From: Treponema sp.
GTDB taxonomy: Bacteria > Spirochaetota > Spirochaetia > Treponematales > Breznakiellaceae
Assembly (NCBI GenBank): GCA_031268385.1
Contig: JAIRXH010000140.1
Location: forward strand, 1 to 39,214
Length of the DNA stretch: 39,214 bases
Direction: 5' to 3'
The position numbers and the translations under genes were made by a program. The stretch's first letter is position 1, and the number at the start of each line of letters is the position of its first letter. Of the stretch, positions 1 to 39,214 are shown piece by piece. The notes below the pieces were generated by a model that made no database searches, was not told where the DNA came from, and worked only from the letters and a program-made list of their open reading frames with translations.

Positions 1-3
1 TAA

Positions 4-131
4 CAGGCTGTTGAAAAAGTGGATTTTTAACACTAGTCGTGTCAAAAATCCCGATTAAACGCCTGTTTTGGCAGGCTGCAAAGTAGAAAATTCGCAGTTT
101 CACCGCGAATTTTCTTTATTTCAACAGCCTG
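4..131. repeat. MITE-like nested inverted repeat
   Basis: The ends are inverted copies of each other: CAGGCTGTTGAAA at 4-16 and TTTCAACAGCCTG at 119-131. Inside are three further hairpins: 21-33/39-51 (13-bp arms, one wobble pair), 61-65/72-76 (5-bp arms) and 86-95/105-114 (perfect 10-bp arms). No coding frame lies within. The size and terminal repeats fit a non-autonomous mobile element or an intergenic palindrome family. Related words (TTCGCGGTGAA and AACAGGCTG) recur at 28441-28470. A target-site duplication cannot be judged because the left flank is cut by the window edge. Confidence 0.5.
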
Positions 132-141
132 GTAAAGGCCC

Positions 142-163
142 TTTTAAAACTTCAGTTTTAAAA
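142..163. repeat. Palindrome with AACTTCAGTT core
   Basis: TTTTAAAACT and AGTTTTAAAA form perfect 10-bp arms around a TC centre. The same AACTTCAGTT core occurs in the larger palindromes at 9744-9769 and 14797-14827, so this may be one member of a dispersed family. It has no obvious gene-specific role. Confidence 0.5.
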
Positions 164-457
164 AACGCCCCTCAATTTATAAACACGGAAAACGGGGAAA
201 AACGTTTTTTCATGTTTGCTTGATAAGGATAGCACAGATGGAAAAGTTTTGTCAAATAAGGCCGTTCAAAAATCCGCTTTTGTTTGAACAGGCTCTTGTG
301 AAAAGTGAAAAAGACGGCCAAAAGTCCGTTTTTTCCATAAAATTGAAGCTGTTCAATTGCACATTGGCCAAAATTTTTCTCTTTTTCTGTTATCAAGAAT
401 ATTTCGAAACGGCCTCAATACAGAAAAAGCATTGAGGAAAAATAAATAAAAAAAATG
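164..457. other. Palindrome-rich non-coding leader
   Basis: I see no convincing gene here; the short open frames have no ribosome site and no recognisable protein character. The stretch holds several hairpins: GTTCAAA/TTTGAAC at 264-270/283-289, a terminator-like stem at 307-317/326-335 with a T-run at 329-334, AATTGAA/TTCAATT at 341-347/352-358, and CCTCAAT/ATTGAGG at 413-419/431-437. The hairpin at 307-335 could end a transcript entering from the left. Confidence 0.5.
197..211. promoter_or_regulatory. Possible LacI-family operator (distal)
   Basis: The sequence GAAAAACGTTTTTTC is a near-perfect palindrome centred on CG, the layout typical of LacI/GalR-family operators. A second AAACGTTT palindrome lies at 496-503, just after the promoter of the sugar operon, 296 bases away centre to centre. 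No LacI-type regulator gene is in the window, so the call is inference. Confidence 0.3.
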
Positions 458-487
458 TTGACAGCTTGAAATGGCCTGTGATATTAT
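458..487 (+). promoter_or_regulatory. Sigma-70 promoter of the sugar operon
   Basis: A consensus -35 box TTGACA (458-463) is followed after 18 bases by TATTAT (482-487). A TATAAT also overlaps at 485-490 but would give a 21-base spacer. Transcription would start near 494, about 27 bases before the first permease gene. Confidence 0.65.
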
Positions 488-495
488 AATGAGCG

Positions 496-503
496 AAACG
501 TTT
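496..503. promoter_or_regulatory. Possible LacI-family operator (proximal)
   Basis: AAACGTTT is a perfect 8-bp palindrome at the expected transcription start, between the -10 box and the ribosome site of the first permease gene. This position would let a bound repressor block initiation. It resembles the copy at 197-211. Confidence 0.35.
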
Positions 504-520
504 TTCTAAAAGAGGATTTC

Positions 521-1360
521 ATGAAAACAGTAAATCCGTTCGTATTTTTTTGTCAAATTTTATTGACCTTGGTCATGATAGTCGTTTTGTTTGTTTCATT
601 TTATCCGATTATCTGGATGTTTCTCAATTCTTTCAAAAATAACAGCGAGATTTTTCAGCGTCCCCTGAATCTGCCGTTGAAGTGGAATGTGGATATTTTC
701 AAAACTGCCTGGGTTCAGGGCAAATTTTCCGCGGCAATTACCAACAGCCTTATTATTACCGGCGGGGTTGTTGTCTTGAATTTGTTTTTTTCAGGTATGG
801 CTTCCTTCTCAACATCACATCTCCGGTATAGAGGACAATATGTGTTTCTTTCCTTCTGTATTGGCTGTCAGGTCGTTTCCGGTCAGGTTCTCCTGGTTCC
901 CCTGTACAAGTTGATGTATGACATACACATAATGAATACGCGCATTGGTCTTGTTCTTGTAATTACCGCCTTTAGTCTGCCCTTGTCGGTCTACCTCTTT
1001 TACGGTTTTTTTCGGGGTGTTCCGCGCGAAATCTATGAATCGACAAAGATGGACGGGTGCGGCAATATGCGGTATTTTTTATCCATTCTCATTCCACTGT
1101 CGACCCCTATAATTGCTTCAGTTGTTATTTTTCAGGCATTGTTTACCTGGAATGAATATATTTTTACTCTTACATTTCTCAGGGATACGGCCTTATGGAC
1201 CATTCAGCCGGTAATTAAAAATATGTTTACAGGATTCAGTATGCAGTACGGAATGAATTTCGCGGCTTTGTCAACAGTGGTTTTGCCAATTTTGTTTTTG
1301 TATATCATTCTGCAAAAATATTTTGTTCGTGGATTAACTGCCGGTTCTGTTAAAGGGTAG
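521..1360 (+). CDS. CUT1 sugar ABC transporter permease, MalG/UgpE type
   Basis: This inner-membrane permease (279 aa) is the MalG-type half of a carbohydrate importer. It has the expected six hydrophobic segments, the first at about residues 10-36. The conserved cytoplasmic EAA loop, which docks the ATPase, lies at about residues 170-196 (EIYESTKMDGCG, ending ILIPLSTP). The ATG follows a GAGG ribosome site and a good promoter at 458-487, so it is the first gene of the operon. The MalF-type partner begins 7 bases downstream and a binding protein comes third. Most CUT1 loci put the binding protein first, so this order is unusual. No ATPase is encoded nearby; a shared MsmK/UgpC-type subunit elsewhere is likely. 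The substrate is unknown but is probably an oligosaccharide cleaved by the downstream hydrolases. Confidence 0.92.
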   Translation: MKTVNPFVFFCQILLTLVMIVVLFVSFYPIIWMFLNSFKNNSEIFQRPLNLPLKWNVDIFKTAWVQGKFSAAITNSLIITGGVVVLNLFFSGMASFSTSHLRYRGQYVFLSFCIGCQVVSGQVLLVPLYKLMYDIHIMNTRIGLVLVITAFSLPLSVYLFYGFFRGVPREIYESTKMDGCGNMRYFLSILIPLSTPIIASVVIFQALFTWNEYIFTLTFLRDTALWTIQPVIKNMFTGFSMQYGMNFAALSTVVLPILFLYIILQKYFVRGLTAGSVKG

Positions 1361-1367
1361 GGAGTAT

Positions 1368-2267
1368 ATGAAGAAACAGTTTGCTTTTGGCAATATATCC
1401 GCTTATTTATTTGTTTTGCCTGCGGCGGTTCTTATGGCTGTTTTTATTGTTTATCCCCTGCTGTCTTCCATCTCCTTGTCGTTAACCAATTGGTCAGGAT
1501 TGGGAACAAGGGCCTTTGTTGGTCTCGAAAATTACCGTAAACTTTTGCAGGATCCCATATTCTGGAATTCTATCAGGCTTCAATTTACATGGTCTTTGTT
1601 ATCAGTCGTTTTTTTGGCGATGTTCGGACTCCTGCTTGCTCTTGTTGTTGAAGTATTTGTGCCGTTCAGGATGCTGATCCCTGTTTTTCGCACTATATTG
1701 TTCATGCCAATGATGATGTCGCTGGTTTGTGTTGGACTTTTATGGAGCATGATATTTAATCCCATGATTGGTTTGCTTAATGAATTATTGCAGGCGCTGG
1801 GTTTTCTCGGCGAAGCAGACAGCCTGGATCTTTTGGGTAATCCAAAGCTGGCGCTTTACGCGGTCTTCATCCCCTGTATTTGGCAGTGGTCGGGTTTTGG
1901 AATGGTTATTTTTTCGGCGGCAATGCAGGGGATTCCACAGGATATAATGGAGGCTGCTCTGATTGACGGATGCGGCAAATATAGAAGGGTTCGTCATATT
2001 ATTCTTCCCCTGTTAATACCGAATGTCGCTACCGTCTGTACGATTAATTTGATTGGCGGCCTGAAATGTTTTGATTTGATTTATGTAATGACGGCGGGGG
2101 GGCCGGGAAACGGCACTCTGGTAACCTCAATACTGATATTCAGGCAGGCTTTCGTCAATAATGCCCACGGGTACAGCGCGGCGGTGTCTTTTATACTTTT
2201 TTTGCTTACCGCGTTATTTGGATATGTTTTTTTCTCCTTTAGCAAAAAAATGGAGGTATATGTATAG
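1368..2267 (+). CDS. CUT1 sugar ABC transporter permease, MalF/UgpA type
   Basis: This second inner-membrane permease (299 aa) completes the transmembrane heterodimer. It has six hydrophobic segments, starting at about residues 12-35, and the EAA loop at about residues 192-218 (DIMEAALIDGCG, ending IILPLLIP). The TAGGGAG-like sequence before the ATG serves as the ribosome site. It begins 7 bases after the MalG-type gene, indicating co-transcription. The segment MTAGGPGNGT near the C-terminus is typical of UgpA/MalF-type proteins. It is AT-rich like its neighbours. Confidence 0.92.
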   Translation: MKKQFAFGNISAYLFVLPAAVLMAVFIVYPLLSSISLSLTNWSGLGTRAFVGLENYRKLLQDPIFWNSIRLQFTWSLLSVVFLAMFGLLLALVVEVFVPFRMLIPVFRTILFMPMMMSLVCVGLLWSMIFNPMIGLLNELLQALGFLGEADSLDLLGNPKLALYAVFIPCIWQWSGFGMVIFSAAMQGIPQDIMEAALIDGCGKYRRVRHIILPLLIPNVATVCTINLIGGLKCFDLIYVMTAGGPGNGTLVTSILIFRQAFVNNAHGYSAAVSFILFLLTALFGYVFFSFSKKMEVYV

Positions 2268-2319
2268 TGTATTAAGGGGCTGTTTGCCCCTTGAAATATT
2301 TATGATCAAGGAGCGTTGT

Positions 2320-3618
2320 ATGAAAAAAGGTATGCTGTTTACATTGATTTTGTTGGTATGCTTTGGCAGTGCCTTCGGTGGACCGAAGGCTGAATCGGAT
2401 TCAGGCGGGAAGGAATCGTTGACCGTTTGGGTAACTTCCGACAGTCCCGAGATGCGCGCGCAGCTGGAAAAATTCAAAGGACAAAATCCGGATATTGATT
2501 TCAGCATCGTGTTTTATCCGAGTGAGGATCTGAAAACGCAGCTCAGGCTTGCCGTTGATTCCAAAACCACGCCGGACATTTTTTATGTCAATGCCGGTAC
2601 TATGTTTCAGGATTTTTACCGGACGGGCGCTCTTGCGGATCTCACGGACATTGTCAGGCAAAATAATCTTTTGTCACATATAAACCCCGATTATATCAAG
2701 CCCTATACCATAGATGGTAAATATTACGCGTTTCCCGGGGCGCCGCTCACGGTTTGGATGGCGTTATATGTAAATCGTGATATTTTTGCGCAGGCGGGAA
2801 TAACAAAAGATCCGGCTACCTATTCGGAACTTTTGCAGACCGCGGCAAAACTGAGATCCGCCGGAGTTGCTCCCCTTGCTATTGGAGACAAAGACGGGTG
2901 GCCGGCGATTTTGTTGATGGGTGATTTTTTTGCACAGCAAGTTACCAATATGTCCATTATCAATGCCATAAATTCCGGCAGGGACAAATTTACCACCAAC
3001 AGGGAGATCCGCAGGGCTTTTGAGACGGTTGTTAATCTTGGCAAGGCGGGTGTTTTTATGAATGGTTTTGTTTCCCAGGATCATACCGCGGGAATTCAGA
3101 CTTTTGCCGCCGGCCGGGCTGCCATGCTGTATAATGGTTCCTGGTGGACCGGTGTAGCCGGAGGGACCGATTTTGGTTTCAAACTGGATGTAATTACCCT
3201 GCCCCTTCTGGATGGGCTTACCGAGGGCAGGTCCGTGCAGATGTCGAGTGATATGGCCTATGCGGTCAATCCCGCGTCCATACAGAAGGCCTCGGTAGCA
3301 AAATTTTTGAATTATGCTTCTTCGGAAGAGAGTTCAATTATTTCAGCGCAGGGGATAAGCGCGTTTGCCATATACCCGGGGGCAAATGAAAAAGTGAAGC
3401 TCGATCCGGTTTTTCGGACACAGCCTATTCTAAGCCAATTCAGCAAGCCGTCATTGGCGCCTTTTTTTGATTGGGTTTTTCCTACGCCCGTTACGGAAAT
3501 TCTGAAAGTTGCGATCCAGCAGACGATTCAGGGAACCATTACCGTTGATCAGGCATTGGTCCAGCTTCAGGCCGAAATGGACAAGAATCTTAACACCATG
3601 TCGCCTATTGCGGAATAG
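2320..3618 (+). CDS. Sugar ABC transporter solute-binding protein (family 1)
   Basis: This is the exported ligand-binding protein (432 aa) of the importer. The N-terminus (MKKGMLFTLILLVCFGSAFG) is a signal peptide, followed by a Gly/Lys-rich linker and then LTVWVTSD, the first beta strand typical of SBP family 1. The NPDIDF motif near residue 50 and a Trp-rich region around GSWWTG fit sugar-binding proteins of this group. I chose ATG 2320 because AAGGAG lies 6 bases upstream and the signal peptide starts there; the frame is open further upstream, but that part overlaps the permease gene. A strong hairpin follows at 3632-3671. The Cys near residue 15 could be a spirochaete-style lipobox, but cleavage after the FGSAFG stretch is equally plausible. 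Confidence 0.9.
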   Translation: MKKGMLFTLILLVCFGSAFGGPKAESDSGGKESLTVWVTSDSPEMRAQLEKFKGQNPDIDFSIVFYPSEDLKTQLRLAVDSKTTPDIFYVNAGTMFQDFYRTGALADLTDIVRQNNLLSHINPDYIKPYTIDGKYYAFPGAPLTVWMALYVNRDIFAQAGITKDPATYSELLQTAAKLRSAGVAPLAIGDKDGWPAILLMGDFFAQQVTNMSIINAINSGRDKFTTNREIRRAFETVVNLGKAGVFMNGFVSQDHTAGIQTFAAGRAAMLYNGSWWTGVAGGTDFGFKLDVITLPLLDGLTEGRSVQMSSDMAYAVNPASIQKASVAKFLNYASSEESSIISAQGISAFAIYPGANEKVKLDPVFRTQPILSQFSKPSLAPFFDWVFPTPVTEILKVAIQQTIQGTITVDQALVQLQAEMDKNLNTMSPIAE

Positions 3619-3631
3619 TATTTTGTTAATC

Positions 3632-3671
3632 AGGGAAACTTCCAAAAACCAGTGGTTTTCCGGAAGTTCCC
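3632..3671 (+). terminator. Intercistronic hairpin (attenuator or terminator)
   Basis: Outer arms AGGGAAACTTCC (3632-3643) and GGAAGTTCCCT (3661-3671) pair with one bulged A. An inner stem AAAACC/GGTTTT continues the hairpin, and TGTTGTTTT follows. It sits between the binding-protein gene and the hydrolase gene, where it could lower downstream expression or stabilise the transporter mRNA. Confidence 0.6.
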
Positions 3672-3743
3672 TGTTGTTTTGGCCGAGTTCCAGAAGAACG
3701 AAAGAGGCCGAAAAATATATTTGGTATGATCAGGAAGAAATAT

Positions 3744-5867
3744 ATGAAAGATTGGTATAAAAACCGTTTCAGGCGCAATTTGATTGATATGCATATTGAA
3801 GAATGGGATAGTTCTTTTTTATCACGTTTTGATCCTGATGTATATTTTGATAATCTTGCCGCCGCGAATATAAACGCCCCGATGATTTATTTCCAGTCGC
3901 ATGTTGGATTGTGTTATTGGCCTACCAGGAGCGGAAAAATGCACGCCTCTTTTAAGGGCCGGGAAGACAGCATGCGTAAACTGGTGGATAAATGCCACAA
4001 TGCGGGTATGGATGTAATTGCCTATTACAGCTTAATCTACAACAATTGGGCGTACAAGGCGCATCCTGACTGGCAGATGCGGGATATAAAAAATCATGGT
4101 TCGAGATTTGATGGAAACCGTTATGGTTTATGTTGTCCTAACAGCAATGGGTACAGAAAATTTGTCGCGGATCAAATTGAAGAAATGAGCGGTTATTTTG
4201 ATTTTGAGGGTATTTTTCTTGACATGACTTTTTGGCCGATGATTTGTTATTGTGACAATTGCAAGGAGCGCTGGGTAAAGGAAACGGGGGGTGAAATGCC
4301 TTCTGTAATTGACTGGAATGATCCCAATTGGGTTTCATTTCAGCGCAAGCGGATAGAATGGCTTGGGGATTTTGCGCAGTTTGCCACCGCTGAAGTAAAA
4401 AAACACAAACCCGATTGCTCTGTTGAACATCAATATTCGACGGCTGTTGATCATTTTTGGCGCTTTGGAGTGACGGAAAATATTACAAAGGCAAGTGATT
4501 ATGCCGGCGGAGATCTTTATGGAGGAATCGCCGAACAGTCTTTTGCCTGCAAAGTATATTACAATTTGACCAAAAATCAGCCTTTTGAATATATGACGTG
4601 CAGGTGTTATCCCAATTTGTCTGAACATACAACGAACAAATCCATGGATTTATTGCGTTTAAGTGTCATGGTCACTTATCTGCATCATGGAGCGTGTCTG
4701 CTTATTGACGCGATAGATCCTGTTGGCACAATTGACGGCCGGGTATATAAAAAAATAGGAGAAGTTTTCCGGGAGGCCGAGCCTTTTGAACCCTATCTTT
4801 CCATCGGCAGGCAGGCTTACGATGTCGGTCTTTATTTTAATATGTTTGCCAAAATGGACAGTATGGAGAATGGAATGTCGGCAGGTGATCCAATCATCAA
4901 TACTGCACAGCCTCATGAAAAAGCCGTCATGGAAGCGGCAAATTCACTGCGTGCCCATCATATTCCCTATACAGTTTTAAATAACTGGAAACTCGAATTG
5001 CTTTCCAGTGCCAGGATTCTGGTTCTTTCTGATGTTCCATTCTTGGGCGACGGAGAAGTAAACGCCATAAAAGAGTATATAAAAAACGGAGGGAATGCCT
5101 ATATAAGCGGCAGGACTAACCCCGCCTTGATTGAAGAAATATTCGGTGTAAAATTTGAAGGATACACTGAACACGGCATCACCTATATATCACCGACGGA
5201 GGAAGGGCTTTCTGTCATGAAGGGAGAGTTTACCAGAGAGTATCCTCTGGTTATGTTTGAGCGGCAGGCGCAATATACGGGCCGGTCGCCGGGGAAAACT
5301 TACGGTACAATGACACTTCCGTATACCATACCGAATCCAAAGAGCGGTTTTATTAGTATGTCTACTGATCCAAGTGGCGAACAGAAGAATTTGGATGAAC
5401 CAATGTACCGTTTTGTTTCCATACATTCCAATCCTCCGGGTATTTTTACCGACAAACCCGCTATGATGGAAATCAATTTCGGAAAAGGACGGGTCTTCTA
5501 TTCAAGCCTGCCTATAGAACGGGCAAAACGGGAACAGCATAGTGATATTTTTAGCGGGATTATCAAGAGGCTGCTGGATGGAAAGCCTGCTGTCTTTGCG
5601 TCATCGGATGCTCCTGAAACGGTGGAATGTATTCTTTTTGATGACGAGGAAAAGAAAGTCAAGCTTCTTGGCCTTGTAAATATACAGGAGTCTTTTCATA
5701 CAATCCCGGCGCGTGATTTTACGATCTCGGTTTACTCGGAGGCTTCTCCAAAAGAAGTTGTCGTTTTGCCGGCTAAAGAAAAAATTCCATTCCGGTATGA
5801 AAACAAACGCGTGCAGATACATATTGATTCAATCAGTCTGTATTCCATGATATTGCTTCAATTCTAA
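3744..5867 (+). CDS. GHL6-like glycoside hydrolase with beta-galactosidase-trimerisation-like domain
   Basis: This predicted cytoplasmic protein (707 aa, no signal peptide) resembles hypothetical glycosyl hydrolase family 6 (GHL6). The N-terminal half looks like a TIM barrel: a strand at MIYFQSHVGLCYWPT, then GKMH, then the barrel-core motif GIFLDMTFWP, where the Asp is a candidate catalytic residue. The C-terminal half contains ILVLSDVPFLGDGEV and a GGNAYISGRT segment, as in the GATase-like trimerisation domain of GH42 beta-galactosidases. ATG 3744 is preferred over 3726 because AGGAAG lies 6 bases upstream. It is the fourth gene of the sugar locus and probably cleaves the imported glycan. 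Substrate and activity are unknown, and GHL6 members are mostly uncharacterised. Confidence 0.7.
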   Translation: MKDWYKNRFRRNLIDMHIEEWDSSFLSRFDPDVYFDNLAAANINAPMIYFQSHVGLCYWPTRSGKMHASFKGREDSMRKLVDKCHNAGMDVIAYYSLIYNNWAYKAHPDWQMRDIKNHGSRFDGNRYGLCCPNSNGYRKFVADQIEEMSGYFDFEGIFLDMTFWPMICYCDNCKERWVKETGGEMPSVIDWNDPNWVSFQRKRIEWLGDFAQFATAEVKKHKPDCSVEHQYSTAVDHFWRFGVTENITKASDYAGGDLYGGIAEQSFACKVYYNLTKNQPFEYMTCRCYPNLSEHTTNKSMDLLRLSVMVTYLHHGACLLIDAIDPVGTIDGRVYKKIGEVFREAEPFEPYLSIGRQAYDVGLYFNMFAKMDSMENGMSAGDPIINTAQPHEKAVMEAANSLRAHHIPYTVLNNWKLELLSSARILVLSDVPFLGDGEVNAIKEYIKNGGNAYISGRTNPALIEEIFGVKFEGYTEHGITYISPTEEGLSVMKGEFTREYPLVMFERQAQYTGRSPGKTYGTMTLPYTIPNPKSGFISMSTDPSGEQKNLDEPMYRFVSIHSNPPGIFTDKPAMMEINFGKGRVFYSSLPIERAKREQHSDIFSGIIKRLLDGKPAVFASSDAPETVECILFDDEEKKVKLLGLVNIQESFHTIPARDFTISVYSEASPKEVVVLPAKEKIPFRYENKRVQIHIDSISLYSMILLQF

Positions 5868-5872
5868 TTAGT

Positions 5873-5906
5873 GTCTGTCCGTAATGTAGATACATTATGG
5901 ACAGAT
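5873..5906 (+). promoter_or_regulatory. 16-bp stem-loop before the cupin gene
   Basis: The arms 5873-5888 and 5891-5906 pair fully over 16 positions as RNA (two G-U pairs), with a two-base centre GA. It begins 5 bases after the stop codon of the GHL6-like gene. No T-run follows, so it is more likely an RNA processing or stability element, or a protein-binding palindrome, than a terminator. It argues against a start at GTG 5871, which would sit at its foot. Confidence 0.55.
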
Positions 5907-5939
5907 ATCCTTAAAAAATTATACAAAGGCGGGTTTCTT

Positions 5940-7154
5940 GTGAGTAGAAAAGAATTGGCATTAAAAGCCATGGAGAAAGGAAAAGGCATTTTGCAGCTTG
6001 CACCGGCTTGGGTTCCGCGTTCATTCTGCAGGCCTGGCAGACGCATTAAGCTTCACCCTTCGGATTACTATATATTTGGACTGGAGCGCGGAGGGGTTGA
6101 TGAACGCTGGTTTTCATCAACAACACACGCGGATAATGGCCCAAAGACACCTGAAGATGAGGGACTCAGTTATGTTGTAACAGATATGGAAAAATCGGAG
6201 AAGATTCTTCTTCTGGATGTTGTGGAAGAACTTAAAGGTGAAGTTATAGGCAGTGCCCTGTATAACAAGTATGGCCGCTGGCCTGTATATTCAAAGTTTT
6301 TTGATAATCTTGGACCGCTTCCGCACCATATTCACCATAACGATACATTTGCCGCACGGGTTGGACAATCCGGCAAGCCGGAAATGTATTTCTTCCCTTC
6401 CCAGGTCAACAATCACGGCGGAGAATTTCCGTTTACGTTCTTCGGACTGAATCCTGAAACCACAAAAGAAGAGGTCAGAGGCGCTCTTGAGGCGTTTTCC
6501 GGGGGTGATAACAATCTTCTGGGGCTTTCGAGGGCCTTTAAACTGGAACTGGATACCGGCTGGGATGTTCCTCCGGGCGTTCTCCATGCTCCAGGGAGTT
6601 TTTGTACATACGAACCTCAATTTGCATCGGATGTTTACGCCATGTTTCAGTCGGTCTTATATTATGAACATTGTGTTCCGGAAGAACTTTTGTGGAAGGA
6701 CTGTCCGCTTGAAGAAAAAGGTAATTTTGATTATCTTGTTTCCGTTATTGACTGGGAACTGAATGTTGACCCTGAATTTCACAGGAATCGTTTCATGTCC
6801 CCTCTGCCGGTATATCCTCCCGGTGAAATGCGGGCTCACGGTTATATTGAAGAATGGATTTGCTACAAATGTGAAAAAGTAAGCGCGAAACGCCTGACTG
6901 TGTTTCCGGGCAAGACGGTAACAATTACTGATAATGCCGCGTATGGTATTATTTGTCTGCAGGGCAACGGAACTTTTGGTGAATATAAGCTTGAATCGCC
7001 TACGTTGATACGTTATGGTGAATTTACCAATGATGAATTCTTTGTAACTGAAAGTACCGCGAAAAGCGGTGTTGTCATCAAAAATCTTTCCTCAACGGAA
7101 AATATCGTAATTCTCAAGCATTTCGCCGGGAATTCCGATTTGCAACTAAATTAA
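5940..7154 (+). CDS. Mannose-6-phosphate isomerase-like cupin protein
   Basis: This cytoplasmic protein (404 aa from this start) looks like a class I phosphomannose isomerase relative. It has the metal-binding cluster PLPHHIHHND, then KPEMYFFPSQ giving the metal-ligand Glu, and VPPGVLHAPGS with the third His, all in the order expected for a cupin active site. A second half with GNGTFGEY and PTLIRYGEF resembles the C-terminal cupin. I prefer GTG 5940, with AAAGGCGG 7 bases upstream, over GTG 5871, which falls at the edge of the hairpin at 5873-5906. It probably isomerises a (phospho)sugar released by the neighbouring hydrolases. The real substrate is unknown; similarity to ManA is in motifs rather than overall. 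Confidence 0.65.
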   Translation: MSRKELALKAMEKGKGILQLAPAWVPRSFCRPGRRIKLHPSDYYIFGLERGGVDERWFSSTTHADNGPKTPEDEGLSYVVTDMEKSEKILLLDVVEELKGEVIGSALYNKYGRWPVYSKFFDNLGPLPHHIHHNDTFAARVGQSGKPEMYFFPSQVNNHGGEFPFTFFGLNPETTKEEVRGALEAFSGGDNNLLGLSRAFKLELDTGWDVPPGVLHAPGSFCTYEPQFASDVYAMFQSVLYYEHCVPEELLWKDCPLEEKGNFDYLVSVIDWELNVDPEFHRNRFMSPLPVYPPGEMRAHGYIEEWICYKCEKVSAKRLTVFPGKTVTITDNAAYGIICLQGNGTFGEYKLESPTLIRYGEFTNDEFFVTESTAKSGVVIKNLSSTENIVILKHFAGNSDLQLN

Positions 7155-7164
7155 GGAGATACAA

Positions 7165-9744
7165 ATGAAAACTTTTGCCGAAGCGTTACAATTTTTCAAA
7201 AATGAAAAAGCACGCGTGCGTATTGCCATTTATCAAAGCGAAAATGTAAAAGATGATACCTTATATCGTGATCTTGAAAATTTCTTCAGGAAAAAATATT
7301 TTGCTGAAATAGTGGATACTTTTTTTGTTTATTCCTATGAAGCCCTGTTGAAAAACAACATAGACATCCTTGTCATTCCCGAGACACATACCCTGCGGCC
7401 TGAGACATTCGCAAGATTAAAAAATGTCATAAGGCGGGGTGGCGCGCTTGTCCTTGGCGGCAACGATATGTTAATGCAGGAGAGAACGGCGGAGGAAATT
7501 GAAAAGGCCGTAAACCTTAATAATCCGTTCAGATCGGCGGAAGAGCCTTCAAGAGATCCTCTTTATTATTACCGGACGACAATGGCGTTTCTCGGCGTAA
7601 AGCCGTATGTGTCGGACGTACGGCCTGTCAAGGTAAAATTTGACGCCGATTTTCTGAAAAATGTCCCCGGCGATTTCGTGGATCTTTCGCTTTACGTAGA
7701 TGGTGCAAAGTTCAATACCACAAGTGATATACGTGATCCCAATCCTTTCGCCGGTACTTCATTTGTGGAAAGATATGAAGTCCTCAGAAATTATGAAATT
7801 GTGACCGGACATGATGAAATGGGCCGAAAACTCAATTGTGCGGTCACTTTTGCACAGGATTGGGAGACGGGTGCGCGGATATGCTTGTTTCCATCGGTAT
7901 CCCAAGGTTCTTTTTTTGATAAAAATAACCCTTATTACGGAACCTTGCTTGACGGCGCGATAGAATTTTGCAGGAACAGGCTTGTTGTAAGTTATTGCAT
8001 GCCCCAATTTGTATGTTACAAACAGGGTGAGACCCCCTATATAGACTATAAAGTAAAATCCTTTTCTGATTGTGAGGAAAAATTTGAAGTGGTTGTTGTC
8101 ATTGCGGCCGATGGAAAGGAGGTTTTCAGACAGAGTACAGTTCATACGGCGTGCGCCAGAGGAGAGGTGAAAGGACTTGCGGTATGGAATTGTGACAAGT
8201 TCGATACGGACATATATGAAGTTGCCGTAAAAGTAATAAAAAACGGCAAAGTTGTTTCCAGGGGAACAAATGCCTTTGTTGTCTGGAATGAAGATGTCCT
8301 TAAACAGGGACGTGAAATGTTTAATGATGGTGAATATTTTAAAATAGACGGCAGGCGTTCGGTTTTGCTGGGTACAAATTATTATGATTCCCATACCAAT
8401 TCAGCAATGTGGGTAGTTCCAAATGTCTCAAAACTGAATGCGGATCTTAAACAGATGGCCGATTTTGGAATTAATTTTATCCGTATTCATTATCATCATC
8501 CCAAGTGGTTTTATGATTTCTGGATGCAGAGATACGGTTATGTTCCCGATATATACAAGGATCTTGGAAATTCCTGTTTGCCAACGGAAAAATATTTGAG
8601 GATCTTTGATGCTCATGTTTATTTGTGTCAAAAATATAAAATTATATATGGAGGTGATTTGTTTACCCTTCTGCCGGAAGAATTGGGAGATCCAAGGGGA
8701 TGGTATGGTGTTTATGATTATTGCGCCCTTGATGAAAAATTCGAGGCTCATAAGGAATTCCTCAATTTGATCATTCCACGGTATAAGGATGTTCCGGGGA
8801 TAACATGGGATATTATTAATGAGCCGGTTATTATTCCCGAGCAGGATATGACGGATAAATTTAACAGGCAGCTCATAGACTGGGCAAAAAAAATAAAAAA
8901 ATATATGCTGGAGCTTGGGGAACGGCATCCGATAACGGTTGGTGATTGTTCCGGGCCCAATCCGAATATAAAAAGAGCTTATACTGAAGTTTCCGATTAT
9001 CTTTCACCCCACGCAAACTGGCGTTACGCCGCGAACATGCGCTGGGAAAGTTTCAAGGGACCGCAGTTTTATCAGGAGGTCTGGATGGATCGTCCCTTTA
9101 CCCCAAAGGGAGACGTGGAGCAGCTTGATGATATGAAAAGTGGACTTTTTGATACATTCAGAACCGGTTTGGCCGGTTTTTCGCCGTGGCAGTGGACGGC
9201 ACAGCTGGCCATGTGGCAGGATCGGCTTACCTATCAGGGAGAAAATTGGGATGATATGCTTGGCTGCTGTGTAAGGCATGATGCAACCATAAAACCAGCG
9301 GGGAAATTTTACCGTGATTTCATTTGGCTTTTTGGCGATTTGTCGTTGATTGCGTACAGAGGTAATAATGTCATTGAGGCGAAAGAGGGAATTGTTACAT
9401 TTAAATCCGCAGATGAAACAAAATCGGGCGAGTATTATATGCTGCTTGAAAAAAATGGATTTCGCGTGCGCGGTATAGCAAGGGGCTTTTGCAAGGGAAA
9501 AGATTATGCTGTCGTGACGGACAAGGAAGCCTCTGCTGTATTGTTTGACTTCAGCAGGGAAGGAGTTGCGTATATAAAGGCGGACAGTGAATGCAAGATG
9601 GATATTACTCTTCCACGTTCTGCGGGAAAACTGTTTGTTACCGATGGCCTTGTAGAAGAAGAATTGAAGGTTCAAAATCAATCGTCCTTTAAACTTGATT
9701 TTCCGGCCTGGCAGTCTTACTACTGGCTTAAATTTGTTTATTAG
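7165..9744 (+). CDS. Clan GH-A-like glycoside hydrolase with N-terminal GATase-like domain
   Basis: This large protein (859 aa) lacks a signal peptide and should act in the cytoplasm. Residues 1-110 or so look like a class I amidotransferase-like Rossmann domain (DILVIPETHTL, then GGALVLGG). A beta-rich linker follows. From about residue 390 a TIM barrel begins (LLGTNYYDSH, then GINFIRIHYHHP). WDIINEP carries the clan GH-A acid/base Glu (E553), and E638 in FYQEVW is a candidate nucleophile. A beta-rich C-terminus ends the protein. It resembles GH5-like or GH2-like enzymes without fitting one family clearly. It starts 11 bases after the cupin gene with a strong AAGGAGA site. It is inferred to hydrolyse the imported oligosaccharide together with the GHL6-like enzyme. 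Confidence 0.7.
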   Translation: MKTFAEALQFFKNEKARVRIAIYQSENVKDDTLYRDLENFFRKKYFAEIVDTFFVYSYEALLKNNIDILVIPETHTLRPETFARLKNVIRRGGALVLGGNDMLMQERTAEEIEKAVNLNNPFRSAEEPSRDPLYYYRTTMAFLGVKPYVSDVRPVKVKFDADFLKNVPGDFVDLSLYVDGAKFNTTSDIRDPNPFAGTSFVERYEVLRNYEIVTGHDEMGRKLNCAVTFAQDWETGARICLFPSVSQGSFFDKNNPYYGTLLDGAIEFCRNRLVVSYCMPQFVCYKQGETPYIDYKVKSFSDCEEKFEVVVVIAADGKEVFRQSTVHTACARGEVKGLAVWNCDKFDTDIYEVAVKVIKNGKVVSRGTNAFVVWNEDVLKQGREMFNDGEYFKIDGRRSVLLGTNYYDSHTNSAMWVVPNVSKLNADLKQMADFGINFIRIHYHHPKWFYDFWMQRYGYVPDIYKDLGNSCLPTEKYLRIFDAHVYLCQKYKIIYGGDLFTLLPEELGDPRGWYGVYDYCALDEKFEAHKEFLNLIIPRYKDVPGITWDIINEPVIIPEQDMTDKFNRQLIDWAKKIKKYMLELGERHPITVGDCSGPNPNIKRAYTEVSDYLSPHANWRYAANMRWESFKGPQFYQEVWMDRPFTPKGDVEQLDDMKSGLFDTFRTGLAGFSPWQWTAQLAMWQDRLTYQGENWDDMLGCCVRHDATIKPAGKFYRDFIWLFGDLSLIAYRGNNVIEAKEGIVTFKSADETKSGEYYMLLEKNGFRVRGIARGFCKGKDYAVVTDKEASAVLFDFSREGVAYIKADSECKMDITLPRSAGKLFVTDGLVEEELKVQNQSSFKLDFPAWQSYYWLKFVY

Positions 9745-9769
9745 AGTTATTCAATAACTTCAGTTATTG
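9744..9769. repeat. Dispersed palindromic repeat, copy 1
   Basis: This 26-base sequence, containing AATAACTTCAGTTATT, matches 14802-14827 perfectly in inverted orientation. It starts on the last base of the GH-A hydrolase stop codon. It forms a small hairpin directly before the larger one at 9770-9808. See the findings for the family. Confidence 0.75.
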
Positions 9770-9808
9770 GAGCTTGTTTCAAAACCCGGTTGATTTTGGA
9801 ACAAGCTC
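9770..9808 (+). terminator. Terminator-like hairpin
   Basis: Arms of 15 bases (9770-9784 and 9794-9808, one G-U pair) enclose a 9-base loop and are followed by GATTATTTTC. The hairpin separates the GH-A hydrolase from the oxidoreductase gene, about 12 bases before that gene's AGGAGG ribosome site, so it may be a partial terminator or mRNA stabiliser. Confidence 0.6.
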
Positions 9809-9834
9809 GATTATTTTCAGGAGGGAAATAAATT

Positions 9835-10938
9835 ATGAGTCGTCCTTATTCTGTTGTAATAATCGGTCAGGGGGAACGGGGAAAAATATTTCTTCACGGT
9901 TTTTTGAAAAACCAGGAGAGATTCAGGGTTATAGGTCTATGTGATCACAAAAATGCAAATCTTGAGGAAAGTGCCAGAATTTATAACATACCCAGGGATA
10001 TGCTTTACAACGATGCAGACGAAATGATGCGGATAAAAAAACCTGATATATTGGTATTTGCCACTCTGCCGCATATACGTTTGTCACTGGTTGAACTCGG
10101 GGTAAAATATGGTGTAAAAGGCATTTTGTTTGAAAAACCGATGGCAACCAGTATATACGAAGCTGCCCGGATTGTAAAACTTTGTAAAGATAATAACATA
10201 AGGGCGGGTGTATGTCAACAACACAAATATTTGCGTTCTTTTGATCAACTGAGAGGAATTTTGGCTTCCGGTGAATTAGGTGACATCATGGAGATTCGAG
10301 CCAGTTGTAAAGCTCATGCGTCGCAACTGGGAACCCATTATATTGATTATATGATTTGGGCCAATGGCGGGAAACGGGCCAGAGCCGTAGTAGGTCATGC
10401 TCACGGTAATTTTTATTTGAATGACAGTCATCCTTCGCCTGATTATGTAATGGCTCAAATTGCTTTTGAAAACGGAGTTCGTGGAATCTTTGAGTGTGGT
10501 TATTTTTCTCCGAAGCGGGCACAATATGAAGTTGAATTTACGTATGGGGCGAAGGATCTGGCATTCTGGACAGATGACAGATTGGCGGTTTTTGGAACAA
10601 AAGGTTACGCGTGGGCTGAATGCAATGGACGTTACGCATGTTTTACCGCGAAAACGCTGCCGGAAATAGTATCCGGGGATTATGGGGATTTTTTTGAACA
10701 TGAGCAGTTTTATGCACAAGAGCGGTTTACGGCGGAATATGGGCAATGGTTGGACGGAGAGGGGATTTTTTTATCGGACATAGAAACTGCCTATCATGGT
10801 TTTGAAATTCTTGAAGCAATCTATCGCAGTGCACTGGAATGTGACAGAATTGATCTGCCGCTTTCTTTTTCCGATAAAACCGACACTCTTGAGTGTTTAA
10901 AATCAAGACTTAAACCGGTCACATACAGGGATTTCTGA
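9835..10938 (+). CDS. Gfo/Idh/MocA family NAD(P)-dependent oxidoreductase
   Basis: This soluble dehydrogenase (367 aa) has the Gfo/Idh/MocA layout. The N-terminal Rossmann fold begins VVIIGQGERG (GxGxxG at about residues 8-13). The family motif EKP, in LFEKPMATS near residue 100, contributes the Lys that acts in catalysis. The C-terminal half carries the alpha/beta substrate and dimer domain, including HYIDYMIWANG. The ATG has AGGAGG 8-10 bases upstream. Such enzymes oxidise or epimerise sugars, sugar acids or inositols, and some take part in oxidative glycoside cleavage. Here it is the last gene of the AT-rich sugar locus and is likely to act on the monosaccharide product. The substrate cannot be read from sequence. 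Confidence 0.85.
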   Translation: MSRPYSVVIIGQGERGKIFLHGFLKNQERFRVIGLCDHKNANLEESARIYNIPRDMLYNDADEMMRIKKPDILVFATLPHIRLSLVELGVKYGVKGILFEKPMATSIYEAARIVKLCKDNNIRAGVCQQHKYLRSFDQLRGILASGELGDIMEIRASCKAHASQLGTHYIDYMIWANGGKRARAVVGHAHGNFYLNDSHPSPDYVMAQIAFENGVRGIFECGYFSPKRAQYEVEFTYGAKDLAFWTDDRLAVFGTKGYAWAECNGRYACFTAKTLPEIVSGDYGDFFEHEQFYAQERFTAEYGQWLDGEGIFLSDIETAYHGFEILEAIYRSALECDRIDLPLSFSDKTDTLECLKSRLKPVTYRDF

Positions 10939-10988
10939 TTTCAACAAGCGGCATTATGTGCAACCGGGATTTTCCGGGACGGGGGCCG

Positions 10989-11234
10989 TTATCTTGCCGC
11001 CGCCGCTTCCGGAACGGGCCTTTCCTCCGGCGCTATCCCGGCCTTCCGCATGGCTTCGGCCCGTTCCTCCCAAGTGGCGAAGTTCGCCGGATGGAATTCC
11101 GCAAGCTGTTCATCCGTCAATTCCGGGCAGTCTTCGTCATATACTTGGGGAATTTTCTCCGCCTCCTCCAGCATTGCCATTTCCTCCGGGGTTAACCCTG
11201 TACCAGCCGGACGCCTGTAAATTTCGTTTGCCAT
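10989..11234 (-). CDS. BrnA-like antitoxin (short form)
   Basis: This small acidic protein (81 aa) lies directly downstream of a BrnT-type toxin gene. The core YDEDCPELTDEQLAEF resembles the central motif of BrnA-like antitoxins. The usual C-terminal ribbon-helix-helix part, which binds DNA and represses the operon, is not visible; the tail is Ala/Glu/Pro-rich instead. An AGAGG ribosome site lies 8 bases before the ATG. The gene starts inside the toxin frame and overlaps it by 98 bases. It should neutralise the toxin by direct binding, but autoregulation through an RHH domain seems unlikely. Confidence 0.6.
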   Translation of the reverse strand: MANEIYRRPAGTGLTPEEMAMLEEAEKIPQVYDEDCPELTDEQLAEFHPANFATWEERAEAMRKAGIAPEERPVPEAAAAR

Positions 11235-11493
11235 AGTATAACCTCTTTTCTTCCGGGTTCGCTAACCGGACGGAAATAATGCGGGGCAGCTCCCCCCGCT
11301 CCGTGTAGACCGTAAAAAGGACTTTCCCGGCAAGTCCGATTGTCTGCCAGCGGTCATCCTCCGGCGTGCTGTGTTCGTCATCGTGCCGTTCAATGCGCCG
11401 CAAGTCGTCAAGAACAAGGCCTCCAAGGGACAGCGGCAACCGCCGCCGCCTGATGTTTTTCTCGTTTTTTTCGGAGTCCCATGCAACATCCAT
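11137..11493 (-). CDS. brnT: BrnT-type ribonuclease toxin
   Basis: This is a BrnT-family type II toxin (118 aa), a small RelE-fold ribonuclease that blocks translation when free. Family hallmarks are the start VAWDSEKNEKNIRRRRLP, VLDD, then DRWQTIGLAG, LFTVYTERG and IRLIS-like IISVRLANPEEKRLYY. The family usually ends at about 90-95 residues; here the frame runs 28 further residues of Gly/Asn-rich tail across the beginning of the antitoxin gene. The ATG at 11493 has GAGG 10 bases upstream. The gene is GC-rich, unlike the sugar locus to its left. The gene symbol rests on motif recognition only. Confidence 0.7.
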   Translation of the reverse strand: MDVAWDSEKNEKNIRRRRLPLSLGGLVLDDLRRIERHDDEHSTPEDDRWQTIGLAGKVLFTVYTERGELPRIISVRLANPEEKRLYYGKRNLQASGWYRVNPGGNGNAGGGGENSPSI

Positions 11494-11690
11494 ACCAAGT
11501 ATACCTCATTTCCGGGGAATATGCCCCTAAAATCATTCACAATGGCGTTAGGCTTCCGGGCCGCCGTAGAAGCCCCCGGTAGTCCCGGAAAATCCGGGGC
11601 CTCCCCCCTCCGTAGAATACCCGGAAAACCCGCAGGGGGGCCTCGCGCGTTCTGGGGGCTGTTTCGCGGGGGGCTTTGTTGTGGGCGGTC

Positions 11691-11987
11691 CTATGCGGAT
11701 ACTTTCTGTTCCACCTTGAGACGGAAGCCCAGGTTGTCAAGAACTTTCACCACCGTTAAGAAAGACGGATTTCCTTTTTCGGAAAAGGCTTTATACAGCC
11801 CTTTACGGTCCAGGTTTAGCTCATGGGCAAGTTGGGCCATGCCTTTAGAACGGGATATAGCGCCAATCACTCTGAAAAGAAATTCCATATCGTTTTCTTC
11901 AAAGGCGGCTTCAAGGGTTGCCAGTACATCCTCTTTGGTTTCAATATCATCGGCGGGGTTCCATTTTTCAAAAGTTATCTTTTCCAT
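11691..11987 (-). CDS. Orphan HigA-like addiction-module antidote (HTH)
   Basis: This 98-aa protein resembles the putative addiction-module antidote family (HI1420/HigA-like). It has the FEKWNPADDIETKEDV start, then an Xre-type helix-turn-helix around GMAQLAHELNLDRKGLYKAF, and the family ending GNPSFLTVVKVLDNLGFRLKV. In this family the RelE/HigB-like toxin normally lies immediately upstream; here that space holds only hairpins and no toxin frame, so it is an orphan. I prefer ATG 11987 over 12014 because the family begins at this Met; both have weak ribosome sites. A TTGACA at about 12010 on the same strand could be its -35 box, which would give a nearly leaderless mRNA. Confidence 0.75.
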   Translation of the reverse strand: MEKITFEKWNPADDIETKEDVLATLEAAFEENDMEFLFRVIGAISRSKGMAQLAHELNLDRKGLYKAFSEKGNPSFLTVVKVLDNLGFRLKVEQKVSA

Positions 11988-12067
11988 ACTTATGGTGTAG
12001 ACTATAATACCCATGTTGTCAAGAGGTTTTTCGAGGAAATTTCAGGATTTTTGCAGGGTTGCTTTTT

Positions 12068-12108
12068 AGGGTAACGCTGATTAACTTGTGGCTAATCAGC
12101 GTTACCCT
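12068..12108. repeat. Large perfect hairpin A
   Basis: Perfect 16-bp arms (12068-12083 and 12093-12108, beginning AGGGTAACGCTGATTA) enclose a 9-base loop. GTTATTTTT follows on the + strand as in a terminator, but no + strand gene ends here. It resembles hairpin B 50 bases away (GTAACGCTGATTA against GTAGCACTGATTTA). Confidence 0.8.
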
Positions 12109-12158
12109 GTTATTTTTCTCGTTTTCCTACGGAAAACTGCGAAAAATTACATTAAAGT

Positions 12159-12194
12159 AGCACTGATTTATTCGCATTCGAATAAATCAGTGCT
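12159..12194. repeat. Large perfect hairpin B
   Basis: Perfect 16-bp arms (12159-12174 and 12179-12194, beginning AGCACTGATTTATTCG) enclose the loop CATT. A small hairpin GTTTTCC/GGAAAAC lies just before it at 12121-12137. With hairpin A it makes a cluster of three stem-loops in 130 bases. Confidence 0.8.
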
Positions 12195-12725
12195 TCCTTA
12201 GGCTTTTTTGGCCGGTTTTCCCGTTTTATCCGGGGCCTCGGGGGCCTTTCTGGGGCGGACCCTTACCGGGGACGCCGCGGATGGCCTCAAAACAACGAAC
12301 CCTCCCGTAACAGGATGGAAGTTTTGCCTTGCCCTCGGCTTCCTTTTTTGTTCCACGCGCCGCAACTTTGCGGGCAGGGACGTTTTTGCGAAAACGTATG
12401 AAGACCGGCTGGGTCTTTGACCATGGAACGTGTGATACGCGCGGCTGCCGTCTTGCCCTTCCGGACGGTTCCCTGTCGGGACAACGCAGTCACATTTTGC
12501 ACAAGCGGGGTAGCCGTCCCCTCGTTTTTTCTAGTTCCAATCGCTCAAGCGATCACCTGGTAACTATTTTTTCCCACAGCCCGGCCTAATCGTCAATAGT
12601 GTTTTACCGCGTTGCGTGAATTTTTCTTGTTTGTTCTCCTGTTGCCTTTTGTAATTTTTGAAGGACTCCGTTGAAATCAATAACCTGGCCCGTGTGGCAG
12701 TACCGTTCCTTATCCTACAAGCATT
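12195..12725. other. Region without a convincing gene; possible gene debris
   Basis: No intact gene is recognised. On the minus strand one frame is open from about 12530 to the TAA at 12198-12200 without any ATG. Its end reads KAPEAPDKTGKPAKKA, like the Lys/Ala/Pro tails of HU-like or ribosome-associated proteins. The part before it is not recognisable, so this may be a decayed 3' fragment or chance. The rest, up to the tRNA, is AT-richer and shows only a small TCGCT/AGCGA hairpin near 12541-12552. Confidence 0.35.
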
Positions 12726-12807
12726 TGCGGCCAAGAAGACTTGAACTTCCATACCTTTCGGCACCAGCACCTCAAGCTGGCGTGTCTACCAGTTCCACCA
12801 TGGCCGC
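12726..12807 (-). tRNA. tRNA-Leu (anticodon GAG)
   Basis: Read on the minus strand this is a class II tRNA of 82 bases. The acceptor arms GCGGCCA and TGGCCGC pair over 7 bp with discriminator A. The D-arm has GTGGAACTGGTAGACAC, the anticodon arm is CCAGC-TTGAGGT-GCTGG with anticodon GAG, a long variable arm follows, and the T-loop is TTCAAGT in a 5-bp stem. CCA is not encoded. It lies 22 bases downstream of the GH18-like gene. Its 3' end faces the accessory region on the left. Confidence 0.95.
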
Positions 12808-12829
12808 GTGTACAGGTATGATAACGGGT

Positions 12830-13915
12830 TTAGCCGTCATTGTCAATATCAAGCCGTATGAGGTTCCAGACGGAAGGGATCTCCTGTCCGATACGCCAGA
12901 AACCCGCGGCCCGGATACCCATAGAACGGTACATTTCCATGCGCGCCGAAAGGGAATAGTCGTCCTCGTAGTAAACCTTGACCGATACGGTAACGTCGTA
13001 GTCAAAGGAAGGAATGCCGTTTTCCCGGTGTATATCCGAGACGTTGTTTTCATCGATGATTGTTTGTATGCCGGAATAAAGGTAGGCCCGGGAGGGGCTT
13101 ATGTGTCCCCAGGCCCGGCCGTAAAAGGGGAGGCCCATGATGAGTTTTTCCCTGCCTATGGTCTCCAGTGAATATTCGGCCACCCGTCTGCACCAGCCCA
13201 TGGAAGCGATTGGCCCCGGCCTGCTGCCCGACCAGTGTTCGTCATAAGCCATCACGAGGATGCGGTCTACCAGGGGTTTGATTTTTACGTAATCGTAAAC
13301 ATCGGCGTTTACGGGGCGCGTCCGGGCCGGCAGCGCTATGGTGAACAGTTTGCCGGACAGTCCCGAACGCAGCTCCGCGAGGAACGAGAGGAAAGCCCGG
13401 CCGTCCCTTGGGGGAATGTTCTCAAAATCTATCTGGAGGCCGTCGAAATTTTCCGCGGCCCTGAGCAGATCGGCAATGAGCGTCCTGCGCTCGGGGCTTC
13501 CTTCGGCGAGGACAAAGTGGGAAAGCGCCCTGCCGTTGCAGGCTGCCACCATGTGAAGCCTGCCCCCGAAATTCCTGACATTCCGGGGGTTGGGCACGTC
13601 GACCAGTTTGCCGTACATGTCTATCTCCGCGCCGAAGTACCCTATATCGGTAAGGGGCATGCCGCCGCGAAAGGCGTTCTCCCGTCCGCTCAGAAGGTAG
13701 CCCCAGACTTCGGCAAAGGCGGAAACGGGCAGTTCCCTGTTTTCCGGGGGCAGTTCAACGGGAAGGTTTTCTTCGGCCGTTCCGGCTGTTTCCAGCATGT
13801 CTACGACTGCCGTTTCCTCTTCGGGTTTTTCCGGTTCTTCCGGAACCGAGGAACAGGCCGGCAACAGAATAAAAAAGACGGCGGACAGGATCGTGAAACG
13901 GTTTTTTTTACGCAG
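12830..13915 (-). CDS. GH18-like lipoprotein (chitinase/peptidoglycan hydrolase type)
   Basis: This is a predicted lipoprotein of 361 aa. Its catalytic domain has the GH18 motif DGxxxDxE as DGLQIDFE (D158, D163, E165; E165 should be the acid/base), followed by ILVMAYDEHW and LIMGLPFYGRAWG, typical of GH18. It may cleave chitin-like or peptidoglycan glycan chains in the periplasm. The frame shows a clear lipoprotein signal (KKNRFTILSAVFFILLPAC, lipid Cys21), but no ATG, GTG or TTG precedes it in frame. The best start is CTG 13915, 6 bases after GGGAGG; TTG 13864 would remove the signal. An A8 run on the coding strand (13902-13909) lies inside the signal. The catalytic domain is GC-rich like its neighbours. 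Confidence 0.8.
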   Translation of the reverse strand: MRKKNRFTILSAVFFILLPACSSVPEEPEKPEEETAVVDMLETAGTAEENLPVELPPENRELPVSAFAEVWGYLLSGRENAFRGGMPLTDIGYFGAEIDMYGKLVDVPNPRNVRNFGGRLHMVAACNGRALSHFVLAEGSPERRTLIADLLRAAENFDGLQIDFENIPPRDGRAFLSFLAELRSGLSGKLFTIALPARTRPVNADVYDYVKIKPLVDRILVMAYDEHWSGSRPGPIASMGWCRRVAEYSLETIGREKLIMGLPFYGRAWGHISPSRAYLYSGIQTIIDENNVSDIHRENGIPSFDYDVTVSVKVYYEDDYSLSARMEMYRSMGIRAAGFWRIGQEIPSVWNLIRLDIDNDG

Positions 13916-13960
13916 AAAACACCTCCCGCTGCGGTTCGAGGATATCTTTCCGCCGGTTAC

Positions 13961-13989
13961 TTGACAAAAGTCATCTTTTCCCGTAGTTT
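13961..13989 (+). promoter_or_regulatory. Possible promoter of the TetR gene
   Basis: TTGACA (13961-13966) is followed after 17 bases by TAGTTT (13984-13989), a consensus -35 box with a weak -10 box. It sits about 65 bases before the TetR start codon, divergent from the GH18-like gene. Confidence 0.35.
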
Positions 13990-14053
13990 ATTCAAGAAAT
14001 GTAGCGGCGGATCATCATTTGTAGTCATTATCGGTTCATTTATAAAGAAAATT

Positions 14054-14749
14054 ATGGGGATTATTGAAAGAAAAGAAAGAGAAAAAGCGGGTCGGAAGGA
14101 TCTGATCATGCGGTGTGCCAAGGAACTCATCCTGGAACACGGCGTAGACAAGGTCAGTATGGTAGATATAGCCAAAAAGGCGGAGCTTTCCAAGGCGACC
14201 CTGTACCTTTATTTTCCCAGCAAGGATCTGCTTTTCAAGGAAATATGCGATATCGCCGGAATTCAGTTTATCAATTATTTCCGTTCCAGGCAAAGACCGG
14301 GGTTGTCTGTTGTTGATACGCTGAAGCTCATCTGGGATTGTTACCTGGATCTGTTCGGGGAATCGGACGACATGCTGGTTATTTTCAGCATGAAAAAATA
14401 CCTGGCGCCGGATTTTCCCTTTGTTCCCATAGAAAAAGATTCCCCGTCGCCCGCCGGTTCCAACTACGCGTTTTATTCCCTTCTTGTGGATCTGTTCACA
14501 AAGGGGGTGGAGGAAGGCGTTTTTGCCGAGGATGTGAGGCCCGCCTCAATTTCCCGGACATTCATAACGTTCTTTTCCTATGTTGTTGAAACCGCCGCCA
14601 AGCTGCCTAAAAGCGGTAACGACTACCGGTGGGCCATCGAGGAGCTGGCGAATCTTTTTCAGATCTTTCTGCGGGGCATAGCCAGGGACGGAACGGATCT
14701 TTCGGACCTCAAGCTGCCGGAATCGGCGGATGAAAAAAACAAAAGATAA
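14054..14749 (+). CDS. TetR-family transcriptional regulator
   Basis: This is a DNA-binding repressor of 231 aa. The N-terminal TetR helix-turn-helix is clear: AKELILEHGVDKVSMVDIAKKAELSKATLY, continuing LYFPSKDLLFKEI (about residues 20-60). The rest is a helical ligand-binding domain without a recognisable ligand. ATG 14054 is chosen because family members start about 20 residues before the HTH; the frame is open far upstream but that part is antisense to the GH18-like gene. Its ribosome site is weak. It directly precedes an RND exporter, a common arrangement in which the TetR protein represses its neighbour in response to a hydrophobic ligand. That link is inferred from position. Confidence 0.9.
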   Translation: MGIIERKEREKAGRKDLIMRCAKELILEHGVDKVSMVDIAKKAELSKATLYLYFPSKDLLFKEICDIAGIQFINYFRSRQRPGLSVVDTLKLIWDCYLDLFGESDDMLVIFSMKKYLAPDFPFVPIEKDSPSPAGSNYAFYSLLVDLFTKGVEEGVFAEDVRPASISRTFITFFSYVVETAAKLPKSGNDYRWAIEELANLFQIFLRGIARDGTDLSDLKLPESADEKNKR

Positions 14750-14796
14750 GCCGGTTTCCGAATGCCGGATTTTGGAACCGCGGCTTGAAGCGGAAT

Positions 14797-14827
14797 TTAT
14801 TCAATAACTGAAGTTATTGAATAACTC
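14797..14827. repeat. Dispersed palindromic repeat, copy 2 (TetR-RND gap)
   Basis: Perfect 13-bp arms (14797-14809 and 14812-14824) surround GA. Positions 14802-14827 are the exact inverse of the repeat at 9744-9769. It lies between the TetR gene and the RND exporter, where it could serve as an operator or as an mRNA stem-loop. It excludes TTG 14817 as the exporter start. Confidence 0.75.
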
Positions 14828-14852
14828 TATAGTAAAAAATAGGGGTAACATA

Positions 14853-17549
14853 ATGGCGAAATTTTTCAGGTATCCCTGGCTGATTCTTGCCGTCATAGCC
14901 GTCATAACGTTTTTTTTTGCCGCGCAGCTTCCGCGGGCGGAACTTGACAACAACAACCTCCGTTTTGTTCCAAAGGACGATCCGGCCCTCGCCGTGTCGC
15001 GGGACATAGACAATACCTTCGGAAGTTCCCTTTTCATTCTGATAGGACTGGAACGAAAATACGGAACCGTTTTTGACGGGGAATTTCTCGGCCTTGTAGA
15101 CGACTTTGTACGGTGGGTCGAGGAAATTCCCGTTGTCGAAAATGTCAAGGCCATCACCAATACCGATTACATCACGTCCAGCGGCGACTCCATCGTGGTT
15201 GAAAAGCTCACGGGAAGGGAATTTACGGGAAGCCCGGAAGAAATCGCGGAACTCAAACGGCGTATCCTTTCCTGGGACATGTACAGAAGATCCCTTGTTT
15301 CCGACGACTTTACTTCCACCCAGATCCTGGTGCCCCTTGACATCAGTTCGGATGACGCGGGAAAACCGGAGGTAATCGCCAGCTTTATCCGCATCAGGGA
15401 CAAGGCCAGGGAAATGTTCGACGGCGCCGCCCTGGTCTATGTGACGGGAATGCCCGTCATAAGCGCCGCCATCAACGAGGCGGTTACCGCCGATCTCAGG
15501 CTGCTTGTTCCCCTTGTCATCGCGGTAGTGCTGCTGGTGCTGTTCTTCTCGTTCAGACAATTCACCGGGGTGGTTCTTCCCCTGCTCACGGTTGTTGTCG
15601 CCGTCGTCTGGTCCATAGGCGCCATGCCCCTTTTCGGGGTAAAGCTGTCGGTCATAACAACGGTGCTGCCCGTCATCCTTGTCGCCGTGGGAAGCGCCTA
15701 TGGCATCCATGTGATTACCCATTATATCGCGGATACCGGCGGGAGGATCCTCAGCCGCGAAGAGCACCGCGAACTGGTCTTTGATCTCCTTCGGAAGACA
15801 GGAAAGCCCGTGTTCCTTGCCGCGCTTACCACCTTTGCCGGTTTCTTTTCGTTCTGTTTTACTTCCGTCGTGCCCATAAGGGAATTCGGTTTTTTTTCGA
15901 GTTTCGGGGTCTTTGTTTCCTTCGCCGTGGCGCTTACCCTTATTCCTTCGCTCCTTATCATACGGGGGCCCACATCCCTCCAGAGCGCTTCCCGTTCGCG
16001 TCACGGGGCGGCGGGAAGGCGGGCTGAAGAAAGCGATCCCTTCAGCGCGGCTGTGGCGGCGGGCCTTGTGAAGATCGCCGGAAAGAGGCGCTCTGTCATG
16101 GGGCTTACCGTCCTTGTTACTCTGGGCGCCCTTTTTGGTCTTTCAAGACTCGTCATTGACAATGTGTTTGTGGAGTATTTCAGGGACGATACGGACATTT
16201 ACAGGTCGGATGTTTTTATCCGGGACAAATTCGGCGGCTCAAAAACCGTCAGTGTTGTCATGGAGGCGGACGATTCGGAAACCCTTCTGCATCCCGATTC
16301 CCTTGCCGCCATGGACGGGCTTGGCGCGTACCTTTCCGGGCGGGTTCCCCAGGTGGGCAAGGTCATGGACTTTACTTCCCTTGTCAAACGGATAAACCAG
16401 GTGTTCAACGCCGGGGAGCGTCCCGAAGGGCTTGCCCCCGGCATCCGGGAAAACGCCGAAAGCCAGGAAGAACTGTCCGGCTTTGGTTTCGGCGGCTTTG
16501 GATTTGACCAGGACGATTTCGGTTTCGGCGGTTTTGAACCTGACGGCTCCCGGCAGCCGGACGGCGCCGGAGATTCCGTTTCCGGCGGCGGAATTGCCGG
16601 GGAACCTGGCGGCGGGGGAAAAAAGGTGTACACGGAGGAGGAACTTCTTGACCTCTTCGACAGGGCGGGCGGAAGATCCTGGACTATGAATGCGAACGAT
16701 CTTGTATGGGAACTCAAGCGGCTCGTTAATTACGAGGGCGCCGCCTATTACGAGATACCCGCCGATCCGGCGAAATACGGGAAGAAAAACCGGGAGGAAC
16801 TGGGGCGTCTTGTTTCAAATTATCTTGTGCTCCTTTCGGGAAGCATAGATGAATACGCCAATGATCCCCTTGAACCTACCAGAATAAAATCTACCGTCCA
16901 GCTGCGTACCAGGGGCGAATATGACAGCGGCGCCGCGCTTGCCGAAATAGACGGCTACATAAAGTCCCGCTTTCCTTCCAATGTAAGGGCTGTGGTAGGC
17001 GGCGTTACCCTGGTGGAATTTTCCCTTAACACACTGGTCGTGCAGTCCCAGCTTGTTTCGGTGATCTTTTCCGTTGTCATGGTGTTTGTCATCATCGCGG
17101 TTTCAAACCGGTCGGCTGTCGCGGGCATTATGGCCGTGATTCCCCTTTCCATTTCGGTTCTTGTCAACTTCGCGGTGATGGCTTTCGCGGGGATCAGGCT
17201 CAACATAGGAACCTCCATGGTGGCGAGCGTTTCGGTGGGCATAGGCATTGATTACACCATTCATTACATTGAGGCCTTCAAGCGTGAATACCGGGCCGCC
17301 CTTGCCTCGGGCGGGCAGTTCGGGGACGAATTTCTCGCGAGGACTTTCAGGACATCGGGAAAGGCGATAATAATAAACGCGGTTTCCGTCGGCGCGGGAT
17401 TCGCGGTGCTTCTCTTTTCCGAATTTGTCATGCTGGCCGATCTTGGGCTGCTCATAGCCCTTACCATGGGTACGAGCGCCCTTGTGAGCCTTACGGTCAT
17501 TCCGGTGCTGCTCATGTCCCTCAGGCCACAATTTATCGGCGGGAAGTAA
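14853..17549 (+). CDS. RND/MMPL-type exporter (HAE3-like)
   Basis: This is a large inner-membrane transporter of 898 aa with the RND layout. One N-terminal membrane helix (residues 5-24) is followed by a periplasmic loop (about 25-225), five helices including the sterol-sensing-like block PLLTVVVAVVWSIGAMPLFG, a cytoplasmic stretch, a second helix near 430, a second large loop and a final five-helix block (about 730-890) with SVGIGIDYTIHYIEAF. The Phe/Gly/Asp-rich segment at about residues 543-591 interrupts the second loop. ATG 14853 follows AGGGG by 8 bases. Proteins of this group move lipids or hydrophobic compounds using the proton gradient. The LolA-like protein and the barrel encoded next suggest a trans-envelope pathway. 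Confidence 0.9.
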   Translation: MAKFFRYPWLILAVIAVITFFFAAQLPRAELDNNNLRFVPKDDPALAVSRDIDNTFGSSLFILIGLERKYGTVFDGEFLGLVDDFVRWVEEIPVVENVKAITNTDYITSSGDSIVVEKLTGREFTGSPEEIAELKRRILSWDMYRRSLVSDDFTSTQILVPLDISSDDAGKPEVIASFIRIRDKAREMFDGAALVYVTGMPVISAAINEAVTADLRLLVPLVIAVVLLVLFFSFRQFTGVVLPLLTVVVAVVWSIGAMPLFGVKLSVITTVLPVILVAVGSAYGIHVITHYIADTGGRILSREEHRELVFDLLRKTGKPVFLAALTTFAGFFSFCFTSVVPIREFGFFSSFGVFVSFAVALTLIPSLLIIRGPTSLQSASRSRHGAAGRRAEESDPFSAAVAAGLVKIAGKRRSVMGLTVLVTLGALFGLSRLVIDNVFVEYFRDDTDIYRSDVFIRDKFGGSKTVSVVMEADDSETLLHPDSLAAMDGLGAYLSGRVPQVGKVMDFTSLVKRINQVFNAGERPEGLAPGIRENAESQEELSGFGFGGFGFDQDDFGFGGFEPDGSRQPDGAGDSVSGGGIAGEPGGGGKKVYTEEELLDLFDRAGGRSWTMNANDLVWELKRLVNYEGAAYYEIPADPAKYGKKNREELGRLVSNYLVLLSGSIDEYANDPLEPTRIKSTVQLRTRGEYDSGAALAEIDGYIKSRFPSNVRAVVGGVTLVEFSLNTLVVQSQLVSVIFSVVMVFVIIAVSNRSAVAGIMAVIPLSISVLVNFAVMAFAGIRLNIGTSMVASVSVGIGIDYTIHYIEAFKREYRAALASGGQFGDEFLARTFRTSGKAIIINAVSVGAGFAVLLFSEFVMLADLGLLIALTMGTSALVSLTVIPVLLMSLRPQFIGGK

Positions 17550-17619
17550 TTATTGACACTTCGTATTACTATATGAGTATGCGGCGGTGATTCGGCCGCC
17601 TGGTACAGAGGAGTAAAAA

Positions 17620-18417
17620 ATGAATAAAAAAATTTTTCTGTTTTTTCTGGCCGTTTTCGCGGCAGGGCTTCTTCCGGGAACGGAAGGGCTTTTCGCGCAG
17701 GAGGACGCCTACGCCATTGTACACGCGTCCCGGAACCGTATAAGCGCCCTGACGATTTCCACGAGATCCCGCATGGTCATTACCGCGCGGGACGGAAGCA
17801 CGACGGAACGGATCCTCGATCAGTACTCCAAGGACGGCCAAGGGGGAAACGGCCGGAGCGTTATCGTATTCCAGCGTCCGCAGTCGGTGGCAGGCACCCG
17901 TTTTCTTGTCATTGAAAATCCCGGTTCGAATGACGACCGCTGGATATTTCTTCCGTCGCTGGGAAAGGTGCGGCGCATAGCCGCCTCGGAGGGATCCGCG
18001 AGTTTCATGGGGACCGATTTCTCCTACGACGACATTTCTTCCGCGGGCAGGAGCGCCGATCTTGACAGTCACTCGCTTGCCGGGGAGGAACGTCTTGACG
18101 GGAGGCTCTGCCACGTGATCGAGTCCCGGCCCAGGGACGCTTCGTATCAGTATTCGCGGATGGTTCAGTGGATAGACAGGGAAACAGGGGTTAACCGCAA
18201 ACTTGAATTGTACGACAAACGGAATGTCCTCGTAAAAAGGGTGGAGATGCTTGACGTGCGGGAAATTCAGGGGAGGCTTTCGCCCATGGTCACCAAAATG
18301 ACCACGCTGGCGGCGGGTACCTCGACGATCCTTTACGTGGATATTCTCAAATATGACGATCCCATTCCCGAAAGCGTTTTCACGACCGCGTATCTTGAGA
18401 CAGGGAGGGCGCGGTGA
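17620..18417 (+). CDS. LolA-like outer membrane lipoprotein-sorting protein
   Basis: This is a secreted protein of 265 aa with signal peptide 1-26 (cleavage near GLFA-QED). The mature part matches the outer membrane lipoprotein-sorting protein family, an open beta-sheet half-barrel related to LolA/LolB; its typical sequences are DRWIFLPSLGKVRRIAASEGSASFMGTDFSYDD (positions about 105-140, here split across family motifs WIFLPSLGKVRRI and SFMGTDFSY). T. pallidum TP0789 is, to my knowledge, a member. The gene has GAGGAG before its ATG, follows the RND gene by 70 bases and overlaps the next gene by 4 bases. It probably carries a lipid or hydrophobic molecule through the periplasm between the exporter and the outer membrane. 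Confidence 0.85.
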   Translation: MNKKIFLFFLAVFAAGLLPGTEGLFAQEDAYAIVHASRNRISALTISTRSRMVITARDGSTTERILDQYSKDGQGGNGRSVIVFQRPQSVAGTRFLVIENPGSNDDRWIFLPSLGKVRRIAASEGSASFMGTDFSYDDISSAGRSADLDSHSLAGEERLDGRLCHVIESRPRDASYQYSRMVQWIDRETGVNRKLELYDKRNVLVKRVEMLDVREIQGRLSPMVTKMTTLAAGTSTILYVDILKYDDPIPESVFTTAYLETGRAR

Positions 18418-19874
18418 AAAAATTCGAAGGAAGGCGCCCGTACGCCGTTTTTGCCGCCCTGTTCCTTGTCTTTTTTCCCGCCGGAGGGGGCGCACAGGAC
18501 GCCGGCTTCGGTTTTGGTTTTGACGGTGATGATTCAGGAGGTGTTTCGGTTTCTCTTCCTGTTTCGGTAAAACTTGGCGGCAGGGCGCGGGGGGAGCTTC
18601 TTGCCTTTTTTGATGATCTTAATACCTTTGAGGAACTGAAGAAGTCGCGCCCCGGCGATATTTTTGACGGCGCGCTTTATTTCAGCGCGTCGGCGTCAAA
18701 CGCGGACGCCGTCATAAACCTCACGCTTGGTACGGACGGAAACAGTCCCGTTGCCCTGGACGAGGCTTTCCTCAGGGTGTATTTTGGTCCTCTTGGCATC
18801 GAGGCGGGCCTCAGAAAGCTCACATGGGGCAGGGCCGACAGTTTCGGTCCGCTTGACGTGGTAAACCCCCTGGATTATTCGGATCTTTCGCGGATCATGA
18901 AACTGCGCGAAATCAAGATAGCCCGCCCCATGGTTCACGGAACGGTGGACATTGGAAGCGCTTCAAGGATCGAGGCGGTGTTCATTCCCGGTTTCGAGGG
19001 ACACAAGTTCGCCTCCTCGGGGCGCTGGGCGCCTTCCTTCATGCTGGACAACCTCCTTCCGTCTTCCGTGAACAGCCTCCTTTCCCCCATTGTGAACAGC
19101 GTTTACAACGCCCTTGCTCCCGTTGCGGGCAGTTTTTACAGTCTCCTCCCCGACACGGGAACCATTGAATACATGCAGGCCGGCGCGCGCTTTACCACAA
19201 CCCTTGGGCCCGCCGATTTTGGGGCGCAGTATTTTTTCGGCAACCTCTTCCGGCCTTCGTACAGCATTGAGGGGGTAGACGCTTTTCTTCTCGATCTTGT
19301 GACGGTTCTTCCCTCAAATCCCCGGTACACGGGGAATTTTTCCCTTCTGCGTCCCCATATCGAATATAACCGTTACCACCAGATAGGCGCCGACTGGGCC
19401 CAGGTGGTGGCGGACTTTAACATACGGGCGGAACTCGCGGCCCATATCACGCAGGATCTTGCCGGAGACGCCATCTGGGTGCGGAATCCCTTCATAAGCT
19501 GGTCGTTTGGTTTTGACCGTGATACCGTGTGGGACATCAATGTGAACCTGCAGTGCAACGAGTCCATACGCCTTTTCGGCGACAAAAAAAATGACATTTT
19601 CGAGATTGGTTCCGGGAAAAACGAACTGCCCATTTCCACACGGCTGACGCTGATACTGTCCAAAAAATTCCTCAGGGACAACCTCGAAATCACGTGTACA
19701 GGGATTTATGATCCTGAGGAAACAGGCTTTTACTTTATTCCCGCGGTTTCCTGGTCCATAGGTGAAGTCACCGCGGATCTGCAGGCGGGTATTTTCGCGG
19801 GGAAAGAGGGAGGAGAGTTGTCTTCGTACCGCAACAGCGGCTACATCAAAACGGCGCTGACCTATTCTTTTTAA
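18414..19874 (+). CDS. Outer-membrane beta-barrel protein of an RND/LolA-like system
   Basis: This is a predicted outer-membrane protein of 486 aa. The signal peptide ends at about GGGAQ-DAG. The mature part has many alternating beta strands and ends in ALTYSF, a C-terminal aromatic typical of barrels. Motifs LRVYFGPLGIEAGLRKLTWG and DVVNPLDYSDLSR resemble DUF1302-type or porin-like proteins that accompany MMPL exporters and LolA-like (DUF1329) proteins in proteobacteria. The GTG start overlaps the previous stop by 4 bases (GTGA), so translation is probably coupled. It likely provides the outer-membrane end of the pathway. The family call is from motif and context only. Confidence 0.75.
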   Translation: MKKFEGRRPYAVFAALFLVFFPAGGGAQDAGFGFGFDGDDSGGVSVSLPVSVKLGGRARGELLAFFDDLNTFEELKKSRPGDIFDGALYFSASASNADAVINLTLGTDGNSPVALDEAFLRVYFGPLGIEAGLRKLTWGRADSFGPLDVVNPLDYSDLSRIMKLREIKIARPMVHGTVDIGSASRIEAVFIPGFEGHKFASSGRWAPSFMLDNLLPSSVNSLLSPIVNSVYNALAPVAGSFYSLLPDTGTIEYMQAGARFTTTLGPADFGAQYFFGNLFRPSYSIEGVDAFLLDLVTVLPSNPRYTGNFSLLRPHIEYNRYHQIGADWAQVVADFNIRAELAAHITQDLAGDAIWVRNPFISWSFGFDRDTVWDINVNLQCNESIRLFGDKKNDIFEIGSGKNELPISTRLTLILSKKFLRDNLEITCTGIYDPEETGFYFIPAVSWSIGEVTADLQAGIFAGKEGGELSSYRNSGYIKTALTYSF

Positions 19875-19880
19875 GAGCCT

Positions 19881-19894
19881 CCCGGGAAGCCGGG
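19881..19894. terminator. Short hairpin between convergent genes
   Basis: CCCGG-GAAG-CCGGG sits in the 21-base gap between the barrel gene and the convergent DUF4139 gene. It has no T-run, so it is at best a weak bidirectional terminator. Confidence 0.3.
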
Positions 19895-19895
19895 A

Positions 19896-22019
19896 TTACA
19901 GCGCGAGGGACGCGAGATAGTTTTCAAACGCTTCCCGCGCTGTCCGCGATGTCTTTTCCGCCTGTTCAAGCTGCTCAAGAAGACTGTCTATGCCGGCGTC
20001 CGCCGTGGAAAGGCGCCGCAGATATTCCTGTCCCTGGGGCGTCGTGTTTCCAGCCGCTTCAAGGTTTGCCCGTATGCGGGCCTGCTCGGAAATGAGGCGT
20101 TCCCTTCTGTCCGCGATGGCCGTTTCTTCCTCTTTCGCCGCGTCGGCCGCCTGTTTCAGCGAAACGGCTTCCCGCAGGGCCCGCCTAACGCTCTCGGGAA
20201 TCTCCCGTGTTGACGCGTAGGAGAGCAGGTTTTCTGTGCGCAGGGCCGAAAGGGTTATCCGTTCCGAAAGGGGAATTTCCTCGTGTACGGAAAAGACGCT
20301 TTCGGAACCGGCGCCTATGGAGCGGATGAAGCGGTACACCGCCTGGGTTTTTTCCTCCGGCTCCGACAGAATTACCGGTTTGGAGGAAAGCGCCTGTTCC
20401 GGCTTTTCCCGCGAAAGTTCCGCGCCCGCCGTTATGGGATGTTCAATGACAAGCTCCCGCGTCTGGTCCGTGTTGTTTTTTACCGTGTACGTGCGCTCGT
20501 GCAGCTCCCGCCTGCTTACCGTCATGACTCCGCCTGATATGGCCGCGGCGCTTATAACCCGCGAAACGGATGTTTTCGAGATCGCCGTAACGGAAAGATC
20601 CTCCCCGTAGGAAAGGAGCCTTTTCTCCCCGCCTGAAAGGAATTCTATGAGGGCGTCTCCGGCATAGGTCCCCCCGTCGTACACCGTGACAGGACCGGCG
20701 GGGAACTGTATGTCCGTTGTATTGGTAATTTCGGCTCCAAGCCGAGGATGTACGATTTTATTGGCCATGTCCGCCCCGGAAAGGACAAGCAGCTTCCTGA
20801 CAGGAGGCCTCGCCTGTACCATGGGCAGCATGGCGCTCATGCGGCGGTCAAGGGTTACGTCCCGTATGGTGAACTCGAACTGATCCCCTGCGGCTTGGGC
20901 CTCGGCCGCCAAAGCTCCGTAATCGGCGACGGTATCGGCCATCGCCTTGTTCATGGGCGGGGCGGCGCGCGCGCGCATTGCGGGAGCTATCGACTGCTCC
21001 TCCATTACAGAGGGGCTTTCGGGGTTGAAATCCGTGTCGTCCCATGCATATCCCGAATCGTAGGTTTTCGCTTCGGCGGTTCCCGCGATTGCCAGGGGCA
21101 GAACAGGCCTCGAAATATAAAAGGGCGGATAAAGATTCTGTATGAACGAAACGGGCCTTCCGGCCACGAGCGACAGTTCCACATTTTTCCAGTCGCTGTC
21201 GCTGTCGTTATCGACAATGGCCCATCCCTGAAGAAAGGCCCCGTCCCCGGACGCGAGATCCAGCCTGTAGGAGACTTTCCAGACAGGGGCGGAAATGACG
21301 TAACTTGCCGAAACGGAACGGCTTTCTCCGCCGCCCAGATTAAGGGTGAGTTCACGCGAAGTTGAATTGCCCGACGCCGCGAGAAGATCCAGCGCCCGGT
21401 TCAGATCCGCTCCCACGCGGGGATCGGGAAAATTTACGGTGGCTATGTCCTTCAGGTTTACCGAACGGAGGCCCGATGCCGTAAAGATGATGAGCCAGGG
21501 TTCCGCCGCCGCCGGAAGGCGGGATTCCTGTACCGGGGCGCTTTTGTATTCGATGCCGATGATTCTTCCCCGTATGGAAGAAGGGGCGGTAATTTCTATT
21601 TCCGCCCCCCTCATGGACGCCAGTATGGACGCGAGATCGGGATTTCCCGAAAGATCGATTAAAAGGCTTCCAAGGGTGGCGGCAAGGGTCTGTTCCGAAG
21701 GGTAGCTTACCCTCGGCGCTTCTCCCCCTGCGGAGGCGGGATCAAGGATTACCAGCGATTTGAGCGCGTCGTTGACGGCTTCGGTCCTGAAGGGGAGCCG
21801 CACGACGGACGGTCCTGAAACCGTTCCCGAATGTTCATAATAGGCGACGCCGGAAGAAAAAAGGGCGATACGCCTGAGCGGAAGGTCCGCGGCCGGGCCG
21901 GAACGCGCCGCTTCTCCCGCCGCCTGGGCTTCAAGGCCGGTCGTGGCGGCCAATCCCAATACCGCCAGTAACGCTCCGGCCGCCGTCTTTCCTGTTATGC
22001 CGTGTACCGGTGTTTTCAT
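19896..22019 (-). CDS. DUF4139 domain secreted protein
   Basis: This exported protein (707 aa) has a signal peptide (MKTPVHGITGKTAAGALLAV, continuing to about residue 32). The DUF4139 domain is recognised by VWKVSYRLDLASGDGAFLQG and the NDSDSDWKNVELSLVAGRP stretch, both typical. The C-terminal 110 residues are charged and heptad-like (ERLISEQARIRANLEAAGN), probably a coiled coil. ATG 22019 overlaps the DUF3999 stop as ATGA and has GGGGGA upstream, so it is the last gene of the pfp operon. DUF4139 proteins include MuiA-like ones, but no molecular function is established. Location in the periplasm or outer membrane is inferred. Confidence 0.8.
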   Translation of the reverse strand: MKTPVHGITGKTAAGALLAVLGLAATTGLEAQAAGEAARSGPAADLPLRRIALFSSGVAYYEHSGTVSGPSVVRLPFRTEAVNDALKSLVILDPASAGGEAPRVSYPSEQTLAATLGSLLIDLSGNPDLASILASMRGAEIEITAPSSIRGRIIGIEYKSAPVQESRLPAAAEPWLIIFTASGLRSVNLKDIATVNFPDPRVGADLNRALDLLAASGNSTSRELTLNLGGGESRSVSASYVISAPVWKVSYRLDLASGDGAFLQGWAIVDNDSDSDWKNVELSLVAGRPVSFIQNLYPPFYISRPVLPLAIAGTAEAKTYDSGYAWDDTDFNPESPSVMEEQSIAPAMRARAAPPMNKAMADTVADYGALAAEAQAAGDQFEFTIRDVTLDRRMSAMLPMVQARPPVRKLLVLSGADMANKIVHPRLGAEITNTTDIQFPAGPVTVYDGGTYAGDALIEFLSGGEKRLLSYGEDLSVTAISKTSVSRVISAAAISGGVMTVSRRELHERTYTVKNNTDQTRELVIEHPITAGAELSREKPEQALSSKPVILSEPEEKTQAVYRFIRSIGAGSESVFSVHEEIPLSERITLSALRTENLLSYASTREIPESVRRALREAVSLKQAADAAKEEETAIADRRERLISEQARIRANLEAAGNTTPQGQEYLRRLSTADAGIDSLLEQLEQAEKTSRTAREAFENYLASLAL

Positions 22020-23353
22020 GGTACATCCCCCTTCTTTATGATTCCCGCGGCATAACAGGCAAGGCCCGTCAGAATAATTGCCGCTACTCCCAGTATACCC
22101 CATAAAAGAAATTCTCCAAAGCGCCGGGGCGGAGGGGAACCTTTTCCGCCCTCCCTGTAGACAAATTCCCCGGCGGCGGCCCTTTCGGCGGCCGTCCCGG
22201 CGGGAACCGTGAAACTCTCCGGGGGGCCCGCGCCGGCGTTTCCAAAGGCAAGAGTCCAGGGCCCCTTGCCCCTTCCGGGAAAAACGATCTCCCTTGCTTC
22301 CCAGAAAAAAACCCCTTCGGGGGCCTTGGCGAAGGGGAAAGAAAGCGATTCAAGTTCCCAGTAAGGCGCCGAAGAGGATATGTCCATGGGCTCATGGGTC
22401 CGCTCCCCGTCTTCACCTGAAAAACGAAACAGGGTCATCCGTCCCGCGTTCCGCCATTCGCCGTTTTTATCCCTGTTTCTTAGCAGCGCCTCAATGGAGT
22501 CGGCTTCAGGAAGGATGAAATTGACGGACACGACAGGATAAAACCCCCCCGTGTCATAGTCAATGACGCGGCGCCGTTCGTCACGGAAGGTTCCCGCCGC
22601 GATCCTTTCCATACGGGGAGGCGGCGCTTGTACTTCGTCAAAATACGCCGTGACGCCCAGGAGCGGCGGAACGGGAGTTTCAAATTTCAAAAGAACATAA
22701 CGCGCGCCGGTTTCGGGGACCAGGACGGTATTGCGGTTTACGTCCGAATTGCCGTACCGGGCGATGATCTGCCGCCTTCCGGATTCCTGCCACCGGGAAA
22801 GATCCTCCGTTCCCGAAAATAACCGTACGGCGGAATTGTAATTGCTTCCGTCTTCCAGGGAAAGGACAAGGGAAGACGGAGCGTAACCGAACGCGGAACA
22901 GTCAAGGAGGTACACAGGCCCGCCGCCCGCCGTTCCGCCGCCCCGGCTGTTGACGCGGACCACCGTTCCCGACGTGTCTATTACTATGTCGGTTCCGGCG
23001 GGAAGCGCGCCGTTTTCCTCTTCCCATACAAAGAACGGCACATCCCGCGGCGGCGGAATAAAGACGGCCCCTGGAACGGGTCGCACCGTAAAGGGAACCG
23101 GGAAACCTTCGGCGTCAAAGATCCGCATGTCGGCCATGTCGGCCCGTTCAAGTCCCCGGTACACCGCCTCGGGAATTTCAAAGGAAAGGAGCCTCCCCTC
23201 CCTTCCGTCAAGGACGATCCTTCCGGCAAATTCCCCTTTCTCCTTTTCCTTTCCGGCCGGCGCCTCCATCTCCTTTTCCTCAAACGCCGGTTCCGTCATG
23301 GCGGGTTCCCGCCACAGGACAGGAAGGAAAAGAAGGAAAACAGCTTTACGCAT
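22016..23353 (-). CDS. DUF3999 family envelope protein
   Basis: This envelope protein (445 aa) has an N-terminal signal (MRKAVFLLFLPVLW), an acidic Glu/Lys-rich linker, a large periplasmic beta-rich region and one C-terminal membrane helix (about residues 416-437, LLWGILGVAAIILTGLACYA) before a short cytoplasmic tail. This is the usual shape of DUF3999. DUF3999 genes commonly lie beside DUF2339 genes, as here. Its start overlaps the DUF2339 gene by 8 bases and its stop overlaps the DUF4139 gene by 4, so translation is likely coupled. Function unknown; RFSGEDGERTHEP and the beta-rich body suggest a binding or scaffold role. Confidence 0.75.
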   Translation of the reverse strand: MRKAVFLLFLPVLWREPAMTEPAFEEKEMEAPAGKEKEKGEFAGRIVLDGREGRLLSFEIPEAVYRGLERADMADMRIFDAEGFPVPFTVRPVPGAVFIPPPRDVPFFVWEEENGALPAGTDIVIDTSGTVVRVNSRGGGTAGGGPVYLLDCSAFGYAPSSLVLSLEDGSNYNSAVRLFSGTEDLSRWQESGRRQIIARYGNSDVNRNTVLVPETGARYVLLKFETPVPPLLGVTAYFDEVQAPPPRMERIAAGTFRDERRRVIDYDTGGFYPVVSVNFILPEADSIEALLRNRDKNGEWRNAGRMTLFRFSGEDGERTHEPMDISSSAPYWELESLSFPFAKAPEGVFFWEAREIVFPGRGKGPWTLAFGNAGAGPPESFTVPAGTAAERAAAGEFVYREGGKGSPPPRRFGEFLLWGILGVAAIILTGLACYAAGIIKKGDVP

Positions 23354-26342
23354 GATCTTTCCTGTCCTTGGCCCCGGCCGGCGGGGCCGGGGGCAGCGGC
23401 GCCGCCCATCCTATAAAGAGCAGGACGATGCCGGCGATAAAAAAGGACACTATCCGCCTTCCCGCCCCGGTTCCGGCAAGATCGAAGAGCAGGAGTTTCG
23501 CCACATCGGCCACCGTAAGAACGGCGCCGGCTATCCATATCCGCCTGCCGCCGGTCCTGTTCCCTATGATGATGTGGACTATGCCGTAGACGGCCCAGAG
23601 GATGAAAAGACAGAGGTGAAACACGTAGGAAGAGACTATCCCTTCCCAGGGGATTCGGCCGTAAAAATGAACGCTCCGGGCGGTAACGGCAATGGTAAAA
23701 ACAAAAAACGCGCAGTCGGCAATTGTTACAAGCGCCGCCGTTTTGAGTCCCCTGAAGCCGGAGGATTTTTCGCCGGGTCCTACCGTAGAAACGGTTGTGT
23801 TTCTTTTCATCAGCGAAAACTGCCAGAGGAGAAAGAGGACCAGGCAGAACGCCTCTTCCAGATCAAGCGGATTGATGACAGGAATGTACAGGGGAAGGGG
23901 ATCGGGATCGCCGGGAAGAAAGACCGTTACGATGAACCAGAGGGCCATGACGCAGGAGAGGATAAGGGGAAGAACGAAGAACATACACCGGTTTCTCTCA
24001 CCATCCGGGGCGCGTCTGGCAAGAATGCCCGCCGCCGCCATGACGGCGAATATGGGGAGGAGTCCCGCGAAACTGGTCCATGATTCGGAGAGAAGAAGCG
24101 CGGCGGTGAGCGCCCGTCCCGAGAGGCTTGTGACGACAAGGGCAATGAGGATTCCCGCGAGCAGCCACACTCCGTGAAAGATTTCCCGCACCATCTTCCG
24201 CGTGATAAAGAGGACAAGGGCCTGACCCGCGAAGAAGACCGGCCAGCCCAGGCGGTACAGTCCGTAAAAAAAATTGACGCTGAAGAGGCGGCCGTCCGCG
24301 TTGACAAAACCGTTCGCCGCGCCTGCGGCCGCGAGGTAGAAGCCGTACACGAGGGAGGGAAGGGCGCCTGAAAGCAGCGCCCGCAGGTCAAAGAGCCGCG
24401 CCGCCGCGCACGAAGCAAGAGCCGTCGCCGAACAGAAGATGAGAAAAAGCGCCTGGGAAAACAGAAGCGTCCTTTTCAGTTCAAAATACCAGCCGCCGAA
24501 CCACCAGGCAAAGGCCCATACCGCCATGACAAGGGGAAAGGCCGGATAAAAAATCCGCGTAAAAAAATCCGTTCCGTCCCGCTTTTTCCGGCATTGTTCG
24601 GCAATAACGACAAAGAGGAAGGCGGCGAACGAAATTACAAGGGACCCCGAAAAACGGGAGCCGCGAAAAGCGCTTTCCCCGGCGCCCGCTTCGCCAAAGG
24701 CAAAGACTATGGCGGCGGCGACGTGGAGCACAAGCCCTGCCGCGGCGGGACGGAAACGGTTCCACCGCCGTCCGAGGAAGAAAAAAGCCGCCCCTTCCGC
24801 CGCCCAGACCGCGCTTGTTATGCGCGGCGAAAGTTCCAGAGGCACGGCCAGATTCGCGAGGAGAGCCGCGAGAAACAGAAAACCTTCCGCGTGAAGGCGC
24901 AGCCTGCGGAGCTTCCAGATTAACAGCGCGAAACCGGTGTAAAACACGGAGAAGGAAAAACAGATAATCGCGTAGCCGTGTTCAACGCGGGAAAAGACCA
25001 TCCACTCAAGAAAGGCCCCAAGTATGGGGGTAAGAATGATCAGCGTTCCGTCCGAACGGGCGCCCAGGCGGGCGGTTTTTTCCGGATTTTCAGGAGAAAT
25101 TTTTCCGGCGTCTTTGACGCAGAGAAAAGTGAAGAGCAGGATATACGCGGCAAAGAACGGCTGGGAAGACGGGAAGAGACCAGGCTCGTAGTAATAGGCC
25201 GTCCAGTACAGGGAGGCGGCGAAGGTGGAAAAAAACGCCAGGAGGTCAAGAGCTTTCCAGCGGCGGAAAAACGCGATGACAAAGACCCCCGCGTCAAGAA
25301 CCAGATAGTACGAAAAGAGGAACACGTGGCTTTCCGTTCCGAAGGAAAGGAGATGCGGGGCCGCGAAGCCCCCAAGAAAACCGAAGACGGCCAGAACCTG
25401 TGAACCCCGTGTTTTCCCCGTGTCCTGGAAAACCGCCATGATTACCAGGGAAGGGACGAAGAGGCTCATGATGACAAGAGATGCCGCCGCCGGAAAATAG
25501 GGGGTAAGTCTGTGGGCGGCGTACACGGAGAGGTACAGTATGCCTATACCGCCCCCCTGCAGGAGGAGAAAATAGACGGGCCGCTTTTTTCTGAAACGCC
25601 ACCCCAGGGCAAGCATCACTATCCCGCAGAGCGCTGCGGCGGCTATTCCCATTTCCACGGTAAAGAAGCCGCGCCGCGCCAGCCAGGTAATGAGCGTGGC
25701 GAAACCGGCAATGAGGAGGATGACGCCCCCCGCCGCCCAGAGGTTTCCCCCGCGTACAAAGGCCGCCGCCTGATCCCGAAGCCCGCCTGACCTTTCCTCC
25801 CAGGTTTCCGCCGCCGTTACGGGAGGCCGCGCGGAGGGCTCTGCCGCGGGAAGCTGCGCGGCCGCCCCGGAGGGCTCTGCCGCGGGAGGCTGCGCGACCG
25901 CCCCGAAAGGCTCTGCCGCCGGAAGCGACGCGGTCCCGAAGGCGGTCTTTGCCGCGGGAAGCTGCACGGCCTCCGCCCCGAAAGGCTCTGCCGCCGGAAG
26001 CGGCGCGGTCCCGGAAGCGGTCTCTGCCCTGGGAGGCGGCGCGGTCCCGAAGGCGGTCTTTGCCGCGGCCGGAAGTTCCCCGGCGGCAAGAGGCGGCGCT
26101 TCGGCCGGGGCGGCGGGAGACGGCGGTGTTTCCGCCGCCGGAACGGTTCCGGCCGTTCTTTCGGGGAAAAGTTTTTTTTCGGGAACATTCCCCGCACGCT
26201 GTTCCAGCGTGTATATACGGCTTTCAAGCCGGGCTGCGCGTTTTTCGGCATCGCCCGCTTTTCCCAGAAGCACCGCCACCCCGATAACGGCGAACAGAAA
26301 CGCGCCGGTTACCAGAAGGCCAAGTAAAAAAAACGCCGTCAA
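23346..26342 (-). CDS. DUF2339 family polytopic membrane protein
   Basis: This very large inner-membrane protein (998 aa) begins with one membrane helix (residues 3-25), a short coiled-coil (about 30-50) and an Ala/Pro-rich low-complexity stretch (about 65-180, repeats described separately). More than 20 hydrophobic segments follow (from about 195 to the end), the pattern of DUF2339. A motif near the start of the membrane part, WAAGGVILLIAGFATLITWL, is typical of the family. The start is TTG 26342 with AGGGAG 5 bases upstream, 13 bases after the pfp stop. Function unknown; the family is associated with the cell envelope. The strict coupling with DUF3999 and DUF4139 suggests one complex. Confidence 0.8.
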   Translation of the reverse strand: MTAFFLLGLLVTGAFLFAVIGVAVLLGKAGDAEKRAARLESRIYTLEQRAGNVPEKKLFPERTAGTVPAAETPPSPAAPAEAPPLAAGELPAAAKTAFGTAPPPRAETASGTAPLPAAEPFGAEAVQLPAAKTAFGTASLPAAEPFGAVAQPPAAEPSGAAAQLPAAEPSARPPVTAAETWEERSGGLRDQAAAFVRGGNLWAAGGVILLIAGFATLITWLARRGFFTVEMGIAAAALCGIVMLALGWRFRKKRPVYFLLLQGGGIGILYLSVYAAHRLTPYFPAAASLVIMSLFVPSLVIMAVFQDTGKTRGSQVLAVFGFLGGFAAPHLLSFGTESHVFLFSYYLVLDAGVFVIAFFRRWKALDLLAFFSTFAASLYWTAYYYEPGLFPSSQPFFAAYILLFTFLCVKDAGKISPENPEKTARLGARSDGTLIILTPILGAFLEWMVFSRVEHGYAIICFSFSVFYTGFALLIWKLRRLRLHAEGFLFLAALLANLAVPLELSPRITSAVWAAEGAAFFFLGRRWNRFRPAAAGLVLHVAAAIVFAFGEAGAGESAFRGSRFSGSLVISFAAFLFVVIAEQCRKKRDGTDFFTRIFYPAFPLVMAVWAFAWWFGGWYFELKRTLLFSQALFLIFCSATALASCAAARLFDLRALLSGALPSLVYGFYLAAAGAANGFVNADGRLFSVNFFYGLYRLGWPVFFAGQALVLFITRKMVREIFHGVWLLAGILIALVVTSLSGRALTAALLLSESWTSFAGLLPIFAVMAAAGILARRAPDGERNRCMFFVLPLILSCVMALWFIVTVFLPGDPDPLPLYIPVINPLDLEEAFCLVLFLLWQFSLMKRNTTVSTVGPGEKSSGFRGLKTAALVTIADCAFFVFTIAVTARSVHFYGRIPWEGIVSSYVFHLCLFILWAVYGIVHIIIGNRTGGRRIWIAGAVLTVADVAKLLLFDLAGTGAGRRIVSFFIAGIVLLFIGWAAPLPPAPPAGAKDRKDHA
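25834..26060 (-). repeat. Degenerate in-gene tandem repeats
   Basis: Units of 36 bases (12 residues, LPAAEPSGAAAQ-like) start at 25834 and 25870. A compound 75-base unit starts at 25906 and again at 25981 (AAAGGCTCTGCCGCCGGAAG shared). They encode an Ala/Pro-rich linker in the DUF2339 protein with alternating LPAAEPFGA and AAKTAFGTA motifs. Recombination between units could vary the linker length. Confidence 0.7.
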
Positions 26343-26355
26343 CGGGGCTCCCTTT

Positions 26356-28011
26356 TCACGTATGCTCCAGCTTCAGGGTTTTGGAAGGTTGATCCGCAAC
26401 CTCAGGCGGCCCGAAGTACTGCACCGCGCCGGGAAAAAGGAAGCAGGTTTTGACCGCCCAGGTATCCCGCTGGGCGTCGAATGTTTTGAAAGGCCTTCCG
26501 TCAAGATCCACCAGCGCCTTTTTTATGACGGGCTTTTTCACGCCGTGACGCTGTTCCATATTCATCATCATGGTAAGGGGAACGCCTCCCGCCTTCCATT
26601 CCGAAACAGGGGCGGTAAGGTTGCGGACGCTGGAAAGGTAGCCTGAAAGTCCCGACGCGATGAGGGCGAAGGCGCCAAAGCCGAGGCTGTAACAGTAATC
26701 GGCGTCGAAGTTGGAAGGGAACGCGCAGCGGCCTTCATAGCCGATAAAGTGCCCGAGGGGGCTGAATTTTCCCCTGTAAAGCCCGCCTTTTTTCATCGCC
26801 TGGAGTTTCTTTTCGGTCATGCTGATGAGGAGTTTTTCCGTTTCGATGCGGGAGACCTGGACATTTCCGTGGGGGTCCCGGTCCACAAGAAATTCCTTCG
26901 CTATGTCGGGGGGAAGGCTCTGAAGCAGGCGGTACGAACTTTCCGACAGCTTCTTTCCCAGCCAGTAGAGCTGATCGATGAAGGAGCTGATCGAGGCAAA
27001 TTCCTCCGTGTCGCCGGCTATGGCGTCGTTGAGTTCCTCTATGAGTTTTTTTATTTCCGGGATGAATTCCACGAGCCCTTCGGGAACAAGCACCACGCCG
27101 AAATTTTCGTGGTTTTCCGCCCGCCTTACAACGGACGCGCAGATATGATCCACCACCTGATCCAGCGAAAGCCCCTTGGTTTCCACTTCTTCCGAGACAA
27201 GGCAGATGTTGGGCTGTGTCTGGAGGGCGCATTCAAGGGCTATATGGCTTGCCGCCCTTCCCATGAGCTTGATGAAGTGCCAGTATTTTTTCGCGCTTGC
27301 CGCGTCCCGTTCAATGTTTCCGACAAGTTCGCTGTAGGTTTTGCAGGCGGTGTCAAAACCGAAGGAGATTTCGATATATTCGTTTTTAAGATCCCCGTCT
27401 ATGGTTTTCGGACAGCCTATAACCTGGGCGTCAGATCCCTTCTCCTTGAGGTATTCGGCCAGAAGGGCCGCGTTGGTGTTGGAATCGTCTCCCCCGATGA
27501 TCACCACCGCGTCAAGGCCGAGTTTCTGTATGGTGGCGAGGGAAAAGGCAAACTGCTCGGGGGTTTCGATCTTGGTTCTGCCCGAGCCTATCATGTCAAA
27601 GCCGCCGGTATTGCGGTACGCGTCAATGATTGTATCCGTCAGTTCAAGCGTCCTGTTTTCGACAAGCCCGCCCGGACCTCCCTGGAATCCGAAAAGTTTC
27701 GACGCGGAATTGCCTTTTTTAAGGCCGTCGTAAAGACCCGCGATGACATTGTGCCCGCCGGGGGCCTGTCCCCCCGAAAGTATGACGCCCACCCTGAGTT
27801 CGCGGTGTATGGTTTCGTTTTTTCCCCTGACAAACGAGACCAGCGGCTTGCCGTAGGTATGCCTGAACAGGGCCTTCAGATCTTCCCTGTCGGAGATCGA
27901 TTCGGTTGGAACGCCCAACTCGACGGCTATATCGCCAATATCCCCGGCAAGGCTGGCGGGGAGTCTTGGTGTATAGCCGTAGCGGGCTTTTTGCAGGGGA
28001 GATACGTCCAT
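26356..28011 (-). CDS. pfp: Pyrophosphate-dependent phosphofructokinase
   Basis: This cytoplasmic enzyme (551 aa) interconverts fructose 6-phosphate and fructose 1,6-bisphosphate using pyrophosphate. The length and features match the long (beta-like) PPi-PFK clade found in spirochaetes and plants. The phosphate-binding motif is GGDDS at 173-177; the second Asp replaces the Gly of ATP enzymes and marks PPi specificity. The catalytic motif PKTIDGD is at 201-207. Further family blocks are [13 protein letters not shown] and [21 protein letters not shown] precedes the ATG, with a promoter at 28056-28085. It is the first gene of a tight operon with three envelope proteins, an odd partnership for a glycolytic enzyme. 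Confidence 0.95.
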
Positions 28012-28036
28012 GAGAGCCTCCTTTAGACGTTTGTTT

Positions 28037-28051
28037 CCGGTGTATAACCGG
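28037..28051. promoter_or_regulatory. CCGGT-N5-ACCGG inverted repeat at the pfp start site
   Basis: The 5-bp arms CCGGT and ACCGG flank GTATA directly at the transcription start predicted from the promoter at 28056-28085. This is a suitable place for an operator or 5'-UTR hairpin, but no matching regulator is known to me. Confidence 0.3.
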
Positions 28052-28055
28052 ACAT

Positions 28056-28085
28056 ATCATAACGCGGAAGGGGACTGTGGCGCAA
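28056..28085 (-). promoter_or_regulatory. pfp operon promoter
   Basis: On the minus strand TTGCGC (28080-28085) is followed after 18 bases by TATGAT (28056-28061). It lies about 45-70 bases before the pfp ATG and just downstream of the 21-bp repeat array. Confidence 0.45.
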
Positions 28086-28155
28086 GAAGAGGGCAAGGGT
28101 AGGTGCTCCCGGCCAAAGAAGGCCGGAGGAAAGCGTCATCCGGACGCGCTGAAAC

Positions 28156-28194
28156 GGACTTGTTCGGACAGCCCCCGGGTTGATGAACAAGTCC
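28156..28194. repeat. Hairpin flanking the 21-bp repeat array
   Basis: GGACTTGTTC (28156-28165) and GAACAAGTCC (28185-28194) form perfect 10-bp arms with a 19-base loop. It ends 5 bases before the repeat array. Another stem CCGGCC/GGCCGG lies at 28109-28126. Confidence 0.55.
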
Positions 28195-28199
28195 ATTAT

Positions 28200-28289
28200 G
28201 CGCATGCGCACGATCGTTATGCGCATGCGTATGATCAGTATACGCATGCGTATGATCAGTATACGCATGCGCACGCATGCGTATAATCG
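28200..28289. repeat. 21-bp palindromic tandem repeat array
   Basis: Units start at 28200, 28221, 28242 and 28263. Units 2 and 3 are nearly identical (RCGCATGCGTATGATCAGTAT; one base different). Each unit carries the palindrome GCATGC and most carry a GATC palindrome; unit 4 has a second GCATGC in place of GATC. The array lies in the 458-base gap between metQ and pfp, upstream of the pfp promoter. A 21-base period equals two DNA turns, as for an array of protein-binding sites on one face. Confidence 0.85.
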
Positions 28290-28374
28290 TTGTAAACATG
28301 CCCTGGGACGCTGCCGGGGCGCCGGCAGGTACGTTCCGGTCCCACGAAATTACCGGATAGTGGAAGAAATGGTG

Positions 28375-28447
28375 ACCGCAAAGTCGAAAAAGTCGAACAG
28401 TTTCGGGGCAACGTAAGGGTTTTTCCTTCCTTTTTCGACTTCGCGGT
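28375..28447. terminator. Long inverted repeat downstream of metQ
   Basis: Arms of 18 bases (28375-28392 and 28430-28447) match at 17 positions and contain AAGTCGAAAAAG / CTTTTTCGACTT. The loop is 37 bases. It follows the metQ stop by about 20 bases on the minus strand and could end the met operon, although a T-run after the stem is missing. Words in its right arm (TTCGCGGTGAA) also occur in the repeat at 4-131. Confidence 0.4.
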
Positions 28448-28469
28448 GAATTTTTTGTTTAACAGGCTG

Positions 28470-29309
28470 CTAGAAAGCCGGAATCACCGCTCCCTTGTAG
28501 CGGCTTTCGATAAAGGTACGGACCTCTTCGGAACGCAGGGCGGAGACAAGCGCCGTGATTGCCGGGTCGTTCGCCCTGTTTTTCTTTACCGCGATAATAT
28601 TCGCGTAGGGAGAGTCTTTGCCTTCGCGGAACAGCACCTTCGTGGTGTCTATGCCGGCTTCCAGTACCTTGTTTGTGTTGGTAATATACACGTCGAAATC
28701 CTGGCGTACCCGGAGAATCAGCGCGGAATCGAGCTCCTGCAGCTTTACCGGCTTCGTGTAGGTGTCAACGGTATTGGCGACTGTGGTCTGGTACACATCC
28801 GTTCCTTTTTTCAGCGTGATAAAACCTGCCTGTTCAAGGATGATGAGCGCCCGGTACTCGTTGGTGGCGTCATTCGGGATGGCGATGACGGCGGTGGCGG
28901 GTATCTGGCCGGTACTTGTGTACTTTTCAGAATACGCGCCAATCGGCTCAACGTGGATGTTTCCGGCGTTCACCAGGTCGAATCCCCGTTCCGCGATAAT
29001 GGAGTTGAGGTAGGGTTCGTGCTGGAAAAAGTTGGCGTCAAGCTCTCCGGTCGCTACCTGCTCGTTTGCCAGAGAGCTGTCTGTCCGGGTGTTGACCTCA
29101 AGCTCGATTCCTTCCGCCGCAAGGCGCGGTTTTATGAACTCAAGCAGTTCGGCGTGAGGCACAATATCGGCCTGCACCACGAGCTTTACCCTGGCGCCTG
29201 CGGAATTTGCCGCCGCTCCATTTCCGTCCTCTTTGCCTCCGGCGAAAACCGGCGCACTTGACAATCCGATTGTCAAAACGGCCACTACAAACATGGAAAG
29301 TTTACGCAT
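28470..29309 (-). CDS. metQ: Methionine ABC transporter binding protein (MetQ/NlpA)
   Basis: This is the exported D/L-methionine-binding protein (279 aa) of MetNIQ. The signal peptide MRKLSMFVVAVLTIGLSSAP ends near VFA-GGKED. Family motifs follow: KLVVQADIVPHAELLEFI, LDANFFQHEPYL, and AVIAIPNDATNEYRAL. Most MetQ proteins are lipoproteins with a Cys at the cleavage site; none is visible here, so it may be free in the periplasm. A strong AAGGAGGGAG site precedes the ATG. It is third in the operon, 85 bases after metI. Confidence 0.93.
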   Translation of the reverse strand: MRKLSMFVVAVLTIGLSSAPVFAGGKEDGNGAAANSAGARVKLVVQADIVPHAELLEFIKPRLAAEGIELEVNTRTDSSLANEQVATGELDANFFQHEPYLNSIIAERGFDLVNAGNIHVEPIGAYSEKYTSTGQIPATAVIAIPNDATNEYRALIILEQAGFITLKKGTDVYQTTVANTVDTYTKPVKLQELDSALILRVRQDFDVYITNTNKVLEAGIDTTKVLFREGKDSPYANIIAVKKNRANDPAITALVSALRSEEVRTFIESRYKGAVIPAF

Positions 29310-29394
29310 AAACTCCCTCCTTATATTTTTTCAGGCACAGGGCTGGCCTTAATGCCCGAATTTACCCACCATTTTGTCCGCGGATCCGTTCCGC

Positions 29395-30093
29395 TCAGAT
29401 TAGATGACGCCGCTTCAGTATGCCCTTGGCGATGCCGTTGCCTATGATCTGCACGGCGGTCACCAGGACGACAAGCGCCGCTACCGAGGCTATGAGCATA
29501 TCCACACGGAAACGCTGGTAGCCGTAACGCACCGCGACATCTCCCAGGCCGCCCGCGCCGAATGAACCGGCAAGCGCCGTCGTGGAAATTACCGCAATCA
29601 CGGCAACGGTAAAGGCGCGGGTTAAAGCGGGCAGGGCTTCCGGCAGCATTACCTTGAACACAATCGAGCCGGCGCGGCTTCCCATCGATTTGGCGGCCTC
29701 GAACTTTCCCTTGGGTACTTCGAGGATGCTGTTCTCCACGAGCCGGGCATACATGGGAATGCAGGTGAAAGCCAGCGCAAATACGCAGGCGCTCGGCCCG
29801 TAGGAAATCCCGATGATAAGGCGCGACAGGGGCAGGGTCAGAATGATGATGATGACGCTGGGCATGGAACGCAGCGCGTTGATGACGCCGCCCAGGACGT
29901 TGTTAAAGGCCGGAAGCGGGCGGAGTCCGTCCCGGTCGGTCAGTACCAGCGCGACGCCCAGTACAAGCCCGAACATGCCGGTGAGAATCGTGGTAAACGC
30001 CGTCATATAGAGGGTTTGCAGGATTGACGGCCCTACGATGCTCCACACCTCGGCCCCGAAAGCGCGGCGAATGTTCTCCCATAACGCGCTCAT
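29395..30093 (-). CDS. metI: Methionine ABC transporter permease MetI
   Basis: This inner-membrane permease (232 aa) has five predicted membrane helices and the family motifs GLVLGVALVLTD, NALRSMPSVIIIILTLPLSR and the EAA-like loop AAKSMGSRAGSIVFKVMLPEA, plus SFGAGGLGDVAVRYGYQRF. All are typical of MetI. ATG 30093 overlaps the metN stop as ATGA and has GGAGG 7 bases upstream; a start at 30114 would lie inside metN. It pairs with two MetN ATPases to import methionine delivered by MetQ. Confidence 0.95.
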   Translation of the reverse strand: MSALWENIRRAFGAEVWSIVGPSILQTLYMTAFTTILTGMFGLVLGVALVLTDRDGLRPLPAFNNVLGGVINALRSMPSVIIIILTLPLSRLIIGISYGPSACVFALAFTCIPMYARLVENSILEVPKGKFEAAKSMGSRAGSIVFKVMLPEALPALTRAFTVAVIAVISTTALAGSFGAGGLGDVAVRYGYQRFRVDMLIASVAALVVLVTAVQIIGNGIAKGILKRRHLI

Positions 30094-30902
30094 ATCCCGC
30101 CTCCTTCCTGCCACTCGCGGTTTGACAGATCGCGGTTAATCTTCATAAACAGCCGCGCGGTCTCGCTCCTGGGGTTGAGAAACACGCTTTTCACGCTGCC
30201 GGATTCGGCGATAAGCCCGTCCTGCAAAACAGCCATGTTGTTGCAGGCGTAGCGCACTACTTCAAGCTGATGGGTGACAAGGATTATCGTCAATTTCAGT
30301 TTCCTGTTAATGTCGATGAGCAGGTCAAGAATGGAAAGCGCGGTGAGCGGGTCAAGGGAACTTGTCGCCTCGTCCGAGAGCAGGATGTCCGGTTCGTTCG
30401 CCAGCGCGCGGGCGATGCCGACCCGCTGTTTCTGGCCGCCTGAAAGCTGCCCCGGGAACAAATCGCGCTTGTCCGCGAGGCCGACCATTTCAAGTATTGC
30501 CATGACGCGTTTTTTTACCTGTTCGTGTTTCATGCCGGCAATCTCCAGCGGATAGGCCGCGTTTCCCAGAACGGTACGCGAGTCCAGCAGATTGAACTGT
30601 TGAAAGATTACGCCGATCTTGCGCCGCCGGTGTTCCAGATCCCGTGTTTTAAGGGCCGTTATCACGGAGCCGCCGATGGTAACGCTTCCCGCGTCGGGCG
30701 TTTCGAGCTGGTTAAGGCAGCGCAGCAGGGTGGTCTTGCCCGCGCCGCTAAAACCGACAATGCCGAAAATGTCCCCTCTGGAGACGGACAGGTCAATGCC
30801 TTTGAGTACGGCAAAATCCCCGTTCCGCCCGTGAAACGTCTTGCGGAGTCCCTGTATCTCGATGAACTCACCCATTACCGGCGCCTTGTTGATAATTGTC
30901 AT
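30090..30902 (-). CDS. metN: Methionine ABC transporter ATPase MetN (short form)
   Basis: This ATPase (270 aa) drives methionine import. Walker A is GFSGAGKT (50-57), the Q-loop follows at FQQFNLLDSRTV, the signature LSGGQ is at 153-157, and Walker B ILLSDE at 173-178. The MetN-type spacing and neighbours make the assignment firm. E. coli MetN has about 340 residues because of a C-terminal NIL/ACT domain that senses methionine; that domain is missing here, so transinhibition is probably absent. AAGG lies 5 bases before ATG 30902. No SAM riboswitch fits in the roughly 40-base leader. Confidence 0.93.
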   Translation of the reverse strand: MTIINKAPVMGEFIEIQGLRKTFHGRNGDFAVLKGIDLSVSRGDIFGIVGFSGAGKTTLLRCLNQLETPDAGSVTIGGSVITALKTRDLEHRRRKIGVIFQQFNLLDSRTVLGNAAYPLEIAGMKHEQVKKRVMAILEMVGLADKRDLFPGQLSGGQKQRVGIARALANEPDILLSDEATSSLDPLTALSILDLLIDINRKLKLTIILVTHQLEVVRYACNNMAVLQDGLIAESGSVKSVFLNPRSETARLFMKINRDLSNREWQEGGGI

Positions 30903-30939
30903 AGTTACCTTGTCCCTATATCTTATAATTTACTTAGTA

Positions 30940-30968
30940 ATAGTATGATATGATACGAAATTTGTCAA
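30940..30968 (-). promoter_or_regulatory. metNIQ promoter
   Basis: On the minus strand TTGACA (30963-30968) is followed after 17 bases by TACTAT (30940-30945). A palindrome TTACT-A-AGTAA lies at 30930-30940, next to the -10 box, and could be an operator. The start codon of metN is 38 bases from the -10 box. Confidence 0.65.
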
Positions 30969-31043
30969 GGGGGCCTGAGGCAAAGCTGTGCTTTGTCTTT
31001 TAGCGCCTTTTAACGCCGCCCCGATAAATGTATAGGTGTCCTT

Positions 31044-31745
31044 TCAGCCAATTGTCGTGCCGGTAAATTCTTCCCCACAGAGGATTTTTTTCAGGTTTTC
31101 GAGGTTCCGTCCGGCGGCGCAGATGACTTTGAGCCCTATTTTGGCCGCGTGCCGGCTTGCGACCGGATCGAAGGGCACGTTTTTTCCCGGCGTCCATTCG
31201 TCTCCTGTAAGGGCGCGGAAATCTTCCCACGAGATCGCGTCAACCGGTTTCGCGCCGGGGTCCTCTCGGGGATCGGCGGTGTAGACTTTTTCTATGTTGG
31301 AAAGGTTCAATACAAGCGGCGCGTTGAAACGCTCCGCGAGAAGCACCGCGTCGTAATCGGAAGAAAAGCCCGGTTTCCAGCCCGAAGCGACAAGAACGCG
31401 GCCTACAAACGGTTCCACCTGGGTAGGATTGGTCACCACGTCCTGGGTGCACCAGTCGCCCATAACAGCCTTTATGAGCCGGGCGTTAAGCCGCGTCGCC
31501 ATTATCCCTATCCAGTCCGCCTCCTCGCTGGAAACGGTTCCTCCGGGGTGAACATGCGGCGCTATGTTCCGGTACGCTTCTTGCCAGCCCCGCGCGGGTC
31601 CGCCGCCTCCTGTCACAAGAATAAAGCGCCGCTTTTCGTCCCGGACCAGAAATTCCCCGATAAGGGCGCCGAAATCCCTTACAAATTCTTCGTCCACCCC
31701 CAGGGGCGCGACTATGGAACCGCCCAAAGAAATTACCGTAACCAT
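31044..31745 (-). CDS. pyrH: UMP kinase (archaeal-type)
   Basis: This cytoplasmic amino-acid-kinase-fold enzyme (233 aa) phosphorylates UMP to UDP. The N-terminal nucleotide-binding stretch is VISLGGSI, followed by FILVTGGGGPARGWQ and the substrate-binding part KPGFSSDYDAVLLAERF. LNLSNIEKVYTADPREDP is the hallmark ATP-binding block of UMP kinases. The sequence resembles archaeal UMP kinases more than the E. coli type. ATG 31745 is chosen for the AGGGAGG site 8 bases upstream; the frame is open further but overlaps the transglutaminase gene. It is the last gene of the cysS operon, 16 bases after its neighbour. Confidence 0.85.
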   Translation of the reverse strand: MVTVISLGGSIVAPLGVDEEFVRDFGALIGEFLVRDEKRRFILVTGGGGPARGWQEAYRNIAPHVHPGGTVSSEEADWIGIMATRLNARLIKAVMGDWCTQDVVTNPTQVEPFVGRVLVASGWKPGFSSDYDAVLLAERFNAPLVLNLSNIEKVYTADPREDPGAKPVDAISWEDFRALTGDEWTPGKNVPFDPVASRHAAKIGLKVICAAGRNLENLKKILCGEEFTGTTIG

Positions 31746-31761
31746 AGAGTATTCCTCCCTT

Positions 31762-33408
31762 TTATTGCGCGTATATTCCGGTAATGGTAACATCCCCCCA
31801 GAAGCTGGAGTAGGATTCAAGTCCTCCCACCGCCTCTTCCCAGAGATTCTGCAGCGCGTAGTCGCGGGTTCTTGCCGTGGTCCGGCTCCCTGGCGCCATG
31901 GGGGAAAGAACGGTTTCCCCACGGGAAAAGGCGATGCGCTGGTTGTCGAGGCTGCCGAAATACCAGGACGCGTGGTCGCTTCTCAGGTTAAAGCCGTCGG
32001 GCGCCGCTCCCGATCCAAGGGCGGGATCCACCGGAATCCAGCCTGTTCCCTCTATCCAGAATTCCGCCCAGTAATGCCGCGAGGCAAGGCGGTTCCGGTT
32101 CACAAGAACCCCCGCCACCGGGAGGGCGGGGATACCCGCCGCCCTTGCCAGGGAACAGAAGAGAAGGGCCGCCGTATAGGGATCGGCTGTTCCGCTTTCC
32201 AGGGCTTCAGGAACATTCCGCCGGACGGCCGTGTCCGTTTTTATTTCTTTTGTAATCCAGTTGTAAACCGCCCTGGCGTTGAGGTAGGGGTTCCGTTCCC
32301 TGCCCGTTATGGCGGCCGCCCTTGCCTTGACGGCGGCGTTTTCCGAGGGAACAAGAGGGGAGGGAAGGGTGTACTGGGCCGTAACCGGCGATTCCCTCGC
32401 TTGGCGCACCGCTTCCTGGCGGACGCTGGTTTCCTGCGCGTACACATCGACCCGGTATTCATGGGTCACGGTGACGCCTGTCGCGGGGGCAAGGTCGGAA
32501 AACCGGAAAAGATCCGTTCCCCGGTGGTTTTCCATGAAGGGATCCCCGCTGCGGGAAAGAAGCTCCACGCCGCGCTGGGAAGCCGAACGCGCCGGCCGGG
32601 GAACCCAGAGGTACAGCGTGTTCGGATTGTTCGCCTGGTCAACCTGTATATCCACCGAACAGGATATGGTGTAGCTCCGCTTGTCGCGGTATGTTTTGGT
32701 TCCCGTATTACCCGAAACTTCAAAGTAAAGGGGACGCGAAAGCCTCCGCGCCGTCTGTACCTGCATATTCCCGCTTGCCGCGCCGTCCGGCACGCGGACC
32801 CGTATTTCCTGATCGCTCCAGTATTCATACCCGAAGTCCGATTCGGATACTTCCACCATTTCCGCCTCTCTGGCTTCCGCCGGGAGGCCGGACTCGCTGT
32901 CCCATGTAAAGTAAACACCCCCCTCTTCACGGGAGCCGCCAAATCCGCTTCCCGAAATGGTGAGGAGGGAACCGGCTGCGCCGCTTTGGGGATGTACCGA
33001 GACAATACGGGGGCCCAAAGACGCCCCGCCTCCCTGCACCTGCCGGGGTATAACCGCCTGGTTTGAAAACAGGACGCCGTTGCTTTTTCCGCCCCGTACA
33101 TACACATACACAAGCCCTGAATCGCCTGATTCCGGAACACGCAGCGACACTTCATCGTCCCGCCAGCTGATATAGGAAGATCCCGTAGGGGCGGCCCCGG
33201 CTATGGTCACGTAAGATTCGTCCCGCTCCCCGCCGAAATGTTCCCCGCTGATGGTAAGAACGCCTCCCGGCGTTCCGATGCGCGGATCAATAGAATGGAT
33301 AACAGGCGGTTTTCTTCCACAGGAATACAAAAAGAACAGCGCGAAAAAAAGCGGCGGCAGCACATACGGCGGGATATTCCGGGTGAAACAACGAACGGAC
33401 ACTCTCAT
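31762..33408 (-). CDS. Lipoprotein with two IPT/TIG domains and a transglutaminase-like domain
   Basis: This is a predicted lipoprotein of 548 aa (signal ending FFLYSC, lipid Cys30). Two IPT/TIG immunoglobulin-like domains follow (about 34-118, IHSIDPRIGTPGGVLTISG; about 131-235, IVSVHPQSGAAGSLLTISG). A middle beta region leads to a transglutaminase-like core with the triad Cys418, His445 and Asp461 (LFCSLARAAGIPALP, RHYWAEFW, WIPVDPALG). Such cores act as cysteine proteases or cross-linkers; target unknown. The start overlaps the previous gene as ATGA. The envelope location and the ECF sigma/anti-sigma pair upstream suggest an envelope-stress or surface-remodelling role. Confidence 0.85.
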   Translation of the reverse strand: MRVSVRCFTRNIPPYVLPPLFFALFFLYSCGRKPPVIHSIDPRIGTPGGVLTISGEHFGGERDESYVTIAGAAPTGSSYISWRDDEVSLRVPESGDSGLVYVYVRGGKSNGVLFSNQAVIPRQVQGGGASLGPRIVSVHPQSGAAGSLLTISGSGFGGSREEGGVYFTWDSESGLPAEAREAEMVEVSESDFGYEYWSDQEIRVRVPDGAASGNMQVQTARRLSRPLYFEVSGNTGTKTYRDKRSYTISCSVDIQVDQANNPNTLYLWVPRPARSASQRGVELLSRSGDPFMENHRGTDLFRFSDLAPATGVTVTHEYRVDVYAQETSVRQEAVRQARESPVTAQYTLPSPLVPSENAAVKARAAAITGRERNPYLNARAVYNWITKEIKTDTAVRRNVPEALESGTADPYTAALLFCSLARAAGIPALPVAGVLVNRNRLASRHYWAEFWIEGTGWIPVDPALGSGAAPDGFNLRSDHASWYFGSLDNQRIAFSRGETVLSPMAPGSRTTARTRDYALQNLWEEAVGGLESYSSFWGDVTITGIYAQ

Positions 33409-33956
33409 TGGGAGCTGTTGTTCCCCTGCGCTTTGTTTTCCGTATCTTCGGGTTCTCCGGCCGCTTTTCCGGCGCTTTCATTCTCCAGGTAGGGCCGCAG
33501 TTCAAGCTGTATTTCGATATGGGCGTCGTCGGGCGAATTGACGGAGCCAAGGGGGAAAAAGTAGATTTGCTCTCCGAATTCCAGGGGTATGGTCTGAATG
33601 GTCGTTTTGTACCGCACTCCTTCGTTGGGAATGTCGACCCAGATTTGACCCTGCGCCACCAGTATGTTACGGCCGTTGCGGCGGAGGTAGGGGGTAAACT
33701 GGGCCGCCACCACGATATTGTCCCCCACAAGCTTGATGCCCACCGGGCGGCCCGGTATGGTGATCCGCGAATTGACCGACTGCCAGATTTCCCGCTGGTT
33801 CTGTTCCACCACTCTGGCGATAATGTCGAGGATCAGCGCCTGTTCCCGGAGTCCGGGATGCAGCCCCTCGAACGAAGTTTCCTGGGCAAAGGCCGCGCTT
33901 CCCAGCGCCGCCGTACAGAGAAGCCCCAGAATCTTGACCCGGTGCGAAGGGATCAT
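33405..33956 (-). CDS. Secreted protein of unknown function
   Basis: I do not recognise this protein (183 aa). It has a signal peptide (cleavage near AAFA-QET), then a mature part with the stretch ALILDIIARVVEQNQREIWQ (amphipathic helix) and beta-rich segments (GIKLVGDNIVVAAQFTPYL). The C-terminus is Glu/Asn-rich and disordered. Start ATG 33956 shares a base with the anti-sigma stop (TAATG), and the stop overlaps the TIG/transglutaminase gene as ATGA, so translation is coupled on both sides. By position it may be a partner of the lipoprotein or a sensor for the anti-sigma factor. Confidence 0.75.
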   Translation of the reverse strand: MIPSHRVKILGLLCTAALGSAAFAQETSFEGLHPGLREQALILDIIARVVEQNQREIWQSVNSRITIPGRPVGIKLVGDNIVVAAQFTPYLRRNGRNILVAQGQIWVDIPNEGVRYKTTIQTIPLEFGEQIYFFPLGSVNSPDDAHIEIQLELRPYLENESAGKAAGEPEDTENKAQGNNSSQ

Positions 33957-34525
33957 TACCGGCCGTTTCTCCCCGAATAATCGGCTGCCTTGATTATGAC
34001 AGGCTCCCCCGCGTTCATGAAATTCCTTTCGGGAAGCCTCAATATGACATAATCGCTGTCGTCCCTGGCGCTGAGGTACTGCAGCGCCCCTTCCATATCG
34101 GAAACGGGCACCGTGTTCCTGATGTCAAGATCCGCGCCGGCGGCCACCGTTTCGGGGTTCACCGCCGGGCGGCGCCATACAAGGGCGAGCACCGCGAAAA
34201 GAACGGCCGCCGCGGCCGCCGCGGGAAGGGGTATGGTGATGGTCCGCCGCCACACCGGGAGCCGGTATGGCCGTCCGTTTTCCGGCCGCGTCAGTCTTGA
34301 GAGCCTTTCCATGACGCGCTTTCCGGCCGCCCCGACGGCTTCCTCCGTCATGGCCGGATCTGTTTTGTCCGCGATGACCCCGGAAAGACGGCGGTAAGCC
34401 GCCAGCCTTTTCCGGCACGCCTCACAATGTGAAAGGTGATCTTCCAGCTTTTCCTTCCATGGAGAAGGCAGCTCTTCATCCGCGTATACCGAAACAATCT
34501 CTCGATCAGGACACATGTGAACCAT
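33956..34525 (-). CDS. Anti-sigma factor, zinc-finger (ZAS) type
   Basis: This protein (189 aa) has the ZAS anti-sigma motif H30-x3-C34-x2-C37 (HLSHCEAC) in an N-terminal helical domain. A membrane helix follows at about residues 97-116 (AAAAAAVLFAVLALVW), and a periplasmic part ends the protein. It should hold the ECF sigma factor inactive at the membrane until an envelope signal releases it. It overlaps the end of the sigma gene by 20 bases, as such pairs often do. Confidence 0.88.
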   Translation of the reverse strand: MVHMCPDREIVSVYADEELPSPWKEKLEDHLSHCEACRKRLAAYRRLSGVIADKTDPAMTEEAVGAAGKRVMERLSRLTRPENGRPYRLPVWRRTITIPLPAAAAAAVLFAVLALVWRRPAVNPETVAAGADLDIRNTVPVSDMEGALQYLSARDDSDYVILRLPERNFMNAGEPVIIKAADYSGRNGR

Positions 34526-35084
34526 CCTTGCGGAATTTTTCTTCCGCGCGGAAATTTTCTTCCGCCAGCAGTCCGGTCAAGCGTTCACGGGCTCTGAATA
34601 CCCGCACCTTGACATTCCCTTCGCTGATTCCCAGAACCCGTCCTATTTCACGGTAATTAAGTTCGCCATATTCCTTTAATACTAATACCATACGCAAATT
34701 TTCGGGAAGCTGTTCCAGCGCCTGCCGGATTTCTTCCCGGGTTTCTTTCTCCACAAGCAGACTTTCCCCGGTTTTCTCCGTCCGTTCGTCCTCCCGGAAC
34801 GCCCGTTGATAGGCTCTCCGTTCCCTTTCCTTGCGCTTCGCGTAATTTAACGAGGCGTTTTTTACTACCCGGATAAGCCAGTATTTGGCCTCGTCCGTGC
34901 TGGGAAAAACCATCTTTTTTTCATACAGACGGAAAAAGGCCTCCTGGGAAAGATCTTCCGCAGCCTCTCCGCTGTTGGTAATACGATACGCCACTCTGAA
35001 GATAACCGGAAACACCGCCTCGTACAAGCGCCGGAATTCCGCTTCCGCCTGTCCGGCCCCCTTTCCTTCCATACTTGAAAACAA
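34506..35084 (-). CDS. ECF-family RNA polymerase sigma factor
   Basis: This sigma-70 family protein (192 aa) has region 2 (FRRLYEAVFPVIFRVAYRIT, then AEDLSQEAFFRLYE and the -10 recognising YWLIRVVKNASLNY) and region 4 (ALEQLPENLRMVLVLKEYGE, then EIGRVLGISEGNVKVRVFRA), the ECF plan. TTG 35084 is preferred because GAGG lies 7 bases upstream; ATG 35072 has no ribosome site. It begins 24 bases after cysS and is followed by its anti-sigma gene. It probably controls envelope-related genes, possibly including this operon. Confidence 0.9.
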   Translation of the reverse strand: MFSSMEGKGAGQAEAEFRRLYEAVFPVIFRVAYRITNSGEAAEDLSQEAFFRLYEKKMVFPSTDEAKYWLIRVVKNASLNYAKRKERERRAYQRAFREDERTEKTGESLLVEKETREEIRQALEQLPENLRMVLVLKEYGELNYREIGRVLGISEGNVKVRVFRARERLTGLLAEENFRAEEKFRKDGSHVS

Positions 35085-35108
35085 ATTGCCGCCTCAATCG
35101 TTACAGGC

Positions 35109-36557
35109 CTAAGCCCGCCGCCACCGGGTTCCCGAAGGTCCATCTTCCAGAATGACGCCTTTTTCTTTAAGACTGTCCCGTATGCCGTCGGCCTTCACGA
35201 AGTCCTTTGCCTTTTTGGCGGCGTTCCGTTCCCCGACAAGGCTTTCTATCTCCCGGATTGTCTCTTTATCTTCCCCTTCGGCCGGCGGGGAGGACGCCTC
35301 CTTCAGGTCAAGACCCAATACGCCGTCCATATCAAGGACCGCCCGGAGGGCCCCGCCCGGCTCCACATTTGGGTCGCGGAGGAGCCCCCACAATTCCGCC
35401 AGGGCTTTCGGGGTGGAAAGATCGTTTTCCAGCGCCGCGTCGAAGGCTTCAAGGTACGCGGCCTGAGCCCCCGAAGCCGGTCCATCCCCGGAATTCGCGG
35501 CGGCCTGAGCCCTTTTTTCCGCCCGCCCGGCCAGGTTTTTGACCCGTTCCACAAGAGATTTTCTGGCGTTTTTGGCGCCCTCAAGGCTTTCCCATGAAAA
35601 CTGAAGCTGGCTCCGGTAATGGCCCCCAAGGAGGAAGTAACGGTAATCGAGGGGATCAAAACCCGCGTCGACGAGATTCTGGAGGGTAAGGAAAGTTCCC
35701 GCCGATTTGGACATCTTTTCCCTGTCGAGCACCAGAAATTCATTGTGAAGCCAGTAGCGGACCCAGGGGCTTTTGCCGGTAGCGGCCTCGCTCTGGGCCG
35801 TTTCGTTGGTATGGTGGACGGAAATGTGATCGATTCCCCCTGCGTGAATGTCAAACTGTTCCCCAAGGTATTTGATGCTCATAGCCGAACATTCTATGTG
35901 CCAGCCGGGGTAACCCCTGCCCCATGGACTGTCCCATACCAGCGCCTGGTTTTCAAATTTGCTTTTGGTAAACCACAGTACAAAATCCCTGGCGTTCCGC
36001 TTGTTGTGATCCACCTCGATACGGGCCCCCGCCTTCTGGTTTTCAAGCCTGAGCAGGGCCATTTCCCCGTAGGAAGGAAAACGGGCGGTGTCGAAATAGA
36101 GATTCCCCCCCGCCTCATAGGTAAACCCCTTCTCTTCCATGCGCCGTATCAGGGCTATCATGTCTTCTATATGTTCCGTAGCCCTGCATACCACCGTGGG
36201 ACGGAGTATGTTCATCCTGGAACTGTCTTTGAAAAAGGCGTCCGTGTAAAAACGGGCAATCTCCAGAACGGACTGTCCCCGTTCCCCGGCGCTTTTTACC
36301 ATCTTGTCTTCGCCCTCATCGTTGTCGCCGCTCAAATGGCCGACATCGGTAATGTTCATTACGTGGGTAACGTCAAAACCGGCGCGGCGGAGGGAACGGA
36401 CCAGTATGTCGTGCAAGACATAGGCCCTCATGTTTCCGATATGGGCATAGGCGTACACGGTGGGACCGCAGCCGTAAAAACCGGCCTTCCCCGGAACAAT
36501 GGGCCGGAAGACTTGCAATTCCCGGCCAAGGGTATTATACAAGGTAAACGTCATCAT
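35109..36557 (-). CDS. cysS: Cysteinyl-tRNA synthetase
   Basis: This cytoplasmic class I synthetase (482 aa) charges tRNA-Cys. It shows the zinc ligand Cys30 in GCGPTVY, HIGN at 39-42 in place of HIGH, the block WHIECSAM with a second zinc Cys, HHTNETAQSEAA, and REKMSKSAGTF as the KMSKS loop. HIGN is common in spirochaete and Bacteroidetes enzymes. ATG 36557 is chosen because family members begin MxxxLYNT; AGGG lies about 7 bases upstream. Its start codon overlaps that of the divergent murB. It heads an operon with an ECF sigma gene. Confidence 0.95.
   Translation of the reverse strand: MMTFTLYNTLGRELQVFRPIVPGKAGFYGCGPTVYAYAHIGNMRAYVLHDILVRSLRRAGFDVTHVMNITDVGHLSGDNDEGEDKMVKSAGERGQSVLEIARFYTDAFFKDSSRMNILRPTVVCRATEHIEDMIALIRRMEEKGFTYEAGGNLYFDTARFPSYGEMALLRLENQKAGARIEVDHNKRNARDFVLWFTKSKFENQALVWDSPWGRGYPGWHIECSAMSIKYLGEQFDIHAGGIDHISVHHTNETAQSEAATGKSPWVRYWLHNEFLVLDREKMSKSAGTFLTLQNLVDAGFDPLDYRYFLLGGHYRSQLQFSWESLEGAKNARKSLVERVKNLAGRAEKRAQAAANSGDGPASGAQAAYLEAFDAALENDLSTPKALAELWGLLRDPNVEPGGALRAVLDMDGVLGLDLKEASSPPAEGEDKETIREIESLVGERNAAKKAKDFVKADGIRDSLKEKGVILEDGPSGTRWRRA
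36513..36541 (+). promoter_or_regulatory. Possible murB promoter inside cysS
   Basis: TTGCAA (36513-36518) is followed after 17 bases by TATACA (36536-36541). Each box matches the consensus at four of six bases. A promoter for murB must lie inside cysS because the genes start back to back, and this is the best candidate. It would leave a leader of only a few bases. Confidence 0.35.
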
Positions 36558-37524
36558 GCTTACCCTACAGAAGTTTATTGAAAAAATCAATTCCCGCGCG
36601 AAATTTGACGGTCTTGTCCGTTTTGGGGAATCCATGGCTCTGCACACCACCTTCAAAACGGGAGGACCCGCGGATCTCTGGATACAGCCGGGGGATTGTT
36701 TTCCCGCTTATGTGCCGTTCCTCTTGAAGGAGGCCCGCGCCGGGGAAATACCCGTTTTTGTCCTGGGCGGCGGCTCCAACCTTGTCGTGTCCGACAGGGG
36801 AATACGGGGAATAACGCTGGATACGGGCGGCTGGAAGGGACATGAGGTGAAGATCCCGGACGCGGGCCGGCGCGGTTCGCGCGGGCCGGAAACGGCGCGG
36901 GTGGAATTCCGGTCGGGAACTCCGGCGGACCAGGCGGCGGAAACGGCGGCGGCCCTCGGCCTTTCGGGGCTGGAATTCCTTGCCGGCATGCCGGGGACCG
37001 CCGGCGGGGCCGTATGGATGAACGCCCGCTGCTATGGACACGAGGCGGCCGGCGTTCTCGCGGAAACCCTTGTCCTTGATGAAAATTTCGAATACGTGAA
37101 GATACCGGGAAACGTGACCGGGTTTTCGTACAAAAAAAGCCCCTTCCAGCGGACAAAGGCCGTGATCGTTTCGGTTACCTTCGATCTTGTCTCCCGCCCC
37201 GTCCGCGAAATCAGGGAAGAAATGGAAGATCACCGGCGGGACAGAAAGGCCAAGGGCCATTACCGGTACCCTTCCGCGGGTTCGGCCTTCAAAAACAACA
37301 GGGCATTCGGAAAACCCGCGGGGAAACTCATCGACGAGCTTGGGCTGCGGGGGCTTTCCTCAGGCGGGGCGCGGGTGGCCCCTTTCCACGGGAACATCAT
37401 CATCAACACCGGGAACGCCTCCTCCGCCGACATACGGAACCTTGCCGTCCTTGTCGCGGACCGCGTCAGGGCCGAAACGGGCCTTGAACTGGAGCCGGAG
37501 ATCCTTTTCGCGGGGGAATGGTAA
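36556..37524 (+). CDS. murB: UDP-N-acetylenolpyruvoylglucosamine reductase
   Basis: This cytoplasmic FAD enzyme (322 aa) reduces UDP-GlcNAc-enolpyruvate to UDP-MurNAc, the second step of peptidoglycan precursor synthesis. Family motifs are HTTFKTGGPAD, VLGGGSNLVVSDRGIRGI, LEFLAGMPGTAGGAVWMNA, and SAGSAFKNN with the catalytic Ser243; Glu315 in EPEILF is the likely second acid. It lacks the tyrosine loop of E. coli-type MurB, so it is type II-like. ATG 36556 fits the family start; AAGGT lies 10 bases upstream. The start codon overlaps that of cysS on the other strand. Confidence 0.93.
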   Translation: MLTLQKFIEKINSRAKFDGLVRFGESMALHTTFKTGGPADLWIQPGDCFPAYVPFLLKEARAGEIPVFVLGGGSNLVVSDRGIRGITLDTGGWKGHEVKIPDAGRRGSRGPETARVEFRSGTPADQAAETAAALGLSGLEFLAGMPGTAGGAVWMNARCYGHEAAGVLAETLVLDENFEYVKIPGNVTGFSYKKSPFQRTKAVIVSVTFDLVSRPVREIREEMEDHRRDRKAKGHYRYPSAGSAFKNNRAFGKPAGKLIDELGLRGLSSGGARVAPFHGNIIINTGNASSADIRNLAVLVADRVRAETGLELEPEILFAGEW

Positions 37525-37556
37525 AGGAGCCTTGCCCGGCGGGCCGCCTCCCGGCG

Positions 37557-38630
37557 TTACGTGGAGCCGGTGTCAACGTTGTTGGTTGTGGGCGCTCCGG
37601 CGGCAATTTGCTTCCAGTTGCCTGTTACCGTCCCGCCGGAATTGGCATAGGAAGCGCCGGTATAGTAAAACACTCCGCCGCCCCAAACAAGCGTCTCCCA
37701 GGCGTTTGTAGTTGAGGAAACGGTATTATTGGTAATGATGCCCCCCGTTATCGTAAAAGAACAGCCGGGTGCAACAGAAACGCCGCCGCCCTTACTGTAC
37801 CCTGTACATTCGGCGGTGTTGTCTTCAATAAGGCCCCCGTCCATAACGAAAACGCCGCCGCTCCGAAGCGTTACGCCGCCCCCGTTGGCGCCATAGGCGC
37901 CCGCCGTATTGACGGCATGGTTATCGCGGATGGTCCCGCTTGTCATGGTAAAGGTCCCCCCGTCAACCATGACGCCGCCCCCAGATGCGTTTTGAGTTGT
38001 TCTGTTCGTATTACCGCTGATTTCCCCGCCGTCCAGAGTAAAGCTGCCTCCCGCCCCCACATAAACGCCCGTGTTGGAAGAACTGACGCCGGCGATTGCC
38101 ATATTCCCCGTTATCAGCCCGCCTGCCTTTACCGTCAGTTCGCCGTCCATATTCACCGTTATCAGGGGGGCGGTGTTATTGGCCCGGCCCTGGGCGGTGA
38201 TGTTTTGCAGTTCCAGGGCCAGGTCCGCCCCTATGGTAAAGAGGCTTCCCGCGGAGCCAAGGCTGATGGTCCGTGTGGGAATGTCCCCCCGCAGGACGAT
38301 ATTTTTGTCCGCGTAGCCGGAACCGGTCAGGGCTTGGGGGGGAAGGCTCAGATCCGCGGTGACGGTAACGGTAAAAAAGGCTTCGGGGCTGGCCTGAATG
38401 GCGGCGAGAACAGCGTCCCAGCCGGCGGGGTCTCCCACGGTAAAGAACAGCGAAGTTTTGGGCGCTGTTTCTGTTCCCGGCCACACAAGGTCCGGGAGGG
38501 GGGCGGCGCCGGCGGCCGCATCGAGTTCGCTTTTGAACGTCCGGTTGAGCCACGGGTTGGGACAGCCCGAAACGCACAGGGCGGAAAGGGCAAGCAGTAC
38601 GGCCGGAACGGCGAAAAAGCGGCGTTTCAT
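37557..38630 (-). CDS. Lipoprotein with beta-helix (GGxI-type) repeats
   Basis: This predicted surface lipoprotein (357 aa) has a lipoprotein signal (lipobox CVSGC, Cys23) and a mature part made of repeats such as GSFTLDGGEISGN, GTFTMTSGTIRDN, GVFVMDGGLIEDN and CSFTITGGIITNN. These 20-25 residue repeats form a parallel beta-helix and resemble chlamydial Pmp-type GGxI/N repeats. Similar multi-copy lipoproteins are known in termite-gut treponemes. The role is probably adhesion or surface display. It ends 32 bases from the convergent murB. Confidence 0.8.
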   Translation of the reverse strand: MKRRFFAVPAVLLALSALCVSGCPNPWLNRTFKSELDAAAGAAPLPDLVWPGTETAPKTSLFFTVGDPAGWDAVLAAIQASPEAFFTVTVTADLSLPPQALTGSGYADKNIVLRGDIPTRTISLGSAGSLFTIGADLALELQNITAQGRANNTAPLITVNMDGELTVKAGGLITGNMAIAGVSSSNTGVYVGAGGSFTLDGGEISGNTNRTTQNASGGGVMVDGGTFTMTSGTIRDNHAVNTAGAYGANGGGVTLRSGGVFVMDGGLIEDNTAECTGYSKGGGVSVAPGCSFTITGGIITNNTVSSTTNAWETLVWGGGVFYYTGASYANSGGTVTGNWKQIAAGAPTTNNVDTGST

Positions 38631-38638
38631 GGTATTCT

Positions 38639-39118
38639 TTATCCTCCCCCGAATACAAAACCCGCGCCTAAACCCGACGGGTAGGCGTAGCGGATAAACG
38701 GTTCAAGGAAAACGGGCGCGTTGTTGTGCCGGAAGTAGAGCCGGAGCCCCGCCGCCCCTTCCCCCAGCGCCACAGGGTGGACGGAGGCCGGGGCGCCAGT
38801 GTCGATGAAGGCGCTGTAGATTCCCCCTCCGGCGGCGGCCTGCACAAAGAAGGCCCTGCGGTGAAACGGGGCGGGGGTTCCCTGCGTAAAGAAGTACCAG
38901 CGGAAGAACGCCGCCCCTTCGATGGAGGCCATTTGTTTGATGTCGCTGCCTCCCCCTATCCGCAGGCCCAGGGCAAAGCGGGGAGAAAGGTTGTAAGCGC
39001 CGTAGAGGATAAGGCTCCCCGCCGCGCCCCGGAAGGAAATGGTGGAAACCTCAAAACCCGCCGCGCCCGTAAGCGCCCCGGCGTCCTGTCCGTACAATGG
39101 GGAAACGGAAAGGAACAC
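38639..39118 (-). CDS. Small outer-membrane beta-barrel protein, start uncertain
   Basis: This 159-aa frame looks like an eight-stranded barrel: alternating hydrophobic strands such as FALGLRIGGGSDI and LRLYFRHNNAPVFLEPFIRYA, with the Gly-rich C-terminus GAGFVFGGG. The signal (LLYASFVFLSVSPLYGQ) runs upstream of GTG 39118; TTG 39133 would give a hydrophobic start but no charged n-region and no ribosome site. A TTG at about 39174 in another frame gives the charged stretch YIKQIRL, so a frameshift near 39150 is possible. The poly-G tract at 39176-39193 lies immediately upstream. Confidence 0.6.
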   Translation of the reverse strand: MFLSVSPLYGQDAGALTGAAGFEVSTISFRGAAGSLILYGAYNLSPRFALGLRIGGGSDIKQMASIEGAAFFRWYFFTQGTPAPFHRRAFFVQAAAGGGIYSAFIDTGAPASVHPVALGEGAAGLRLYFRHNNAPVFLEPFIRYAYPSGLGAGFVFGGG

Positions 39119-39165
39119 AAGGAGGCATACAACAGCGCGGGGAAAACTACAGGCGAATCTGCTTA

Positions 39166-39171
39166 ATATAC
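39166..39171 (-). promoter_or_regulatory. Possible -10 box next to the poly-G tract
   Basis: TATATT on the minus strand lies 4 bases downstream of the homopolymer, so that the tract covers the spacer and -35 region. A change in tract length would shift the spacing to an upstream TTTTAC (39193-39198 region). Confidence 0.3.
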
Positions 39172-39175
39172 AACG

Positions 39176-39193
39176 GGGGGGGGGGGGGGGGGG
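39176..39193. repeat. Poly-G homopolymer, 18 bases
   Basis: Eighteen consecutive G on the + strand (C on the coding strand of the adjacent barrel gene). It is followed by a TAAAAAAAA run near the window end. Homopolymers of this length slip during replication and are classic phase-variation elements; it may also mark an assembly break. Confidence 0.85.
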
Positions 39194-39214
39194 TAAAAAA
39201 AACCAAATAAATTA

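Follow-up and report, generated by a model that had tools for sequence, protein, structure and literature searches.

The gene set, its products and its surroundings

The window, that is the whole stretch of 39,214 nucleotides that was analysed, is contig C32 of a draft genome (2.86 Mb, 85% completeness); the named genomes closest to it are MAGs of Treponema and Spirochaetaceae. Judging from our reading of their isolate codes, these relatives probably come from termite guts. The locus comprises four genes, all on the + strand and all supported by Pfam matches or by a structural model, as a preliminary description of this DNA had claimed. They encode a TetR-family regulator of 231 aa (14054-14749; PF00440, E = 2.2e-14), an HAE3/MMPL-type RND pump of 898 aa, counted from the ATG (14853-17549; PF03176, 2.9e-42), a LolA_like periplasmic carrier of 265 aa with a signal peptide (17620-18417; PF17131, 3.1e-60) and a DUF1302-related outer-membrane beta-barrel of 486 aa with a GTG start (18414-19874), assigned on the basis of its AlphaFold2 (AF2) model, its structural neighbours and the DUF1302 matches of its relatives. 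The pump and carrier genes are separated by 70 bases, whereas the carrier gene runs 4 bases into the barrel gene. An overlap of this kind is found in 52 of the 75 relatives that have both genes.

Among genomes of the same family, 55 out of 60 encode the carrier. In a separate collection of 80 independent named spirochaete loci, partly overlapping these 60 genomes, an RND gene lies upstream of the carrier gene in 73 cases, a barrel gene lies downstream in 75, and both are present in 70. These counts bear out both the genetic link between the proteins and the conserved trans-envelope set that had been proposed. The TetR gene is directly 5' of the pump gene in 29 of the 54 loci for which 1 kb or more of upstream sequence is available and is therefore a frequent, not an obligatory, member. 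The gene set occurs also beyond the family, at order and class level. A LolA frame of 899 aa in locus L154 was rejected as a fusion, being a chance open frame over the pump gene.

A divergent GH18-like gene (12830-13864, - strand) lies upstream of the set, in a position that is kept in the nearest relatives; a tRNA gene detected by Rfam (12726-12807, - strand) adjoins it. On the other side, genes for DUF4139 and DUF3999 proteins (19896-23353) are convergent to the barrel gene and keep this downstream position in the nearest relatives. Elsewhere in the window, open frames of 427, 859 and 357 aa (5871-9744 and 37557-38630) gave no Pfam matches at E 0.001. Scans for sigma-70-like promoters and for terminators gave results equal or close to those expected by chance.

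The perfect palindrome at 14800-14821 was considered as a TetR operator and rejected. Its core, TTCAATAACTGAAGTTATTGAA, occurs 42 times in exact form across the genome, between common flanks, and the palindrome is therefore an interspersed repeat, whose copy at this site covers 14786-14829 with no strand assigned. A second copy, with one change in the core, is found in the window at about 9750-9771. The flanks have the consensus TGAAGCGGAATTTGTTCAATAACTGAAGTTATTGAACAACTCTA, a second hairpin, GCTAAAGCCAGGCTTTAGC, often adjoins, and the core is present also in a relative locus (L053/L146). A different recurring palindrome, of the TGACCGnCGGTCA kind, was observed upstream of the TetR gene in L113, L138, L139, L163, L164 and L168, and is a candidate operator of the orthologous TetR regulators; it was not found in the window itself.

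The pump has an MMPL domain (the PF03176 match) and, in the order seen in the model, two TM-periplasmic-TM halves, which are the features of HAE3/MMPL RND proteins. Its match to the HAE3 model TIGR00921 (9.6e-66) scores 222 bits, where the cut-off is 352, which places it outside NCBI's named HAE3 subfamily; with ACR_tran it scores 21.7 bits, under the cut-off of 28. An HAE1 tripartite system of the AcrAB-TolC kind was not recognized at the locus, where the neighbouring genes encode the TetR protein, the LolA_like carrier, the barrel, GH18 and DUF4139, with no gene for an adaptor or a TolC-type channel. The best Foldseek neighbours of the AF2 model (mean pLDDT 83.8) are MmpL5, MmpL4 and HpnN (E 1e-22 to 1e-23), and the structural relatives of the pump carry lipids, hopanoids, siderophores or sterols. 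HAE3/MMPL pumps, such as HpnN, MmpL3 and AmeD, draw on the proton gradient to transport a hydrophobic molecule out of the inner membrane. The model contains one long disordered stretch, residues 531-589 (16443-16619, + strand; pLDDT <50), between TM segments 7 and 8, which RND topology places in the second periplasmic domain.

The carrier passes PF17131 (LolA_like) with 203 bits against a cut-off of 30 and scores 25.9 bits with DUF1329, against 23.1. Since DUF1329 is matched by all 55 carriers of the same-family genomes, the carrier is, as far as profiles can tell, a DUF1329 relative. Its relatives of solved structure (9tp6, 4z48 and 3bk5) belong to the LolA superfamily, and so does the carrier; the fold of this superfamily holds a hydrophobic cavity. 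The canonical LolA family, PF03548, does not match the carrier gene of the window and is represented by another gene of the same genome, on contig C178.

The AF2 model of the 486-aa protein, obtained with 64 homologues, is a beta-barrel with a mean pLDDT of 84.1, and thus the barrel that had been predicted for this protein was recovered. In structure comparisons it came closest to the OprD/Occ porins and AlgE, with Z 20-22 and an rmsd of about 3-5 across some 280-310 residues; by sequence, no convincing solved relative was found. DUF1302 (PF06980) does not match the barrel of the window itself. It does match 9 of 64 close relatives (best E 9.3e-9), so that the barrel is, by this sequence relationship, probably a remote DUF1302 relative. 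The N-terminus of the model, residues 22-47, is disordered (pLDDT <50).

A motif shared by the pump loop and the barrel N-terminus

The disordered segment of the pump and the mature N-terminus of the barrel have in common a short aromatic/acidic motif, FGFGFD in this genome, which the preliminary description had not mentioned and which the present analysis adds. In the pump it appears as GFGFGGFGFDQDDFGFGGF within the periplasmic insert (core 16479-16538), and in the barrel as AGFGFGFDGDD (18504-18539) within the disordered residues 28-50 (18495-18563, + strand). In the relatives, FGF is present in 48 of 50 pump loops, as compared to 4.4 in shuffles, and in 61 of 64 barrel N-termini, as compared to 7.7, i.e. 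about 8-11 times the shuffled level, and all 79 carriers lack an FGF-type motif. FGF-type matches amount to 26 per 1000 residues in the loops and 19 in the barrel N-termini, as compared to 0.4 and 0.9 elsewhere in these proteins. Within stretches that are otherwise variable, the motif's F and G reach more than 90% conservation. The pump commonly has two to three copies and the barrel one to two, the latter starting at a median of 3 residues past the predicted cleavage site. The synonymous codons used for the motif differ between the pump copy and the barrel copy.

In lineages where the spelling of the motif changes, it changes in the pump and in the barrel of the same locus: to SFFEE in L174-L175, SFFDD in L179 and PPLGFE/PPPLGFD in L178 and, at further loci, to DDWGS in L185, DFGS in L186 and DFGDFG in L211. 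When the similarity of cognate loops and tails was compared with that of permuted pairings, 0-1 in 20,000 was obtained at 19 clusters and 2-7 at 12; at 7 deep clusters the permutation result was weaker (158-1479 in 20,000), and this test models no phylogeny. Cognate similarity also exceeded that of composition-preserving shuffles (combined z 7.8), with two negative controls that were flat (-0.9 and 0.6). Counted by locus, FGF is present in both proteins in 76 systems, in the loop only in 3, in the tail only in 2 and in neither in 13, so that the two proteins agree in 89 of 94 systems. A phylogeny-paired sign test gave 4 concordant and 0 discordant pairs (p 0.125), too few informative pairs to give this test adequate power.

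In the same genome, pattern and profile scans revealed no comparable motif cluster in other proteins; the other FG-containing hits were unrelated proteins or frames under longer ORFs, and none had an N-terminal cluster. The motif accompanies the long-loop pump subfamily. Among the short-loop spirochaete systems and the other phyla examined, no sharing was seen, save a possible LLGDF match in L207. Related non-spirochaete and short-loop systems have the carrier without the motif, which is therefore dispensable for carrier use in general. The median net charge is -11 for the pump loop and -5 for the barrel tail; a charge match between carrier and motif was discarded, as the motif showed no relation to the carrier's net charge. 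A literature search found no paper on such a motif.

Two further observations were made in short motifs of other systems. The L207 pump (1639-4467, - strand) carries LLGDFDT in its first periplasmic domain, and the N-terminus of the corresponding barrel (4483-6210, - strand) reads LLGDFGS; this pair may be a tag that arose convergently at a different site (z 1.4). The barrels of L196, L198, L199 and L201-L203, which belong to short-loop systems of other spirochaete classes, have a mature N-terminal motif (D/E)Yx(x)LF, for instance TDYGALFD and EDYSSLFN, unmatched in the cognate pumps.

A possible trans-envelope export line and its alternatives

These observations may be accounted for by an export line across the envelope for a lipid or another strongly hydrophobic cargo, in which the tags of the pump and of the barrel both dock the carrier, a reading for which we regard the case as evenly balanced. 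The proton-driven pump would extract the cargo from the inner membrane, the LolA_like carrier would take it across the periplasm, and the DUF1302-related barrel would pass it through the outer membrane or insert it there; the TetR protein may sense the cargo or a related molecule. The pump loop and the barrel tail would dock one and the same face of the carrier, which might thus be held near the pump first and near the barrel next, and the larger number of tag copies on the pump would be in keeping with a carrier pool local to the pump. We infer carrier binding, cargo class, direction and regulation, and export is the direction suggested by the relatives. A lipid, a glycolipid or a toxic hydrophobe is the more likely cargo. 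Matching donor and acceptor tags read by one carrier surface would be the simplest use of the motif. We propose more tentatively that the tags form a lineage-specific, linear "address code" on the pump and its cognate barrel, read by the carrier, so that short motifs instead of a rigid adaptor would match the partners.

The matching spellings and their joint change would also be forced if the pump loop and the barrel tail bound each other, by homotypic contacts of the FG-cohesion or steric-zipper type, and so tied the components of both membranes together. We consider this unlikely: loop and tail are both acidic, which disfavours their pairing without cations, and a degenerate loop (DDFGVFKTF) persists in the pump of a T. 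pallidum-like genome in which the profile search found no such barrel. It is similarly improbable, perhaps slightly more so, that some other periplasmic factor, such as a SurA-like chaperone or peptidoglycan, recognizes the motif as a generic tag unrelated to cargo hand-over. SurA-like chaperones prefer aromatic-X-aromatic peptides, FGF is such a peptide, and the barrel motif is located at the mature N-terminus; however, no proteins of the same genome other than this pump and this barrel were seen to carry the motif, and PPLGFE and DDWGS, which are not aromatic-X-aromatic, still match between the two proteins. Low-complexity inserts are common in G+C-rich genomes, and the motif might then be neutral sequence arising from compositional bias, with no function. 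Given that composition-preserving shuffles are exceeded, that F-G pairs are conserved amid variable flanks and that synonymous codons differ between the two copies, we regard such an origin as very improbable.

The last alternative concerns the cargo, since the preliminary description had named lipoproteins beside lipids. PF17131 is named after its resemblance to LolA, and the spirochaete Borrelia has no known LolB homologue (PMC13078400), both of which would fit a lipoprotein export route in place of the Lol pathway. Against this, the same genome has a separate canonical LolA (PF03548), so that lipoprotein sorting does not need this gene set, and the pump is related to transporters of lipids and small hydrophobes. 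In the Lol pathway, moreover, LolA is fed by the ABC complex LolCDE, not by an RND pump, and it is an RND pump that partners the carrier here. Lipoprotein cargo is thus not favoured, and we hold such a route to be very unlikely. Carrier docking by both tags, the reading that we prefer, lends itself to experiment: matching tags that change jointly on donor and acceptor make carrier addressing testable with peptides. Such tags bear on how hydrophobic molecules traverse the periplasm where no continuous channel spans it, and on how a soluble carrier recognizes its donor and acceptor in HAE3/DUF1302 systems. The motif is, in addition, a sequence feature by which the pumps of a genome may be paired with its barrels.

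Comparison with known systems

Synteny of pump, carrier and barrel genes was found in annotated Fusobacteriota and Alphaproteobacteria and, with DUF1329, in Betaproteobacteria. The annotated records read DUF1302-MMPL-LolA_like in Haliovirga abyssi, YCF48-MMPL-DUF1302-DUF1329 in Aromatoleum, MMPL-DUF1329-photosystem II factor-like (YCF48 type)-DUF1302 in Methylibium and LolA_like-MMPL-hypothetical protein of barrel size in Thalassospira. The spirochaete pump and carrier profiles match all four sets, and the likeness to the proteobacterial sets is therefore homology, at least for pump and carrier; the barrel profile matches, among the four, only the Haliovirga DUF1302 protein (1.5e-17). The suggested parallel to proteobacterial MMPL/DUF1329/DUF1302 sets thus holds as homology, with the sets of other phyla matched in part.

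The closest comparison is with AmeABCD of Castellaniella defragrans, a cluster for the efflux of apolar monoterpenes that exports hydrophobes and whose deletion lowers monoterpene tolerance and raises Nile Red accumulation (PMC6394551). Both systems encode together an HAE3-type RND pump (AmeD), a carrier of the LolA superfamily (the DUF1329 protein AmeB) and a barrel (in AmeABCD the DUF1302 protein AmeA). By profile, homology covers pump and carrier for the Aromatoleum and Methylibium equivalents and all three parts for the Haliovirga set. The spirochaete set differs in that it has PF17131 instead of full-length DUF1329, often includes a TetR gene, has a pump that is about 110 residues longer with a disordered loop, carries the shared motif and is without the YCF48-like AmeC, no YCF48-like gene being present among the genes scanned around the locus. 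It probably works like AmeABCD and, lacking AmeC, is not filed as AmeABCD-type.

In Thalassolituus oleivorans, C28 alkane induces a fusion protein of MMPL and LolA whose gene is followed by a porin gene (PMC6304351). TOL_3187/TOL_3188 of this organism resemble the spirochaete set in combining MMPL and LolA-like domains with an adjoining porin-like gene; unlike it, they have pump and carrier in one protein and are tied to growth on alkanes. This fusion argues that pump and carrier touch. The likeness to the hopanoid transporter HpnN and to MmpL4/MmpL5 concerns the pump fold. MmpL4/5 work with MmpS, and we know of no operon with a LolA_like carrier and a barrel for HpnN or MmpL4/MmpL5.

The parallel with TP0788-TP0790 of T. 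pallidum, also drawn in the preliminary description, stands for part of the set. In a T. pallidum-like genome (G115, 1.14 Mb), the orthologous carrier and pump genes, corresponding to TP0789-TP0790, lie side by side with a flagellin gene beside them; a genome profile search detected no barrel of this family, and the adjacent gene, on the opposite strand, does not resemble a barrel gene. A published model presents TP0790 as an AcrB orthologue that works with a MacA-type adaptor and TolC (PMC8407342). The pairing of MMPL and LolA_like proteins argues instead for TP0790 as an MMPL-type pump with a LolA_like partner and, for TP0789-TP0790 of the syphilis spirochaete, offers an alternative hypothesis to the AcrB-type model of the literature.
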